Shown: positions 1-64,000, numbered from the stretch's first letter. The stretch: DNA of 64,000 bases from Campylobacter porcelli (GCF_002139855.1 NZ_CP018789.1:310001-374000), one strand, 5' to 3'. Translations and numbers: made by a program. Notes: generated from the letters alone by a model not told the origin.

Positions 1-1
1 C

Positions 2-223
2 CAGCAGCACATCACGCCAACCAATTTTACAGATCCAATGCAAGCAAAGATTATGAAATTTCTACCTTTGATATTTACATTTTTCTTTATTACATTCCCA
101 GCGGGGCTTACTCTTTATTGGTTTATAAACAACCTATGCTCTATAGCTCAGCAAATGGTCGTAAATAAAATATTTGAGCGTCATAAATCTCAAGAGATAG
201 CGGAGAAACACCATGGGAATTAA
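2..223 (+). CDS. yidC: Membrane protein insertase YidC, C-terminal end (partial)
   Basis: This is the last 73 codons of the inner-membrane insertase that helps Sec-dependent and Sec-independent proteins enter the membrane. The 5' part lies outside the window. The visible residues contain a hydrophobic segment ([20 protein letters not shown]) followed by the typical [14 protein letters not shown] helix of the YidC/Oxa1/Alb3 core, and a charged tail. It overlaps the following jag gene by 11 bp. The order yidC-jag-mnmE is the usual bacterial arrangement, which supports the call. Confidence 0.93.
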
Positions 224-1097
224 GATTGAAGCTAAGGATTTACAAAGTGCTTATATAAAAGCAGCTAATGAGCTTAAATGCTCTGCTATAAATTTAGAAA
301 TTACACAGATAAAAGCAGCTAGAAAGGGATTTTTAGGCTTTTTTAAAAAAGATGGTATTTTTGAAGTATCTGTGAAAAAAGATGGTGAAAAAAGAGTTAA
401 AAAGCCAAAAAATGATCGCATTGAAAAGAGCATAAGGTGCGATAAAGCCCAAAAATTCACACACTCTAAATTTGAGCCAAGTAGCGAAGATAAATTTGAG
501 CCAAACATCACTATAACTCAAAGTGATACCCAAGCAGAAGCGCAATTTGCAAAACCAGCTAGAAAATCAACGCTAAATATAGACCAATCCATATTTGATT
601 CATTTCATAAAATTGATGATAATCAAACCGCAGTATCTTTGGATAATATCTTATTAGAGATTAGAGCTGGGCTTGATAGGCTATTTGGTGCTAGTTTATT
701 TGATATTCAGGTTAGCGAGCTATCAATTTATGACGCTGATACTATATATATCAAGCTTGATGGAGCTGATGCAGCACTAATGATAGGCAAGGAGGGCTAT
801 AGATATAAGGCTATTTCATATCTCATATTTAACTGGATTAATGCTAAATATAATAAAGGAATTCGCCTAGAGATAGCTGAATTTTTAAAAAACCAAGAGA
901 GCAGTATGGCTGTATATTTAAATGGAGTTATAGAAAGAGTAGAGCTAATTGGCAGGGCTCAAACCAAGCCTCTTGATGGGGTATTAGTTAAAATCGCTTT
1001 AGAGCAGTTAAGGCAGAGATTTCCAGATAAATATGTTGGAATTAAAAGTAGCGATGAAGGCAAATTCATTGTTATAAATGATTTTCATAAAAAATGA
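213..1097 (+). CDS. jag: RNA-binding protein Jag/KhpB
   Basis: The 294-residue protein has the three expected parts: an N-terminal Jag domain (about residues 1-50, with the conserved KKGFLGFF-like stretch seen here as [10 protein letters not shown]), a charged variable linker (about 55-150), then KH (about 160-235, GKEGYR loop) and R3H-like (about 240-294) RNA-binding domains. The family binds RNA with KhpA and influences cell division and envelope synthesis in other bacteria. A khpA gene is present at 10879. It overlaps mnmE by 4 bp (ATGA), so translation is probably coupled. Confidence 0.9.
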
Positions 1098-2404
1098 ATA
1101 TAGTAGCACTTGCAACCCCATATGGCATCGGAGCTATATCTATTATTAGACTTAGTGGCAAAGATGCCCTAAGCATAGCTAATAAAATTTGCGGTAATCT
1201 AACGCCTAGAGTAGCACATTTAAAGAAGCTAAAGGATAAATTTGACAATATCTTAGATGAGGCAATTGTGATATATTTTAAGGCTCCATTTAGCTTTACT
1301 GGTGAAGATGTGGTGGAGTTTCAGACTCATGGCGGAGTGGTTGTAGCAAATTTGATTATCGATGAGATATTATCTTATGGGGCTAGGGTTGCTAATCCTG
1401 GTGAATTTAGTAAAAAAGCGGTGCTAAATGACAAAATTGATCTAGCTAAGGCTGAGAGTATCCAAGGTCTTATAAATGCTAGAAGCGAAGGTGCGGCTAA
1501 GATTTTAGCTAGGGTTATGAGCGGGGAGTTGGCTAGATTTTGCGATACTTTGCGTGATGAGCTAATATCAGCTTTAGCTTATACTGAGACTTGTATTGAC
1601 TATGCTGATGATGATTTACCAGCTGATATAATGGAGCAAATCAAGCTAAAATTAGAGCAAATTTATTCAAAACTAGATAATATAATATCAATTTCAAATT
1701 CAAAAAAAGGTCTAATCGATGGCTACAAAGTAGCGATAATCGGCACCCCAAATGTAGGCAAAAGCTCCATTTTAAACTCACTTTTAAATTATGAAAGAGC
1801 CATAATTAGCAATACTCCAGGAACCACTAGAGATACTATCGAAGAGCAGATTAAAATCGGCACCCACTTAGTGCGTATAATCGATACTGCTGGTATTAGG
1901 CATAGCGATCACGATATAGAAAATATCGGTATAGAATACTCCAAAAGGGCCGCAAATAGCGCTGATATAATCATCTGTGTATTTGATAGCTCAAGGGTTG
2001 TAAATAGCGAAGATATGGAGATTTTGGATTTTGTAAATAGCTTAAATAAGAAGGTAATTTTTGTATTAAATAAATCTGATTTGGAATTTAAATTTGACCT
2101 TAATATTGATGGAATTTTACTTAGTGCAAAAGATAACTCTAATGCTTTAAAACTAGCAATCCAAGAATACTTAAATTCACAAGATACAAATGAGATAATG
2201 CTAAGCTCAAATAGGCAAATAAAAGCTTGTGATGATGCCAAAAGTGCGATAAATAGGGCTATTCATCTTTTAGATGATTCTGTGCTTGAGCTTTTTGCTT
2301 ATGAGATAAATAGAGCTATAAAAGAGATAGGAAGCATCACAAAACCGCTACAAAATTCGGAAATTTTAGATAAAATGTTTAGCAATTTTTGCTTAGGAAA
2401 ATAA
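1094..2404 (+). CDS. mnmE: tRNA uridine-5-carboxymethylaminomethyl modification GTPase MnmE
   Basis: MnmE acts with MnmG to modify the wobble uridine of certain tRNAs. The 436-residue product has the N-terminal tetrahydrofolate-binding domain, a helical domain, and an inserted Ras-like G domain with the P-loop GTPNVGKSS at 217-225, a TPGTTRD switch, DTAG and NKSD. It ends in FCLGK, supplying the conserved C-terminal Cys (433). The length is normal. It overlaps jag by 4 bp and is followed 22 bp later by purL. Confidence 0.95.
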   Translation: MNIVALATPYGIGAISIIRLSGKDALSIANKICGNLTPRVAHLKKLKDKFDNILDEAIVIYFKAPFSFTGEDVVEFQTHGGVVVANLIIDEILSYGARVANPGEFSKKAVLNDKIDLAKAESIQGLINARSEGAAKILARVMSGELARFCDTLRDELISALAYTETCIDYADDDLPADIMEQIKLKLEQIYSKLDNIISISNSKKGLIDGYKVAIIGTPNVGKSSILNSLLNYERAIISNTPGTTRDTIEEQIKIGTHLVRIIDTAGIRHSDHDIENIGIEYSKRAANSADIIICVFDSSRVVNSEDMEILDFVNSLNKKVIFVLNKSDLEFKFDLNIDGILLSAKDNSNALKLAIQEYLNSQDTNEIMLSSNRQIKACDDAKSAINRAIHLLDDSVLELFAYEINRAIKEIGSITKPLQNSEILDKMFSNFCLGK

Positions 2405-2425
2405 TTTTAAAAAGGGGATATAATA

Positions 2426-4621
2426 ATGGATAAAAAGACAATAGAAGCACATAAGATTAGCGATGATGAGTATAAAAAGATATTAGAGATTTTAGGGCGT
2501 GAGCCAAATTTACTTGAACTTGGTATATTTTCTGCGATGTGGAGTGAGCATTGTAGCTATAAATCAAGTAAAAAATATCTAAATGGCTTTCCGACTAAGG
2601 CTCCATGGGTACTTCAAGGTCCAGGCGAGAATGCTGGGGTGATAGATTGTGGCGATAGTATGGCAGCTGTATTTAAGATGGAGAGCCATAATCACCCAAG
2701 CTTTATTGAGCCATTTGCTGGTGCTGCAACTGGAGTTGGTGGTATATTTAGAGATATTTTTACCATGGGGGCTAGGGTTGAGGCGAGTATGAACTCACTT
2801 CGGTTTGGTCAAGTGCATGGCGATACAAAGATTAGTCGCCATCAACGCTATTTGGTAAAAGGCGTGGTATCTGGCATTAGCCACTATGGCAACTGTATGG
2901 GTGTGCCAACTATTGGCGGTGAAACCACATTTGATGAGAGCTTTAATGGTAATATTTTAGTCAATGCTTTTGGGCTTGGAATTTGTAAAAGTGATGAGAT
3001 ATTTTATGCTAAGGCTGAAGGGGTAGGAAACCCGGTTATATATGTTGGCTCAAAGACTGGTAGAGATGGTCTTGGTGGGGCTGTGATGTCAAGTGATAGC
3101 TTTAATGAAGAGAATAAATCTTTAAGGCCAACAGTGCAAGTTGGGGATCCATTTGCTGAAAAGCTCTTAATGGAGGCTTGCTTGGAGCTATTTAAATGCG
3201 ATTATATAGTTGGAATTCAAGATATGGGTGCAGCTGGACTTACATCAAGTAGCTTTGAGATGGCTGGTAGAAGCGGTAGCGGTATGAAGCTATATTTAGA
3301 TAGAGTTCCTATGCGTGAAAGTGGAATGACGCCATATGAATTAATGCTTAGCGAGTCTCAAGAAAGAATGCTAATTTGTGCTAAAAAGGGTTGTGAAGAT
3401 AAGATAAAAGCGATATTTGATAAATGGGATTTAGATGCTGAGATTATAGGAGAAGTAACTGATAGTGGCATAATGGAGCTATACTGGCATAATGAGTTAG
3501 CTGGTAGCGTGCCAATAGCTCCACTTAGCGAGGCCGCACCAATACTAAATCGCCCAACTAGCAGACCAAAATATCTTGATGAGATCGCAAATATAAATTT
3601 AAATAATATATCAAAAATCAGCAATCAAGAGGCCTTTGAGCTATTAATCAAAGATTTAAATGTGGCAAATAAGAGTTTTATTTATGATCAATATGACTCA
3701 ACAGTAGGCACAAATGTGATTAAAAAAGCTGGTAAATTGGGTGCTGCTGTAATGAGAATTAAGCAAAATGGCAAGTCAATTGCTATGGGCATGGAGTGTA
3801 ATACAAGGCATAATTATGTAAATCCTAAAATCGGCGCTGCAGCTGCAGTCGCAGCTAGTGGGCGAAAGGTGGCTATGAGTGGTGCAACTCCGCTTGCGAT
3901 TACTGATTGTCTAAACTATGGTAATCCGCAAAATCCAGAGGTTATGTGGCAGTTCGCACAAGGTTGCGAAGGGATTAAAGAGGCGTGTGCAAAGCTAAAT
4001 ACTCCAGTAGTTAGCGGTAATGTAAGCTTGTATAATGAGACAGATGGAGTTAGTATCCAGCCTACACCAAGCATAGTATCAGTAGGCGTAGGAGATGATG
4101 CTAAAAATAGCTTGATTAGCGAATTTAGCGGTGAAAATGTGAGTGTTTATCTACTTGGTAAGACTACTGGCGAGTTTGCAGGGTCGCTATATATGAAGGT
4201 GGTGGCAAATTTATGCGCTGGAGAGTTAAAAGAGATAGATTATAAGGCTGAAAGAGCACTTTGGGATTTGGTTATTGAGGCTAATAAAGATAGAGTATTG
4301 GAGTTTGCAAATAGCGTTGGAGTAGGTGGTATCGCCATTACTTTAGCCAAGATGGCAGCGGTTAGCTCTATTGGTTTTAATGGCAAAATAGAGCTTAAAG
4401 ATAGTCGCTTTATATTTGATGAGAGCTTTTCTAGGGCAGTTGTAGGGGTTAGAGATGAGCTTAAATTTAAAGAGTTAGCTAAGAAATATGGGATTGAATT
4501 TATTAAAATTGGCTTAAGTGGTGGCGATGAGTTTGTTTTAAATGATATTAAAATTAGCTTAAAAGATCTACAAAATATCTATTTTAGCGAGTTTGCTGCT
4601 GTTATTAAAAGTGAAGATTGA
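2426..4621 (+). CDS. purL: Phosphoribosylformylglycinamidine synthase subunit PurL
   Basis: PurL converts FGAR to FGAM in purine biosynthesis, taking ammonia from a PurQ/PurS complex. At 731 residues this is the small PurL of the three-subunit enzyme, not the ~1300-residue fused form. Visible motifs include WSEHCSYKSSK near the N-terminus, KMESHNHPS, the GGxxRDI loop (GGIFRDIFTMGAR), and GAAGLTSSSFEMA. A strong GGGGA-type ribosome-binding site lies upstream. Its TGA stop overlaps the start of the next gene. purH follows one gene later, so purine genes are clustered here. Confidence 0.95.
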   Translation: MDKKTIEAHKISDDEYKKILEILGREPNLLELGIFSAMWSEHCSYKSSKKYLNGFPTKAPWVLQGPGENAGVIDCGDSMAAVFKMESHNHPSFIEPFAGAATGVGGIFRDIFTMGARVEASMNSLRFGQVHGDTKISRHQRYLVKGVVSGISHYGNCMGVPTIGGETTFDESFNGNILVNAFGLGICKSDEIFYAKAEGVGNPVIYVGSKTGRDGLGGAVMSSDSFNEENKSLRPTVQVGDPFAEKLLMEACLELFKCDYIVGIQDMGAAGLTSSSFEMAGRSGSGMKLYLDRVPMRESGMTPYELMLSESQERMLICAKKGCEDKIKAIFDKWDLDAEIIGEVTDSGIMELYWHNELAGSVPIAPLSEAAPILNRPTSRPKYLDEIANINLNNISKISNQEAFELLIKDLNVANKSFIYDQYDSTVGTNVIKKAGKLGAAVMRIKQNGKSIAMGMECNTRHNYVNPKIGAAAAVAASGRKVAMSGATPLAITDCLNYGNPQNPEVMWQFAQGCEGIKEACAKLNTPVVSGNVSLYNETDGVSIQPTPSIVSVGVGDDAKNSLISEFSGENVSVYLLGKTTGEFAGSLYMKVVANLCAGELKEIDYKAERALWDLVIEANKDRVLEFANSVGVGGIAITLAKMAAVSSIGFNGKIELKDSRFIFDESFSRAVVGVRDELKFKELAKKYGIEFIKIGLSGGDEFVLNDIKISLKDLQNIYFSEFAAVIKSED

Positions 4622-5334
4622 TAGTGCATATATTTTTAATTTTAATCGGCGTTATTATTATATTTTGGCTACTTGGTCGTGGATTTACTAACTCAAGCTT
4701 AAGGATTAACAAACTCCAATATGATGATGCTAAATATCTAATTATGCTAACGGCAAAGGTCGCTAAAAGCGATGGAGCTGTGAGTAAGGATGAGGCTAAT
4801 TATATATCGCTTTTATTAGATGATATTTGTTTAAAGCTTGGTAATAGAGATGTTAGAGCCAAGTTAAAAGATATATATCTTTATTATAAAGATAATCAAA
4901 GCTCAGCCTACGCAATTGCTAAAGAGTATAGGCAAAGGCTAGGATTTAGTCAAAATATTTGGATAAATCGTGTAGTGTTTTTTATGAATTTAGCCTATAT
5001 CGATGGGGAATTTAATAGCGATGAGAGAGAAATTTTACGCGAAATTTGCGATGGATTTGCTATTAATAAGAGCATTGTAGAAGAGCTTTTTTCTCATTTT
5101 GAGGCTGAATTTAAGAATTTATCCAAAGAGCATAGCATTGACCCATATGAGATTTTAGAGGTTTCAAAAGATGCTAGTTTTGAAGAGATTAAAGCTAGTC
5201 ATAGGAGATTATCTAGGCAGTATCATCCAGATTTTATGATGGATAAGAGCGATGATATTATAAGCCAAGCGACTAAGAAAATGCAGCAAATAAATGAAGC
5301 ATATGAGATATTAAAAAATAAATTTAATAAATAA
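4618..5334 (+). CDS. TerB/DnaJ-domain membrane-anchored co-chaperone (DjlA-like)
   Basis: The 238-residue protein has an N-terminal membrane segment (about 3-19), a TerB/DjlA-like acidic helical domain (about 40-160, with KVAKSDGAVSKDEA and YIDGEFNSDE, the paired Asp-rich motifs of this family) and a C-terminal J domain with HPD at 203-205. J domains stimulate DnaK. The start is a TTG overlapping the purL stop; a GTG two codons downstream is an alternative. It sits between purL and purH, probably co-transcribed, but no purine role follows from that. Confidence 0.8.
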   Translation: MIVHIFLILIGVIIIFWLLGRGFTNSSLRINKLQYDDAKYLIMLTAKVAKSDGAVSKDEANYISLLLDDICLKLGNRDVRAKLKDIYLYYKDNQSSAYAIAKEYRQRLGFSQNIWINRVVFFMNLAYIDGEFNSDEREILREICDGFAINKSIVEELFSHFEAEFKNLSKEHSIDPYEILEVSKDASFEEIKASHRRLSRQYHPDFMMDKSDDIISQATKKMQQINEAYEILKNKFNK

Positions 5335-5343
5335 GGAGGATTT

Positions 5344-6876
5344 ATGAGAGCTTTAATTAGTGTAAGTGATAAGAGCGGTGTGGTGGAGTTTGCCTTAGGG
5401 CTTGAGGCTTTGGGCTTTGAGATTTTAAGTACAGGTGGGACATATAAAACTTTAAAAGATAGTGGCATAAAAGTTATAGAAGTTAGCCAATTTACCGCTA
5501 GTCCTGAGATGTTTGAAGGTAGGGTTAAAACCTTACATCCAAAGATTCATGGCGGTATCTTACATAAAAGAGATGACACTAATCACATAGAACAAGCTAA
5601 TAAATATGATATTAAGGCAATTGATTTAGTTTGTGTAAATTTATACCCTTTTAAAGAGACTACAATCCGCACAGATGATTTTAATGAGATTATCGAAAAT
5701 ATAGATATTGGTGGCCCTGCTATGGTGCGAAGTGCTGCTAAAAATTTCAAAGATGTGTTAATCGTTACTGATGTGAATGATTATGAAATAGTGCTAAAAT
5801 CACTAAAAGATGGTAGCGATAGCTATGAATTTAGACGGGATTTGATGATAAAAGCATATGAACATACAGCCTCATATGACTCAATGATAGCTAACTATAT
5901 GAATGAGAGATTTAAGGGTGGATTTGGTGCTAAGAGATTTATAACTGGCTCAAAGGTATTTGATACAAGATATGGTGAAAATCCACACCAAAAGGGCGCT
6001 GCGTATGAATTTGATAGCTTTTTAAGTTTAAATTTCACTCAATTAAAAGGCGAAGCAAGCTTTAATAATATGACTGATATTAATTCAGCCGTGGCGATAG
6101 CTTCATCATTTGGTAAGGCTCCAGCGGTGGCTATTTGTAAGCATGCTAATCCATGCGGTTTTGCTATTGGAGAAAATGAGCTAGATAGCTATATCAAAGC
6201 ACTTAAGTGCGATTCAGTTAGTGCTTTTGGTGGCGTGGTGGCGATAAATGGAACTCTTACAAAGGAGCTAGCTTTAAAAACTAAAGAGATATTTATAGAG
6301 GTTATAATTGCTGCAAATGTAGAAGATGGGGTTTTAGAGCTTTATAGTGATAAAAAACGCACTAAAATCTTTACGCAAAATAATAAATTTTTAGTAACTT
6401 CGGGATATAAATGGGACTTTAAACACATTGATGGGGGGTTTGTCTTTCAAGAAAAAGATAGCCTAAATGATAGCGAAGTTGATAATGCTAAACAAGTTAC
6501 TATAAAAGCAGCAAATCCTAGTGAAATTACAGATCTTAAAATAGCGTGGAAGATAGCAGCATTAACTAAATCAAACTGCGTTGTCTATGTCAAAGATAGC
6601 ACACTTTTAGCAATTGGTATGGGTATGACTAGTAGGGTTGATGCGGCTCGTGCAGCGGTGGCAAAGGCTAATGATATGGGGATAGATTTAAAGGGTTGTG
6701 CGTTAGCTAGTGAGGCGTTTTTCCCTTTTGCTGATAGTATAGAGATAGCTGCTAGTGTGGGCGTGGCTAATGTAATTCAGCCAGGTGGCTCAATCCGAGA
6801 TGATGAGGTGATAGAAGCTGCCAATAAAGCTAGAATGAGTATGTATTTTACTGGCATTAGACACTTCTTGCATTGA
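5344..6876 (+). CDS. purH: Bifunctional AICAR transformylase/IMP cyclohydrolase PurH
   Basis: PurH carries out the last two steps to IMP. The 510-residue protein begins with the MGS-like cyclohydrolase domain ([27 protein letters not shown]) and continues with the AICAR transformylase domain containing the catalytic KHANPCG motif (Lys266-His267). The end, near [12 protein letters not shown] and IRHFLH, is full length. An AAGGAGG ribosome-binding site (5334-5340) precedes the ATG. It is the last gene of the block before a strong hairpin. Confidence 0.95.
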
Positions 6877-6879
6877 TTA

Positions 6880-6916
6880 AATTTAAGGTAAATTTATATT
6901 TAATTTACCTTAAATT
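6880..6916. terminator. Hairpin after purH
   Basis: A perfect 15-bp stem (6880-6894 with 6902-6916) and a 7-nt loop lie 3 bp after the purH stop. The stem is AT-rich apart from the central AAGGT/ACCTT, and no long U run follows, so termination strength is uncertain. Confidence 0.55.
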
Positions 6917-6930
6917 AAGGGTCTATTTAT

Positions 6931-6967
6931 CTCATTAAACTTTTAATAAGAGTTTAATGAGTATAAT
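6931..6967 (+). promoter_or_regulatory. 11-9-11 inverted repeat abutting the -10 box of the chemoreceptor gene
   Basis: CTCATTAAACT (6931-6941) and AGTTTAATGAG (6951-6961) are a perfect inverted repeat with a 9-bp spacer. The next base begins a perfect TATAAT (6962-6967), 30 bp before the ATG at 6998. The repeat would cover the -35 region, so an operator for a dimeric regulator is the natural reading. The regulator is not identifiable from this window. Confidence 0.6.
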
Positions 6968-6997
6968 TTCACTATATCTTCTTTCAAGGCAGACAGC

Positions 6998-8587
6998 ATG
7001 ATAAATACTATAGGTAAAAAGATAGTTTTTAGTATTGTCGCAGTTTTATTTATAAGTTTTATAGCTATGCAATTTATCATCATAGCTCAATTTAATAACT
7101 CATCTACACAGATTACCAAAGATAGCTTAAATATGCTTAGCTCATCTATATTTCAGACAGTTCAGACTGCTATGAATACTGGTGATCCACAAATAATAGA
7201 AAAATCAATCCACGATGCAAGCTTAATCCAAGGTGTGGCATCTTTAAAAATATACCGCTCAGATACTGTATCAGAAGGTTTTGGTCTTGAAAAGGTAGCG
7301 CCTAAAGATGATATAATAAAATCACAATTTATAAATCCTAAAAATTATACTCAAACTATAAAAACACAAGATAATCACACATTACGATTAGTCACTCCAA
7401 TCATTGCTAAGAGTGAGTGTATAGCTTGTCATACTCTTTCTAAAGAAAATGATGTTTTAGGCGTTATGGATCTATCATACTCTTTGAATGCTATGGATAA
7501 AGATTTAAGAGATAAGAGCGTTATGTTTTTATTGATATTTGCTATATCTTTGATTTTAACAGCTATTATAGTTTTGGTGGTATTAAAAAGGGTTGTTATA
7601 ACTCCTGTGTTAGAGCTTTTAAATCGTGCTAAAGATTTAAGCAGTGGAGATGGTGATTTAAGTGCTAGAATATCTATAAAAAGCAGCGATGAGATCGGGC
7701 AAACTTGTAAGCATATAAATCTCTTTATAGAAAAAATTCAAGATATAGTCAAAAAGGCTCAAAGTAGTGCTAAAAGCGTAGAGAGCCAGACACTAACCTT
7801 ACACGATAACGCTTCCATACTCCTTAGCAGCACAGAAGATGGAAAAGATAAGGCTAGAAGCTCATATGCTATTAGTAAAAGTATATCTGATGAGCTTGAG
7901 ATTTCAACGGATAAATCCACCCAGGCAGCTGGTGCAAACAAGCAGTCATATGATGAGTTAGAAGAGATGATACAATCATTAAGCGAGGTTGTAACTCACC
8001 TAAATGAAGCAAATGCTAAAGAGCAAGAGGTAGCACAAAAAACCATAAGCGTAGTTAGCCAAACCAAAGATATGAAAAAAGTTTTAGATATTATAGGCGA
8101 TATAGCAGACCAGACAAATTTACTTGCTTTAAATGCGGCCATAGAAGCAGCTAGAGCTGGAGAGATGGGAAGGGGCTTTGCTGTAGTTGCTGAAGAGGTC
8201 AGAGTGCTAGCTGAAAAGACAAATGAATCCTTAGGTGGTATAAATTTAAATGCTAAAAATATGATAGAATCTACTACAGAGCTTGGAAATGCATTAAATG
8301 AAAATGCTAAAAACATTGCTTTAATTAGCAAAAGTGCCAATGAGCTTATGGATAGAGCAAGATCTACTCAAACAGCCACAAATGAATCCATGCAAATAGT
8401 TCAAGAGGTATCGGCTATGGCTACTGATATTAGCAAAAAGATTAAAAAGCTATTAGATCAATCTGAAGAATCTGTAGAGACTTTTGATAATAATGCTAAG
8501 ATAGTTAATCAATTCTTAGATGTATCTACGAATTTAAAAGATGTAGCAACCAGACTTGAAGTTGATTTAAGTAAATTTAAAACTTGA
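6998..8587 (+). CDS. Methyl-accepting chemotaxis protein with CxxCH-containing periplasmic sensor
   Basis: The 529-residue receptor has TM1 (about 8-31), a periplasmic sensor (about 32-172), TM2 (about 173-196), a HAMP domain (about 197-250) and a long methyl-accepting coiled coil. The signalling tip is seen as [20 protein letters not shown]. The sensor contains CIACH (141-145), the covalent haem c attachment motif, directly after a TPI segment. Other bacterial chemoreceptors with haem in the sensor respond to redox or gases; that this one does is inference. No C-terminal CheR-docking pentapeptide is seen. It is monocistronic with its own promoter. Confidence 0.88.
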
Positions 8588-8697
8588 TTTTAAGCTCTCT
8601 TTGGGCGACTATTTATTTATAATTTTTATTGTAAATTTAATTATAATTAATATTTTAGAGTTAAAATTCATAAATTAAAAAATATTAAGGATATTTT

Positions 8698-9102
8698 ATG
8701 AAAGGTATGGGAGAACCAAGAATTAAAATCGTAGCTATGCCTAGCGATACAAACCCAGCTGGAAATATTTTTGGTGGTTGGATTTTATCACAAATAGACT
8801 TAGCTGGAGCAATTGCAGCTAGAGAGTTAGCCCCAATTAGGGTTGTTACAATATCGATGAAAGAGGTTATATTCAAAGAGCCAGTATTTATAGGTGATAT
8901 TGTTAGTTGCTATGCTAAAATCACAAATGTAGGTAGCACCTCTATCACAACAAGAGTTAAAGTTGTCGTCCAAAGATTAAATGCTCAAGGATTTTGTGAG
9001 TGCGTCCCAGTAACTACTGCTGAGGTTACATATGTAAGCGTAGATGAAAAAGGGGAGAAAAAGAGCATAGATAATGATCTAAAGCGACTTCATGGTTTTT
9101 AA
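8698..9102 (+). CDS. Acyl-CoA thioesterase, hotdog fold (YciA-like)
   Basis: The 134-residue protein matches the short YciA-type acyl-CoA thioesterases: PSDTNPAGNIFGGWILSQIDLAGAIAA carries the conserved N-P-x-G-x-x-F-G-G-W signature with the catalytic Asp in the following helix. These enzymes hydrolyse acyl-CoAs in the cytoplasm as hexamers. It stands alone between the chemoreceptor and ffh, preceded by an AAGGA site and followed by a terminator hairpin. Confidence 0.88.
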   Translation: MKGMGEPRIKIVAMPSDTNPAGNIFGGWILSQIDLAGAIAARELAPIRVVTISMKEVIFKEPVFIGDIVSCYAKITNVGSTSITTRVKVVVQRLNAQGFCECVPVTTAEVTYVSVDEKGEKKSIDNDLKRLHGF

Positions 9103-9103
9103 T

Positions 9104-9133
9104 ATTTAGCTACCTTTTTTTGGGTGGCTAAAT
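9104..9133 (+). terminator. Rho-independent terminator after the thioesterase
   Basis: ATTTAGCTACC (9104-9114) pairs with GGTGGCTAAAT (9123-9133) with one G-U pair. The loop is T-rich and the stem is followed by TTAATTT. Confidence 0.6.
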
Positions 9134-9236
9134 TTAATTTATTATACTATCTCCAATTAGCATTACGATTAAAGAATTTTAAAGTAAATAAAAGATATAA
9201 TTAGCTCCTTTTAATAAAAATTAATAAAGGTAAATT

Positions 9237-10583
9237 GTGTTTGAACTTATTGGCGAGTCGCTAAAATCAGCTGTAAATAAACTTAAATTTGTCGATGATG
9301 AGAAGGCTTTAAAAAATGCGTTAGAGACGCTTAAAAAGTCGCTATTAAAAGCTGATGTATATCATAAGGTTACTAAAGAGTTAGTAGCTCTTGTAGAGTC
9401 TGATATGAAAAAGGGCGCTATAGGTCAAAAGCAATTTTTAGATAGTATAAAATCAAATTTAACAAATATCTTAACCGCCCCAAATGATGGAAATAAGGGT
9501 AGTGGCTTTGTTTTTGCTTCTAATCCACCAACTATTGTATTGATGGCTGGTTTGCAAGGTGGTGGAAAAACCACAACTACTATTAAACTAGCAAGTTATC
9601 TAAAAGCTCGTAAAAAACGCGTTCTTGTCGCTGCTGCTGATTTGCAGCGTTTAGCAGCGGTTGAGCAGCTTAGACAACTATGTAGTGCTAATGAGATTGA
9701 GCTATTTAGCATTGATGGAGAGAATAATCCAGTAAATGTAGCCAAAGAGGCGCTTAAAAAGGCTAAAGATGCTCTTTATGATGTGCTTTTAGTCGATACT
9801 GCTGGTCGCTTGGCAATTGATGAGGCTTTAATGAGTGAGCTAAAAGAGATTAAAACCGCATTAAATCCGCACGAAATATTCTATGTAGCTGATGCTATGA
9901 GTGGTCAAGATGGCGTTCGCACCGCAGCTAGCTTTAATGAAGCTCTTGGCATAACAGGAGTGATTTTAAGCAAATTTGATGCTGACACAAAAGGCGGTGT
10001 GGCAATTGGTATAGCCCATCAAGTGGGAATTCCGCTTAGATTTGTTGGTGTTGGTGAGAAAGTAGCAGATCTTGAGAGCTTTATCCCAGATAGGATTGTA
10101 GGTAGGATTCTTGGCGAAGGGGATCTTGCGACTTTGGCTGAAAAGGCATCAACGATAATTGATGAAAAAGAGGCTAAAAAACTTAATAAAAAGATTAAAA
10201 AGGGAGAATTTAATTTCAATGATTTTATCGCTCAACTTGAGAGTGTTAAAAAACTTGGAAGTATGAAGAGTTTAATAGGTATGATACCAGGTCTTGGGGG
10301 TATGGCTAATCAGTTAAAAGATATAGATTTGGATAATTCAGATCAGATAAAACATATAAAAGCTATGATAAACTCGATGACACCAAAAGAGAGAGAGAAT
10401 CCTGATTTATTAAATAACGCTAGAAAACGCAGGATAGCAGCTGGAGCTGGACTAGATCAGATGAGTGTAAATAGATTTTTAAAGCAGTTTAGCAGTGCGG
10501 CAAAATTAGCCAAAAAATTCTCAAATAAAGATAGTATGAAAGGCTTTGCTAATATGCTAGCAAATGCTAATCGCCCTAGATAA
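9237..10583 (+). CDS. ffh: Signal recognition particle protein Ffh
   Basis: Ffh binds signal sequences at the ribosome and targets them to FtsY and SecYEG. The 448-residue protein has the N domain, a G domain with GLQGGGKTTTT (105-115), the DTAGR motif and SKFDADTKGG, and a Met-rich M domain ending near MANQ...NRFLKQF. The start is GTG, preceded by an AAAGG site; residues MFELIGESL are typical for the family start. It heads the rpsP-khpA-rimM-trmD-rplS operon, a common arrangement. Confidence 0.96.
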   Translation: MFELIGESLKSAVNKLKFVDDEKALKNALETLKKSLLKADVYHKVTKELVALVESDMKKGAIGQKQFLDSIKSNLTNILTAPNDGNKGSGFVFASNPPTIVLMAGLQGGGKTTTTIKLASYLKARKKRVLVAAADLQRLAAVEQLRQLCSANEIELFSIDGENNPVNVAKEALKKAKDALYDVLLVDTAGRLAIDEALMSELKEIKTALNPHEIFYVADAMSGQDGVRTAASFNEALGITGVILSKFDADTKGGVAIGIAHQVGIPLRFVGVGEKVADLESFIPDRIVGRILGEGDLATLAEKASTIIDEKEAKKLNKKIKKGEFNFNDFIAQLESVKKLGSMKSLIGMIPGLGGMANQLKDIDLDNSDQIKHIKAMINSMTPKERENPDLLNNARKRRIAAGAGLDQMSVNRFLKQFSSAAKLAKKFSNKDSMKGFANMLANANRPR

Positions 10584-10651
10584 TTAGGGTTTATTTATGG
10601 CTATAAATTTAGCTATAACTAAGCCTTATAAAAATATTTTAGGAGACAAAG

Positions 10652-10879
10652 ATGGCAACAGTAGTAAGATTAACAAGAATGGGACGCAAAAAAAGACCAT
10701 TTTATCGTATAGTAGTTACAGATAGTAGAAAAAGACGCGATAGCGGCTGGATTGAAAGTATTGGATATTATAACCCAATGGTAGAGCCAGAAGTGATTAA
10801 ATTTGATGCTAATAGACTTGCATATTGGAAAAGTGTAGGTGCCAAACTAAGCGATAGAGTCGCTCAAATTACAAAATAA
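10652..10879 (+). CDS. rpsP: 30S ribosomal protein S16
   Basis: The 75-residue protein starts [26 protein letters not shown], the diagnostic S16 N-terminus, and contains [13 protein letters not shown]16 is needed for assembly of the 30S 5' domain. AGGAG precedes the ATG. The stop overlaps the khpA start by one base. Confidence 0.97.
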
Positions 10880-11124
10880 TGGTTGAAGATTTTTTAAAAG
10901 AGTATGCTAAGCTTATAAGTGATTCTCCTGATATTATTCGCACTGAGCGGATAAATCTTGGAGAGAATTTCGATGAAATCATTATATACGCTAGCAAGGC
11001 TGATACTGGTAAATTAATCGGCAAAGATGGTAAGATGATAAATGCTATTAAAACCGTGGTTATAGGCTATAAGGCTAAAGATCCAACCTCATATAGAATT
11101 ACGGTAAAAGCTATTGAAGAGTGA
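10879..11124 (+). CDS. khpA: KH-domain RNA-binding protein KhpA
   Basis: The 81-residue single KH domain has the IGKDGKM version of the GxxG RNA-binding loop near residues 50-56. KhpA forms a complex with Jag/KhpB, encoded at 213-1097. The ATG overlaps the rpsP TAA by 1 bp, and the 3' end overlaps rimM by 11 bp, so all three are probably translated in a coupled way. Confidence 0.93.
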   Translation: MVEDFLKEYAKLISDSPDIIRTERINLGENFDEIIIYASKADTGKLIGKDGKMINAIKTVVIGYKAKDPTSYRITVKAIEE

Positions 11125-11644
11125 TTTAGTAGAGGTTTGCATACTTGGTAAATCCGTTGGATTAAAGGGAGCTTTAAGACTACATAATCGTAGCGATTTT
11201 ATAGAGCAGTATAAAAAGGGTGCTAAATTTTATGATAAATTTGGTAATCTTTTTTCTATTAAGAGTTATGAGCCTTCAAATTCGCTTGTGATATTTGAAG
11301 GATTTGATAGTGTCGAAAAGGCAAAAGAGCTTACAAATAGGGTTTTATATCGCACAATAGAAGATACTAAAAAGAGCTGTAAGCTGAAAAAAGATGAGTA
11401 TTTTTATTTTGATATTATAGGCTCTATGGTTTATGAAGATGGTGATTTGCTTGGTAGGATTGATGATATTTTAGAAGTTGGTGCCGGATTTTTATTTAGC
11501 ATTAAAACAGATCTAGATTTGGTATCTCAAAATTTACCTAAGCAGTTTTATATACCTTATCAAGATAATTTTATAATTAAGATTGATACTGCAACCAAAA
11601 AAGTAGAGGTCAAAAACTCTATGAATATACTTATTAACTCTTAA
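11114..11644 (+). CDS. rimM: Ribosome maturation factor RimM
   Basis: RimM assists maturation of the 30S head around S19. The 176-residue protein has the N-terminal RimM barrel (ILGKSVGLKGALRL) and a C-terminal PRC-barrel half (EYFYFDIIGSMVY...IPYQDNFIIKID). The start is TTG inside the khpA end; no better start exists, because the conserved V-x-I-L-G-K segment begins only a few codons later. It lies between khpA and trmD as in many genomes. Confidence 0.93.
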   Translation: MKSDLVEVCILGKSVGLKGALRLHNRSDFIEQYKKGAKFYDKFGNLFSIKSYEPSNSLVIFEGFDSVEKAKELTNRVLYRTIEDTKKSCKLKKDEYFYFDIIGSMVYEDGDLLGRIDDILEVGAGFLFSIKTDLDLVSQNLPKQFYIPYQDNFIIKIDTATKKVEVKNSMNILINS

Positions 11645-11653
11645 ATTTTAGAT

Positions 11654-12337
11654 ATGAAATTTAACTTTATAACACTATTTCCAAATTTAATAACCCCATA
11701 TTTTAGCGACTCCATACTTGGTAAGGCAGTTAAGAATGGGATTATAGAGATTAATTGCATTAATCCTCGCAACTATACAAAGCAAAAGCATAATAAAGTT
11801 GATGAGTATATGATAGGCGGTGGTGCTGGACTTTTGATGAGTGCACAACCGCTTTGCGATACCATCGATACGCTTGGAGATACTCACATAATCTATCTTA
11901 CTCCAGCTGGTAAAAAATTTAATCAAAATGACGCCAAAAGACTTTCAAAGCTAAAAAATATAACATTTATCTGTGGTAGATATGAGGGTATTGATGAGCG
12001 TGTAGTCGAGAGTAGGGTAAATGAGGTTTTTTGCATTGGAGATTTTATCTTAACTGGTGGAGAGTTAGCTGCTATGAGCCTTTGCGATGCTATTAGTCGC
12101 AATATTTATGGAGTTTTGGGTAATTTTAACTCTTTGAATATTGAGAGTTTTGAGGGCGGAGTATTGGAAGCTCCTAGTTTTACAAAGCCAAATATATTTA
12201 ATGGCCTACTAGCTCCTTCAGCTTTTTTAAAGGGTAATCATAGTATAATCCTCGCTTTAAAAAATCATATGGCGCTTTGCAAAACTCGGTTTTTTCGCCC
12301 TGATTTGTATCAAACTCTTAAATCGCCAAAACTTTAA
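11654..12337 (+). CDS. trmD: tRNA (guanine-N1)-methyltransferase TrmD
   Basis: TrmD methylates G37 of tRNAs ending in a G36, preventing frameshifting. The 227-residue SPOUT enzyme shows [11 protein letters not shown] at the start, the GGGAGLLM loop, [13 protein letters not shown], and the knot segment [14 protein letters not shown]. It follows rimM by 9 bp and precedes rplS by 9 bp. The length is typical of epsilonproteobacterial TrmD. Confidence 0.95.
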
Positions 12338-12346
12338 GGAAATAAG

Positions 12347-12703
12347 ATGAGAAATAAATATATTGAAGCATTTGAAAATGCTCAAATTGCGACTAAGTCT
12401 GTGCCTGACTTTCGTGCTGGTGATACTTTGAGAATTGCTATTCACATCAAAGAAGGCGACAAAAGCAGAATTCAAAATTTTGAAGGCATATGTATCGCTC
12501 GCCGTGGTAGTGGCACTGGAGAGACCTTTATTATTAGAAAAATAGGTGCTAATAGTGTTGGCGTAGAGAGAATTTTCCCTATATATAGTGATAGTTTAGA
12601 GAGCATTACTGTATTACGCAAAGGTCGTGTAAGACGCTCTAAACTATTTTATCTTCGTGATAGACGCGGTAAAGCTGCTAGAATTAAAGAGCTTAAAAAA
12701 TAG
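12347..12703 (+). CDS. rplS: 50S ribosomal protein L19
   Basis: L19 lies at the 30S-50S interface. The 118-residue protein carries [41 protein letters not shown] and [10 protein letters not shown], all diagnostic. An AAGGAAATAAG region gives the ribosome-binding site. It is the last gene of the ffh-rplS operon and is followed by a hairpin containing a C9 tract. Confidence 0.97.
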
Positions 12704-12719
12704 CATTCATTTAGACTTT

Positions 12720-12746
12720 AGCCCCCCCCCTTTTTTTATTGGGGCT
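12720..12746 (+). terminator. Terminator-like hairpin with C9T7 homopolymer loop
   Basis: AGCCCC (12720-12725) pairs with GGGGCT (12741-12746). The loop consists of the rest of a nine-C tract (12722-12730), seven Ts (12731-12737) and ATT. T-rich DNA follows. It probably ends the rplS operon. The C9 tract is long enough to slip during replication in Campylobacter and lies about 50 bp before the cupin start. Confidence 0.55.
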
Positions 12747-12776
12747 TATCTGTTTTATTTTATTTTGGAATTTAGC

Positions 12777-13109
12777 GTGGAAAAAATTGTTTTTAACTTT
12801 GATACATTTGAAGGTGTAAAGAGTGCTATGCTTTGCGAAAGTGAATTTAGTAAAGAGATACGCATTACCATGGCTAAAGATTCCATAATGAAAGAGCATA
12901 AGGCACCAAATGCCATAATCGTTCAAATTCTTCGTGGAGAGATAGAGTTTGAGATGAGTGGGGATATTGTGGTAATGAGTGAGCTTGATATGATTACACT
13001 ACCAGCTTTTGTACCGCACTCTTTAAAAGCTTTGAAAGACTCTATAATCAGACTTAGCCTATCTAAATCAGATACCCATTCAAGAGTGTTTAAAGTCATT
13101 AATAATTAA
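12777..13109 (+). CDS. Small single-domain cupin protein
   Basis: The 110-residue protein has the cupin beta-barrel pattern: MKEHKAPNAIIVQILRGEIEFEMSGDIVVMSELDMITLPAFVPHSLKALKDSIIRLSL, i.e. motif 1 with an H-x(n)-G segment and motif 2 with P-x4-H. Such proteins often bind a metal. I chose the GTG at 12777, because longer readings run in frame through the C9T7 tract and a hydrophobic stretch unlike cupins. Substrate unknown. Expression could depend on read-through of the upstream hairpin. Confidence 0.75.
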   Translation: MEKIVFNFDTFEGVKSAMLCESEFSKEIRITMAKDSIMKEHKAPNAIIVQILRGEIEFEMSGDIVVMSELDMITLPAFVPHSLKALKDSIIRLSLSKSDTHSRVFKVINN

Positions 13110-13294
13110 TAAAATATTTTAATTTATTTTTATAAATTAGTAGTTTAATTATATCATTTTAATCTTTATTTATATTCTTTTAACCCCGCAAATAGATTAT
13201 TGATCTTAAATTTAATCAAATAAATTAATTAAATAATTTTTAAATTTTACCATAAAATATAAGATAATCTTAAGATAATATTTATTAAAATAGT

Positions 13295-13313
13295 GATTAT
13301 GAAAATGTTTATC
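13295..13313 (+). promoter_or_regulatory. Fur-box-like operator upstream of the iron-uptake operon
   Basis: GATTATGAAAATGTTTATC matches the classical 19-bp Fur consensus at 15 of 19 positions by eye. It lies 42 bp before the efeO ATG, in the promoter region of an iron transport operon, where Fur repression would be expected. Campylobacter Fur sites are degenerate, so binding is inferred. Confidence 0.6.
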
Positions 13314-13354
13314 AATATCTATACATTTTTAAATTTTATTTTAAAGGAGCAAAA

Positions 13355-14167
13355 ATGCAATTTAAAAAAATCACTCTAGGCTTATCGGCCTTAATGCTAG
13401 GAAGTAGCTTGTATGGAGCAGTTGATCTATCAAAAGAGGCAAATGAGTATAGGTCTTATGTTATCGGTCAAATAGACAAATTATTAGAAGACACAGAGAA
13501 ATTTGTTGGTTACTTAAAATCTGGAGATACTAAAAATGCTAAAAAACTCTATCCATTAGCTAGAATGTATTATGAACGCTCAGAGCCTATAGCTGAGAGC
13601 TTTGGAGAGCTTGATCCTAGTATAGATGCCCGTTTGGCTGATTTACAAGAAGATGGTAAGGGAGAAGATGATTGGAGTGGATTTCATAAGATTGAAAAAA
13701 TTTTATGGGTAGATAATACGACAAAAGGTAGCGAGGCCGTGGCTGATAAGTTGCTAGCTGATATTAAGGAGTTAAGGGCTAAGGTGCCAACTGTCAAGGT
13801 GGATGCGGAGTTAATGCTAACTGGTGCGGTAGATCTATTAAATGAGGTATCAACTAGCAAGATAACAGGAGAAGAGGATATATATTCCAAAACCGATCTT
13901 TATGATTTTAAGGCAAATATTCAAGGAGCGCAAAAGATCTATGAAATTCTCAAATCTCACTTAATTAAAAAAGATTCTAAATTAGCAAAAGATATTGAAA
14001 TTCAGTTTGCTAATGTAAATAATCTTTTAGAAAAGCATAATAAAAGTAAAAATGGATATGAGTATATAGGCTATGACAAGCTATCAAAATCTGATATAAA
14101 AGAGCTAGCAGAAGCGGTAAATAAACTAGGTGAGCCATTGTCAAAAATGGGTGTAATCTTAGATTAA
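13355..14167 (+). CDS. efeO: Periplasmic iron-binding protein EfeO/EfeM (M75, imelysin-like)
   Basis: The 270-residue protein has a signal peptide (about 1-21, ending LYGA) and an all-helical M75 domain with the metal-binding HxxE motif HKIE at 111-114 in the context GFHKIEKILW. It lacks the N-terminal cupredoxin domain of E. coli EfeO, so it is closer to the short EfeM type. It probably delivers iron to EfeU. It is first in a tight three-gene operon (9 bp to efeB, 8 bp from efeB to efeU) behind a Fur-like site. Confidence 0.88.
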   Translation: MQFKKITLGLSALMLGSSLYGAVDLSKEANEYRSYVIGQIDKLLEDTEKFVGYLKSGDTKNAKKLYPLARMYYERSEPIAESFGELDPSIDARLADLQEDGKGEDDWSGFHKIEKILWVDNTTKGSEAVADKLLADIKELRAKVPTVKVDAELMLTGAVDLLNEVSTSKITGEEDIYSKTDLYDFKANIQGAQKIYEILKSHLIKKDSKLAKDIEIQFANVNNLLEKHNKSKNGYEYIGYDKLSKSDIKELAEAVNKLGEPLSKMGVILD

Positions 14168-14176
14168 GGTATTAAT

Positions 14177-15334
14177 ATGAATTCCAAACGCCGTAATTTT
14201 ATTGGTGGAGTATTAGCATTTGGTGCTAGCACGCTTGGGGCTAGCCAACTCTTAAATCCACGCATTAAATCAGATGATAAAGATATTTATCCATTCTATG
14301 GAAAGCACCAGCAAGGCATAGCTACTGCTATCCAAAAGCATATATACTTTATGGTTTTAGACTTACATACTAACTTTCTTGATGAGATTAAAGAGATGTT
14401 TAAAATTTGGACTATATATTCAGCTAAATTGACATCTGGACAAAATGTGAGCGAATATGGCAGTAATAAATTTATCCCCACTTTAGATACTGGAGAGGCT
14501 GATTCTTTGGGAAGTAGTGGGCTTACTTTGACATTTGGTGTGAGTGCGTCATTTTTCAAAAAACTTGGTTTGGATAAGCTAAAGCCAAAGGAGCTTAAGG
14601 ATTTACCGCATTTTCCAAGAGATCAGATTAGGGCTGAATTTAGCGGTGGAGATATATGCATACAAGCTTGTAGCGATGATCCGCAAGTGGCTTTTCATGC
14701 GGTGCGTAATTTGGTGCGTGTGGCAAGATTACAAGTTACTATGAAATGGTCACAAATGGGCTTTAACTCATTTATGAATAGTGATACCCCACGCAACCTT
14801 TTTGGCTTTAAAGATGGGACAATCAATCCTAAGGGTGCTGAGCTTGATAAGGAGGTTTGGATAAAGGGTGGAGCATTTGATGGTGGCACTTACATGGTAG
14901 TAAGAAAGATACAAATGCATTTAGAAACTTGGGATAGAACTCATCTAAAAGGACAAAATGATACCTTTGGTAGATTTAGAGATAGCGGTGCACCGTATGG
15001 CGGCAAGAGCGAATTTGATGAAGCTGATATAGGCTTAAATACCTCTTTACCAGCTGATTCTCATGTATTTTTATCTAAAAGTGCAGATACTAAGATACTT
15101 AGAAGGTCATACTCCTATGCTAGTGGTGTGGAGCCTAAGACTAATCAGTTTGATGCGGGGCTTTTATTTATCTCATTCCAAAAAGACCCAGAGCAATTTA
15201 TAAAGATACAAAATACTTTGGGAAATGTAGATAGAATGAATGAGTATATCACGCATATTGGCTCGGGGCTTTTTATCTGTTTTGGTGGTGTAAGAGGTGA
15301 TGGCGACTATCTTGCTAGATCGATTTTAGGGTAG
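14177..15334 (+). CDS. efeB: Tat-exported Dyp-type haem peroxidase EfeB
   Basis: The 385-residue protein begins with a twin-arginine signal (SKRRNFIGG, residues 3-11, then a short hydrophobic stretch) and so is exported folded with its haem. The DyP motif GxxDG is GFKDG at 210-214; Asp213 is the expected distal acid. His296 in the SHVFLSK segment is the probable axial haem ligand, followed by RRSYSY. EfeB oxidises ferrous iron or supports iron release from haem in the periplasm. The TatA gene of the exporter is at 61546. Confidence 0.92.
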   Translation: MNSKRRNFIGGVLAFGASTLGASQLLNPRIKSDDKDIYPFYGKHQQGIATAIQKHIYFMVLDLHTNFLDEIKEMFKIWTIYSAKLTSGQNVSEYGSNKFIPTLDTGEADSLGSSGLTLTFGVSASFFKKLGLDKLKPKELKDLPHFPRDQIRAEFSGGDICIQACSDDPQVAFHAVRNLVRVARLQVTMKWSQMGFNSFMNSDTPRNLFGFKDGTINPKGAELDKEVWIKGGAFDGGTYMVVRKIQMHLETWDRTHLKGQNDTFGRFRDSGAPYGGKSEFDEADIGLNTSLPADSHVFLSKSADTKILRRSYSYASGVEPKTNQFDAGLLFISFQKDPEQFIKIQNTLGNVDRMNEYITHIGSGLFICFGGVRGDGDYLARSILG

Positions 15335-15342
15335 AGGTTTTT

Positions 15343-17013
15343 ATGTCTAAATTTTATTTTATGATCTTATCTTTACTCTTTGCTTTAAGTTTAGAAGCTA
15401 ATATGAGTCCATTTTTTATACAAATTTCAGACGCTTTAGGTGCGGCTAAAAGTGGTGATAGCAAACTAGCAAAAGATATAATGGTTGAATTTCAAGAACA
15501 ATTTAATGCTCTTAATATCAATACAGTTTTATCTAATGATGTAAAGCAGAGATTAAAAGCTGTTTTAAATGATACAAGTGTAGAGAATATCGAGAGTTTA
15601 TCTAGTGCATTAATTGCTTTTGAAAAGGAGCAAAACCCTGTAGATTATGAGGCTAAAAGGGCGAAATTTAAACAAAAGGTGATGCCTTTATATAAGCAGT
15701 TAGTAAATGCTACTAAAGATAGAGATTTAGAGCAAATTCCGTCTATTTTTAAGAGATTTTACGATTCTTGGCAGCGAAATGAGCGTGTGGTGGGTGATTT
15801 AAGTCCTTGGCATTATGGCAAGATAGAGACATCAATGGCGCTATATAGAATGGCTATGGTAAGCACTCCTAGCGATATAGCCGCTATGGATAGTAAAATT
15901 ATAGAGCTAGGTGAGTTTTTAAACGATTTTCTAGCTGGTAATACTAAGGAGATAAAAGTTGATGGCGATACCTTAGAAGAGCTTAAACGAAATTTAACTC
16001 TACTTGATGAGGCAAAAGATTTAATCGGCATTGATAACGCTAAGGCAAAGAGCAATATCTTAAATTTTATAACAAATTGGCCACTTTTTGAAGGTGAAAT
16101 TAGAACTCGCAGTGCGAATTTATACAACGCAATAGAGAGTGATCTACCACAAATAGCAGCCGATATAGACTCCTTAAAATCCATAAATATGCTAAATAAC
16201 ATTATAGATAATATCAATTCTCTAGATTTTAATGCAAATTACAACGCCTATGATGTAGCTATAGTGCTTATTAGAGAGGGAGTGGAGGCTTTGCTTATAG
16301 TAGTCGCACTTTTAGCTGCTGTAAAAACAGGTAATTTACAAAGAGCTAAGGCTCATATTTTAGGTGGTGCTGGTATTGCTATAGTAGCTAGTGTATTTGG
16401 TGCGGCGACTTTGAGCTATCTATTTCCTTTGGCAGCAGCTGGTACAAATAGAGAAATTTTAGAAGGAATAGTGGGTATATTGGCTGTGGTTGTTATGGTG
16501 TTTGTAGTAGCTTGGTTACACTCTAAAAGTAGCCTTAAGGCTTGGAATGCCTATATAACTAAGCAGATCAATAGAGCTGTTGCTAGTGGTAGTTTGCTTT
16601 GGTTTGGATTATTATCATTTTTAGCTGTTTTTAGAGAAGGTGCTGAGACTATACTATTTTATGCTGGAATGCTACCAAAGGTGCAAATTTCAAGCTTTAT
16701 AAGTGGTATAGTTGGGGCTTTGGCTATTTTGATTTTGATAGCATATTTTATGAAATTTATCACTTCTAAAATAGCTATGCACAATATTTTTAAGCTTATG
16801 AGTTTATTGCTTTACGCACTTGGCTTTAAGATTTTAGGTGTTAGCGTGCATGCCTTACAACTTACAAATATAGTGCCAAATAGCATTATATCACCCATTC
16901 CTTCTATATCTTTCATTGGATTTTATAATACGCTTGAGGGGTTGATTATGCAAATTGCCTATATATCATCTGTAATAATTCTAGCTCTTTTAATGAGAAA
17001 AAAGGCGGTTTAG
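15343..17013 (+). CDS. efeU: FTR1-family iron permease EfeU with long periplasmic N-domain
   Basis: The 556-residue protein has a signal peptide (about 1-19), a roughly 280-residue helical periplasmic domain, and a C-terminal seven-helix FTR1 permease. The two REGxE iron-translocation motifs are REGVE (311-315) and REGAE (431-435). E. coli EfeU has no such N-terminal domain; extended FTR1 proteins are common in epsilonproteobacteria, where the extra domain may handle iron before transport. It closes the efeOBU operon and converges on pbpA. Confidence 0.9.
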   Translation: MSKFYFMILSLLFALSLEANMSPFFIQISDALGAAKSGDSKLAKDIMVEFQEQFNALNINTVLSNDVKQRLKAVLNDTSVENIESLSSALIAFEKEQNPVDYEAKRAKFKQKVMPLYKQLVNATKDRDLEQIPSIFKRFYDSWQRNERVVGDLSPWHYGKIETSMALYRMAMVSTPSDIAAMDSKIIELGEFLNDFLAGNTKEIKVDGDTLEELKRNLTLLDEAKDLIGIDNAKAKSNILNFITNWPLFEGEIRTRSANLYNAIESDLPQIAADIDSLKSINMLNNIIDNINSLDFNANYNAYDVAIVLIREGVEALLIVVALLAAVKTGNLQRAKAHILGGAGIAIVASVFGAATLSYLFPLAAAGTNREILEGIVGILAVVVMVFVVAWLHSKSSLKAWNAYITKQINRAVASGSLLWFGLLSFLAVFREGAETILFYAGMLPKVQISSFISGIVGALAILILIAYFMKFITSKIAMHNIFKLMSLLLYALGFKILGVSVHALQLTNIVPNSIISPIPSISFIGFYNTLEGLIMQIAYISSVIILALLMRKKAV

Positions 17014-17044
17014 AATTTCAACCAATTTACCATTATTAAAGCTA

Positions 17045-18985
17045 TTAAAATATTATCCCCTCTTTATCTTGCTTTTCTAGTATGCTATTTTGTTCTTTTG
17101 GTAGTGGTGAAGTAGATGTGTATAGGGCATCTACTCCATCATATATTTTGCGATAAACGCCACTAGGCATATCAAAATCTCGTTTGGTTTGTGGGTAATT
17201 TGCTATATACTCTTGCATAAATTGCTTAAATACAGGAGCTGCAGTTCTAGAGCCGCCTTCCACATATCTCATTGGAGTGTTATTATCATTTCCATACCAG
17301 ACTAGGACTTGAATTTCAGGAGCAAATCCACAAAACCACGCATCTATGCTATCATTTGTAGTGCCAGTTTTCCCACCTAGTTCTATACCATCAATCTTAG
17401 CAGAGCGTCCAGTGCCGTTATTTACAACATTTTGAAGCATTTTAACCATCAAATAAGCTTGCTCTGGCTTGATAATTTCACTACTTTTTGGCTCAAATTT
17501 AAATATTTGCCCATCTTTACTCTCAACTGAGTTGATGAGTCTAGTTTTATGCCTAGTGCCAAGCCCTGGAAATATAGAGTATTGCTCACTATAATCCATA
17601 AGGCTTACACCGAAGCTACCAAGTGCGATTGATAGGTTATTTGGTATATTTTTAAATCCGAAATCCTCTAAATTCCTTTGAACTACATCAAGACCAATGG
17701 AATTTAAAAGGTTTATTGTGGCAAGATTTCTTGATTGTTTTAATGCGTCATTAAGGGTGATTAGCCCTTTGAAATTACCGCTAAAATTCTTTGGCTTCCA
17801 ATCCTTATCCTCTTCACTATTCTTATTTGCTCCTTCATAAATTCTAGATATATCAGCGACTTTGCTTTGAGGGGATAGGCCTTGATTTAGTGCTATTTGA
17901 TAGATAAAAGGCTTAAAGCTAGAGCCTGGTTGTCTATAGCTTTGAGTGGCACGATTAAAGTTGCTTTTTGCGTAATCAACCCCGCCAACTAACGCTAATA
18001 TCTCGCCATTGGTAGGATTGGTAACTATCATTGCACCATTTAAAACTGTAGTGTTGGCATCTTTATTTCTTTTTAAAATTTCATTATAGCCAAATTTTAG
18101 TGCATTTCTAGCTATCTCTTGGACTTTTAAATCAGCGTTTAAAGTGATTTTATATCCGCCATATTTAATATCTTTATAAAGTGGGGTTAGCTGTTTGATA
18201 GTCTCATCTACTAGATATGGGGCTTTGTTTTGAGTTAGGGTTTGTTCGTAAATTTTTGGTGTCTCTTTTATAGCGGCTTGATACTCTTTATCTGTGATCC
18301 AGCCGATATTATACATTCTTAAAAGGACATTATTTGCCCTAGAGAGAGATAGATCTAAATGCCTAGTTGGATCATAGCTACTAGGAGCCTTTGGCAGACC
18401 AACTAGCATAGAGATCTCTTTTATGCTTAGCTCATCTAAATTCTTTTTAAAGTATCCAAGTGCGGCAGTTTTAATCCCATAATATCCATGCCCGAAATAT
18501 ACTTGATTTAAATATCGTTCGATTATCTGCTCTTTTGTAAGCTTTTGCTCTACTTCGTAAGATATGATTATCTCTTTGAGTTTTCTAGTAAATTTTTTCT
18601 CCCTTGTTAAGAGCATATTTTTAACTAGCTGTTGAGTTAGGGTTGAGGCACCTTCGACTAATGCCATTGCTTGAATATCCTTAATCGCCGCTCTAAAGAT
18701 CGCTTCATAATTTATCCCGCCATGTTCGAAAAATGCGGTATCTTCAATGGCAATTAGTGCCTCTATAATGCGTGGGGGAATTTCGTTAAATTTAGCATAT
18801 TGTCTATTCTCTTCATCAAAAATATAAGCGACTAAATCCCCATTTCTATCATATATATGAGTTGTGAGCTTTGGGTTGTAATCTACAATTTTTGATATAT
18901 CAATCTTAATTTGAGAGTAAAAATATATAACTCCACCTATAGCGGTTAAAGCAATTATTATTAGTAGATTAAAAATATATTTCAT
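17045..18985 (-). CDS. pbpA: Penicillin-binding protein 1A (class A transglycosylase/transpeptidase)
   Basis: The 646-residue bifunctional peptidoglycan synthase has an N-terminal membrane anchor, a GT51 domain (AIEDTAFFEHGGINYEAIFRA, EGASTLTQQLVKN, KLKEIIISYEVEQKLTK) and a transpeptidase domain with SxxK in GSSFKPF, SxN in SRN and KTGT in GGKTGTTNDS. The start overlaps the end of maf by 4 bp. The order alaS-maf-pbpA matches Campylobacter jejuni, apart from the small membrane gene between alaS and maf. Confidence 0.94.
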   Translation of the reverse strand: MKYIFNLLIIIALTAIGGVIYFYSQIKIDISKIVDYNPKLTTHIYDRNGDLVAYIFDEENRQYAKFNEIPPRIIEALIAIEDTAFFEHGGINYEAIFRAAIKDIQAMALVEGASTLTQQLVKNMLLTREKKFTRKLKEIIISYEVEQKLTKEQIIERYLNQVYFGHGYYGIKTAALGYFKKNLDELSIKEISMLVGLPKAPSSYDPTRHLDLSLSRANNVLLRMYNIGWITDKEYQAAIKETPKIYEQTLTQNKAPYLVDETIKQLTPLYKDIKYGGYKITLNADLKVQEIARNALKFGYNEILKRNKDANTTVLNGAMIVTNPTNGEILALVGGVDYAKSNFNRATQSYRQPGSSFKPFIYQIALNQGLSPQSKVADISRIYEGANKNSEEDKDWKPKNFSGNFKGLITLNDALKQSRNLATINLLNSIGLDVVQRNLEDFGFKNIPNNLSIALGSFGVSLMDYSEQYSIFPGLGTRHKTRLINSVESKDGQIFKFEPKSSEIIKPEQAYLMVKMLQNVVNNGTGRSAKIDGIELGGKTGTTNDSIDAWFCGFAPEIQVLVWYGNDNNTPMRYVEGGSRTAAPVFKQFMQEYIANYPQTKRDFDMPSGVYRKIYDGVDALYTSTSPLPKEQNSILEKQDKEGIIF

Positions 18986-19527
18986 AAAAATGCCTTTAAA
19001 TTTATAATATCTAGCCCCATGGCTGTGGGTTTATTGCCTTTTTGGACTTCTATATATTTTTTATTAAATCCCTCTATCATCATAGCTCCAGCCTTGCCTT
19101 GCCATAGATTGCTTGCTATATATCTATCTAGATCATCGTTATCAAATTTTTTAAATTTATAGCTTGCGATGCTTAGCATATCAATTATCATATTTTGAGT
19201 GATAAATTTCATGGCAGTATATACGCTAGTTAGGCTATTGCTTTGGAGTTTTAACATATATCTAGCCTCTATCTCATCTTTTGCCTTGCCTAAAATAACT
19301 CCTTGACATACCACGCTACTATCAGCAAATAGCACACGATCATATTGGTTTTTAAATTTATCAAAAAACTGCTTAGCCTTGCTATTTGTGATACTCATAG
19401 CGTATTTAGCTGGTGGCAAATTAGAATCAAAATTCTCATCATACTCCATACAAACTTGGATAAACTCCACGCCATGCTCTTTTAAAATCAAAGCCCTACT
19501 AGCAGAGCTAGAAGCTAAAACTATCAT
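18982..19527 (-). CDS. maf: Maf-family nucleotide pyrophosphatase
   Basis: The 181-residue protein starts [22 protein letters not shown], the Maf signature (S-x-S-x-R), and has the FADSSVV segment with the conserved Asp. Maf proteins hydrolyse non-canonical or modified nucleoside triphosphates and are linked to septum inhibition in Bacillus. It overlaps pbpA by 4 bp and the upstream membrane-protein gene by 4 bp. Confidence 0.9.
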   Translation of the reverse strand: MIVLASSSASRALILKEHGVEFIQVCMEYDENFDSNLPPAKYAMSITNSKAKQFFDKFKNQYDRVLFADSSVVCQGVILGKAKDEIEARYMLKLQSNSLTSVYTAMKFITQNMIIDMLSIASYKFKKFDNDDLDRYIASNLWQGKAGAMMIEGFNKKYIEVQKGNKPTAMGLDIINLKAFL

Positions 19528-20006
19528 AAAAACCCTCTAAAAGTTATGCCAAGGTATATATTTATAAATGATAAAACTATATTTAATGGGATAAAATAGT
19601 AGATTATAAGAATTAAATTCTCATGGCTCATTATCATATCATCTTTGATAAATGCCCCTTTGGCTTGGTGATACTTATATGAGATATAGGCTAGATTAGC
19701 ACAGATGAAAATTAGTATCGCAATCTTGGTTTTGACAATAGCCTCTACCATTGGATCGCCTATTGGGAAGTGCTCACCATAAGACATGTATAATCCACCA
19801 AATAGCAAAAGTATCACCATTGCCAAAGCACTAAAGAGAAATTTGGTAAATTCTTTTAAAATTAGTTTATAGCAATTTTGCTCTGTATTTTTAAAGCAGT
19901 AGTGAGCGCAAATTGCTGTTACTATATGCAAGGCTATGAATAAAACAGCTATGCTAATATGTATAAATGGCGCTATCTGATCTAGCCTTGCAAATGCACT
20001 ATTCAA
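19524..20006 (-). CDS. Small four-helix integral membrane protein, unrecognised
   Basis: This 160-residue protein has four predicted membrane helices (about 14-34, 52-72, 90-108, 131-156). His-containing helix 1 ([22 protein letters not shown]) resembles the arrangement of small haem- or copper-associated CopD/YqaA-like membrane proteins, but no specific family is recognised. It overlaps alaS and maf by 4 bp each, so it belongs to the alaS-maf-pbpA transcript. Confidence 0.7.
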
Positions 20007-22540
20007 ATTTTACTCTTTATCATCTTACTAGCCTCTTCTAAGGCTTTTGAGATATTGCTTATATCTTTACCTCCAGCAGTAGCAAAATCATCTCTACCAC
20101 CGCCACCACCGCCAACTATCGGGGCTATAGCTTTTACTAGCTCTCCAGCTTTTATATCTGTATTTTTGCTTCCTACAGCTAGGCTTACTTTATTATCTTT
20201 TGAACTAGCTAAAAATACCACAACCTTATCAAATTTATTTTTTATCTCATCTATTTTGGCTTTTATATCGCCATTAAACTCGCCCACTACTACATTTATA
20301 CCATTTATACTCTCATGGCTAAGCTCTACTGATGAGTTGGCATTTTTAATCTCATTTTGTAATGATTTTATCTCATCTTTTAGCTTGGTTATAGCGATGA
20401 TTGGGTCAGCTCCTTTTAGGCTAAATTTTATCTCTTCAAGCTCTTTTCTTAGCTCATTTGCATAGTTTAATGCTGCTTTAGAGCAAACTGCTTCTATACG
20501 CCTTACTCCAGCACTTACGCCACTTTCTTTGATGATAAAAAAGCTTCCTATCTCATTTAAATTTTCCACATGAGTGCCACCACAAAGCTCCTTAGAGCAT
20601 CCCAAGGTCAGCACTCTGACTTTATCAGAATATTTCTCGCCAAATAGAGCGATGGCTCCGCTATTTTTAGCCTCTTCTAGCCCCATTATCTCTACTTTTG
20701 CTTTAGCACCTTTTAGTATTGCTTCATTTACGAAATTTTCTATTTTTTCTAACTCATCTTTTGAGAGTGGCTTTGGATGAGAGAAGTCAAATCTAAGCTT
20801 ATTAGCCTCTACGCTACTTCCAGCTTGAGCTATGTGAGATCCAAGGATACTTCTAAGTGCTGCGTGGAGTAAGTGAGTGGCTGAGTGGTGGCGGCGAATT
20901 TCTAGCCTATTAAGGCTAACTTCACAATCTATGCTTTCTCCTATTTTTACGCTATTTTTTGTCTCTATGGTGCTTAGATTTAATCCAAAATATTTTTTTG
21001 TATCAAGAACTTGATTGCCACCTAAAAGCCCGGTATCTCCACATTGACCGCCACTTTGAGCGTAAAATGGAGTAGAATCAAGCATAATATATCCGATTTC
21101 TCCATTTTTTAGCTCATTTACTCTTTTAAATTCGCTATTTAAAAGGGCTAAAATTTTGCTAGTGCTTTTTAAATTTTCATATCCGATAAACTCATTTTCG
21201 CCAAATTCTTCAAGCAAAGCCTTAAAGTCTCCACTCTCTTTTGCAGCGTCTCCGCTACCTTTCCAGCTAGCTTTAGCTCTTGCTTTTTGCTCATTCATTA
21301 GCTCATCAAATTTAGCCTCATCTACGCTAAGTCCCTTTTCTTTTAGCATATCAGCCGTTAAATCAAGTGGAAATCCGTAAGTATCATATAATTTAAACGC
21401 TACTTCACCGCTAAAAGTTTTGCTTGAAGTTTTTGCTAACTCTTCGTTAAATAGATCAAGCCCAGCAGAGATAGTGGCTAAAAATCTCTCCTCTTCTAGT
21501 TTTATCAGCTCTTTTACATACTCTTTTTTCTCTTTTAAATAATCATAGTGCTCACCCATTAATTCTACTACTTTATCAACTAATCTATACATAAATGGCT
21601 CTTTTATCCCAAGCAAGTATCCATGGCGAAGAGCTCTTCTTAGTATGCGTCTTAGGACATATCCACGGCCCTCTTTATCGAAATTTACGCCTTGAGCTAG
21701 TAAAAATGTAGTTGAGCGAATATGATCGCTTATAACTCTAAAGCTAGCGCCACTCTCATACTCATATTTTAAATTTGCGATTTTTGCAACTTCGTTTATT
21801 ATAGGCATAAATAAAGAGCTATCATAATTGCTAAATTTACCCTCTTTTATAGCAGTTACTCTCTCAAGCCCCATTCCAGTATCGATTGACGGCTTTGGAA
21901 GGGGGCTCATGGCTCCATCTTTATCCCTTTGAAACTGCATAAATACAAGATTCCAAATCTCTAAAAATCTATCTCCATCGCCACCCATATAATCTTCATC
22001 GCTGTTAAAATGCTCACTTCCTTGATCGTAAAATATCTCGCTACAAGGGCCACAAGGTCCAGTATCGCCCATAGCCCAGAAGTTATCTTTATCTCCAAAT
22101 TTATAAATTCTATCTTTTTGAATATGCTTTTGCCAAATTTCATAGGCTTCATCATCATTTTCATGCACGGTTACATATAATCTATCTTTTGGTAATTGTA
22201 AAATCTCAGTTACAAACTCCCACGCATAAGCGATGGCTTCTTCTTTAAAATATTCCCCAAAGCTAAAATTTCCTAACATTTCAAAAAATGTATGGTGCCT
22301 AGCAGTGTAGCCGACATTATCTAAGTCGTTGTGTTTGCCACCAGCCCTAATGCAGGTTTGACAGCTAGTGCGAATAGGTGGAGTAGGGCGTGGCACATCA
22401 CCTGTAAAAATGCTTTTAAAAGGCACCATTCCAGCATTTGTAAAAAGTAGGCTCGCATCATCTGGGACTAGCGGAGCTGAATCTATAATCTCATGTCCTT
22501 TGCTTTTAAAAAATTCCAAATACTCTTTTCTAATATCCAT
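20003..22540 (-). CDS. alaS: Alanyl-tRNA synthetase
   Basis: The 845-residue class II synthetase shows the aminoacylation core ([40 protein letters not shown]), the editing domain zinc site (HHSATHLLH and [10 protein letters not shown]), and the C-terminal C-Ala region with [15 protein letters not shown]. The start [16 protein letters not shown] is canonical. It is the first gene of a four-gene minus-strand operon, and is divergent from the phnA-like gene. Confidence 0.96.
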
Positions 22541-22680
22541 ATTAATTTCCTAAGTTTAAAAATGGCTTGATTGTATCATAAATTTACTAAATTTATACTC
22601 AATTTTTATGCTTTATAGCTATGAAATTTAAGAATTAAATAGCTATAATTTTGGCTCAAATTAACCTTAAGGAGTATGTA

Positions 22681-22890
22681 GTGGCAAAGGATTCTAACGG
22701 GATAGAATTAAACGCTGGAGATAGCGTTAGCGTGATTAAGGATTTAAAAGTAAAAGGTGCTAGTAGCACAATTAAGCGTGGCACAACGATTAAAAATATC
22801 AAGCTTACAAGCAAAGATAGTGAGGTAGAGTGTAAGATAAATGGGGTTGGCGTTGTGGTGTTAAAGTGTGAATTTTTAAAGAAAATTTGA
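22681..22890 (+). CDS. PhnA/YjdM-like C-terminal domain protein
   Basis: The 69-residue protein matches the C-terminal half of the PhnA/YjdM family (VAKDSNGIELNAGDSVSVIKDLKVKG, KRGTTIKNIKL), without the N-terminal zinc ribbon. The family name comes from an old link to phosphonate use that is not supported for most members, so function is unknown. GTG at 22681 is chosen since AAGGAG sits 6 bp upstream; a longer reading from 22651 would place that site inside the gene. Confidence 0.82.
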   Translation: MAKDSNGIELNAGDSVSVIKDLKVKGASSTIKRGTTIKNIKLTSKDSEVECKINGVGVVVLKCEFLKKI

Positions 22891-22932
22891 TAATTTATAT
22901 TAAAAAGCTTTGGTTTTAATGTGGAGATTTAG

Positions 22933-24240
22933 ATGGTTGAGATTTTAAGCGCAGTGGTTGTGGTGGCGGTAGTTGTGTTGATTTGGCTTGGTTTTGTGCT
23001 GTTTAAAAAGCAGAGCCAGCTAGCTAGTCTAGAACAGAAATTTAGCGATTTAAGTGCAAATTTAAGCATAAAAGATCAAGAGTTAAACTCCATAAAAGAT
23101 GAGAATAAAAATTTACAAGAGCAAAATATCCAAAATATCCAAAAAATCACACAATTAACTACAAAATTAGAAAGTGCAAATGAGATAAATGCGCAGCTAA
23201 AAGAGCGTCAAGATGAGCTAGATAACAAGACTAGGGAGTATTTTGAGCTAAAAACCAAGCAGATGAGTGAGAATTTGCTAAATTTAAGTAGCAAAGAGAT
23301 GACTGAGAGCTCAGCTAAAATTTTAGAGAGCTTGATTGTACCATTAAAAGATGAGATAAATAAATACCAAAAATCAAATTTAGAGATAAATAACACATTT
23401 AAGGTAAATTTTGAGAATTTAAAAAGCGAAACTAAAGGCGTTATGACTCAAGCTCATAATTTAGCCGAAGCGTTAAAGAGCAATAAGAAAATTCTAGGCA
23501 ATTGGGGTGAAATCCAACTTGATAGCGTGCTACAAAGCAGTGGGCTTATTTTGGGTGTTAATTATGAGAAGCAAGTAGCTTGTAAAGATGAAAATGGTAA
23601 TCAAAAATATCTTGATGCTGTGGTTAAATTTGATGAGAATAAAAAAGCGATAATAGACGCAAAATGCTCACTTATCAATTATAATGAGTATCACAACGCC
23701 ACAGATGAGAGCCTAAAAGAGGGCTATGCTAAGGCTTTGGCTAAGGATATTAGAAATCATATTGATAATTTAAGCTCCAAAGATTACGCATTTTTAGATA
23801 GTAAAAATTATGAGTATGTATTTATGTTTATACCTAATGATAATATGCTATTTGTCGCTCTTGGTGCTGATAGCACTCTTTATGAGTATGCATATGAAAA
23901 AGGTATATTTATAACCACGCCACTTACTCTTTTGATGGCTTTAAAAACGGTTTATATCTGCTGGAGAAATTTAAAAAGCGATGAGAATGCTGCTAGGATA
24001 TTTAGCGAAGCTGGTAAAATATATGATAAATTTGATGTGTTTATCAAAAATTATGAAAGATTAGAAAATCAAGTAATTGCAATGTCTAAGGTAATCGAAG
24101 ATGGTAAAACCACTCTATATCAAGGGCGTGGAAATTTAATAAGCAAGTTTGAAAACCTTAAAAAATTAGGAGCTAAAACTACAAAAACTTTGCCATATGC
24201 AATTAGCGATGATGAGTTAATATCAGAAAATAGGGGATAA
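22933..24240 (+). CDS. rmuC: DNA recombination protein RmuC
   Basis: The 435-residue protein has an N-terminal membrane helix (about 4-24), a long coiled coil (about 30-170) and the RmuC restriction-endonuclease-like domain (NKKILGNWGEIQLDSVL, DAVVKFDENKKAIIDAKCSL, which holds the conserved D-x(n)-D-x-K). RmuC limits inversions at short repeats in E. coli; biochemical activity is uncertain. Its own terminator hairpin follows. Confidence 0.9.
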   Translation: MVEILSAVVVVAVVVLIWLGFVLFKKQSQLASLEQKFSDLSANLSIKDQELNSIKDENKNLQEQNIQNIQKITQLTTKLESANEINAQLKERQDELDNKTREYFELKTKQMSENLLNLSSKEMTESSAKILESLIVPLKDEINKYQKSNLEINNTFKVNFENLKSETKGVMTQAHNLAEALKSNKKILGNWGEIQLDSVLQSSGLILGVNYEKQVACKDENGNQKYLDAVVKFDENKKAIIDAKCSLINYNEYHNATDESLKEGYAKALAKDIRNHIDNLSSKDYAFLDSKNYEYVFMFIPNDNMLFVALGADSTLYEYAYEKGIFITTPLTLLMALKTVYICWRNLKSDENAARIFSEAGKIYDKFDVFIKNYERLENQVIAMSKVIEDGKTTLYQGRGNLISKFENLKKLGAKTTKTLPYAISDDELISENRG

Positions 24241-24303
24241 AGACTATGTAATTTTAAAAGTAAAATAGCAAAATATGGGGATTTAATTAATTAAATTTAA
24301 ATC

Positions 24304-24321
24304 TTCAGCTTTAAAGCTGAA
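24304..24321 (+). terminator. Rho-independent terminator after rmuC
   Basis: TTCAGCTTTAAAGCTGAA is a perfect palindrome followed by TAATTTTTA. Confidence 0.7.
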
Positions 24322-24416
24322 TAATTTTTAAATATTATAATTTACTATTTTTATTTTGTTATCTTTAAGTTTTATTAATATATACTACGGAATTCAAAAA
24401 ATCTTAGGAGTGAAAG

Positions 24417-25763
24417 ATGAAAGAGAAGCACTATGAGGTGGTGATAATTGGTGGCGGTATCAGTGGCGGTGCGCTACTATATGAATTGGCTAGATATACA
24501 GATGTTAAAAGTATTGCATTAATAGAAAAATATGGCGGTTTAGCTACGCTAAATTCGAAAGGAACGGCTAATTCTCAAACTATCCATTGTGGCGATATTG
24601 AGACAAACTATACATTTGAAAAGGCTCAAAAAGTCAGCAAAACTGCTAGAATGGTGGTAAAATATGGCTTACAGCACGGCTATCAAGGCAAATATATGTT
24701 TGATGGTCAAAAAATGGCAATTGGCGTAGGCGATGTTGAGGTTGATTATATTAAAAATAGATTTAATGAATTTAAAGAGCTTTATCCATACTTGGAGTTT
24801 TATGATAAGGCTGAACTAGCTAAAATCGAGCCAAAAATTATATTAAATAGCGATGGTACTCATAGGGCTGAAAATGTGGTTGGTATGGGTGTTAAAAGTG
24901 GTGAATATACCACCGTTGATTATGGTGCATTTACAACTACATTTGTAGAAAATGCTAAAAAAGAGGGCGGAGAGTGTGATGTATATCTAAACTCAAAAGT
25001 GGATATAATCACTCAAAATGCAGATAAATACTATATCCAAACTGCAAATGGTCTATCAATTAGTGCTGATTTTGTCGTAGTAAATGCTGGTGCTCACTCT
25101 TTATATTTAGCTCACAAAATGGGATATGGGCTTGATTTTGGTTGTTTGCCTGTGGCTGGGAGCTTTTATTTAACTAAGAAAAAACTATTAAATGGCAAGG
25201 TTTATATGGTACAAAATCCTAAATTACCTTTTGCTGCTTTACATGGCGATCCAGATATTTTAGCTGATGGTTGTACTAGATTTGGCCCTACTGCTTTAGC
25301 ACTTCCTAAACTAGAGAGATACCATGATAATTGGGGAAGTTTCCTTGATTTTTGTAAAACTTTAAATTTTGATTCAGCCATTGCTGGTATATTATTTGAT
25401 CTATTTAAAGATAGCGAAATTCGCAACTATATTTTACGCAATTTCTTATTTGAAGTTCCATATCTAAACAAAAAATTATTTGTCAAAGATGCTCAAAAAA
25501 TTGTCCCAAGCCTAAGTACTAACGATATTTATTATGCTAAAGGTTTTGGCGGTGTTCGCCCTCAAGTATTAAATAAAACGGAGAAAAAATTAATGTTAGG
25601 TGAAGCTAGTATAAATCCAAAAACCGGAATAATCTTTAATATGACACCAAGCCCTGGTGCGACAAGCTGCCTTGGCAATGCGTTAAGAGATGTTCGTGAA
25701 GTTTGTGAATATCTAGGCAAAAACTTCAACGAAGCCAAATTAAACGAAGAGTTATTTGATTAA
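24417..25763 (+). CDS. mqo: Malate:quinone oxidoreductase
   Basis: Mqo oxidises malate to oxaloacetate at the membrane and passes electrons to menaquinone, replacing NAD-malate dehydrogenase in the TCA cycle of many Campylobacterota. The 448-residue FAD protein has the N-terminal dinucleotide fold (VVIIGGGISGGALLYELAR) and GGVRPQ near the end, plus TPSPGATSCLGNA. It is a shorter, divergent Mqo compared with the ~500-residue E. coli type. It has an AGGAG site and its own terminator. pyk follows as in C. jejuni, where both are also adjacent. Confidence 0.88.
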   Translation: MKEKHYEVVIIGGGISGGALLYELARYTDVKSIALIEKYGGLATLNSKGTANSQTIHCGDIETNYTFEKAQKVSKTARMVVKYGLQHGYQGKYMFDGQKMAIGVGDVEVDYIKNRFNEFKELYPYLEFYDKAELAKIEPKIILNSDGTHRAENVVGMGVKSGEYTTVDYGAFTTTFVENAKKEGGECDVYLNSKVDIITQNADKYYIQTANGLSISADFVVVNAGAHSLYLAHKMGYGLDFGCLPVAGSFYLTKKKLLNGKVYMVQNPKLPFAALHGDPDILADGCTRFGPTALALPKLERYHDNWGSFLDFCKTLNFDSAIAGILFDLFKDSEIRNYILRNFLFEVPYLNKKLFVKDAQKIVPSLSTNDIYYAKGFGGVRPQVLNKTEKKLMLGEASINPKTGIIFNMTPSPGATSCLGNALRDVREVCEYLGKNFNEAKLNEELFD

Positions 25764-25790
25764 TATTTAGGCGGATTATCCCGCCTAAAT
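25764..25790 (+). terminator. Rho-independent terminator after mqo
   Basis: ATTTAGGCGG (25764-25773) pairs perfectly with CCGCCTAAAT (25781-25790) and T-rich DNA follows. Confidence 0.75.
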
Positions 25791-25862
25791 TCTACTTTAT
25801 TTTATATTTTTTTCATTATTTATTCTTAAATTTGGTATAATTATCAAAACTTAGGAGCAGAT

Positions 25863-27305
25863 ATGAAAAAGACAAAAATCGTAGCAACTATCGGCCCATC
25901 TAGCGACTCTATAGATGTGATTAAGTCATTAATCCAAGAGGGGGTTAATGTATTTAGGCTAAATTTCTCACACGGCACACATGAGTATCATAAATCCACA
26001 ATTGATAAGATTAAAGAGGCTTCAAATTCTCTTGGTATTAGAGTTGGAGTCTTACAAGATATTTGTGGGCCAAAGATTAGGGTTGGAGCCTTAAATGAGC
26101 CATTTGAGCTAAAGGCTGGAGATAGATTAAATGTATTAAAAGATAGCATAATTGGTCGTAAAAATGGCGAAATTTATGAGCTAAGTATCAATCAACCTCA
26201 AATTTTATCTTTGATTAAAGAGGGTGAATATATATATTTATATGATGGAACTATCAGAGCAAAAGTGGTGAAGTGCTCAGCTGATATTATCGAAACCATT
26301 ATAGAAAATGATGGCATTTTAAGCTCAAATAAGGGAGTGAATTTCCCAAATACGAAGTTAAATATTGATGTTATTACGCAAAAAGATAGAGATGATATGC
26401 TTTGGGGAGCTCAAAATGGGGTGGATTTTGTCGCTATTAGCTTTGTGCAAAATGCAAATGATATAATAAATGCCAAAGCTATATTAAGAGAATTTGGCTC
26501 AAATGCTAAGGTTTTTGCTAAGATAGAGAAATTTGACGCAGTAGAAAATATCGATAGTATTATAGAAGCAAGTGATGGAATTATGGTAGCTCGTGGGGAT
26601 TTAGGAATTGAGGTGCCATACTACAAAGTCCCAAGCATTCAAAAATCAATAATCAAAAAAGCCAACGCAGCCAATCGCCCAGTCATCACAGCTACCCAGA
26701 TGATGCTTACAATGGCTAAGAGCCAAAGTGCCACTAGGGCTGAGATTAGCGATGTTGCAAATGCTGTATTAGATGGAACTGATGCTGTGATGCTAAGCGA
26801 AGAGAGTGCGGTGGGTATAAATCCAGTAGCAGTGGTAAAAGCGATGAGTGCTACAATAATCCAAAGTGAATCTATCTATCCATATGGTAAATTTGATGAG
26901 TTTGAATTTGACGATGAGACAGATATGGTAGCTAGTGCTAGCTCGCATTTAGCTCAAAGGATCGGTGCTGATGCTATCATATCCATTACTAGTAGCGGAT
27001 CAAGTGCGATAAAAATGGCAAGAAATCGCCCTACAATGCCTATAATAGCCGTAACTCATGATGAGGCCATCGCTAGAAGCCTTACAATTGTTTGGAGTGT
27101 TACTCCAAGCTTGGTTGTTTCTAAAAATCAGCTAAATTTGCTACTAGCTAATACAATAAAAGGCTTAAAAGATGCTGGTTTAATCAACTATGAATCTACA
27201 TATACTCTTACAGCGGGTTATCCAGCTGGAAAGATTGGTAGCACAAACTACATAAGGATTTTAAGAAAAGACCAAATAGAGTATTATTTAAATGAGGTAA
27301 AATAG
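25863..27305 (+). CDS. pyk: Pyruvate kinase
   Basis: The 480-residue protein carries TKIVATIGPSS at the start, FRLNFSHG, the active-site MVARGDLGIEVP and the ITATQMML segment with the K-binding region. Many Campylobacter lack phosphofructokinase, so the enzyme mainly serves lower glycolysis and anaplerosis. An AGGAG site precedes the ATG. The stop overlaps the GTG of the M16 gene by 1 bp, so pyk, the M16 gene and recG form one transcript. Confidence 0.95.
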   Translation: MKKTKIVATIGPSSDSIDVIKSLIQEGVNVFRLNFSHGTHEYHKSTIDKIKEASNSLGIRVGVLQDICGPKIRVGALNEPFELKAGDRLNVLKDSIIGRKNGEIYELSINQPQILSLIKEGEYIYLYDGTIRAKVVKCSADIIETIIENDGILSSNKGVNFPNTKLNIDVITQKDRDDMLWGAQNGVDFVAISFVQNANDIINAKAILREFGSNAKVFAKIEKFDAVENIDSIIEASDGIMVARGDLGIEVPYYKVPSIQKSIIKKANAANRPVITATQMMLTMAKSQSATRAEISDVANAVLDGTDAVMLSEESAVGINPVAVVKAMSATIIQSESIYPYGKFDEFEFDDETDMVASASSHLAQRIGADAIISITSSGSSAIKMARNRPTMPIIAVTHDEAIARSLTIVWSVTPSLVVSKNQLNLLLANTIKGLKDAGLINYESTYTLTAGYPAGKIGSTNYIRILRKDQIEYYLNEVK

Positions 27306-28525
27306 TGGAGAGATTAAATTTAAAAATTGATAATATTGATCTGATTTATGAGCGTAGTTGCGAGTTGCCACTTGTGGGATTAAAGCTTGTTTTTAAGGTA
27401 GCTGGAACCTGTAGTGAAAAAAAATATGGAGTAGCAAAATTAGCCGCTGAATTATTAAGCGAAGGGACGAAAAAGCTTGGTAGTAGTGAGTTTAATAAAG
27501 CTCTTGATATGAGGGCTATTATGCTTGGGGCTAGTGCTGGATTTGAGACATTTGAGATTAGCTTAGAGAGTTTGAGCGAACATTTTGAATATGGATTTGA
27601 TATGCTTGTGGATTTATTATCAGATCCAAACTACGATAAAAATATATTAGAAAAGCTAAAAACTCAAGCTCTAGGCGTGATCGCTTCATATAGTAGCGAC
27701 TATGATTATCAAGCTAGTAGCGCATTACAAGAGATTTTATACCCTAACTCACGCTTAGCTACGCCTAGTATCGGGACACCTAAGAGCATTAGTCAAATAG
27801 AGCTTAGCGATATTAAGGAATTTATAGAAGATAGCTTAACTCTTGAGAATATGTTCGTTGTTTTGGGTGGAGATATAGAGTTAGAAAATGTCAAATTCCA
27901 AAAGCTTTTTAATGTGTTAAACCATGGCAAAGAAAAAACATTAACCAAGATAGAAGTAAGCAAAAATAAGAATTTAAAGATAATTGATAAGCCAAGCGAG
28001 CAAGCTTATATATATTTTGGTTCGCCGATTAATTTTGATTTAAGGGATAAATTTAAGCTAAATGTGGCTATGTTTATTCTTGGTAGTAGCGGATTTGGGT
28101 CTAGATTGATGGAGGAGATTAGGGTTAAGCGTGGGCTAGCTTATAGCGTATATTGCTCGGCAAATTTAAATTTAAGCTATAACTCTTTAAATGGCTACTT
28201 ACAAACTAAAAATGAGAGCAAAGATGAGGCCATAACTCTTATAAAAGATGAGATAGCTAAATTTGTCCAAAATGGAGCAACGCAAAAAGAGCTTGACGCG
28301 GCTAAAAATTTCTTGCTTGGTAGTAAGCCTCTTAGCAAAGAGACGCTATTTAAGCGACTTGCAATAGCTCAAAAGGAGCATTATCAAGGCTATGAGCTTG
28401 GCGAATTTGATCTAAATTTAGAGCGTATAAAGGCTTTGGGATTAGATGAGCTAAACTCATTTATATCTAGCTTAGATGAGATTAATTCTCTTAGTATCGC
28501 TTGTTTATATAATGAGCAAAAGTAG
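27305..28525 (+). CDS. M16-family peptidase-like protein without the HxxEH zinc site
   Basis: The 406-residue protein has the two-lobed M16 fold. Where active M16B members have HxxEH followed by E, this one reads GVAKLAAELLSEGT (roughly residues 43-56), so the zinc ligands are gone. The partner-type R/Y segment is preserved (GSRLMEEIRVKRGLAYSVY). This pattern is that of the non-catalytic subunit of a heterodimeric M16B protease; no catalytic partner is in the window. Start GTG, overlapping pyk by 1 bp; the stop overlaps recG by 1 bp. Confidence 0.85.
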   Translation: MERLNLKIDNIDLIYERSCELPLVGLKLVFKVAGTCSEKKYGVAKLAAELLSEGTKKLGSSEFNKALDMRAIMLGASAGFETFEISLESLSEHFEYGFDMLVDLLSDPNYDKNILEKLKTQALGVIASYSSDYDYQASSALQEILYPNSRLATPSIGTPKSISQIELSDIKEFIEDSLTLENMFVVLGGDIELENVKFQKLFNVLNHGKEKTLTKIEVSKNKNLKIIDKPSEQAYIYFGSPINFDLRDKFKLNVAMFILGSSGFGSRLMEEIRVKRGLAYSVYCSANLNLSYNSLNGYLQTKNESKDEAITLIKDEIAKFVQNGATQKELDAAKNFLLGSKPLSKETLFKRLAIAQKEHYQGYELGEFDLNLERIKALGLDELNSFISSLDEINSLSIACLYNEQK

Positions 28526-30312
28526 TGGAGCAAATTAAAGAGCTAAAAGAGCTAGGGATTGCTAGTTTGCTAGATCTAGCTTTGATACTGCCAAAGAGTT
28601 TTGAGGATTTGCGTATAAAAAATCAGCCAAATTCAGGCGATAATAGCGTAGAAATAGAGATTAAATCTACGCTTACTCGCCCTAATACACTTAATGTTTT
28701 GGCTTATTGTATCTCTTGGGATTGTAGTGTAAGTATTGTTATTTTTAATGCTAAAGCGTGGCATTATGCTTCATTTAAGCGTGGTAAGAGGCTTTATATC
28801 TATGGTAAAAGCATGTTGTATAATGGAATTTGGCAGTTTAGCAATCCTAAGATTATAACCAAGGTTGGCCAGATTATCCCACATTATAAAAGATCTATAA
28901 AAGATAGCCAAATTCAAAAATTAATTCAAAAATATATAAGCCTTGACTCTTTAATCGCTCAAGGACTTGAAACTAATGAGGCTAATGAGATTTTATCTTT
29001 ACATAATCTTAATGAGACAAATTCAGCTTTAAATTTAACCCCTAAGCAGATGAAAATTTTAAAATTTATTGAAATTTTTAACTATTTAAAAAAGCTTAGT
29101 GTAAAAAAAGTGCTATTTAAAGCCACTGCTATTAAGCCATATGATATTTCGCAGTGGTTGGATAATCTACCTTTTAAGCCTACTAATGACCAGCTAAAAG
29201 CGCTAAATGATATTAAAATCGATCTTGCTAAAGATCTATCAGCAAAACGAGTGATAATGGGAGATGTAGGTAGCGGTAAGACTTTAGTGATACTTGGTGC
29301 GGCACTTTTAAATTCTCCAAATTTATCTATTTTAATGGCACCTACTACCATCCTTGCTACTCAGCTTTATAGTGAGGCAATACGGCTTTTACCGAAATTT
29401 ATGAAGGTGGTATATCTACAAAAAGGCTCAAAAAATATAAATTTAGAAGATGCGAATTTGATAGTTGGCACTCACGCACTCTTATACCAAAATTTACCAA
29501 AAAGCACTCTAATAATGATCGATGAACAGCATAGATTTGGCTCAACTCAACGGCAAAAAATCGATGAATTAACTCGTGATGAAAGCCTAAGGGCGCACTT
29601 TTTGCAATTTAGTGCGACACCTATTCCTAGGACGCTTTGTCTTATTGAGTCTGAGCTAGTTAGCTTTAGCTTTTTAAAGCAAACTCCATTTATTAAGCAG
29701 ATTAAAACGCTAATAATCCAAAATAGCGGATTTAACGCACTTTTAGAGCATATCAAGGCTCAAATTCAAGAAAATAAACAGACAATAATCATCTATCCGC
29801 TCATAGAAGATAGCCAAGTAAGCAACTATCAAAGCTTAAGCACGGCTGCTCCATTTTGGTTAAATAAATTTCAAAAGGTCTATATCACGCATGGCAAGGA
29901 TAAGCAAAAAGATGATATTTTAGAGCAGTTTGCTAATGATGGCAATATCTTACTAGCTACTACGATTGTTGAGGTTGGGATTTCACTTCCTAGACTCTCT
30001 ACTATTGTTATAGTTGGTGCTGAGAAGTTAGGTCTTGCTTCACTTCATCAGCTTCGTGGTAGGGTTAGTAGAAATGGCGGAGTTGGCTGGTGCTATCTAT
30101 ATACTAAGCTTGATAATATACCAAGTAGGCTTAAGGAATTTGCTAAAACTCTTGATGGATTTGAGGTGGCTAAGATAGATTTAAAAAACCGCCAAGCTGG
30201 AGATATTTTAGATGGGACAATTCAGCATGGGGCTACATTTGAATATTATGATATGGAAGAGGATATAGCTCAAAAAGCCAAAAGTAGATTAGCCGCTTTA
30301 AGGGGCAAATAG
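28525..30312 (+). CDS. recG: ATP-dependent DNA helicase RecG
   Basis: RecG remodels stalled forks and branched DNA. The 595-residue protein contains an OB/wedge region (about 50-130), Walker A GDVGSGKT (246-253), the DEQH box in MIDEQHRFG, QFSATPIPRT, and GRVSRNGGVG with the RecG C-terminal TRG segment. It is about 90 residues shorter than E. coli RecG, mainly at the N-terminus, as is typical for this group. GTG start overlaps the preceding stop. Confidence 0.93.
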   Translation: MEQIKELKELGIASLLDLALILPKSFEDLRIKNQPNSGDNSVEIEIKSTLTRPNTLNVLAYCISWDCSVSIVIFNAKAWHYASFKRGKRLYIYGKSMLYNGIWQFSNPKIITKVGQIIPHYKRSIKDSQIQKLIQKYISLDSLIAQGLETNEANEILSLHNLNETNSALNLTPKQMKILKFIEIFNYLKKLSVKKVLFKATAIKPYDISQWLDNLPFKPTNDQLKALNDIKIDLAKDLSAKRVIMGDVGSGKTLVILGAALLNSPNLSILMAPTTILATQLYSEAIRLLPKFMKVVYLQKGSKNINLEDANLIVGTHALLYQNLPKSTLIMIDEQHRFGSTQRQKIDELTRDESLRAHFLQFSATPIPRTLCLIESELVSFSFLKQTPFIKQIKTLIIQNSGFNALLEHIKAQIQENKQTIIIYPLIEDSQVSNYQSLSTAAPFWLNKFQKVYITHGKDKQKDDILEQFANDGNILLATTIVEVGISLPRLSTIVIVGAEKLGLASLHQLRGRVSRNGGVGWCYLYTKLDNIPSRLKEFAKTLDGFEVAKIDLKNRQAGDILDGTIQHGATFEYYDMEEDIAQKAKSRLAALRGK

Positions 30313-30374
30313 AGTTTGTGAATTTAGATTTTACTAAATTTTAGTATAATTAGACAAAAATCTAGGAATAAGTA

Positions 30375-31649
30375 TTGAATATAGATAAAATTCGCCAAAA
30401 TATAATATTAAAAGATGGAATTTACTATTTTGATTGGACTGCTAGCGGGCTTGGGTATTTGCCTATTGAAGATGAGATAAGGCGAGTTTTAAAGACTTAC
30501 GCTAACACTCATAGCGAGTGTAGCCAATGCTCAAATATCACGACAAATTATTATGAAAATGCAAGGGCTGGAATTAAAAGATTACTAAATTTACAAAGCG
30601 ATTTTTTGCTTTTACCATGCGGACAAGGCAGCAGTGCGGCGATCAAAAAATTTCAAGAAATTATGGGAATTTATATTCCACCAGCTACCAAAATGGCGTT
30701 GAATATCAATTTTGATAGTATAAGGCGATCTTTGCCTTTAGTGATTGTTGGGCCATATGAGCACCATAGCAATGAGATTAGCTATAGAAGTGGAGCTTGT
30801 GAAGTGGTGCGAATACCTCTAGCTAGAGATGGCGGATTACACTGGGGGGAGCTAGATAAAATTTTAAAGATTAACGCTAATAGAAAGATTATAATTAGCA
30901 TTAGTGCTGCTTCAAATGTAACTGGGATTAAAACTGATATAAAGGCTATAAATTCCATAGCAAGGCGGTATAATGCTGTAATTGCCATAGACGCTTCAAG
31001 CTTGATAGCGTATGAGAATGTAGATAGCTCTTTGTGTGATGCTATATTTATATCTTCGCATAAATTGCTTGGTGGGGTTGGTGGTTGTGGGATTTTAGCT
31101 ATTAGAAAATCATTATTTAATACAAATTTGCCTACATTTTCAGCTGGTGGAACGGTTAGCTATGTTAGCAAAAAAAGTGTGCGTTATTTAGATGATATAG
31201 AGCAGATAGAAGATGCTGGAACTCCTGCCATTACTCAGCTTATCCGTGCGTATTTGGCTTTTGAGCTTAGAAATCAAGTGGGACTGGAGTTTATCAAAAA
31301 TCAAAAAGATAGGCTGATGAGTAAATTCGAATATGGACTATCTCATATAAAAGGGGTGGTAAATTACGCTCCAAAAGATAAGGAAAAACTCGCTATTTTT
31401 GCTTTTAATATCAAAGGCATATCGCCATTTGATTTAGCTCAAACTCTAAGCTTGAAATTTGGAATTCAAAGTCGTGATGGATGCTCATGTGCTGGACCAT
31501 ATGGACATGATCTTTTAGGGCTTAATGATGATGAACCGCTTAGCTTTAAGCCTGGCTGGTTAAGAGTTAGCCTTCACTGGTCTCATAGCGATGATGATGT
31601 GGATTATCTATTAAGTGCGATTAATCAAGCTAAAAAATATTTAGCTTGA
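30375..31649 (+). CDS. Class V aminotransferase, cysteine-desulfurase-like (SufS/CsdA type)
   Basis: The 424-residue PLP enzyme has the Schiff-base lysine Lys230 in ISSHKLLGGVGGCG and a cysteine-bearing loop RDGCSCAGPYGHDLLGL near the C-terminus, where cysteine desulfurases carry the catalytic Cys. This loop with GP-Y-G-H is found in a Campylobacterota-wide subfamily separate from NifS/IscS, so sulphur transfer is likely but the acceptor is unknown. Start TTG with AGGA about 8 bp upstream. It converges on the AsmA-like gene. Confidence 0.8.
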   Translation: MNIDKIRQNIILKDGIYYFDWTASGLGYLPIEDEIRRVLKTYANTHSECSQCSNITTNYYENARAGIKRLLNLQSDFLLLPCGQGSSAAIKKFQEIMGIYIPPATKMALNINFDSIRRSLPLVIVGPYEHHSNEISYRSGACEVVRIPLARDGGLHWGELDKILKINANRKIIISISAASNVTGIKTDIKAINSIARRYNAVIAIDASSLIAYENVDSSLCDAIFISSHKLLGGVGGCGILAIRKSLFNTNLPTFSAGGTVSYVSKKSVRYLDDIEQIEDAGTPAITQLIRAYLAFELRNQVGLEFIKNQKDRLMSKFEYGLSHIKGVVNYAPKDKEKLAIFAFNIKGISPFDLAQTLSLKFGIQSRDGCSCAGPYGHDLLGLNDDEPLSFKPGWLRVSLHWSHSDDDVDYLLSAINQAKKYLA

Positions 31650-31672
31650 TCTTATCTAAGCTGTAAAATGGC

Positions 31673-34240
31673 TTAGCGATTAAATAAATTTTGAAGGCCA
31701 TTTATGAGATCTTTTGTGCCTTGAGTTTTCTCTTCGTCGCCTTTAAATAGCTTATTTAGTCCACGATCAATCTCTTTTGAAACCTTATCTTTTAGATAGT
31801 TAGAGCTAATAGCATACTTTGGCTGGTCGCTTGTGCCTGTGATATTTACAGCTATATCAGTCTTTTCTAAATTCGCTTTAACTGGGATATTTATAGCTTT
31901 TGAGGCGGTATCTAAACTAGCAGATGTAATATTTATATCTGATTTTTGTGAGCTTAGCAAAGCGTTGAAATTAATCAAATTTTTATCTATTATCCCTTTT
32001 ATATAGCCATCTTTATAGACTTCATTTGTTATATCTTTTTGAATTGTAGCGCTAATTAAATTTGTAAGATCACTCTTAGCTAATTGCCCTTTGGCTATAT
32101 CAGCTTTGAAATCGCCTTTGGAGCTGTTTAGATCGTAATTAGCATTTAAAGTAGCCTCCCCTTCATAAAAAGCACTAAAATCTAAAAATTCCAAAAGCTT
32201 AGCAATCTCAAATTTAGGTAAGGTTAAATTTGCTTTATTATTCCTTATATCTACTTTGAGTTTTGAGCCGATAAAATCGCTATTTAAAGTAGCATTTATA
32301 TTATCATTTATAGAGATTTTACCGCTTGGATTTAGTGAGCCATTTAGCTTCATTCCAGTTAAAAACTCTAGCTTATCTAGCCTTGGAATATCAGCGTTAT
32401 ATATGGCTTCAAGGCTATTTTTATTTATATCATAGCTACCATCAAATTTGTTTATTGTGGCTAAATTTGAATTAATCGTAGTGGCAAAATGGATGGTGGA
32501 ATTGGTAAAAGTGGGTTTGATATGTGCGTTTATGGTGGTATTTTGTGGAAATGTTTTGTTTGTTAGCTCTGTTAAATTTGTCGCATTTAGCACCCCATTT
32601 TCTAGTCTTATCTCGCCCTTGCCATTTAAATTAGCAATATCAATGCTATCAAGATTTAGCTCCCCATTTAACTCCCCGCTTAAAAGTGGCTTTTGACCAA
32701 TCATCAAAAAGAGATTTTGAGCCAAAATATTTTGAATTTTAGCCTTTAATTTGCCATTATCTATATTAGCACTAATCAACCCATCAATAGCCTTAATATC
32801 TAAATTTGCACTTTTTAATGGTAATTTTTGATTATTCAAATCCCCTATTAAATCTGCGTTTATAGCGATTTGACCTGTTAGTTTGGCTCCAGAAATATTG
32901 CCTAATTTAGCAAGGTCTGGTGCTACTATTTGGGTACTAGCTTTTGCGATTTTTTGCGTTAGATTATAGTTTGCATTTAGGCTATTTATATTTAAAATTT
33001 CAGATTTTAAATTCGCGTTTAGATTAGCATCATCGCCCTTTAAATCTGCTTTTATATTTGAGTTAAATGCGATATTTTTATTTATATTTGAGCCAATCAT
33101 CTTATTTAATTCACTAGCATTAAATAGCCCACCATTTATATCTATTTTTATATCTCCAGCTCTTTTATTAGGGTCATTTAACCCTATTATTGTGGCGTTG
33201 CCGTTTATACTTCCATTAGCTAGTGCTGGCATAGATATGAGTTTTAAAAGCTCATTTAATTTAATTTTTTTAATATCTGCTTTTACCTCATTATTTGCCA
33301 TTTTAGCTGTTATTACGCCGCCTAATCCATTAATATCAGCATCTAAAAACTCTAAATTGGCTCCAACTATCTTAGTATTAGCCTTAGCCGTGATCTCTCC
33401 ATGTAGTTTTTGACCGATTATAGGCTCAAGTCTAGCCAAATTTGGAATATTTAAATTTATATCGCTATTTAAGGCATTTTCATCAATATTATATATTGAA
33501 TTTAAAGCTGCGATAACGGCAACTGGCGTGGTAATCACGCTTTTAGCCTTAGCAACTCTACCATCTAAGTTTAAATTTGAGTTTGCTTTTATTGTGAAAT
33601 TTTGTGGCAAATTTACACCATAATCAGCAGCCACTAACTCGCTATTTACTATAGAATTTGGGATATTTAAAGTAGCATTTCCATTGTAATTTCCATCGTT
33701 ACTACCAATATCAGCTATGATATTCATCTTGCCTTTTATATATGGCTTTCCTAATGCTATGGAGCTAATTTGTGCTAGTTCAAGCGATTTGGCATCTAGC
33801 TTTATCTCAACTGGAGCAAAATTGGCAATTCTAGTAGCAAAACGCAAATTTGACCCAACTATCGTCCCACTACCATTAGCAATAAAATTATTAAATTCGC
33901 CTAAAATAGCACCATTTAAGCTTATATTATCTTTAATATCCACCCCAAAACTACTTAAATCGCTTGTGCTAGCGGTGTAGTTAAGGTCTAATTTTTGGGT
34001 AAATAGGCTGTAATTACCATAAATTCTAGCTTTTAAGGCATTATTTACACTAACGGTAATATCAAGAGTGCTGATAGATAGCTTAAACTCATCAAGCCTT
34101 ATATCCATTCCGCTCTTTTGAGATGCTATCTTTTGTATATATGGCTTTGTTATGCTATTTCCAACGCTACTAAAAAGCAGGGTATAAGCAATAGCCAAAA
34201 GCACGGCTAAGCTTCCTAAAATCCAGTATAAAACTCTCAT
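31673..34240 (-). CDS. Large AsmA/TamB-like envelope protein with internal repeats
   Basis: The 855-residue protein has one N-terminal inner-membrane helix (about 4-24) and a long periplasmic part of low-complexity beta strands rich in N, L, I, A and D, as in the AsmA/TamB/YhdP bridge-like lipid transport proteins. At least three roughly 180-residue repeats can be seen, each ending in a G-x-I/F-x-x-x-I-x-x-G-x-L/F-x-x-S/T-x-L-T pattern (around FNASELNKMI, LNATNLTELT and LAKSDLTNLI). Specific function unknown. It stands alone. Confidence 0.75.
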   Translation of the reverse strand: MRVLYWILGSLAVLLAIAYTLLFSSVGNSITKPYIQKIASQKSGMDIRLDEFKLSISTLDITVSVNNALKARIYGNYSLFTQKLDLNYTASTSDLSSFGVDIKDNISLNGAILGEFNNFIANGSGTIVGSNLRFATRIANFAPVEIKLDAKSLELAQISSIALGKPYIKGKMNIIADIGSNDGNYNGNATLNIPNSIVNSELVAADYGVNLPQNFTIKANSNLNLDGRVAKAKSVITTPVAVIAALNSIYNIDENALNSDINLNIPNLARLEPIIGQKLHGEITAKANTKIVGANLEFLDADINGLGGVITAKMANNEVKADIKKIKLNELLKLISMPALANGSINGNATIIGLNDPNKRAGDIKIDINGGLFNASELNKMIGSNINKNIAFNSNIKADLKGDDANLNANLKSEILNINSLNANYNLTQKIAKASTQIVAPDLAKLGNISGAKLTGQIAINADLIGDLNNQKLPLKSANLDIKAIDGLISANIDNGKLKAKIQNILAQNLFLMIGQKPLLSGELNGELNLDSIDIANLNGKGEIRLENGVLNATNLTELTNKTFPQNTTINAHIKPTFTNSTIHFATTINSNLATINKFDGSYDINKNSLEAIYNADIPRLDKLEFLTGMKLNGSLNPSGKISINDNINATLNSDFIGSKLKVDIRNNKANLTLPKFEIAKLLEFLDFSAFYEGEATLNANYDLNSSKGDFKADIAKGQLAKSDLTNLISATIQKDITNEVYKDGYIKGIIDKNLINFNALLSSQKSDINITSASLDTASKAINIPVKANLEKTDIAVNITGTSDQPKYAISSNYLKDKVSKEIDRGLNKLFKGDEEKTQGTKDLINGLQNLFNR

Positions 34241-34385
34241 CTAAATTCCTTAAAAAAATTTATTTAATTATACTCAAATCTAGCTTAATAAATTAAATTT
34301 GCTAGTTATAGAGAAATTTTATTAAGCTTGAGTGGATTAGACTAAATGTTTTTGATAATTTTTATTTAAATTTGGGGTAAATTTA

Positions 34386-34414
34386 TTGACATATATATAA
34401 AATTATGATATATT
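34386..34414 (+). promoter_or_regulatory. Sigma-70 promoter of groESL
   Basis: TTGACA (34386-34391), a 17-bp spacer and TATATT (34409-34414) give a near-consensus promoter. The CIRCE operator begins 1 bp downstream of the -10 box. Confidence 0.75.
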
Positions 34415-34415
34415 T

Positions 34416-34442
34416 TCATCACTCAAATATATAGAGTGCTAA
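34416..34442 (+). promoter_or_regulatory. CIRCE operator (HrcA binding site)
   Basis: The right arm GAGTGCTAA (34434-34442) is a perfect CIRCE half. The left arm TCATCACTC (34416-34424) matches TTAGCACTC at 7 of 9 positions, with the canonical 9-bp spacer. Position at the transcription start of groESL is as expected for HrcA repression. Confidence 0.88.
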
Positions 34443-34477
34443 TTTTTAAGACAAATCATATAAACGAAAGGATAGAG

Positions 34478-34741
34478 ATGAATTTTGAGCCATTAGGCAA
34501 GCGTGTGCTTGTAGAGAGGGAAGAAGAGCTTAAAACTACAGCTTCAGGTATTATCATTCCAGATAATGCTTCTAAAGAAAAACCAAGTCAAGGTAAAGTT
34601 GTAGCTGTTAGCAAAGAAGCAGAGGGTCTTAGCGTAGGTGATACGGTTGTATTTGCTAAATATAGCGGTAGCGAAATTACGCTTAATGATAAAAAATATC
34701 TAGTTTTAAATACAGAAGATATTTTAGGAATTATAAAATAA
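34478..34741 (+). CDS. groES: Co-chaperonin GroES
   Basis: The 87-residue protein starts [16 protein letters not shown] and has the mobile-loop region [19 protein letters not shown]. The ATG at 34478 is preceded by AAAGGA; an upstream in-frame reading from 34436 would begin inside the CIRCE arm and lacks a ribosome-binding site. GroES caps GroEL. The gene is heat-shock regulated through the CIRCE site and followed by groEL 14 bp later. Confidence 0.97.
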
Positions 34742-34752
34742 TAAAAGGATAA

Positions 34753-36393
<1,641 letters not shown>

Positions 36394-36400
36394 GCCCGAT

Positions 36401-36423
36401 TTGGCAGCCTTTTTGGCTGTCAA
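36401..36423 (+). terminator. Rho-independent terminator of groESL
   Basis: TTGGCAGCC (36401-36409) pairs with GGCTGTCAA (36415-36423, one G-U) around a T5 loop; T-rich DNA follows. Confidence 0.75.
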
Positions 36424-37046
36424 ATTTATATAAATTTTTATATAATTCAGATTTTTAACACAATTAAATCATAAATTCTATCATTAACACAACTTAATTC
36501 TTATTTACTCATCGTAACAAAACAAATATATTGAAATTGGATTTTAAAGATTAAATTTGATAATTTTTACGGCAAAAAGTATGCTTAGTATCGATATAAT
36601 TTATTTTTTATTATAACTTCGCAGTGGAGCTAAGCTCCACCCACTTGACCCCGCACTCTTGCGCTTTGTACTCTTTTTGAGAAGGTTCCTGCAAAACCAG
36701 CGAATGCGACCCCTTTAGGGGTGGTTTCCTTGAGTGGGGTTACCTATGCTTTTTGGCTCACTAGTAAAACTAGTTTCGCCACGCTCTACTGAAGTCCCCA
36801 CAATGGGGTACCCCTTATTAAAATCCATGGCGTAATCCACCCATTAAAAGCCTTTTAAGATTGTTATTCTACGCACAGATTTAATAAAATTTGTAATTTC
36901 TAAAATGCTTTTAGTTATTACTAGCGAAGTATTTAATGTGAAGTATGGTAGCCTTTAATAACCAAAATACTCATTAAAATATCCTAAAAATAATCTTTTA
37001 ATTTTTAAAATTTTATCTAAATTTATCAAAAATTAAGCTTAGATTA
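36424..37046. other. Non-coding region with palindromes, left flank of the autotransporter gene
   Basis: I see no credible gene in these 620 bp. The first 190 bp and last 180 bp are AT-rich. The middle (36615-36860) is more GC-rich and full of short palindromes: GTGGAGC/GCTCCAC (36624-36640), ACCCC/GGGGT (36709-36722), ACTAGT pairs (36760-36774) and AAGTCCCC...GGGGTACCCC (36792-36814). Several of these recur on the other side of the autotransporter gene. Confidence 0.6.
36615..36690 (-). repeat. Left copy of inverted flanking repeats
   Basis: 36615-36640 is the reverse complement (25 of 26 bases by eye) of 39392-39417 and nearly so of 39212-39237. 36652-36690 is the reverse complement, with several mismatches, of 39727-39766 (shared core CTTTTTGAGAAGGTTCCT versus its counterpart). 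The two blocks are in the mirror order expected for an inverted repeat bracketing the 3-kb autotransporter island. Confidence 0.65.
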
Positions 37047-37048
37047 AT

Positions 37049-37063
37049 GGGGGGGGGTATAAT
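37049..37063 (+). promoter_or_regulatory. G9 tract abutting a TATAAT -10 box (phase-variable promoter candidate)
   Basis: Nine Gs (37049-37057) are followed directly by a perfect TATAAT (37058-37063). An AAGGAG site (37088-37093) and the GTG start (37098) follow at distances expected for a short leader. The tract occupies the -35/-10 spacer, so slippage would change spacer length and thus transcription. Poly-G of this length is the usual substrate of phase variation in Campylobacter, though mostly known inside genes. Confidence 0.65.
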
Positions 37064-37097
37064 GCCTACCTTGAATTTAAATCATATAAGGAGAATT

Positions 37098-38978
37098 GTG
37101 AAAATATCAAAAATTGTAAGTATGGCAATAATTAGCTTTGGTCTAGATAGCTCACTTTATGCCAATACCCCTAAAACGATGATGTGCCGTCTTTATGGAT
37201 TGGAGTGTATTAATTTTGATATAACCACCATAGATAGTAGCGCAAGTAAGGATATTAGGAGTAAAATCGAACAATACATAGATAAAATGGAAAAAATCCA
37301 TGAATACTCTGATGTAAGGGCTCTTGGCGAGGCTTTAATAATATGGCATAGCACCCTTAAATACTTTGGCGATAAGCTAAATATAGATACAAATTCGCAT
37401 AGGGAGTTTTTATTAAGCCAAGCATGGGAAGCTTTACACCCAGATGAAAAAGCAAATATAACCTACGCAATACAAAATATATATGATCATATTACTGGAG
37501 ATAAAAAATTAGATATAGGCGATCTTGACTATGATCCAAAAAATCCATCTAATGTATATGATATTCCAAGAATAGCGCAAGAAATATTTAATAATTCAAT
37601 TAAAAAATTAGAAGCCTTGGGTAATGAGACAATCAAAGATGTGATTAGTGGATTGGAAAGACCTACAACTCCAGCAACTAACCCAAGCAATAATTAAAAT
37701 TCAAATAACCAAAATGGTGGTGGAAATTCAGCCGCAGCAAATAACCAAGAGAGCAATACAAACACAAATGAAAGTGCTAGTAACCAAAACTCAACTAATC
37801 AAAACAATAACCCAACCAACAATGAAAATTCAGCTAACCAAAATAACACCACAACCCAAGTTAATCCAACCAATAACACAGATGAAATTCCTAAAGAAGT
37901 ACAAGATGCGATCGATGATATTATCGAAGAGATTAACACCGCCATCAAAGAACTACAATCTTTAGAGAAAAACTCAATCCAAAACTCCCTTGAAGCATTA
38001 AAGCTAAATACAAATATAAACTCTATAATAAGCTTAAGTAAAAATGCTCTTGATGCTAGGGTTATATCTTTATTAAATCCAAATAATAGTAGTATGGCTC
38101 TAGCCTCAGCTATAAAAAACCTTGATGGGGTAGAGTTTGCCTCTTGTGATGATGAGGCTTTAGCTTGTATGATTAGAGACTATACAAAGAGATTTGAAAC
38201 TAATAATAATCTATGGGCTAATATCTTAGGAGCTAAAGCATATTTAAAAAATAGCCCAGATACTAAGATATATGGTTTTATATTTGGATATGATTATGCA
38301 TTTGATAGTGATATAGTTGGAGTATTCTTTAGCTATGCTAAAGCAAAAAGCAGTGGAGATAATATAGTAAATAGTAGTGATAACTACCAACTTGGTATCT
38401 ACTCAAAAAGCTTCTTTGGAAATTCAGAACTAGATAGTAAAATCTACTATGGAATTAGTAAGAGTGATTATAGCAAGAATGTATTAAATAGTATCTACAC
38501 AGCTGATTATGATACTAATTTTGCTGGGATTGAGCTAGAGTATGGATATGTATTTGATACTAATAATATATTTATAAAGCCACTTATTGGACTAAATTAT
38601 AATTATATAAAAACAAAAGATTTTAATGAGAGTGGAGATATAAACTTACACTATAATAAAACAACTAATAAAAACGCCACTGCTAAATTAGGAGTTGAGC
38701 TTAGAAAATACTATGATGAGTATAGCTACTTCTATTTCAAACCAGCCCTTGAGAGAGATATATACAAAAGTGGCACAGATAGTGTAGCAAATTTCGTAGG
38801 AAATGAGTATAGTATAATAAGTCAAGCTGATGAGAAAAAACACACCTATATAAACACAACCTTAGGTGCTGAAGTATCTCTAAATAACTCATTTAGCATA
38901 AATGCCAACATAGGAGCAAAACTAAGAAATAATGAGAAAATCTATAATGGAACACTAGGGGTTAAGTATAAGTTTTAA
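37098..38978 (+). pseudogene. Autotransporter (type Va) interrupted by one in-frame TAA
   Basis: Reading from the GTG at 37098 (AAGGAG upstream) gives a signal peptide (about 1-22, ending SSLYA), a mostly helical passenger with little beta-helix character, and a TAA at codon 200 (37695-37697). The same frame then stays open to 38978: an Asn/Gln-rich linker, a helical stretch, and a roughly 280-residue beta-barrel from about 38165 ending in KYKF, the terminal Phe signal for BAM. The TAA sits in an N-x-Q-type repeat where CAA would fit, so a single C-to-T change explains it. It is a fresh nonsense mutation or a readthrough site. Upstream ATGs at 37047 and 37062 overlap the G tract and -10 box and are unlikely starts. 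Confidence 0.8.
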
Positions 38979-39003
38979 TTTAAAATAAATAGATAAAAAG
39001 AAA

Positions 39004-39021
39004 ACTGAGCTATAGCTCAGT
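39004..39021 (+). terminator. Rho-independent terminator after the autotransporter gene
   Basis: ACTGAGCTATAGCTCAGT is perfectly self-complementary and followed by TTTT. Confidence 0.8.
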
Positions 39022-39028
39022 TTTTATA

Positions 39029-39078
39029 AAATAAAAATGCCAAACTGGGAAGGGGCTCTGATTTTTAAGGGATAGGGA
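39029..39078 (+). repeat. Direct repeat A, copy 1
   Basis: The segment beginning AAATAAAAATGCCAAACTGG recurs as 39492-39544 (AAATGCCAAATTGGGAAGGG) with scattered differences. Both are non-coding. Confidence 0.55.
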
Positions 39079-39093
39079 AAACCCATTTTTACC

Positions 39094-39147
39094 TACTTTT
39101 AACGCACGAACGAAGTCCGTGCTAAAGTAGCAAATACTAAAGTCCCC
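39094..39147 (+). repeat. 53-bp inverted repeat, left arm
   Basis: 39094-39147 is the near-perfect reverse complement of 39551-39602. Each arm also holds its own inner palindrome (GCACGAAC...GTCCGTGC). The arms are about 400 bp apart and enclose direct repeats B and part of C. No coding sequence is seen between them. Confidence 0.7.
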
Positions 39148-39180
39148 ATAAATGGGGTACCCCACTTGTGGGGCTTCAGG

Positions 39181-39240
39181 TGGGTCAAGGGAGCGTAGCT
39201 TCTTGTCGCAAAGTGGAGCTTTGCTCCACTGCGAAGTTAA
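39181..39240 (+). repeat. 60-bp direct repeat B, copy 1
   Basis: This 60-bp block matches 39361-39420 at 55 of 60 positions. It contains GGGAGCGTAGCT and the palindrome GTGGAGC-TTT-GCTCCAC, followed by TGCGAAGTTAA. The differences in copy 2 partly keep the pairing (CTTC to CCTC), which suggests the hairpin is the conserved element. Confidence 0.75.
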
Positions 39241-39244
39241 AAAT

Positions 39245-39320
39245 AGTTTCCCCTGCCCCTTAAAGAAAAGAATTTAAAAAAGTTTGTCGCAAAGACTAGC
39301 TTGGCTCTAGTGAAGTTAAA
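39245..39320 (+). repeat. About 76-bp direct repeat C, copy 1
   Basis: AGTTTCCCCTG...TAAAGAAAAGAATTTAAAAA...CTAGCTTGGCTCTAG recurs at 39647-39723 with about seven differences and a 1-bp indel. The inner CTAGCTTGGCTCTAG differs from the second copy at only one or two bases. Confidence 0.7.
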
Positions 39321-39360
39321 CCATAATTTCATTCGCATTTGTCGGATGGATAACTTTAGG

Positions 39361-39420
39361 TGGGTTAAGGGAGCGTAGCTCCCTGTCGCAAAGTGGGGCT
39401 TAGCTCCACTGCGAAGTTAA
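39361..39420 (+). repeat. 60-bp direct repeat B, copy 2
   Basis: Second copy of 39181-39240, exactly 180 bp downstream. Here the first stem is a perfect GGGAGC-GTA-GCTCCC hairpin. Confidence 0.75.
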
Positions 39421-39550
39421 AAATAAGTGGCTTACGCCACAAAATTTTCGCAACAAAAAACTCGAAGGAGTTTTTGGCGAAAATTTGGAGTAAAAATAAA
39501 AATGCCAAATTGGGAAGGGACCCAGATCTTAAGGGTAACCTTACGCAGTA

Positions 39551-39602
39551 GGGACTTTAGTGTTTGCTACTTTAGCACGGACTTGTTCGTGCGTTAAAAG
39601 TA
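39551..39602 (-). repeat. 53-bp inverted repeat, right arm
   Basis: Reverse complement of 39094-39147 with a few mismatches. Confidence 0.7.
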
Positions 39603-39646
39603 GATAAAAAATAGGATAGGGGAAACTGTTTTGGCTTTCAAATTTT

Positions 39647-39766
39647 AGTTTCCCCTGTCCTTTAAAGAAAAGAATTTAAAAAACTTTGGTCGCAAAGATT
39701 AGCTTGGCTCTAGCGAAGTAAAAATAGGAACTTTCTCAAAGAGAGTGTAAAGCATAAGAGTAACGC
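39647..39766 (+). repeat. Direct repeat C copy 2 and right copy of the island-flanking inverted repeat
   Basis: 39647-39723 is copy 2 of repeat C. 39727-39766 is the imperfect reverse complement of 36651-36690 on the left side of the autotransporter island. The rest of 39767-39979 is AT-rich and I see nothing in it. Confidence 0.6.
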
Positions 39767-39979
39767 ATGTTTTAATAGCAAAATCCTTAAGAGTGTTATG
39801 TATAGATTTTTACTTATGCTTTTTATAATGGTAATTGTTTAGATTATAATAGTAGTTAAAGGTTTTATATATACACTTATTGGCATTATTTTTACTATTA
39901 AATTTAATAATTATATTAAGATTAGCATAAATAAATTTTATTATTTTTTAAAATATTTGTATATAAAATTTAGTAAAAG

Positions 39980-40003
39980 AGCCACTTAAATTAATAAGTG
40001 GCT
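39980..40003 (-). terminator. Rho-independent terminator of trxB
   Basis: On the minus strand AGCCACTTA pairs perfectly with TAAGTGGCT around a 6-nt loop and is followed by CTTTTACT. It lies 6 bp after the trxB stop. Confidence 0.75.
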
Positions 40004-40009
40004 TTAATG

Positions 40010-40948
40010 CTAATGTAAGCTCTCAATATAGCTCATCGCACTAAGTGCGGCTACAGCACCATCAGCAGCTGCACTAACTACTTGTTTAGGTGCATCTTGT
40101 CTTAAATCTCCTGCGGCAAATAGCCCTGGAGTTGAAGTTTGCATTTTTAGATCTACTTTGACTTGACCAGTAGGCAAAATATCGCAAATAAATTTATCTC
40201 CATCTTTTAAAACTTCATTTCTTACATTTAACCCAACAAATGTAAATATTCCAGGAACGACTAAATCTCTTATACTTCCATCATTTAATTTAATCTTAAC
40301 GCCCTTTACGCCAGCTACGCTATCGCCATATACCTCTTCTATTGTAGCGTTTAAGATTAACTCTATTTTCTCATTTTTCTTAACTTTTTCAACAGAGCTT
40401 GGAGCTGCTCTAAATGTATCACGGCGATGGATTAAATAGACTTTTGAACAAATTCTTGATAGATACTCAGCTTCTTCAATAGCAGTATCGCCACCGCCTA
40501 AAACTGCCACTTCTTTATTTTTATAAAAAAATCCATCACAAGTAGCACAAGTGCTAACTCCCTTACCAAAAAATTCATTTTCGCCTTTAAATCCAGCTCT
40601 TTTTGGAGTTGAGCCTGTGCAGACAATCACCGCTTTTGCCTCTTCTGTTTTGCCACCTTCTAAGGTAATAGTAAAGCTACCATCGCTATTTTTAGATACT
40701 TTTTCTACTCCAGCCATCTCATGCCTTAGACCAAATCTTGTGCATTGCTCAAGCCATGGAGCCATAAAACTCATACCATCCATTACGGTTGCTACGCCAG
40801 GGTAGTTTTCCATCTCAGAGCTACTGGTGATTTGACCGCCAGGCATTCCTTTTTCAAACATTACGACATTTTTTAACCCACCACGAGTAGCATAAAGCCC
40901 TGCACTAAGACCAGCTGGTCCCCCACCTATTATAGCTACATCTAACAT
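40010..40948 (-). CDS. trxB: Thioredoxin reductase
   Basis: The 312-residue NADPH/FAD enzyme reduces thioredoxin. It shows an FAD-binding [18 protein letters not shown] start, the redox disulphide CATC in [10 protein letters not shown], an NADPH fold [17 protein letters not shown] and [10 protein letters not shown] near the end. The length is typical. It follows trxA on the minus strand after 119 bp that hold a small hairpin (AGGGGCT/AGCCCCT, 41046-41062) without a T run. Confidence 0.96.
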
Positions 40949-41067
40949 AGTTTCTCCTAATTTTAAATTTATATCTATATAATATTTACAGATATTACAT
41001 AAAAATAAATTTGATATAAAAGAATGATTTGAATTGAAGTGAGTTAGGGGCTTACAGCCCCTGTTAA

Positions 41068-41382
41068 TTATAGAAGTGAGTTTATTTTTTCTGCGATTGC
41101 AGTTTTAGATTGAGCACCGATTAAAGTATCTTTAATCTCTCCATTTTTGAAAAATAGTAGAGTTGGAATAGAGCGAACGCCATACTCTACAGCCAAATCT
41201 TGAACTTCATCTGTATTTACTTTGCAGATTTTTGCCTTGCCATCGAACTCTTCGGCTAATTCATCAATAACTGGAGCTAACATTCTGCATGGTCCGCACC
41301 ATGGAGCCCAGAAATCCACTAAAGCGACACCCTCTTTAGCGATATTGAAATTTTCAGCAGTTAAGTCAATATATTTACCCAT
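41068..41382 (-). CDS. trxA: Thioredoxin
   Basis: The 104-residue protein has the [11 protein letters not shown] active site (Cys pair in CGPC), the cis-Pro segment RSIPTLLFF and standard length. It is the electron donor for peroxidases and ribonucleotide reductase and the substrate of the neighbouring TrxB. AAGGAG precedes the ATG on the minus strand. Confidence 0.97.
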
Positions 41383-41556
41383 TTTTATCTCCTTTATGGT
41401 TTATAGTAAAATTATACATTAAAAAAGTTAAACTAAAAATAACAAACATAATTTTAGGTAACTCAAACTTCATCAAATCAGAAAATATTATAAAATATAA
41501 AAGTTAATAAATTTTATTAATTATTAAATTTTAAAAAAATATGGCAAGAAATTTAA

Positions 41557-41895
41557 TCAATATGTGATATTTTCTATCAATTCTATATCTTCGCCATTAA
41601 TGCAGATTAAATCAATTTGATAAGGAATATTTAAGTTTAAACTTAGCATATAAAAATCTATAGCTTTAATTATTTTTTCTAATTTGGATTTGGTTACTCT
41701 ATAAATTGTTTGATAATCTTTAGTAGAGGCTTTAACTTCGATAAAATGGAGAGTTGATCTATTACTAGCGATAATATCAATCTCTCCAAATTTGGTTTTG
41801 TAGTTTAACTCCAAAATTTTATAGCCATTTTTGACCAGATATTTGGCTGCTTTTTTCTCAGATTCATGCCCAAAAAGATACTCTTTTAAGCCCAA
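41557..41895 (-). CDS. yraN: YraN family (UPF0102) nuclease-like protein
   Basis: The 112-residue protein is a restriction-endonuclease-fold member: GHESEKKAAKYLVKNGYKILELNYKTKFGEIDIIASNRSTLHFIEVKAS carries the GEID...FVEVK pattern (here EID and EVK) of Holliday-junction-resolvase-like nucleases. Cellular role not established. It begins 2 bp after the hom stop on the minus strand, as in C. jejuni. Confidence 0.88.
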   Translation of the reverse strand: MGLKEYLFGHESEKKAAKYLVKNGYKILELNYKTKFGEIDIIASNRSTLHFIEVKASTKDYQTIYRVTKSKLEKIIKAIDFYMLSLNLNIPYQIDLICINGEDIELIENITY

Positions 41896-41897
41896 AT

Positions 41898-43163
41898 TTA
41901 ACTCTCAATCCTAATCATAAATGGCTTAGCCTTGATGAAGTTTTCGTTTTTTAGGTTATCAATCACTCTTAACATATCAGCCTCTAAGCAAGTATGAGTG
42001 GTAAAAAATAGTGTAGCATACTCATTATCTTTGCTTTTGGCTTTTTGCAAGAAACTATCTATTGAGAGATTATTTTGGCTCATTAAATTCGTAATCTTAG
42101 CCAAAACCCCCACTTCATCAGCAACTTTTAATCTTAAATAATATTTAGTTTTGATCTCATTTGGTTTTAATAACCTAAGTGGCAAGGACTCAAGTGGTGC
42201 TTTATAGCCAAGCATAGGGTTTCTAATCTCTCTAGCTATATCTATTAAATCACTTATAACAGCACTTGCAGTAGCACTTCCACCAGCACCAGCCCCATAA
42301 AATAAGCTCTCTCCCACAGCATCGCCTACGACGCTTACAGCATTCATAACTCCATTTACATTTGCTAGCATCTTATCCTTGCTTATAAATGCTGGATGAA
42401 CTCTTAGCTCTAAGGTGCCTTCATCACGCTTAGCAATGGCTAAAAGCTTAATGGAGTATTCAAATTCATTAGCAAAATATATATCTTCACTGCTAATTTC
42501 ACTTATGCCCTCTATCATGATATCTTCTGGTTTAGCATGTACGCAGTAGGCAATACTAGCTAAAATTAGCAATTTATGAGCCGTGTCAAATCCACCTATA
42601 TCAAATGTCGGGTCTGCTTCAGCATATCCTAGCTCTTGAGCCATTTTAAGAGCTTTATCAAATTGAATTCCACTACTCATCATACTTGTTAAAATATAGT
42701 TGCTAGTGCCATTCATTATCCCTATAATTTTTTGGATATGATTTGCACTTAATCCCTCTCTTAGGGCTTTTATGATTGGAATTCCACCAGCGACACTAGC
42801 TTCATAGCCAAATGCCGTATCCCCAGCTAATGCTTCAAGCTCATTTCTATAGTATGCTAAAAGGGCTTTATTTGCCGTTACTACCGCCTTTTTACGCTCT
42901 AAAATTTTGCTTACTATCTCATATGGTTTATCGATCCCGCCCATAAGCTCTACAAATACATCTATATCATCTCTATCTATCACACTTTGAAGATCATCGC
43001 TTAGTGGGATTATAGGGTTTTTGTGCTTGGATAGATCTCTTACTACACCTATTACGGGCTCTATGCTTACACCAGCTCTAGAGGCTATTAAGTCGCTATT
43101 TTTTATAAGGACATTAGCAACTTCACTTCCTACCGTTCCAAAGCCTAATATTGCTACTCTCAT
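41898..43163 (-). CDS. hom: Homoserine dehydrogenase
   Basis: Hom reduces aspartate semialdehyde to homoserine, the branch to Thr and Met. The 421-residue protein has an N-terminal Rossmann fold (ILGFGTVGSEVANVL), the catalytic domain (GIMNGTSNYILTSM, YAEADPTFDIGG) and a C-terminal ACT domain (about 345-421) for allosteric control. It overlaps the upstream aminotransferase gene by 4 bp. Confidence 0.95.
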   Translation of the reverse strand: MRVAILGFGTVGSEVANVLIKNSDLIASRAGVSIEPVIGVVRDLSKHKNPIIPLSDDLQSVIDRDDIDVFVELMGGIDKPYEIVSKILERKKAVVTANKALLAYYRNELEALAGDTAFGYEASVAGGIPIIKALREGLSANHIQKIIGIMNGTSNYILTSMMSSGIQFDKALKMAQELGYAEADPTFDIGGFDTAHKLLILASIAYCVHAKPEDIMIEGISEISSEDIYFANEFEYSIKLLAIAKRDEGTLELRVHPAFISKDKMLANVNGVMNAVSVVGDAVGESLFYGAGAGGSATASAVISDLIDIAREIRNPMLGYKAPLESLPLRLLKPNEIKTKYYLRLKVADEVGVLAKITNLMSQNNLSIDSFLQKAKSKDNEYATLFFTTHTCLEADMLRVIDNLKNENFIKAKPFMIRIES

Positions 43164-44368
43164 TGGACTTCTTTTAGATATTTTTTGATATTTCTTGCAG
43201 CTTGGCGAATTCTATTTTCATTTTCTATAAAAGCTATTCTTACATAGTCATCTCCAGCTACGCCAAATCCAGCCCCAGGGCTTACAGCTACACAGGCTTT
43301 GGTTAATAGCTGCTTGGCAAATTCTTTGCTACTTATGTTGCCTACTTGTGGTGGAAGCTTTGCCCAAGCAAACATACTAGCTCTTGGCTTAGCTATATCC
43401 CAGCCAGCTGCACTAAATGCCTCTATGAGAGTATCTCTTCGCTTTTCATAAGTTTGTCTGATTTGCTCAACGCAATCTTGATTGCCATCAAGTGCCACGG
43501 TGGCTGCTACTTGAATAGGAGTAAACATTCCATAATCAAACCAAGATTTTATCTTTTTAAGTGCTGCTACTAGCTTTTTATTTCCACAGATAAAGCCTAC
43601 ACGCCAACCTGCCATATTATATGATTTTGATAGAGTATAGCACTCTACGGCTACATCTTTAGCGCCATCTACTTCAAATATACTTGGAGTTTTATATCCA
43701 TCAAATGTAAGCTCAGCATAAGCTATATCGCTAATTATATAAAATCTCTCACGCTTTGCAGTCTCTACAAGCCTTTCATAAAAGCTTTTTTGGCATGTTA
43801 CTGTAGTTGGGTTGTGAGGGAAATTTACCACTACATATTTTGGTTTTGGTATGCTCTCTTTTATGGCGATTTCTAAATTTTCAAAGAATTTATTCTCATC
43901 TAATTCATAATTTATATTATAGATTAGAGGCATTTTGGTTACATTGCCACCAGCTATAATAAATGCTTGAGTGTGTATAGGATAGGCAGGATCAGGCACG
44001 ATGGCGACATCTCCTGGGTTGGTTATAGCTTGAACTAAATGGACAAAGCCCTCCTTGCTACCCATAGTGGCGACTGCTTCTGTTTCAGGGTCTAAGATGA
44101 CGCCATACTTTCGCTTATACCAATTACATATCGCAACACGAAGTTTATAGATACCTTGAGAGACGCTGTAGCCATGTGTTTTATCTTTCATAGCACTTTC
44201 GCATAGTTTGTCTATTATGTGCTGCGGTGTCCTGCCATCTGGATTTCCCATAGAAAAATCTATAATATCAGCACCATCTCTTCTTGCTGCCATTTTAATG
44301 GCATTGACTTCTGCAAAAGCGTAGTTTGGCAATCTCTCAATGGTATTAAACCTTATCTCATCAAACAC
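43160..44368 (-). CDS. Class I/II PLP aminotransferase (AlaA/LL-DAP aminotransferase-like)
   Basis: The 402-residue enzyme shows the PLP-binding region (TMGSKEGFVHL, NFPHNPTTVT, DIAYAEL) and the Schiff-base lysine in YTLSKSYNMAGWRVG. This subgroup in Campylobacter is annotated variously as aspartate, alanine or LL-diaminopimelate aminotransferase; the location next to homoserine dehydrogenase favours an amino acid biosynthetic role. Substrate not settled from sequence. It overlaps hom by 4 bp. Confidence 0.88.
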   Translation of the reverse strand: MFDEIRFNTIERLPNYAFAEVNAIKMAARRDGADIIDFSMGNPDGRTPQHIIDKLCESAMKDKTHGYSVSQGIYKLRVAICNWYKRKYGVILDPETEAVATMGSKEGFVHLVQAITNPGDVAIVPDPAYPIHTQAFIIAGGNVTKMPLIYNINYELDENKFFENLEIAIKESIPKPKYVVVNFPHNPTTVTCQKSFYERLVETAKRERFYIISDIAYAELTFDGYKTPSIFEVDGAKDVAVECYTLSKSYNMAGWRVGFICGNKKLVAALKKIKSWFDYGMFTPIQVAATVALDGNQDCVEQIRQTYEKRRDTLIEAFSAAGWDIAKPRASMFAWAKLPPQVGNISSKEFAKQLLTKACVAVSPGAGFGVAGDDYVRIAFIENENRIRQAARNIKKYLKEVQ

Positions 44369-44378
44369 AACTAACTCC

Positions 44379-45197
44379 TTAATTTGATTTTATATAAATT
44401 TTTAAACCTCGTTTAATATTTTCTAAGCTAAAAGCATCATCTATGAGTAAATAGTATGAATTTGGAGGAAATTTGATATAAATTTCCTTTTCTGGCTTAT
44501 CTGATTTGATCTGAGTTATTAAATTCAAATCCCTATCAAGCACCCTTATATCGCATATCCAGCTATCTGATATATAGCTTTTTATCAATGCTTCACTCTT
44601 TTGATTTATATTTAAAAAATATGGCTCAAGTGGCTTAGCAAGGTCAAATTCTACATCGCTAATATAATCATGAGTAGATAGCACAGCCTGAGACGCATCA
44701 ATGCTATAAGTGAAGCTAAATTCTCCATCGCGCTTAATATCTTTGATAAATATCTGGTTTTTGCCAAGCTCTTTATATAGTGTGCCAGGGTCAAGGATAA
44801 ATCTTGAGCTCATTGAAATTTGCCAGACTATCCCTTCGGTGTTGCTCTTTAAAGATTTGCTTAAAAAATATGAGTATCCAATGCTTTTTAGTGCTTCAGA
44901 TATACTCTTAAACATCAAAATATCAGAAGTTGGACTATAAAATGCAATTTCTAAATTTACAGGCTTAGAGTAGCTAATATTTAAAAGCGAATTTACCCTT
45001 AGGGTACTTGTGATTTTAGCATAGTTTGGGTTGCCGTTATTATCTATAAATTCAGATTGTATAGCAAATATTTTTTCTATTTTATCTCTATTTTTAGCGT
45101 AAGTTTGTTCTGATATAATGCTTTTAATATTGCTATATAGATCAAAGCCAAAACAACTCATAGCAAGGATAAATAATAGAGATATTGATTTTACCAT
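44379..45197 (-). CDS. Exported periplasmic protein of unknown function
   Basis: The 272-residue protein has a signal peptide (about 1-17, LFILAMSCFGF) and a mixed alpha/beta remainder with no recognised domain. It overlaps the upstream RodZ-like gene by 7 bp, and a similar pair lies at the same place in C. jejuni, between the TrmH-type methyltransferase and the aminotransferase. The conserved pairing suggests they act together in the envelope. Confidence 0.75.
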   Translation of the reverse strand: MVKSISLLFILAMSCFGFDLYSNIKSIISEQTYAKNRDKIEKIFAIQSEFIDNNGNPNYAKITSTLRVNSLLNISYSKPVNLEIAFYSPTSDILMFKSISEALKSIGYSYFLSKSLKSNTEGIVWQISMSSRFILDPGTLYKELGKNQIFIKDIKRDGEFSFTYSIDASQAVLSTHDYISDVEFDLAKPLEPYFLNINQKSEALIKSYISDSWICDIRVLDRDLNLITQIKSDKPEKEIYIKFPPNSYYLLIDDAFSLENIKRGLKIYIKSN

Positions 45198-46084
45198 TGA
45201 GCGCCTCTATTTAGCTTGACAAATTCAGCATAATCAATCTCTTTGATAACTCCATTTTCTACTACAAATCTCAATGGTTTTTGCAATGTAAATTTTTTCT
45301 GATTGCCATCTAATTCTAAGGTAAGCTCACCATGGCCTGTTTGGATTAGTTGGTCTATGCTTAAATTTATATCTAAAGCATTTTTGGTTGTGTATGATTT
45401 TTTATTTTTGCCATCTATGTTTTTGATGCCTATCCAAATGGATTTAGCTGGGATAATTTTAGCTATTTTATCTGCTTGATTTACTATTTGTGGAGTTTGA
45501 ATCTCTATGCTTTGGATGGTTGAATTTGATTCTGTTATAGTGGCGTTATCATCGCTTATAGCTAGAGTTTTGTTATCTTCTATATTAGTGATATTTTCAT
45601 CATTTTGTGCCGCTACGCTATCTGTGCTTTTTAAATTCTCTTTAGCGGATTCTACTACCGTGGTAGCGGAGTATGCAATGCTTTGGTTTTTCTCAAAATT
45701 TAGCAACTCTATACCATCTAAAATATTGGTAAATTTAATCAGCCAAACGATAGCTACAGCTATTAAAGCTATGATTAAAATTATCGTTAGAGCCTTGCTA
45801 TTATCGCTCTTTGGAGTATATGCTGGAATTTTAGGTGCCACACTGCAATTAGAGCTACCAGCACAACCATTTTCTTTACAATAAGCATTATACTCATCTA
45901 TCCAATCTTGAAGGTCTAGCCCATACTCACGACTTATGATTTTAGCAAAGCCAGAAGCGTTTAATTTACGAAGTTTTTCATAATTTTTCTCACACATATA
46001 CTCTAAATATTCAGTCTCTATATGAGTGCGTTTAGTGATCTCTTTAAGATCCATTTCTAAAAGTTTTTCTATACCATTAGCCAT
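45191..46084 (-). CDS. RodZ-like membrane protein (HTH, one TM helix, periplasmic domain)
   Basis: The 297-residue protein has a cytoplasmic N-terminal helix-turn-helix (about 1-66), a Ser/Pro-containing linker, one membrane helix (about 98-116) and a periplasmic tail ending in a small beta domain (IWIGIKNIDGKNKKSYTTKNALDINL...) like the DUF4115 domain of RodZ. RodZ links MreB to the cell-wall elongation machinery. Whether this is true RodZ is inference. It overlaps the methyltransferase upstream by 8 bp. Confidence 0.75.
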   Translation of the reverse strand: MANGIEKLLEMDLKEITKRTHIETEYLEYMCEKNYEKLRKLNASGFAKIISREYGLDLQDWIDEYNAYCKENGCAGSSNCSVAPKIPAYTPKSDNSKALTIILIIALIAVAIVWLIKFTNILDGIELLNFEKNQSIAYSATTVVESAKENLKSTDSVAAQNDENITNIEDNKTLAISDDNATITESNSTIQSIEIQTPQIVNQADKIAKIIPAKSIWIGIKNIDGKNKKSYTTKNALDINLSIDQLIQTGHGELTLELDGNQKKFTLQKPLRFVVENGVIKEIDYAEFVKLNRGAQW

Positions 46085-46763
46085 TTACAATCCTATCAAA
46101 TAATATTCCAAATGCCACGCTGACATTTAAGCTATCCCAATCCCTACGCATATTTATGCCTAGGATATTATCACACTTTTGTAATACCTTATTTGGTATT
46201 CCTTCACCTTCACTACCCATAATTATAGCGGTTTTAGGGGTAAATTTAAAATCTTTAGCACTCTTGCCACCAGCGTTTGCAGCGTAAATTTTAAATCCAA
46301 CCTGCTTTAACTCATTGATAAAGCTCAATCCATCATCACAAAGAGCGATTGGCAACTCATACGCCGCACCGCTACTAGAGCGTATTATGCCTTGTATTGC
46401 TAGATTTTGGTTTTTTCCTACTACGATTACTCCTCCAGCTCCTAGGGCATATGCAGTTCTTACTATAGCACCGATATTTCCCACATCGCTTAAACCATAT
46501 AAAATTGCCAAATAATCAGACTTTTTAATCTCATTTAAAGTGGCAAATTCATACTCTTTTACCTTTGCTAAGAAGCCTTGATGATTGCCACCACGGGCGA
46601 GTGCTTGAGCTTTTTGATTATCAACTTTTTGAATTTTCAAACCAACTTTTGCTATTTGGTTGAATATATCTTTTTGAACCTCTTTTGCTAGATATATCTC
46701 TTCAAGCTTCTCTTTGTGATGTTTTAACAAATGTAAAAATAGCTGTTTTCCATAGACAATCAT
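46077..46763 (-). CDS. rlmB: 23S rRNA 2'-O-methyltransferase, TrmH/RlmB type
   Basis: The 228-residue SPOUT enzyme has the substrate-binding N-domain (YGKQLFLHLLKHHKEKLEEIYLA) and the knotted SAM site, with motif 1 NIGAIVRTAYALGAGGVIV, motif 2 IIMGSEGEGIPNKVL and motif 3 LNVSVAFGILF. RlmB methylates G2251; the exact target here is inferred from family membership. It is upstream of the two envelope genes with overlapping ends. Confidence 0.87.
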   Translation of the reverse strand: MIVYGKQLFLHLLKHHKEKLEEIYLAKEVQKDIFNQIAKVGLKIQKVDNQKAQALARGGNHQGFLAKVKEYEFATLNEIKKSDYLAILYGLSDVGNIGAIVRTAYALGAGGVIVVGKNQNLAIQGIIRSSSGAAYELPIALCDDGLSFINELKQVGFKIYAANAGGKSAKDFKFTPKTAIIMGSEGEGIPNKVLQKCDNILGINMRRDWDSLNVSVAFGILFDRIVNG

Positions 46764-46834
46764 AGTGCTTATGGTATCTAAAAGCCCTTAAATTTTAGCT
46801 TATTTTTATAGATAAATTTAGCAAATTTTCTATT

Positions 46835-47656
46835 TTAATTTTGATTGGTTAATTGGTTGTATATCTCTTTGACGCTTTTGCCTGTTAATTTGCTTAGTAA
46901 TTTTGCCTTTTGCTTTGGTGGGATATCTAATTCATCAATATCTGATATTGTGATTTTTTCTTGATTTATTATATTTGAAGCGGCGATTACTACGCACCAT
47001 TCGCCTTTTAGGTTGGCATTTTTTAGCTTTATTGCTAAATTTTGTGCTCTATCTTTAAATTTGGTTTCAAATCTCTTCGTAGCCTCTTTAATAGCGAAAA
47101 TTTCTCTATTTGGCTCCATTTTTGCTACTGAAGTAATAAGCTCAAAAACTCTTTTTGGTGATTCGTATATAACTACTGGATAGGGTGAGTTAAGGGCATT
47201 TTGTAAGGCTATATCTCTATCTTTTCCATTATTTGGTAAAAATCCTAAAAAGCTAAACTCCTTTTCTACTAGCCCACTAGCTGCTACTGCTAAAAGCAAG
47301 GCGTTTGATCCGCTTAACACTTCGTAATTGATGGAGTTTTTCTGGGCGAATTTGACTAAGGATACTCCTGGATCGCTAATACAAGGCATACCGGCATCAC
47401 TTACATATACTACGATTTTTTCTACCAATTTACTAACTTCAAATTTAGCAAAAAACTCACTCTCATTATGAGTGTGTAAGGAGTAAAACTCAGATGGCTT
47501 TATATCTAGATTATATCTTGAATTTAGAAGATTTATAAAAGATTTAGTTACTCTACTATCTTCACAAATGATAATATCGCAAAGGTTCAAGATGTCCAGG
47601 CATCTCTTTGAAATATCATCTAAATTACCAATTGGAGTAGGAAGAAAGTAGAGCAA
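46835..47656 (-). CDS. rsmI: 16S rRNA 2'-O-ribose C1402 methyltransferase RsmI
   Basis: The 273-residue tetrapyrrole-methylase-fold protein begins LYFLPTPIGNLDDISKRCLDIL, the RsmI signature, with IICEDSRVTKSFINLL, YVSDAGMPCISDPG and YESPKRVFELI. It lies 4 bp after rpmE on the minus strand, as in C. jejuni. Confidence 0.94.
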   Translation of the reverse strand: MLYFLPTPIGNLDDISKRCLDILNLCDIIICEDSRVTKSFINLLNSRYNLDIKPSEFYSLHTHNESEFFAKFEVSKLVEKIVVYVSDAGMPCISDPGVSLVKFAQKNSINYEVLSGSNALLLAVAASGLVEKEFSFLGFLPNNGKDRDIALQNALNSPYPVVIYESPKRVFELITSVAKMEPNREIFAIKEATKRFETKFKDRAQNLAIKLKNANLKGEWCVVIAASNIINQEKITISDIDELDIPPKQKAKLLSKLTGKSVKEIYNQLTNQN

Positions 47657-47660
47657 ACTA

Positions 47661-47861
47661 CTATTTTATACCATATTTTTTCTTAAATTTATCTACACGA
47701 CCTGCGCTATCTACGATCTTTTCACTACCTGTGAAGAATGGATGACAAGCATTGCAAATATCTACTTTTATCTCTGCTTTATTTGATCTGCTTTTAAAAG
47801 TATTTCCGCAAGCGCAACTAACTGTGCATTCAACATACTCTGGATGTATATCTTTTTTCAT
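47661..47861 (-). CDS. rpmE: 50S ribosomal protein L31 (zinc-binding, C+ form)
   Basis: The 66-residue protein has four cysteines in [13 protein letters not shown] and [10 protein letters not shown], so it is the zinc-containing type, which can also act as a zinc store. The [11 protein letters not shown] start is canonical. AAGGAAAAGC precedes the ATG. It starts the rpmE-rsmI group. Confidence 0.97.
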
Positions 47862-47911
47862 TGCTTTTCCTTTTTTTGAGTTTAAAAATTGGGATTTTAT
47901 CTAAATTTGGC

Positions 47912-49132
47912 TTAAATTTCCTTGATTAATCTGGTTTCATTTGGTGCCATCTCTATTATCTCCCATGGGAGGCCTTGTTTATTTAGCTCATCCATAAATG
48001 GCTTAGCATCAAATTCCTCCATATTAAACACTCCATTTGCCTTCCAAATCCCCTTTGCTACCATCATTGAGCCTATCATTGCTGGCACTCCTGTGGTGTA
48101 GCTAACCGCACCAACGCCTGTCTCTTTATAGCACTCCTGGTGATCGCATACATTATAGATATAGATTTTTTTTGGTTTTCCATCTTTTATACCAGTGATT
48201 ACGCAGCCTATATTTGTCTTGCCTTTAGTTCTAGCGCCTAAACTTGCTGGGTCTGGTAGTAAGGTTTTTAAAAATTGAATTGGCACGATTTTTACCCCAT
48301 TGTGCTCAACCTCATCAATCCTTAGCATACCGACATTTTCTAGGCATTTCATATGGGTTAGGTAGCTTTGGCCAAAGGTCATAAAGAAGCGAATTTGCTT
48401 TAGAGTAGGGATATTTTTTACTAGGCTTTCTAGCTCTTCGTGGTATAGCAAATAGCTATCTTTTGGGCCAATTTTTGGGTAGTCCCAGCTAAATCCTATC
48501 TCCATCGGCTCGGTTTCTATCCATTTGCCATCTTTGTAGTATCTACCTTTTGCGCTGACTTCACGCAAATTTATCTCTGGATTGAAATTTGTAGCAAACG
48601 CATAGCCATGATCTCCAGCGTTACAATCTAAAATATCGATATACTCAATCTCATCAAATATATATTGTTTCGCATAGGCACAATAGACATTAGTAACGCC
48701 TGGGTCAAATCCGCTACCAAGTAACGCCATAGTGTTAGCAGATTTAAAATCGCTATCTTTAGCCCATTGGAGTTTATACTCGAATTTAGCTGTATCTGGG
48801 TGCTCGTAATTGGCCGTATCTATGTATGGAATTTTAGCCTTAGAGCAAGCGTCCATTAGGGTCAAATCCTGATATGGCAAAGCGACATTTAAGAGTAAAT
48901 CAGCCTTAATATCCCTAATAAGCTTTACAACCGCATCTGTATCATCAGCATCGATCACCGCTGTATCAATATCTATATTTAATCTATCTTTTATAAATTT
49001 AGCTATCTTATCGCATTTGCTTTTGGTGCGACTTGCTAGAGTTATTTTGGTAAATACTTGCGAATTCATCGCACATTTTACCGTTGCTGCTTGGCTTACT
49101 CCGCCAGCTCCAATGATTAAAATATGGCTCAT
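47912..49132 (-). CDS. Saccharopine-dehydrogenase-family protein, carboxynorspermidine dehydrogenase
   Basis: The 406-residue protein has the N-terminal Rossmann motif LIIGAGGVSQAATVKCA and the family segments DTANYEHPDTAKFEYKLQW and LLGSGFDPGVTNVYCAYA. In Campylobacter jejuni this type of enzyme makes carboxyspermidine for spermidine synthesis via the alternative pathway (followed by NspC-type decarboxylase, not present here). Assignment by family resemblance, including length and the GVTN segment. Confidence 0.88.
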   Translation of the reverse strand: MSHILIIGAGGVSQAATVKCAMNSQVFTKITLASRTKSKCDKIAKFIKDRLNIDIDTAVIDADDTDAVVKLIRDIKADLLLNVALPYQDLTLMDACSKAKIPYIDTANYEHPDTAKFEYKLQWAKDSDFKSANTMALLGSGFDPGVTNVYCAYAKQYIFDEIEYIDILDCNAGDHGYAFATNFNPEINLREVSAKGRYYKDGKWIETEPMEIGFSWDYPKIGPKDSYLLYHEELESLVKNIPTLKQIRFFMTFGQSYLTHMKCLENVGMLRIDEVEHNGVKIVPIQFLKTLLPDPASLGARTKGKTNIGCVITGIKDGKPKKIYIYNVCDHQECYKETGVGAVSYTTGVPAMIGSMMVAKGIWKANGVFNMEEFDAKPFMDELNKQGLPWEIIEMAPNETRLIKEI

Positions 49133-49219
49133 TTGCTATCCTTATATATGAAATTTTTAAATTATAGCTAAATTTAGCTAAAACTCCTTTAATTCTAGGT
49201 TGATAAATTTAAAAAATAT

Positions 49220-49819
49220 TTAGCGAAGTTCAAAGGCAATCTCCATAGAAATGCTATATTTTTTATCTATTTTTTCTAAATTTGGCTTTGTGTTTTTAAT
49301 AGCGTTTAAAGCTGCTTCATTTAGCAATTTATATTGGCTAGGGCGTGAGATTTTCTCATTGCTTATACCGCTTTTATCTATTTGAAACTCCACTCCCACT
49401 ACGCCACTTAATCTAGCTCTTCTAGCAGCTCTTGGATAGATGGTATTTTTGGCTATTTCATCTTTTAAGGCTTTAAATACTGGATCGTTACTACCTAGTG
49501 GTATTATTTGCTCTTGGGTAGCAAAGTAGTGTTTAGCTGGTGTTTGCGTTTCTTGTGAGTTATGATCTGTTTGTTTAATTTGTGCTTTGGGAGCTGGATT
49601 TGCAGATGGTAGTTTCGTGATTTTTTCGGCGGTTTTTGGCTTTTGTGGCTCTAGTTTTTTAAAATTTGGCTCTATGCTTTGAACTAGGAAAATTTCAAAA
49701 TCACTACTACTATTATCCTTGCCTAGATATATTTTGCTACCAGCTACTACAAGCCATAAAAGCACCACATATATAAGTAGCGAAAGTATAAATGATACTA
49801 GATCAAATACCCTTTGCAT
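49220..49819 (-). CDS. TonB-type energy transducer
   Basis: The 199-residue protein has an N-terminal membrane anchor (about 8-27), a Pro/Lys-rich spacer (about 53-100) and a C-terminal TonB domain with YPRAARRARLSGVVGVEFQID and the closing beta strand. It lies 5 bp after the TonB-dependent receptor gene on the same strand, so it likely energises that receptor. No exbB or exbD is nearby; they would be supplied from elsewhere. Confidence 0.87.
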   Translation of the reverse strand: MQRVFDLVSFILSLLIYVVLLWLVVAGSKIYLGKDNSSSDFEIFLVQSIEPNFKKLEPQKPKTAEKITKLPSANPAPKAQIKQTDHNSQETQTPAKHYFATQEQIIPLGSNDPVFKALKDEIAKNTIYPRAARRARLSGVVGVEFQIDKSGISNEKISRPSQYKLLNEAALNAIKNTKPNLEKIDKKYSISMEIAFELR

Positions 49820-49824
49820 AGTGC

Positions 49825-51771
49825 TTAGAAACTAGCTTTTAATTTTATCCAAAAGCTCCTACCTGGCTCATAAACCCTAGTGGTAGCTGGAATATCTAAA
49901 GTTGCTATTGCGGCTCCATTTTTGCTAGTATGATAGCTATATAGTGCGTTATTTAAATTCATCGCTGCTAACATTACTTGGTAATTATTATATTTATATC
50001 CAGCATTTAATCCAATAGTCCAAAAGCTATCGCTATAGCCTAGGTCTTTTCCGGCGACATTGCCGTAATTCTCCTTATATCTATGTTGGCTAGCATTGGC
50101 ATAAAAATCCAAATCAACAAACCACTCATTACGCACTAGCCCAGCTACAGCTTTAAATGCTAAAGGTGAGATTTGTGGTAGTGGGTCTCCATCTTTTAAT
50201 CCATTTGTATTTTTCAAATTTTTACCATATACATATGATAATCCAGCACCTAATTTATAAAAATTATCAATTAAAATTTCCATATCCATCTCCCCGCCCA
50301 TTAGGAGTGCATCTGTATTAAAAGCCGATGTAGTAGTGCCATAATTTAGGACAATATAATCATCAATTTTAGATAAAAATAAATTTGTGCTTAAATTTAT
50401 ATTTCCATCATCATAAAGAGCACCCAAATCGATTTGATGATTTTTTTCAGTTTTTAAGTTCATTCCATCAATCTTTTGAAACTCCCAAAAATCAGAAGTT
50501 CTCTCAGCTCTACCAACCCCAGCATAGAGGCTTAATGCGTCATAATATCTCTCATAACGCATAAATCCAGAGATTGGAGCTTGTATTTTAGAGCGGTCAA
50601 ATATCCCTATATTATACTTATCAATCTCAACCCTATCTAGTCTTAGACCGCCAAATATACCATAATTCTCGCTGAAATACTCACTTTGAGTAAATATAGA
50701 AGTTGTGCTAATTAGAGCATTTTTATTGTAATTTTGAGAAAAGACTCTATTTTGTGCGTCAGTAGCACTAGTGGCATTTTGTGCCATTCTGCTAGAGTGC
50801 TTATCTTCTTTATAAGACCCACCGATATATGTGGTTATATCATCAAAATTTAGCTTTATTTCAGCTTTAGTGCCTATAATCTCTCTTTTTGGATTGCTAA
50901 TATTATATCTATTTGGCATTGCTGGTCTTAGGCTAAAATTATCCATCACATGATCTATATAGTGGTAGTAGCCTTGTAAATTTAGAGTGTGTTTGCCTAA
51001 GACTTGCTCTAATGCAAGGTTATAAGACTCTCTTTGGAATTTTGTCCCATCCATAGCTCTATCAGCATAGGCTGCCTCACCATTGCCAAAATCCGCACTT
51101 AAGCTAATAGCACTCTCATCGTTTGGAGTTATAGTGCCAATTATAGCTCCTTGTTTGCGAAAATATTCTGAATGGACAATGTTGCCATCACCATCTTTAT
51201 AATTATCACTTTGATAAATTCCGCCATTAATTTGAATACTACCAAGCTCATTACCATCTATGGCCTCGCCACTTAGCTCTTTTTGATTAAAACTACCAGC
51301 TAACATAGATATATCAGCACCATAGCTAGCATTATCTAGTCTGATAATCCCCCTATCAAAGACCAATCCACCATTAACTAAAGCCCCATATCGCACATCT
51401 TGAGGACCTTTTATTATTTTTATGGAGCGATAGTTTTGTGGTTCGATATATGTGATGGCTGTATCCATTCTACCACCGCAACCGCCTTGAATTTCAGATC
51501 CATCTATATATATAGGAAGTCTAGCCGAAAGTCCTGAGCGATATGATACTTCACTACCGCCACCACCTTTTCTAACCATATTAAATCCGCTTATATCAAG
51601 CAAGGATTTGGCTAAATCTGGAGAGTTAAGTATGGTATCTTTGGTTATTTGGGTGGTGGTAGGATTGTCTAAAATATTTTTTTCATAGCTTTGAGTTACA
51701 TTTACCCTACCTAAATTCACATCTTGAGCATATAAACTTACAGCAGCACACAAAGCACAAAGCATTCTCAT
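49825..51771 (-). CDS. TonB-dependent copper receptor (OprC/NosA-like)
   Basis: The 648-residue outer-membrane protein has a signal peptide (about 1-15), a plug domain (about 30-140) and a 22-strand barrel ending in the terminal Phe (KLKASF). The plug contains GGCGGRMD with Cys98 and Met102, i.e. the CxxxM copper ligand pair described for Pseudomonas OprC, in the family context GGCGxRMDxxxxY...KGPQ. This sets it apart from siderophore and haem receptors. It is followed by its own tonB gene. The 99-bp upstream region is AT-rich and I could not assign an operator. Confidence 0.85.
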   Translation of the reverse strand: MRMLCALCAAVSLYAQDVNLGRVNVTQSYEKNILDNPTTTQITKDTILNSPDLAKSLLDISGFNMVRKGGGGSEVSYRSGLSARLPIYIDGSEIQGGCGGRMDTAITYIEPQNYRSIKIIKGPQDVRYGALVNGGLVFDRGIIRLDNASYGADISMLAGSFNQKELSGEAIDGNELGSIQINGGIYQSDNYKDGDGNIVHSEYFRKQGAIIGTITPNDESAISLSADFGNGEAAYADRAMDGTKFQRESYNLALEQVLGKHTLNLQGYYHYIDHVMDNFSLRPAMPNRYNISNPKREIIGTKAEIKLNFDDITTYIGGSYKEDKHSSRMAQNATSATDAQNRVFSQNYNKNALISTTSIFTQSEYFSENYGIFGGLRLDRVEIDKYNIGIFDRSKIQAPISGFMRYERYYDALSLYAGVGRAERTSDFWEFQKIDGMNLKTEKNHQIDLGALYDDGNINLSTNLFLSKIDDYIVLNYGTTTSAFNTDALLMGGEMDMEILIDNFYKLGAGLSYVYGKNLKNTNGLKDGDPLPQISPLAFKAVAGLVRNEWFVDLDFYANASQHRYKENYGNVAGKDLGYSDSFWTIGLNAGYKYNNYQVMLAAMNLNNALYSYHTSKNGAAIATLDIPATTRVYEPGRSFWIKLKASF

Positions 51772-51870
51772 AAACTCTCCTTAAAGATTTATATAAGTAA
51801 ATTTAATAATTATTTCAAATAGATTTATTCTCTAAATGATATTAAAATAATTATTAAATTAAACTTAGAT

Positions 51871-52740
51871 TTACACTTTAATATTGCTTTTATTTATGCT
51901 GTTTAAAAGGGTTGTTATAGAAGTGTTATCTAAATTTTGTAAATTAGCAAATCTCTTAAAAGCGTCAGAGTAAATTTGCCTTTTGCTACTATAAGTTGCG
52001 CTATTACTGCTTTTGCCTTTTATCGGCGTTCTCTTTTCATCAGCTTGTGGCTCATTTTGTGCTTTGGCTTGGGGATTATTTGTCTTATTTTCTTCTAATT
52101 TTACCCCATTTAAATTCATATCTTTGGTTAAATTTTTGATAAATTCCATACTATCAGGACTATCTTTCCAATGCGACATAAGCTGAAATTTGACAAAATC
52201 TTTTATCTGTTTTTCTTGTGCTTCATCTCCTTTTTTATAATTCCCAGGATTAAGCGTATCTTTTATAGCGTAATCAACATCTATATATTTATCTATATTT
52301 TGGTATAGAAATATATTAAAAGCGTCCTTTTTATCTATATTATCACCTAAACTTGGCATATTTTCTAAATTCAAACCGATGTTTTCTAACTCTGATTTGC
52401 TAAAAGTTGAGTTTTTAAAATCTTTACCCAAAGCTAGATTAAAATCTATTAAAGCATTATTAGCTGTATTTTTCCAGTTGATCTTTGCATTAAACTCAAC
52501 AACAAATCCTTTAAATATGCCAATTGTATTTTGAATTAAGCCTGAAATCAAAAAATTACTATCTAAGCTACTTCTATACGCACCTTTTGTAGCCCCATCG
52601 CTATGGTATTGCATCATTTGTGTTAGCAATCCAAAGTCATTTGGTGGATTTAGTAAGGTTAATTCATTCTTATCATACAAAGCTCTGTCTGCTTTCATAG
52701 AAGGGTCATATATGGGAGTAGCTGCATTTTTAATATCCAT
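51871..52740 (-). CDS. Hypothetical protein B of the C39 cluster
   Basis: I do not recognise this 289-residue protein. It has no signal peptide or membrane segment; a hydrophobic patch near 68-80 (LISGLIQNTIGIFKGFVV) is short. The C-terminal 65 residues resemble those of the upstream protein A: both have TPI-x-G-x-S-x-N-x-x-TY followed by amphipathic helices and end in IKV/LKV. It begins 12 bp after gene A, whose final codons supply part of the ribosome-binding region, so the two are co-transcribed. Confidence 0.75.
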   Translation of the reverse strand: MDIKNAATPIYDPSMKADRALYDKNELTLLNPPNDFGLLTQMMQYHSDGATKGAYRSSLDSNFLISGLIQNTIGIFKGFVVEFNAKINWKNTANNALIDFNLALGKDFKNSTFSKSELENIGLNLENMPSLGDNIDKKDAFNIFLYQNIDKYIDVDYAIKDTLNPGNYKKGDEAQEKQIKDFVKFQLMSHWKDSPDSMEFIKNLTKDMNLNGVKLEENKTNNPQAKAQNEPQADEKRTPIKGKSSNSATYSSKRQIYSDAFKRFANLQNLDNTSITTLLNSINKSNIKV

Positions 52741-52752
52741 TTAATAGCCTTT

Positions 52753-53745
52753 TTATACCTTTAAGTTTAATTTTGCTAGTTGTTTTAATATCTCAAGCTC
52801 CGTCTTGCCATTATCAAATTCGCTTTTAATCATCTCGTAAAGCTTTTTTAGCCTCTCTGTGGCTTCATCTTGATAAGTTTTATTATTTAATGAAAAGCCT
52901 TGGATTGGTGTAAAGGGCTTTTTTGTATCTTCTTTGTTAGCTTCATTTGAATTTGATTTATCATTTTTATATTCGCCAGCTTTTAGCTCTTTGAAAATAT
53001 TCACTGCATTTTTAGCATCTTCATCGCTTATATCTAACCCATATTGTATCTTTATGACATGCTTTGCCCACTGGGCTTTGAAGTCTTCTACGCTAAGGTC
53101 TGAGTCTAGTAAGGATATGGTGTGTGGTAGCTCTCCTTCAAGCTCATAAATTTGCCAAGGGCTTATTATGGAGTTGGCATTTTGTAGGGCTAACTCTTCT
53201 ACTGTGTATGGCGTGGTTCTAAGTGTGCGGCTTTTTGGATTTGGATTATACTGAAGTGCTTCTATCTGCTCTATTGCTATACCGCCACTTAAATCTATAA
53301 AATCTACCAAATCCTTAATCTCTTCTTTACTAAAATTTGGATCAAGTCCAGTTATCTTGCCCCAAATGCTTACTTTATCAGCACTATATCTAGTAAATCC
53401 ACTTAGCGGTCTATACTCATTTAATCCAGTTAATTTTACTCGCTCTTGATAGCTTAGCAAAGATAAATCACCGTTGATGATATCAAATTTTTGCGCATAT
53501 CCATATGTGCCATCGCTATTTTTTTGATAGCCAAATGCTTTAATGACCTTCTCTTTTTGAGTTTCATTTAAATTTAATTTTAAATCCAATTTCACATCTT
53601 CTGAGCTTATCTTATATGGTTTTATGCCATCTTGGCTATTATCTAAATTTGCATTATTACCAACAAAATTTTGTATCTTATCCATCCAGTTGTTGTAATC
53701 ATATAGATTACTGCTTATGGTGGCTAAATTTCCTATCTTATCCAT
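52753..53745 (-). CDS. Hypothetical protein A of the C39 cluster
   Basis: I do not recognise this 330-residue, charged, probably soluble protein without a Sec signal. A segment reads GLDPNFSKEEIKDLVDFIDLSGGIAIEQIEAL, an EF-hand-like or helical pair. Its C-terminal module (FTPIQGFSLNNKTYQ and two helices, ending LNLKV) is shared with protein B, and its last 24 codons are duplicated at 55900-55974. The ATG lies inside the end of the double-glycine protein gene (13-bp overlap), so translation is probably coupled to it. Confidence 0.75.
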   Translation of the reverse strand: MDKIGNLATISSNLYDYNNWMDKIQNFVGNNANLDNSQDGIKPYKISSEDVKLDLKLNLNETQKEKVIKAFGYQKNSDGTYGYAQKFDIINGDLSLLSYQERVKLTGLNEYRPLSGFTRYSADKVSIWGKITGLDPNFSKEEIKDLVDFIDLSGGIAIEQIEALQYNPNPKSRTLRTTPYTVEELALQNANSIISPWQIYELEGELPHTISLLDSDLSVEDFKAQWAKHVIKIQYGLDISDEDAKNAVNIFKELKAGEYKNDKSNSNEANKEDTKKPFTPIQGFSLNNKTYQDEATERLKKLYEMIKSEFDNGKTELEILKQLAKLNLKV

Positions 53746-54368
53746 AATCCACCTAACCTATCGGTAAAATTCTTTTCTACATTTGCTTTTATTTCACGGA
53801 TAATAGGATTATCTAAACTGGTGTTTGGATAACCAACACTGCCGTTATATAAATTGATGGCTGTAGGTATATATCTAAAATATGAATATCTTTGTCCTTG
53901 TGCATTTATCCCAATATTTCTACTAACTATAAATGATAAATAATATCCTTGAGCAAGCGTATATGGTCCAAGTGCACTAGTGTATTGATAAAATCTTGCT
54001 ATATTACTTTCCCAATGTGTTTTAGTTGTCTTATTTTGATAACATTCTGTAACACCCAAACCGCATATTCCAACTGTATTTGTATTTGGCAAAAAAGAAA
54101 TTAATTTTCCATTGCTTGCCCTGATCGAACTTAATTCTGTCGTATCATTAGGAATTGCAATAGCCATCATTAAACCATTTGAAGAGTTATCAATAGTATA
54201 TAATTGATATCCGCCTTTAATTTCTTGCATTTCTTTAGTATTCAATGTCTTAGCACCAAAACTATTGCTATTAAACATTCCATTTGTAGCAATGCTTAAT
54301 AGATCGCTTGCTTTTATATTTATGGTTAATAAAATAGTCAAGAAGACGCCAATACTTAGTTTTTTCAT
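53733..54368 (-). CDS. Sec-exported protein with a double-glycine leader, probable C39 peptidase substrate
   Basis: The 211-residue protein starts with a Sec signal peptide (about 1-20, ending IKA). Next comes LNTKEMQEIKGG (42-53), which fits the canonical double-glycine leader at L(-12), E(-8), M(-7), I(-4), G(-2), G(-1). Cleavage after Gly53 would leave a roughly 158-residue mature protein starting YQLYTIDNSS. The mature part has two Cys and many N, S and Y residues. It is preceded by 121 bp with a TATATT-type -10 and AAGGA. It is the only likely cargo visible beside the C39 peptidase gene. Confidence 0.8.
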   Translation of the reverse strand: MKKLSIGVFLTILLTINIKASDLLSIATNGMFNSNSFGAKTLNTKEMQEIKGGYQLYTIDNSSNGLMMAIAIPNDTTELSSIRASNGKLISFLPNTNTVGICGLGVTECYQNKTTKTHWESNIARFYQYTSALGPYTLAQGYYLSFIVSRNIGINAQGQRYSYFRYIPTAINLYNGSVGYPNTSLDNPIIREIKANVEKNFTDRLGGLWIR

Positions 54369-54489
54369 AATTTATCCTTTCTGTTGAAGTTTTCATATTT
54401 TAGTAAAATTTATGTTAAAATATAATTTTATAATATAACTAGTATCTATATTTTATTTTAAATAAAGAATTTATATTTAGTAAATTTAA

Positions 54490-55062
54490 TTAATTATCTA
54501 TTAATTTTCCATTTAATTTTATATCGATTTGATTAAAAATAAATTGAATTTTAGGCTCTACGATCAATGCATAACCGCCATTATTGCTTTTATCCCATAA
54601 TTTATAAAATTGTTCTTTTGAACTTATATATTCTCCGAAATTTGGATCAAATACTTTTATATAGTCTCCATCATAATTCATAGCAACAACAAAGTGTGGA
54701 TATCTTGGATCATTTTCTATTTTTACTATTATTGGTATTTTAAAATGATTAAATATACCTCGATTAATTTGATAACCAACTGAGCGGTAACCAAGTATTT
54801 TTAATGTGCGTTGTATATCCATAAAACTTATCATATTTGTATTAACAATATTGTTTTGTTTTAATTTTTGTAATATATCATTTTCGCTATATCTTTTTAC
54901 ATCTATTAAATTTAAAATAGTAGCTATACTTGCTGCACCGCAAGACTCTTCATAATTTTGTCTTACAACATTTTTATTTCTTATCTCATAATATGATGAG
55001 ACAATAAATTGAGAGTTTAATTGCTGAATTAGCAATAATAATAATATTAAAATTTTTGCCAT
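54490..55062 (-). CDS. Stand-alone exported C39 (bacteriocin-processing) peptidase
   Basis: The 190-residue protein has an N-terminal hydrophobic signal or anchor (about 1-17) and one papain-like C39 domain: Gln34 (oxyanion hole), Cys40 in ESCGAASIATIL, His122 in RYPHFVVAM and Asp138 in VFDPNFG, all in the usual order and spacing. C39 domains normally sit at the N-terminus of ABC exporters in the cytoplasm; here there is no transporter and the export signal places it in the periplasm. FapD of Pseudomonas has this layout. It overlaps the barrel gene by 16 bp. Confidence 0.87.
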   Translation of the reverse strand: MAKILILLLLLIQQLNSQFIVSSYYEIRNKNVVRQNYEESCGAASIATILNLIDVKRYSENDILQKLKQNNIVNTNMISFMDIQRTLKILGYRSVGYQINRGIFNHFKIPIIVKIENDPRYPHFVVAMNYDGDYIKVFDPNFGEYISSKEQFYKLWDKSNNGGYALIVEPKIQFIFNQIDIKLNGKLIDN

Positions 55063-55895
55063 ATATTTAAGCTAAATATATTATCTGGTGCAGCACTTGA
55101 ACCGCCAAAACTAGCGCTTATAGATAATGCGGTATCGTTGTCTACGCTATATGTAGAGCCTACACTATATGTTGGAATTGATCGTATATTTGTAGTTTTT
55201 TTGTTATTTATTTTATTGGCTGACTGAAATCTTTGTTCTATTCCCATATCTAATGTAATTTTAGGACTAAGCACTATATTTAGATCTCCACCGAATAATA
55301 AAGTATGCCCATAATCAATTTTGGCAAAATCAAAATTTCTTGATGCATTATATATTAAACCAGAATAAATAGAATAAACAACTGGATCGCTATATCCTTT
55401 TAATGTTCCTTTTAATAAAAATGATTTAAAATAAAAATGTTTACTATCTTTATTAGCTCTTTCATTTTGTATAACTGCAGATTGTAAAGTAATCATAGGT
55501 ATTAAATTGTTTATTTTATCTGCTCTATAATTAAATCCGATCCAAGAAGAATCAAATTGTGTCCTAGATTCGCTCTTTGGATCAAGTGTAAAATAATTGA
55601 TATACTCATTTCTTATGTAGCTTCCGCCAAATGAAGTCAAAATATCCAATTTGTCATCTATGGCATACATAAATATCTGATTCAAACTGGCTTGTTTTGT
55701 ATCATCCCATACAACAGGATCGCCTTGTATAGTTATAGATGGGTAATCTGTATATGTATTTGGATTACCAGAACTAAGCAGTGAAAAAGTAGTTATACTT
55801 CTAAGACCAATTTGTCTTTTAAATAAGCTATCAATTGTTATTGGATCAGATGCTAAAGCCAAACAAGGCAATAATACAAATAATACTTTTCTCAT
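55047..55895 (-). CDS. Outer-membrane beta-barrel protein of the C39 cluster
   Basis: The 282-residue protein has a signal peptide (about 1-15, ending ALAS) and amphipathic strands throughout, ending in IWQKF with the terminal Phe expected for BAM substrates. The estimated number of strands is about 12. It resembles the Phenol_MetA_deg/FapF-like class in pattern and in being beside a C39 peptidase, but homology cannot be shown by eye. It begins with an ATG whose ribosome-binding site (AAAGG) comes from the remnant of an A-like gene. Confidence 0.78.
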   Translation of the reverse strand: MRKVLFVLLPCLALASDPITIDSLFKRQIGLRSITTFSLLSSGNPNTYTDYPSITIQGDPVVWDDTKQASLNQIFMYAIDDKLDILTSFGGSYIRNEYINYFTLDPKSESRTQFDSSWIGFNYRADKINNLIPMITLQSAVIQNERANKDSKHFYFKSFLLKGTLKGYSDPVVYSIYSGLIYNASRNFDFAKIDYGHTLLFGGDLNIVLSPKITLDMGIEQRFQSANKINNKKTTNIRSIPTYSVGSTYSVDNDTALSISASFGGSSAAPDNIFSLNIWQKF

Positions 55896-55899
55896 GTTG

Positions 55900-55974
55900 T
55901 TATACCTTTAAATTTAATTTTGCTAGTTGCTTTAATATCTCAAGCTCCGTCTTGCCATTATCAAATTCGCTTTT
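55900..55974 (-). pseudogene. 75-bp remnant of an A-like gene (3' end)
   Basis: This segment matches 52753-52827, the last codons and stop of hypothetical gene A, at 73 of 75 bases. Identity stops at 55975, and no reading frame continues upstream. It ends 4 bp before the barrel gene start, as A ends just before B. It is a deleted A paralogue or a duplication scar. Confidence 0.85.
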
Positions 55975-56064
55975 CTAAAAATCTTATCTTTAAATATTGA
56001 GCTATTTTGACATAAAATATATTAAAATATAATTTAATAATATTATTAATGGTTGTATTTAAAC

Positions 56065-56676
56065 TCAATAATATCTACTCAACATTTTAAGTATAGGTTT
56101 AGCTAGTTCTAGCCCTTTAGATCGGTGCGAAATTTGAAGCTTGATACTCTCATCAATCTGCCCTATAGTCTTATCAAATCCATCAGGAATAAACATAAAA
56201 TCATACCCAAAGCCATTATCCCCAAGCTCTCTATCGATGACTTCTCCATACATAAATCCATGGACGCCATATCTGCCATATTTAGAGCCAATACCAATAC
56301 AAGCAGTATAAAATGCCTTAGAGTGGCTTAAGCCTAATTTTTTTAACTCGCTAATCAATTTTGCTCTATTACTAGCATCACTAGCCCCATCACCACTATA
56401 TCTAGCTGAGTAAATCCCAGGGGCAAAGCCTAGTGCTTCTACGCTTATCCCACTATCATCGCTTAGGGCTATACACTCATTTTCTAAGCCAAGCTCTTTG
56501 ATTTTATCATACACAGCATCTGCTTTTATCATAGCATTTTCATAAAAGCTCTTGCCATACTCTTGTATCTCAAAGGGCTTACATATATCGCCTAAAGCCA
56601 AAACTTCAAATTTATTATAATAAGCCTTAATCTCTCTTACCTTATCCATATTATTTGTGGCTAAAACTATCTTCAT
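56065..56676 (-). CDS. rdgB: dITP/XTP pyrophosphatase RdgB (HAM1)
   Basis: The 203-residue enzyme removes deaminated purine nucleotides. It starts MKIVLATNNMDKVREIKAYY, the family signature (T-x-N-x-x-K), and has ALSDDSGISVEALGFAPGIYSARYSG. The length is normal. The ATG overlaps the end of the TVP38 gene by 4 bp. Confidence 0.94.
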   Translation of the reverse strand: MKIVLATNNMDKVREIKAYYNKFEVLALGDICKPFEIQEYGKSFYENAMIKADAVYDKIKELGLENECIALSDDSGISVEALGFAPGIYSARYSGDGASDASNRAKLISELKKLGLSHSKAFYTACIGIGSKYGRYGVHGFMYGEVIDRELGDNGFGYDFMFIPDGFDKTIGQIDESIKLQISHRSKGLELAKPILKMLSRYY

Positions 56677-57275
56677 CCAACTCTCCTATTTAGAATTTTT
56701 CTAACCCAAAATGCCACCGCACCCATCAAAACCACAAGGAGTAGGGCTAGCCAAAACTCATAGCTTTTATAGTTTGTTATGTTGCTTCCTAAATTTATAA
56801 ATAGCACCGCACTAATTAATTTGCCAAGCACCCCGGCAATGATAAATTTAACAAAATCAAACCTCAACGCCCCAGCCATGTAATTCACAACATTATAAGG
56901 GACAATTGGTATTAATCTAAGCAAAATTATTAGACTAAATTCATCCTTACAAAATTTATTTTTAACTCTCTCAAATTTAGCAGTGTCAAAAGCCCCACTA
57001 AAATATCTTGCGATAAAATACATTATAGCTGAGTTTATCCCAACCCCTATCATCGCACAGATTAAAGCCTCCCAAAAGCCCAAAATCGCCCCACCACCAA
57101 TAGCCAAAATCCCAGCCGGAAATAAAAATATAGGCAAAATTACCCAAAATCCGATATAAATCGCCCAGCCAAATTTGCCATAATCGCTCATAAATTCGCT
57201 TAAATTTTGCTGATTAAAACTAGATAAAATCACCACACAAAAAATTATAAAAAATATAAATAAAATTAATCTCAT
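56673..57275 (-). CDS. TVP38/TMEM64 (DedA-like) membrane protein
   Basis: The 200-residue protein has about five or six membrane helices and the central VTT-domain motif FPAGILAIGGGAILGFWEAL...GVGINSAIMYFIARYFSG, with RLIPIVPYNVVNYMAG further on. Family members may scramble or transport lipids. I chose the ATG at 57275, with an AGAGA region upstream. A TTG start at 57317 would add 14 residues but has no ribosome-binding site. It is divergent from lptG. Confidence 0.85.
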   Translation of the reverse strand: MRLILFIFFIIFCVVILSSFNQQNLSEFMSDYGKFGWAIYIGFWVILPIFLFPAGILAIGGGAILGFWEALICAMIGVGINSAIMYFIARYFSGAFDTAKFERVKNKFCKDEFSLIILLRLIPIVPYNVVNYMAGALRFDFVKFIIAGVLGKLISAVLFINLGSNITNYKSYEFWLALLLVVLMGAVAFWVRKILNRRVG

Positions 57276-57385
57276 ATTTTCTCTGTAAAAAATCATAATT
57301 CTAGCCAAATTTACCAAAATTTGATAATAAATTTAAGCATATTTAGATAAAATTCAGCCCAATTAATATCAAATTTGGATTTTGG

Positions 57386-58447
57386 ATGAATCTTTTTGCT
57401 AGATATAGTTCGTTTATATATTTTAAATATTTTTTTATCATATTTATCTCTTTGATTGGATTTTATGTAGTTATCGATACACTAACTAATCTAAAAAATC
57501 TCCCAAGTAGTGCTAATTTACAGCTTATTTATGTTAGTTTGACTGCGTTAATTTCAGTTAATTATATCTTGCCAATATCTTTGGTTTTAGCGTTGATTGT
57601 AACTATGATTAATCTCATTCGCTCCAATGAATTAGTGAGCTTTTACGCTTTAGGAGTTAGTAAAAACCGCCTAATAATGCCGATTTTTACCATTGCTTTG
57701 GCTATTAGTTTTGGATATATTGGACTATGCTTTACCCAATTTGCCTATGCTAAAGAGCGTCAAGAGTCGCTTGAGGATTTTCAAAGTTTTGAGAGATTTA
57801 CTAACTGGATATTTTTGCGATTTGAGAATAAATTTATATATATTGATAAGCTTTTTGGGGATAAACAAAGTGCTAAAGATATAAAAATATTTGATATGAA
57901 TGGCAGTCAAATTCTATCCCAAATCATCGCTAAAGAGGGTAGCTATAAGGATAATATCTGGATTTTAAAAGATAATACTATTATCACTTTACCACAAGAT
58001 ATTAAGCTAGGTGGCAGTGGACTTGAGATTAAAAATTTAGATGAGATAGTCGCACTTAATAACTTCCGCCCACGCATAATAGAGAGTATAAAAAATAGCG
58101 ATAATCTCTACTCTATTGGCGATGCTATCGATGCTATTAGGACTTTTAAAAACGAAAATATCAATATAACTAAAATCAAATCCACACTATACTCAATGAT
58201 ATTTTTCCCGCTTTTTGCCCCGTTTATGATATTGATATTATACTACTATATGCCACTTACTGGGAGATTTGCGAGTTTGGCAATTGCTAGCTTTATATCG
58301 ATTTTTGTATCGCTTTGTGTTTGGGGGGTGCTATTTTTATTAGTGCGAATTAGTATTAATGGTGCAATAGCTGCTGAATTTGGGATAATTTTACCAATTA
58401 TTATATTAATGCTATTTGCTGGATATAAGGTATATAAGAATAGATAA
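57386..58447 (+). CDS. lptG: LPS export permease LptG (YjgP/YjgQ family)
   Basis: The 353-residue protein has three N-terminal and three C-terminal membrane helices flanking a periplasmic beta-jellyroll (about 125-265), the LptF/LptG layout. NLIRSNELVSFYALGVSKNRLIMPI is the conserved coupling-helix region. It works with LptB and LptF to extract lipooligosaccharide. LptG rather than LptF is suggested by its place upstream of fliR, but this is not firm. Confidence 0.85.
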   Translation: MNLFARYSSFIYFKYFFIIFISLIGFYVVIDTLTNLKNLPSSANLQLIYVSLTALISVNYILPISLVLALIVTMINLIRSNELVSFYALGVSKNRLIMPIFTIALAISFGYIGLCFTQFAYAKERQESLEDFQSFERFTNWIFLRFENKFIYIDKLFGDKQSAKDIKIFDMNGSQILSQIIAKEGSYKDNIWILKDNTIITLPQDIKLGGSGLEIKNLDEIVALNNFRPRIIESIKNSDNLYSIGDAIDAIRTFKNENINITKIKSTLYSMIFFPLFAPFMILILYYYMPLTGRFASLAIASFISIFVSLCVWGVLFLLVRISINGAIAAEFGIILPIIILMLFAGYKVYKNR

Positions 58448-58515
58448 ATTCATCTTATTAAGCCAAAATTTTATAAAATATAAGTATCATAATAGGCAAA
58501 TTAACTAGGTGAATT

Positions 58516-59286
58516 GTGGAATTTGTAAATTATCTTGGGCAAGAAAATGTAGTTACATTTTTTTTACTTCTTGTTAGAACTGGTGCTTTGATGGTGTTTT
58601 TCCCATTTTTTAACCATTTACAAATTCCAGTTGTCATCAAAGCCACGCTCTCATTTATGCTTACTCTTTACTTATTTCCACTTGCCCCACAGGTAAATCT
58701 TGATGGATTAAACATTCAGTATTTGATCTTAGAGGCCTTAGCAGAGATTATGCTTGGGCTGTGTGCGGGGCTATTTTTGACCTTGGTTTTTGGTGCGGTG
58801 CAGTTAGCTGGAGAGCAAATTTCGATGATTATGGGCTTTTCGATGGCTACGGTTATTGATCCACAAAGTGGAATTAATGCTCCACTAATCTCAAATATCT
58901 TAAATTTGATTGTGTTGCTAGCTTTTTTACTATTTGATGGGCATCATTTGATACTATATTTTTTAGCTTATGGGCTTGAGTTTATCCCTCTTGGCGGATT
59001 TTATCCTGAGCAAAATATCATTAAATACGCAGCTCAAGGTATGGTAAATCTCTTTTTATACGGCTTTATCATCTCATTTCCTATTTTAGCTCTTACTTTA
59101 ATGTCAGATTTAATATTTGGAATGCTTATGAAAACCATGCCGCAATTTAATCTACTTGTAGTTGGCTATCCTATTAAAATTACCATCGCATTTGTGGTAT
59201 TGATGGCTATACTTGCTGTGATTGTGAAGGTTTTTACAACGCTAATGATGAAGGTTTTAAATGATTTACCAAGTTTATTTTACTAA
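58516..59286 (+). CDS. fliR: Flagellar export apparatus protein FliR
   Basis: The 256-residue integral membrane protein of the type III export gate shows the family pattern FFLLLVRTGALMVFFPFF at the N-terminus and AEIMLGLCAGLFLTLVFGAVQLAGEQISMIMGFSMATVIDPQSG. Start GTG with a GGTGA-type upstream site. It precedes the acidic protein, gmk, tatA and argS, the order in C. jejuni. Confidence 0.94.
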   Translation: MEFVNYLGQENVVTFFLLLVRTGALMVFFPFFNHLQIPVVIKATLSFMLTLYLFPLAPQVNLDGLNIQYLILEALAEIMLGLCAGLFLTLVFGAVQLAGEQISMIMGFSMATVIDPQSGINAPLISNILNLIVLLAFLLFDGHHLILYFLAYGLEFIPLGGFYPEQNIIKYAAQGMVNLFLYGFIISFPILALTLMSDLIFGMLMKTMPQFNLLVVGYPIKITIAFVVLMAILAVIVKVFTTLMMKVLNDLPSLFY

Positions 59287-59346
59287 ATAAAGCAATACAT
59301 AATGAAAAATTTCGTAAAATAACGCAAATTTTTTAAGGTGTCATCT

Positions 59347-60888
59347 ATGAAAGTAATTTTGCTAAATAACAACCCAGCAGTTTCAAAGCTTATAAGTGTG
59401 AGTTTAAATAAACTAGGATATGAATTTGTAGAGATTGATAATTTAGAAACTCTAGCTAGTGATAATGCTGATTTGATTATATGTGATAGTGGGCTTTATG
59501 ATAATCAGGTAGATTACTTACAATATGCTAAAAATCAGCTATTTTTACTCCCTAGAAATAGATCTGATGAGTATAATCTACCAAAAGAGCAGATACTACA
59601 AAAACCATTTTTGCCAACTGATTTTATAGATATGATAAATGGAATTTTAAAAGCTACTCCTATGGAGATTAAGCCTACAAAACAAGAGTTAAATAAGCCT
59701 AATGATGGTATAAAAATAGGCAATGAATTTGGAGAAATTCAAGATATAGATGATATGAAATTTGACTCTGGCGATGATCTTAGCGATTTTGCTGATTTTA
59801 GCGATGATGAGCTACTAGATCATGATGGTGAAATAGAAGAGAAATTTGTAGAAAATGAAGTAAAAGAGCTAAAAGATGAGGATTTAGGGCAAGCCACAGA
59901 TGAAATTAGTGATGATATCAGCCATATAGATGAGATTAGCGACCATACTGGTGGGAGCATAGATGAATTTAGCGAAATTAGCGATGATGAGATCAATGAA
60001 GTCAAAGATAAATTTGCTCAGATTGATGATATTAATAGCAATGATGATATACAAGCTATAGATGAGACCAAAGATGAATTTAGCGGTATAGATGAAGTTA
60101 GTGATAATAGCGGCGATATTCAAGTGATAGATGAAGTTAAAGATGAATTTGCTCAGATTGATGATATTAATAGCAATGATGATATACAAGCTATAGATGA
60201 GATTAGCGACCATACTGGTGGGAGCATAGACGAATTTAGCGAAATTGATGATGGAATTAGCGAGATTATTGATGAGATTAAAGATGATAAAATTAAAGAA
60301 ATTAGCGATGATGAAGCAATTAACACTAGCGAAATTAAAGATAATGATGATAAGCCAAGCATCCAAGATATAACAAATGAGTATAAAAATATAGAACTTG
60401 ATATATCTGCATTAGATGATTTGCCAGATGATGAAGTAAAATCTGAGCCCACAATAGAGGTTGAAGAGGTCAAAGAGCCAAAAGAGATTGATGATCTAGA
60501 CTATACAGAGAATTTAGATAAGCTAAGCGATATGCTTGATGAGATAGATAATATGGATTGTAAGGATGAGGGTGTGAGTCAAACTATAGAAAATGAAGCT
60601 AAAATCGCTGATTTAAGTAGCTCTTATAAGGCTAATACAATTGATGAGATAGATGAAGTGGCGATTAAAGCAGCTTTAAATGAGGATATTAGCCAAACGC
60701 TAGAAGAGACTAAGTTGGTAAAATCAGATGAAACCACTAGTGAAAATGAGAACAAAGATGAATTAGCTAAGGTTTTAGCTACACAAATTAGCGATGAAAT
60801 TAGTAAAGCTTTAAGTAGTAGTGCGTTAAAAGATATATTAAAAGATATTAATATTAATGTAAATATTAGTTTTAAAGGCGATAAATGA
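59347..60888 (+). CDS. Highly acidic repeat protein with receiver-like N-terminus
   Basis: The 513-residue protein has an N-terminal domain (about 1-100) with the strand-helix rhythm of a receiver domain (VILLNNNPAVSKLISVSLNKLG, DLIICDSGLYDN, LQKPFLPTDF with the usual K-P), then about 350 residues very rich in D, E, S and I and organised in near-identical repeats, and a C-terminal helical end. I chose the ATG at 59347 with AAGG 8 bp upstream, in preference to a GTG at 59338. The C. jejuni gene at this position is also called highly acidic. Function unknown. Confidence 0.82.
   Translation: MKVILLNNNPAVSKLISVSLNKLGYEFVEIDNLETLASDNADLIICDSGLYDNQVDYLQYAKNQLFLLPRNRSDEYNLPKEQILQKPFLPTDFIDMINGILKATPMEIKPTKQELNKPNDGIKIGNEFGEIQDIDDMKFDSGDDLSDFADFSDDELLDHDGEIEEKFVENEVKELKDEDLGQATDEISDDISHIDEISDHTGGSIDEFSEISDDEINEVKDKFAQIDDINSNDDIQAIDETKDEFSGIDEVSDNSGDIQVIDEVKDEFAQIDDINSNDDIQAIDEISDHTGGSIDEFSEIDDGISEIIDEIKDDKIKEISDDEAINTSEIKDNDDKPSIQDITNEYKNIELDISALDDLPDDEVKSEPTIEVEEVKEPKEIDDLDYTENLDKLSDMLDEIDNMDCKDEGVSQTIENEAKIADLSSSYKANTIDEIDEVAIKAALNEDISQTLEETKLVKSDETTSENENKDELAKVLATQISDEISKALSSSALKDILKDININVNISFKGDK
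59926..60246 (+). repeat. In-frame repeats inside the acidic protein gene
   Basis: A block starting 59926 (ATAGATGAGATTAGCGACCA...) recurs from 60193 with one substitution over about 54 bp, 267 bp apart. A second block from 60004 (about 63 bp) recurs from 60139 with one difference, 135 bp apart. Both spacings are multiples of three, so recombination would change protein length without shifting the frame. Confidence 0.85.
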
Positions 60889-61496
60889 AAGGTCAAATTC
60901 TAATAATTAGCGGTCCTAGCGGAAGCGGTAAAAGCACGCTATTGTCTCGTTTAATGAGTGAATTTGACAATATATATTTTTCTATATCTAGCACCACAAG
61001 GATGCCACGAGATGGCGAACAAGATGGGGTTGATTATAATTTTATTAGTGTTGATGAGTTTAAAAAAGGAATTGATGAGGGTAAATTTTTAGAGTGGGCA
61101 AATGTGCATAAAAACTACTATGGCACCAGTCTTGAGCCGGTAGAAAAAGCACTAAAAGATGGTAAAATAGTGATATTTGATATTGATGTGCAAGGCTTTT
61201 ATCTAGTTATGAAGAAGTATAGTAGCATTATCACATCTGTATTTATAACTACAAAAGATAGATATGAGCTTAAAAGACGCCTTATAAATCGAGGTAGTGA
61301 TGACGCTCAAACTATAGAAAATAGGCTATTTAACGCAGCTACAGAGATAGCTCATATCGGCGAGTATGACTATCTAATAATCAACGAAAATATAGATAAA
61401 TCATATGATTGTCTAAAATCTATATTTGTCTCTATGGGCTCAAAGAGCCAAAGTTTTGATATTAATGAAGTTATAGAGAGTTGGAATGAGTGTTAA
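60885..61496 (+). CDS. gmk: Guanylate kinase
   Basis: The 203-residue enzyme phosphorylates GMP to GDP. P-loop GPSGSGKS at 10-17; SSTTRMPRDGEQDGVDYNFIS carries the GMP-binding segment; DIDVQGF is conserved. The ATG overlaps the acidic-protein stop by 4 bp. Confidence 0.96.
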   Translation: MKGQILIISGPSGSGKSTLLSRLMSEFDNIYFSISSTTRMPRDGEQDGVDYNFISVDEFKKGIDEGKFLEWANVHKNYYGTSLEPVEKALKDGKIVIFDIDVQGFYLVMKKYSSIITSVFITTKDRYELKRRLINRGSDDAQTIENRLFNAATEIAHIGEYDYLIINENIDKSYDCLKSIFVSMGSKSQSFDINEVIESWNEC

Positions 61497-61545
61497 ATTT
61501 AAGATTTTTAAGGTAGAATTTACAATTTAATTTAAGGAGAGAATT

Positions 61546-61758
61546 ATGGGTAGTATGAGTATAAGTCATTGGTTGATTGTGTTGGCAATTATTGTTTTAT
61601 TATTTGGTGCAAAGAAAATTCCAGAACTAGCAAAAGGCATGGGTAAAGGGATAAAAAGCTTCAAAAAAGAGATGGAAGATGATACGCCATTAGAGCAAAT
61701 TCAAAAGAGCGAAGAGACAACTCAAGCCAAAAAAGATGAGTCTCAAAAGAGTGCCTAA
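61546..61758 (+). CDS. tatA: Twin-arginine translocase subunit TatA
   Basis: The 70-residue protein has a short membrane helix (about 6-22), the hinge [23 protein letters not shown] and a charged tail, the TatA/E pattern. TatA forms the pore for folded proteins such as the Tat-tagged EfeB encoded at 14177. AAGGAGAG precedes the ATG; the stop overlaps the argS start by 1 bp. Confidence 0.95.
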
Positions 61759-63353
61759 TGAGTGCCAAAGATACGCTAAAAAGCGAGATAAGCACCATTT
61801 TAGGGCGTGAAGTTATAGTAGAAAAACCAAAAGATAAGATGTTAGCTCACTATGCTACGCCACTTGCTTTTAGTCTAGCAAAAGAGTTAAGAAAGTCCCC
61901 AGTTGCTATAGCTGATGAGATGGCGAAAAAATTTAATTCGCCAAATTATGAGGTGAGTGCTGTAAATGGATATATAAATTTCAAATTAAGTGGCGAATTT
62001 TTAAATTCCCTAGCTGATAAGGCACTACAAAGTGGAGAAAAATTTGGCTCTAAAGAGATTAAAAATCCTAAAAGCATATTTTTAGAGTATATCAGTGCTA
62101 ATCCTACTGGTCCATTGCATATAGGCCATGTGCGTGGTGCTGTTTATGGTGATACATTAGCTAGAGTGGCTAGACATATTGGTATGGGCGTGCATACTGA
62201 GTATTATATAAATGATGCTGGTAATCAAATAGACCTACTTGGTATCTCTATCTCTCTTAGGGCGCGTGAAATTTTGTTTAATGAAAGTGTAGAGTATCCG
62301 CCAAAGTATTATAGGGGAGATTATATTGATGAGTTAGCTAAGGAGGCTTATGAGAGATTTGGTAAGGATATTTTTGACTCCAGTCGCAACCTTGAATTAG
62401 CTGAATTTGCTAAGGATAGGGTACTTGAGATTATAAAAAAAGATCTAGCAGACGCTGGCATTACTATCGATAATTGGGCGAGTGAGAAATCTTATTATAG
62501 TGAGTTAGAGCCAACTCTTAAGCGTTTAGAAAAAAGCGGTGAAATATATAAAAAAGATGAAACAACCTATATCGCTTCTACTAAGCTTGGCGATGATAGT
62601 GATAGGGTTGTCGTGCGAAGTGATGGTCGCCCTACATATCTAGCTGGTGATATAATCTATCATAATATTAAATTTTCTAATGAATATGATACTTATATAA
62701 ATATTTGGGGTGCTGACCATCACGGCTATATCGCTAGATTAAAGGCTGCTATACATTTTCTTGGTTATGATGAGAGTAAGCTTGAAGTGATTTTAATGCA
62801 GATGGTAAGCCTTTTAAAAGATGGTAAGCCTTTTAAAATGAGTAAGAGAGCTGGGACTTCTGTGCTGATGAGTGATATTTTAGCTGAGATTGGTAGTGAT
62901 GCTTTGAGATTTATATTTATCTCTAAGGCTAACAGCTCAAGCCTTGAGTTTGATATTGATGAGTTAAAAAAGCAAGATAGCTCAAATCCAGTATTTTATA
63001 TCAACTACGCCCACGCTAGAATAAATCAGATTTTTACAAAAGCGGGTAAAACCCCTGCAGATGTAGCTAATGTATCTTTAGCAAATTTAAGCGATGAGGG
63101 TAAAAATCTGCTATTTGAAGCACTGATTATGCCTGAAATTTTAGAAGATGCACTAAACCAAAGAAGTTTGCATAAAATCCCAGATTATCTAAAATTCCTT
63201 AGTGCGAGTTTTCATAAATTCTATAATGAAAATAGGGTTGTAGGTAGCCAAAATGAGAATGAGCTTTTAAAGCTATTTAGCGTTGTAGCGCTAAGTATCA
63301 AAGTGGCGTTAAATTTAATGGGGATAAAAGCTAAAGATATAATGGAAAATTAA
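61758..63353 (+). CDS. argS: Arginyl-tRNA synthetase
   Basis: The 531-residue class I synthetase has the N-terminal Add-1 domain, EYISANPTGPLHIGHVRGAVYGD (HIGH motif), WGADHHGYIARLKAA and the KMSK loop FKMSKRAGT, and an anticodon-binding C-terminal domain with the usual ALNLMGIKA end. It ends before a shared bidirectional hairpin opposite rsfS. Confidence 0.96.
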   Translation: MSAKDTLKSEISTILGREVIVEKPKDKMLAHYATPLAFSLAKELRKSPVAIADEMAKKFNSPNYEVSAVNGYINFKLSGEFLNSLADKALQSGEKFGSKEIKNPKSIFLEYISANPTGPLHIGHVRGAVYGDTLARVARHIGMGVHTEYYINDAGNQIDLLGISISLRAREILFNESVEYPPKYYRGDYIDELAKEAYERFGKDIFDSSRNLELAEFAKDRVLEIIKKDLADAGITIDNWASEKSYYSELEPTLKRLEKSGEIYKKDETTYIASTKLGDDSDRVVVRSDGRPTYLAGDIIYHNIKFSNEYDTYINIWGADHHGYIARLKAAIHFLGYDESKLEVILMQMVSLLKDGKPFKMSKRAGTSVLMSDILAEIGSDALRFIFISKANSSSLEFDIDELKKQDSSNPVFYINYAHARINQIFTKAGKTPADVANVSLANLSDEGKNLLFEALIMPEILEDALNQRSLHKIPDYLKFLSASFHKFYNENRVVGSQNENELLKLFSVVALSIKVALNLMGIKAKDIMEN

Positions 63354-63359
63354 GCGAAT

Positions 63360-63394
63360 TTAAGCCAAATTAGATTAATTTCTATTTGGCTTAA
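63360..63394. terminator. Bidirectional hairpin between argS and rsfS
   Basis: TTAAGCCAAAT (63360-63370) pairs perfectly with ATTTGGCTTAA (63384-63394). It lies between two convergent genes. Confidence 0.7.
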
Positions 63395-63401
63395 GCTAGA
63401 T

Positions 63402-63728
63402 TTACTTAGATTTTATATTTAGCTCTTTTAAGAACTCTTCGATATTGTATTTTGCTCTATAAGTCTCACTCATAAGGTGGATCATTATATCTCCTAGGTC
63501 TATTACTATCCAGTCATCGCTACTTTCTACACCTAAGAACTCCTCCCCAACTGGCTTTAGCTCACTTTTTAAATCATCAAGCAAGGCAAATCCGTGCCTT
63601 GGGGCTAAAGTGGTTGCTACAACTACAAATTTACTAAGATAATCTCTACCTTGCATATCTATAATTTCGATATTTTCAGCCTTTTTATCATCTAATATTT
63701 TAACAATTCTATTTACTCTATTTTGCAT
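63402..63728 (-). CDS. rsfS: Ribosome silencing factor RsfS
   Basis: The 108-residue protein blocks 30S joining by binding L14. It has LDDKKAENIEIIDMQGRDYLSKFVVVATT and DWIVIDLGDIMIHLMSETYRAKYNIEEF, both diagnostic. I chose the ATG at 63728, because AAGGA lies just upstream; a GTG at 63755 would extend it in frame by 9 codons within the nadD end. It overlaps nadD by 11 bp. Confidence 0.92.
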   Translation of the reverse strand: MQNRVNRIVKILDDKKAENIEIIDMQGRDYLSKFVVVATTLAPRHGFALLDDLKSELKPVGEEFLGVESSDDWIVIDLGDIMIHLMSETYRAKYNIEEFLKELNIKSK

Positions 63729-64000
63729 TTGTATCCTTGTAAAATTTTTTAACACTATCTAAAATAGTATTTGGAATTTGGTCGAAATCCAGCTTGGACT
63801 TAATCTTTGAAGATGAGATTTTAACATTTATATCCAGTTTTTGCAAATTTGGCTTAATTTCAATCCCATCTCTGCTAGCTACTACAAAGCTTACAATTTT
63901 ATCAAGCTCATCAAATTTATGCCATTTATGCAGATTTTCTAGCTGGTCAGCGCCGATTATTAGATAAATTTTATTAGCGTTTAATTTATCTTTAAAGTAT
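63718..64000 (-). CDS. nadD: Nicotinate-nucleotide adenylyltransferase NadD, C-terminal part (partial)
   Basis: The minus strand reads open from the window edge to a TAG at 63718-63720. The translation includes IIGADQLENLHKWHKFDELDK, the NadD segment in which the conserved D and W/H residues contact the substrate, then VVASRDG and a tail ending KKFYKDTNAK. The upstream part lies outside the window. nadD followed by rsfS is a very common bacterial pair. Confidence 0.9.
   Translation of the reverse strand, partial: YFKDKLNANKIYLIIGADQLENLHKWHKFDELDKIVSFVVASRDGIEIKPNLQKLDINVKISSSKIKSKLDFDQIPNTILDSVKKFYKDTNAK

What the first reader, a model, noticed from the sequence alone, without database searches (positions are those of the whole stretch)
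51871..55974. Candidate two-step secretion system: outer-membrane barrel, periplasmic C39 peptidase and double-glycine cargo
Sequence shows, in one minus-strand cluster, a signal-peptide-bearing barrel with terminal Phe, an overlapping stand-alone C39 peptidase with export signal and complete Gln34/Cys40/His122/Asp138, a Sec-exported protein with a perfect double-glycine leader, and two coupled genes of unknown function. C39 enzymes are normally cytoplasmic domains of ABC exporters. Known precedent: FapD (C39) and FapF (barrel) of Pseudomonas functional amyloid. The inference is that the cargo crosses the inner membrane by Sec, is trimmed by C39 in the periplasm, and leaves through the barrel. 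No ABC transporter, FapA/B/C repeat or immunity-like gene is visible, so this is not a copy of a known locus.
Basis: partly seen in the sequence, partly recalled or inferred. Interest (0 to 1): 0.88.

Follow-up and report, generated by a model that had tools for sequence, protein, structure and literature searches.

The report
Flagellum-linked two-protein secretion cassette
This stretch of a Campylobacter chromosome carries an outer-membrane channel and a trimming enzyme that probably export a small secreted protein, always encoded next to a partner protein that looks as if it leaves through the flagellum, a recurrent, swappable gene set with no published description that we could find.

Summary
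The barrel is FapF-like: the 18 best PDB matches of its model are all FapF. The C39 gene has a signal peptide and catalytic Gln, Cys, His and Asp invariant in 39/39 relatives. All 79 cargo relatives with an alignable leader have the double glycine, and C39 and barrel co-occur in 30/33 genomes. The Sec/C39/barrel route is well supported, though inferred. The gene after the cargo (52753-53745) belongs to a partner family: 64/64 cargo genes have a same-strand downstream neighbour of this family or a like gene. Many members are NCBIfam 'Cj0814 family flagellar-dependent secreted protein'. Partners lack signal peptides and cysteines, occur in 94/118 genomes with flagellar FlhA but 1/35 without, and partner and barrel genes often carry RpoN-type flagellar promoters. 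Cassettes swap: constant leader, variable mature domain and partner, and a 78-nt partner remnant before the barrel. Best model: cargo leaves by Sec/C39/barrel, partner by the flagellar export apparatus. Rival: the partner is an immunity protein.

The parts
55047..55895 (-). Outer-membrane barrel, FapF-like fold (12 strands), signal peptide, terminal Phe
   Evidence: terminal F in 19/19 complete relatives; AF2 pLDDT 72.6; 18 best PDB hits all FapF, TM about 0.7
54490..55062 (-). Stand-alone periplasmic C39 peptidase with signal peptide; Gln35, Cys41, His123, Asp139; overlaps barrel gene by 16 nt
53733..54368 (-). Cargo: Sec signal (codons 1-20), pre-GG leader (codons 21-53), variable mature domain of 158 aa with two Cys
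54210..54215 (-). Double-glycine codons 52-53 (predicted C39 cleavage after Gly53)
   Evidence: Sequence; leader profile
52753..53745 (-). Partner gene A (330 aa): no signal peptide, no Cys; start overlaps cargo end by 13 nt; family of 84 members in 31 loci
51871..52740 (-). Gene B (289 aa): Cys-free; C-terminal tail weakly resembles that of A; travels with the cassette (95% identical protein in G003)
55897..55974 (-). 78-nt remnant of the 3' end of a former partner gene upstream of the barrel
   Evidence: sister MAG G010 has a whole cargo-partner cassette at this place
52750..52827 (-). Matching 3' end of gene A (the other copy of the 78-nt repeat, 96%)
56003..56060 (.). AT-rich stretch 74% like the region upstream of the cargo (54396-54453); possible left-over cassette promoter region, weak
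51788..54311 (-). Transferred block: 95.8% identical to a block at another site in G003, starting inside the cargo's signal/leader (about codon 20)

Best explanation
A flagellum-linked, cassette-built secretion locus. The cargo crosses the inner membrane by Sec; the periplasmic C39 protease cuts after Gly-Gly; the mature domain leaves through the FapF-like barrel. The next gene encodes a dedicated partner that most likely leaves through the flagellar type III export apparatus and recognises the mature cargo outside the cell or at its surface. Constant ends (cargo leader, partner tail) let cargo-partner pairs be exchanged. Shown by sequence: gene content, co-occurrence, leader and active-site conservation, barrel fold by prediction, co-variation, cassette transfer, restriction to flagellate genomes, RpoN-type promoters in relatives. 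Inferred: every transport step, the cleavage, the binding, and the biological purpose (surface attachment or antagonism).
For: Exporter: the barrel model's 18 best PDB matches are all FapF, ahead of COG4313 barrels; C39 catalytic residues 39/39, Ala at the presumed signal cleavage site 36/39; C39 and barrel together in 30/33 genomes, p 4e-24; leader profile. In the Fap precedent, FapD is Sec-exported and its active-site Cys is needed for secretion (PMC5557850). Partner: same-strand neighbour downstream of 64/64 cargo genes, 55 in one homology family; NF046095 hits up to 281 bits; N-terminal Ser/Thr/Asn/Gln 42% against 25%, p 2e-14; zero Cys in 64/74 against 24/136, p 4e-23; flagellate genomes 94/118 against 1/35, p 3e-17, and 4e-11 without the aflagellate genus g3; GGAA-N5/6-TTGCT sites upstream of 34/115 partners (1.6 expected) and 12/34 barrels (0.3 expected), against 6/257 other genes; the RpoN motif is given as GG-N8-TTGCTT for C. 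jejuni (PMC11187230). Pairing: cargo-mature distance tracks partner residues about 245-337 (rho 0.78, familywise p 0.0004) but not residues 1-245, which lie closer in the DNA.
Against: The window's own partner does not reach NF046095 and its locus shows no RpoN-type site, so the flagellar link is inferred from relatives. Flagellum-dependence of a Cj0814-type protein rests on one study (CJM1_0791, 48.9 kDa); that it is the same gene is my inference from size and the NCBIfam name, and that paper calls it a putative lipoprotein whose absence may be indirect. Partner genes also occur without cargo in 55 genomes. Flagellar presence is clustered on the tree. The cargo model failed (pLDDT 42.6), so the mature function is unknown.
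Confidence: 0.6

Rival explanations
1. Polymorphic bacteriocin system: the exported cargo is a toxin against related bacteria and the partner gene is its cytoplasmic immunity protein; partner-only arrays are orphan immunity genes.
For: The partner follows every cargo; cargo almost never occurs in a genome without a partner (2/42), while partners without cargo are common (55 genomes) and form arrays (L096, L102); co-variation of one partner segment with the cargo; constant leader and variable mature domain; cargo annotated 'bacteriocin' on pSKBC5-2.
Against: Does not predict Cys-free, polar N-termini, absence from aflagellate genomes, RpoN-type promoters on partner genes, or a flagellum-dependent family in the supernatant. 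Partners of 200-460 aa are large beside 90-160 aa cargoes, and unrelated proteins with the same export-like features fill the slot.
Confidence: 0.25
2. The partner is a cytoplasmic or periplasmic chaperone or escort of the cargo and is not itself a secreted product.
For: Translational coupling in the window (13-nt overlap); opposite net charge, cargo median +4 and partner -7; segment co-variation.
Against: In many cassettes the partner has its own RpoN-type promoter about 70 nt before its start and it exists alone in many genomes; no signal peptide for a periplasmic role; restriction to flagellate genomes.
Confidence: 0.1
3. A true Fap-type functional amyloid locus in which the cargo is a fibre subunit.
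For: FapF-like barrel and periplasmic C39.
Against: Cargo lacks amyloid repeats, is hypervariable and often has a Cys pair; FapD and FilB models are far below cut-off; no FapA/B/C/E-like family was found among the scanned neighbours.
Confidence: 0.05

Closest known systems
Pseudomonas Fap amyloid secretion (FapD and FapF)
   Same: Sec-exported stand-alone C39 peptidase plus a 12-stranded barrel of the same predicted fold; no ABC transporter
   Different: No N-terminal coiled coil on the barrel, sequence below family cut-offs, canonical GG leader on the substrate, no amyloid repeats, cassette arrays with a partner gene
Cj0814 family flagellar-dependent secreted proteins (NCBIfam NF046095)
   Same: Many partner genes hit it with 120-281 bits; C39 remnants lie beside Cj0814-type genes in some C. 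jejuni-like chromosomes
   Different: The window's partner is below detection; the link to a C39/barrel exporter and GG cargo is not in the family description
Acinetobacter Fil system C39 peptidase (FilB, NF050078)
   Same: Stand-alone C39 peptidase (61 bits)
   Different: Far below the cut-off of 475; other Fil proteins not seen
Peptidase-containing ABC bacteriocin exporters (TIGR01193)
   Same: Same C39 fold and GG-leader logic
   Different: C39 here is periplasmic and not fused to an ABC transporter
Polymorphic toxin and bacteriocin-immunity cassettes
   Same: Constant trafficking part, variable payload, paired downstream gene, exchange by recombination
   Different: Payload activity unknown; the paired gene has export-like rather than immunity-like features

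Membership tests
Fap secretion system | C39 peptidase with Sec signal and catalytic Cys/His/Asp | tested here: met
Fap secretion system | C39 reaches the FapD equivalog cut-off | tested here: not met
   74.4 bits against 330
Fap secretion system | 12-stranded barrel with FapF fold | tested here: met
   (TM about 0.7, 12-14% identity, model of moderate confidence)
Fap secretion system | N-terminal coiled coil on the barrel | tested here: not met
   First strand starts at residue 30 after a signal peptide and a short helix
Fap secretion system | FapA/B/C/E amyloid subunits nearby | tested here: not met
   No such family among the scanned neighbours 49220-55895
Fil system (FilB) | C39 reaches the FilB cut-off | tested here: not met
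   60.9 bits against 475
ABC bacteriocin exporter | C39 fused to ABC transporter domains | tested here: not met
   190 aa stand-alone protein
Double-glycine leader substrates | LSxxE(M/L)xx(V/I)xGG leader | tested here: met
   TIGR01847 15.9 bits, cut-off 15.7; profile of 79
Double-glycine leader substrates | Cleavage after GG by the cognate C39 | not testable with these tools
   Needs N-terminal mapping
Cj0814 family (NF046095) | Score above 80 bits for the window's own partner | tested here: not met
   No hit for 52753-53745; homologous partners in other loci 120-281 bits
Flagellar export substrate | No signal peptide, polar Cys-poor N-terminus, only in flagellate genomes | tested here: met
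   (family level)
Flagellar export substrate | Flagellum-dependent presence in the supernatant | not testable with these tools
   Published for CJM1_0791 (PMC5223770); identity with the Cj0814 family inferred
Flagellar RpoN regulon | GG-N10-GC type promoter before barrel and partner genes | tested here: inconclusive
   Strongly enriched in relatives, no match at the window's own locus
Bacteriocin-immunity system | Partner protects the producer from the cargo | not testable with these tools
   Distribution fits, activity unknown

The most novel reading that the evidence does not exclude
One gene pair whose two products leave the cell by two different machines, Sec/C39/FapF-like barrel for one and the flagellar type III apparatus for the other, under flagellar promoters, and meet outside as a matched, exchangeable pair.
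Probability: 0.4. Interest if true: 0.92.

Novelty: new variant of a known kind. Interest (0 to 1): 0.8.

Why it matters
Stand-alone periplasmic C39 proteases have an unclear substrate even in the founding Fap system. Here nearly every exporter comes with GG-leader substrates, so the question becomes directly testable. It also gives a genomic home to the Cj0814 family of flagellar-dependent secreted proteins, suggests that Cj0814 itself is a left-over of such a locus, and explains uncharacterised arrays on C. jejuni and C. coli conjugative plasmids.

Tried and rejected
Csep1 of C. concisus (PMC5893538, PMC12904459): suspected as a cargo relative because pCCON16 carries this locus; no shared sequence evidence was found, the published fold is an alpha solenoid, and the pICON record is not held. 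Dropped. Haemocin/HmcD: a C. volucris barrel is annotated 'HmcD domain-containing', but no Pfam or NCBIfam hit supports it and the papers found were irrelevant. Phage origin: no PHROG match of note. Sequence search of barrel and cargo against PDB: nothing. Cargo structure: unusable model, no fold search made. Plain linkage as the cause of cargo-partner co-variation: rejected for the 245-337 segment because nearer parts of the gene do not co-vary. Gene B as an ordinary member of family A: only the tail resembles it, 16 bits.

Full report
Observation. The window is bases 310001-374000 of contig 1 of a 1.64 Mb genome; its closest named relatives are Campylobacter. On the minus strand lie, in order: barrel (55895-55047), C39 peptidase (55062-54490), cargo (54368-53733), gene A (53745-52753), gene B (52740-51871). 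The C39 gene is the only PF03412 match in the genome. It scores 64.7 bits for PF03412, 74 bits for FapD and 61 bits for FilB, both far below their equivalog cut-offs.

Exporter. Relatives of the C39 protein occur in 41 of 153 genomes of the family, five genera, of the barrel in 34 and of the cargo in 42. Thirty of 33 genomes with a substantial C39 match also have the barrel, and 31 of 33 have cargo. Gln35, Cys41, His123 and Asp139 are invariant in 39 C39 sequences, and all 19 complete barrels end in Phe. An AlphaFold2 model of the barrel (six sequences, mean pLDDT 72.6) has twelve strands after a short helix. Foldseek against PDB ranks 18 FapF chains first, then COG4313 barrels. The FapF coiled coil is absent. 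The pair therefore works like FapD/FapF but fails sequence membership.

Cargo. In 79 relatives the region before the double glycine has a sharp consensus, G-A-[LIV]-S-D-N-S-x-G-V-K-x-L-S-L-D-E-M-K-E-V-K-GG, after a Sec signal. Within a locus leaders are almost identical (median distance 0.03, between loci 0.53) while mature domains differ strongly (0.89). Mature domains have two cysteines (38 of 69) or none (30 of 69). The model of the window's cargo is unusable.

Partner. Clustering of neighbours gave four recurrent families, of which gene A is the largest: 84 members in 31 loci. All 64 cargo genes have a same-strand downstream neighbour; 55 belong to family A, and most of the rest are other, Cys-free proteins in the same slot. 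Loci hold up to six pairs (L075) and lie on chromosomes and plasmids, including conjugative plasmids of C. jejuni and C. coli. Long partners match NF046095, 'Cj0814 family flagellar-dependent secreted protein', which is in 92 of 153 family genomes and none of 14 controls. Partners have polar, weakly charged N-termini and lack cysteine in 64 of 74 cases, against 24 of 136 background proteins.

Flagellar link. FlhA is found in 118 of 153 family genomes. Partners occur in 94 of these and in 1 of the 35 without FlhA, an 89%-complete MAG; barrels in 34 and 0. In genus g5, three flagellate genomes have the system and the aflagellate one lacks it. Phylogenetic clustering weakens the p-values. At order level 23 genomes have a strong barrel match (E below 1e-40), and all but one, a 79%-complete MAG, have FlhA (my comparison). 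RpoN-type sites precede 34 of 115 partner genes and 12 of 34 barrel genes, with 1.6 and 0.3 expected, usually 45-75 nt before the start, but 0 of 38 C39 genes, 2 of 49 cargo genes and 6 of 257 other genes. FliA-like sites precede 11 of 115 partners. The window's own locus shows neither before its barrel, cargo or partner gene.

Pairing. Across 46 pairs, mature-cargo distance correlates with the partner's core (Mantel rho 0.47, p 0.001) but leader distance does not (rho 0.10, p 0.12). In 11 C. jejuni-type pairs the signal sits in partner residues about 245-337 (rho 0.78, familywise p 0.0004); residues 1-245, nearer the cargo gene, do not track it. This favours recognition over linkage.

Cassette movement. 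The last 78 nt of gene A recur at 96% just upstream of the barrel. In the sheep-caecum relative G010 a whole cargo-partner cassette stands there, between rdgB and barrel-C39, so the window probably lost one. From about codon 20 of the cargo to the end of gene B the window is 95.8% identical to a block at another site in G003, although rdgB is only 71% identical between the two: horizontal transfer with a leader swap.

Decay. C. jejuni-like chromosomes keep Cj0814-type genes with C39 fragments alongside, and g2 genomes keep partner-only arrays. This fits either partner function without cargo or orphan immunity genes, and is the main reason the rival stays at 0.25.

Verdict. Confidence by step: Sec/C39/barrel route for the cargo about 0.8; partner exported by the flagellar apparatus about 0.55; direct cargo-partner recognition about 0.55; purpose unknown. 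Nothing on this locus was found in the held open-access papers; subscription papers could not be searched.

Noticed in passing
L072 / L052 (G010 contig 94), 115-235 and 3670-4149: Partial rdgB copies flank the cargo-partner-barrel-C39 module in G010 while an rdgB over the full gene length lies on another contig; this may mark how the module integrated, or be a MAG assembly artefact.
   Followed up: partly
window 59338-60888: 516-aa acidic protein with internal repeats (for example ISDHTGGSIDEFSEI and DEFAQIDDINSNDDIQAIDE), next to a FliR-like gene at 58516-59286.
   Followed up: no
window 49220-51771: TonB-dependent receptor related to the copper receptor model TIGR01778 (391 bits, below the 472 cut-off) followed by a TonB-family protein.
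   Followed up: no
L071 (C. jejuni huA17 plasmid) 8569-16373: Four tandem cargo-partner cassettes on a conjugative plasmid, all annotated hypothetical.
   Followed up: yes
L100, L101, L107: C39 remnants next to Cj0814-type genes: Cj0814 may be a relic of this locus.
   Followed up: partly
L068 3077-3931: Barrel annotated 'HmcD domain-containing protein' without support from current Pfam or NCBIfam models.
   Followed up: yes
L061, L058, L062, L054: The partner slot is filled by proteins unrelated to family A by sequence, almost all Cys-free; two in L058 have RpoN-type sites.
   Followed up: partly
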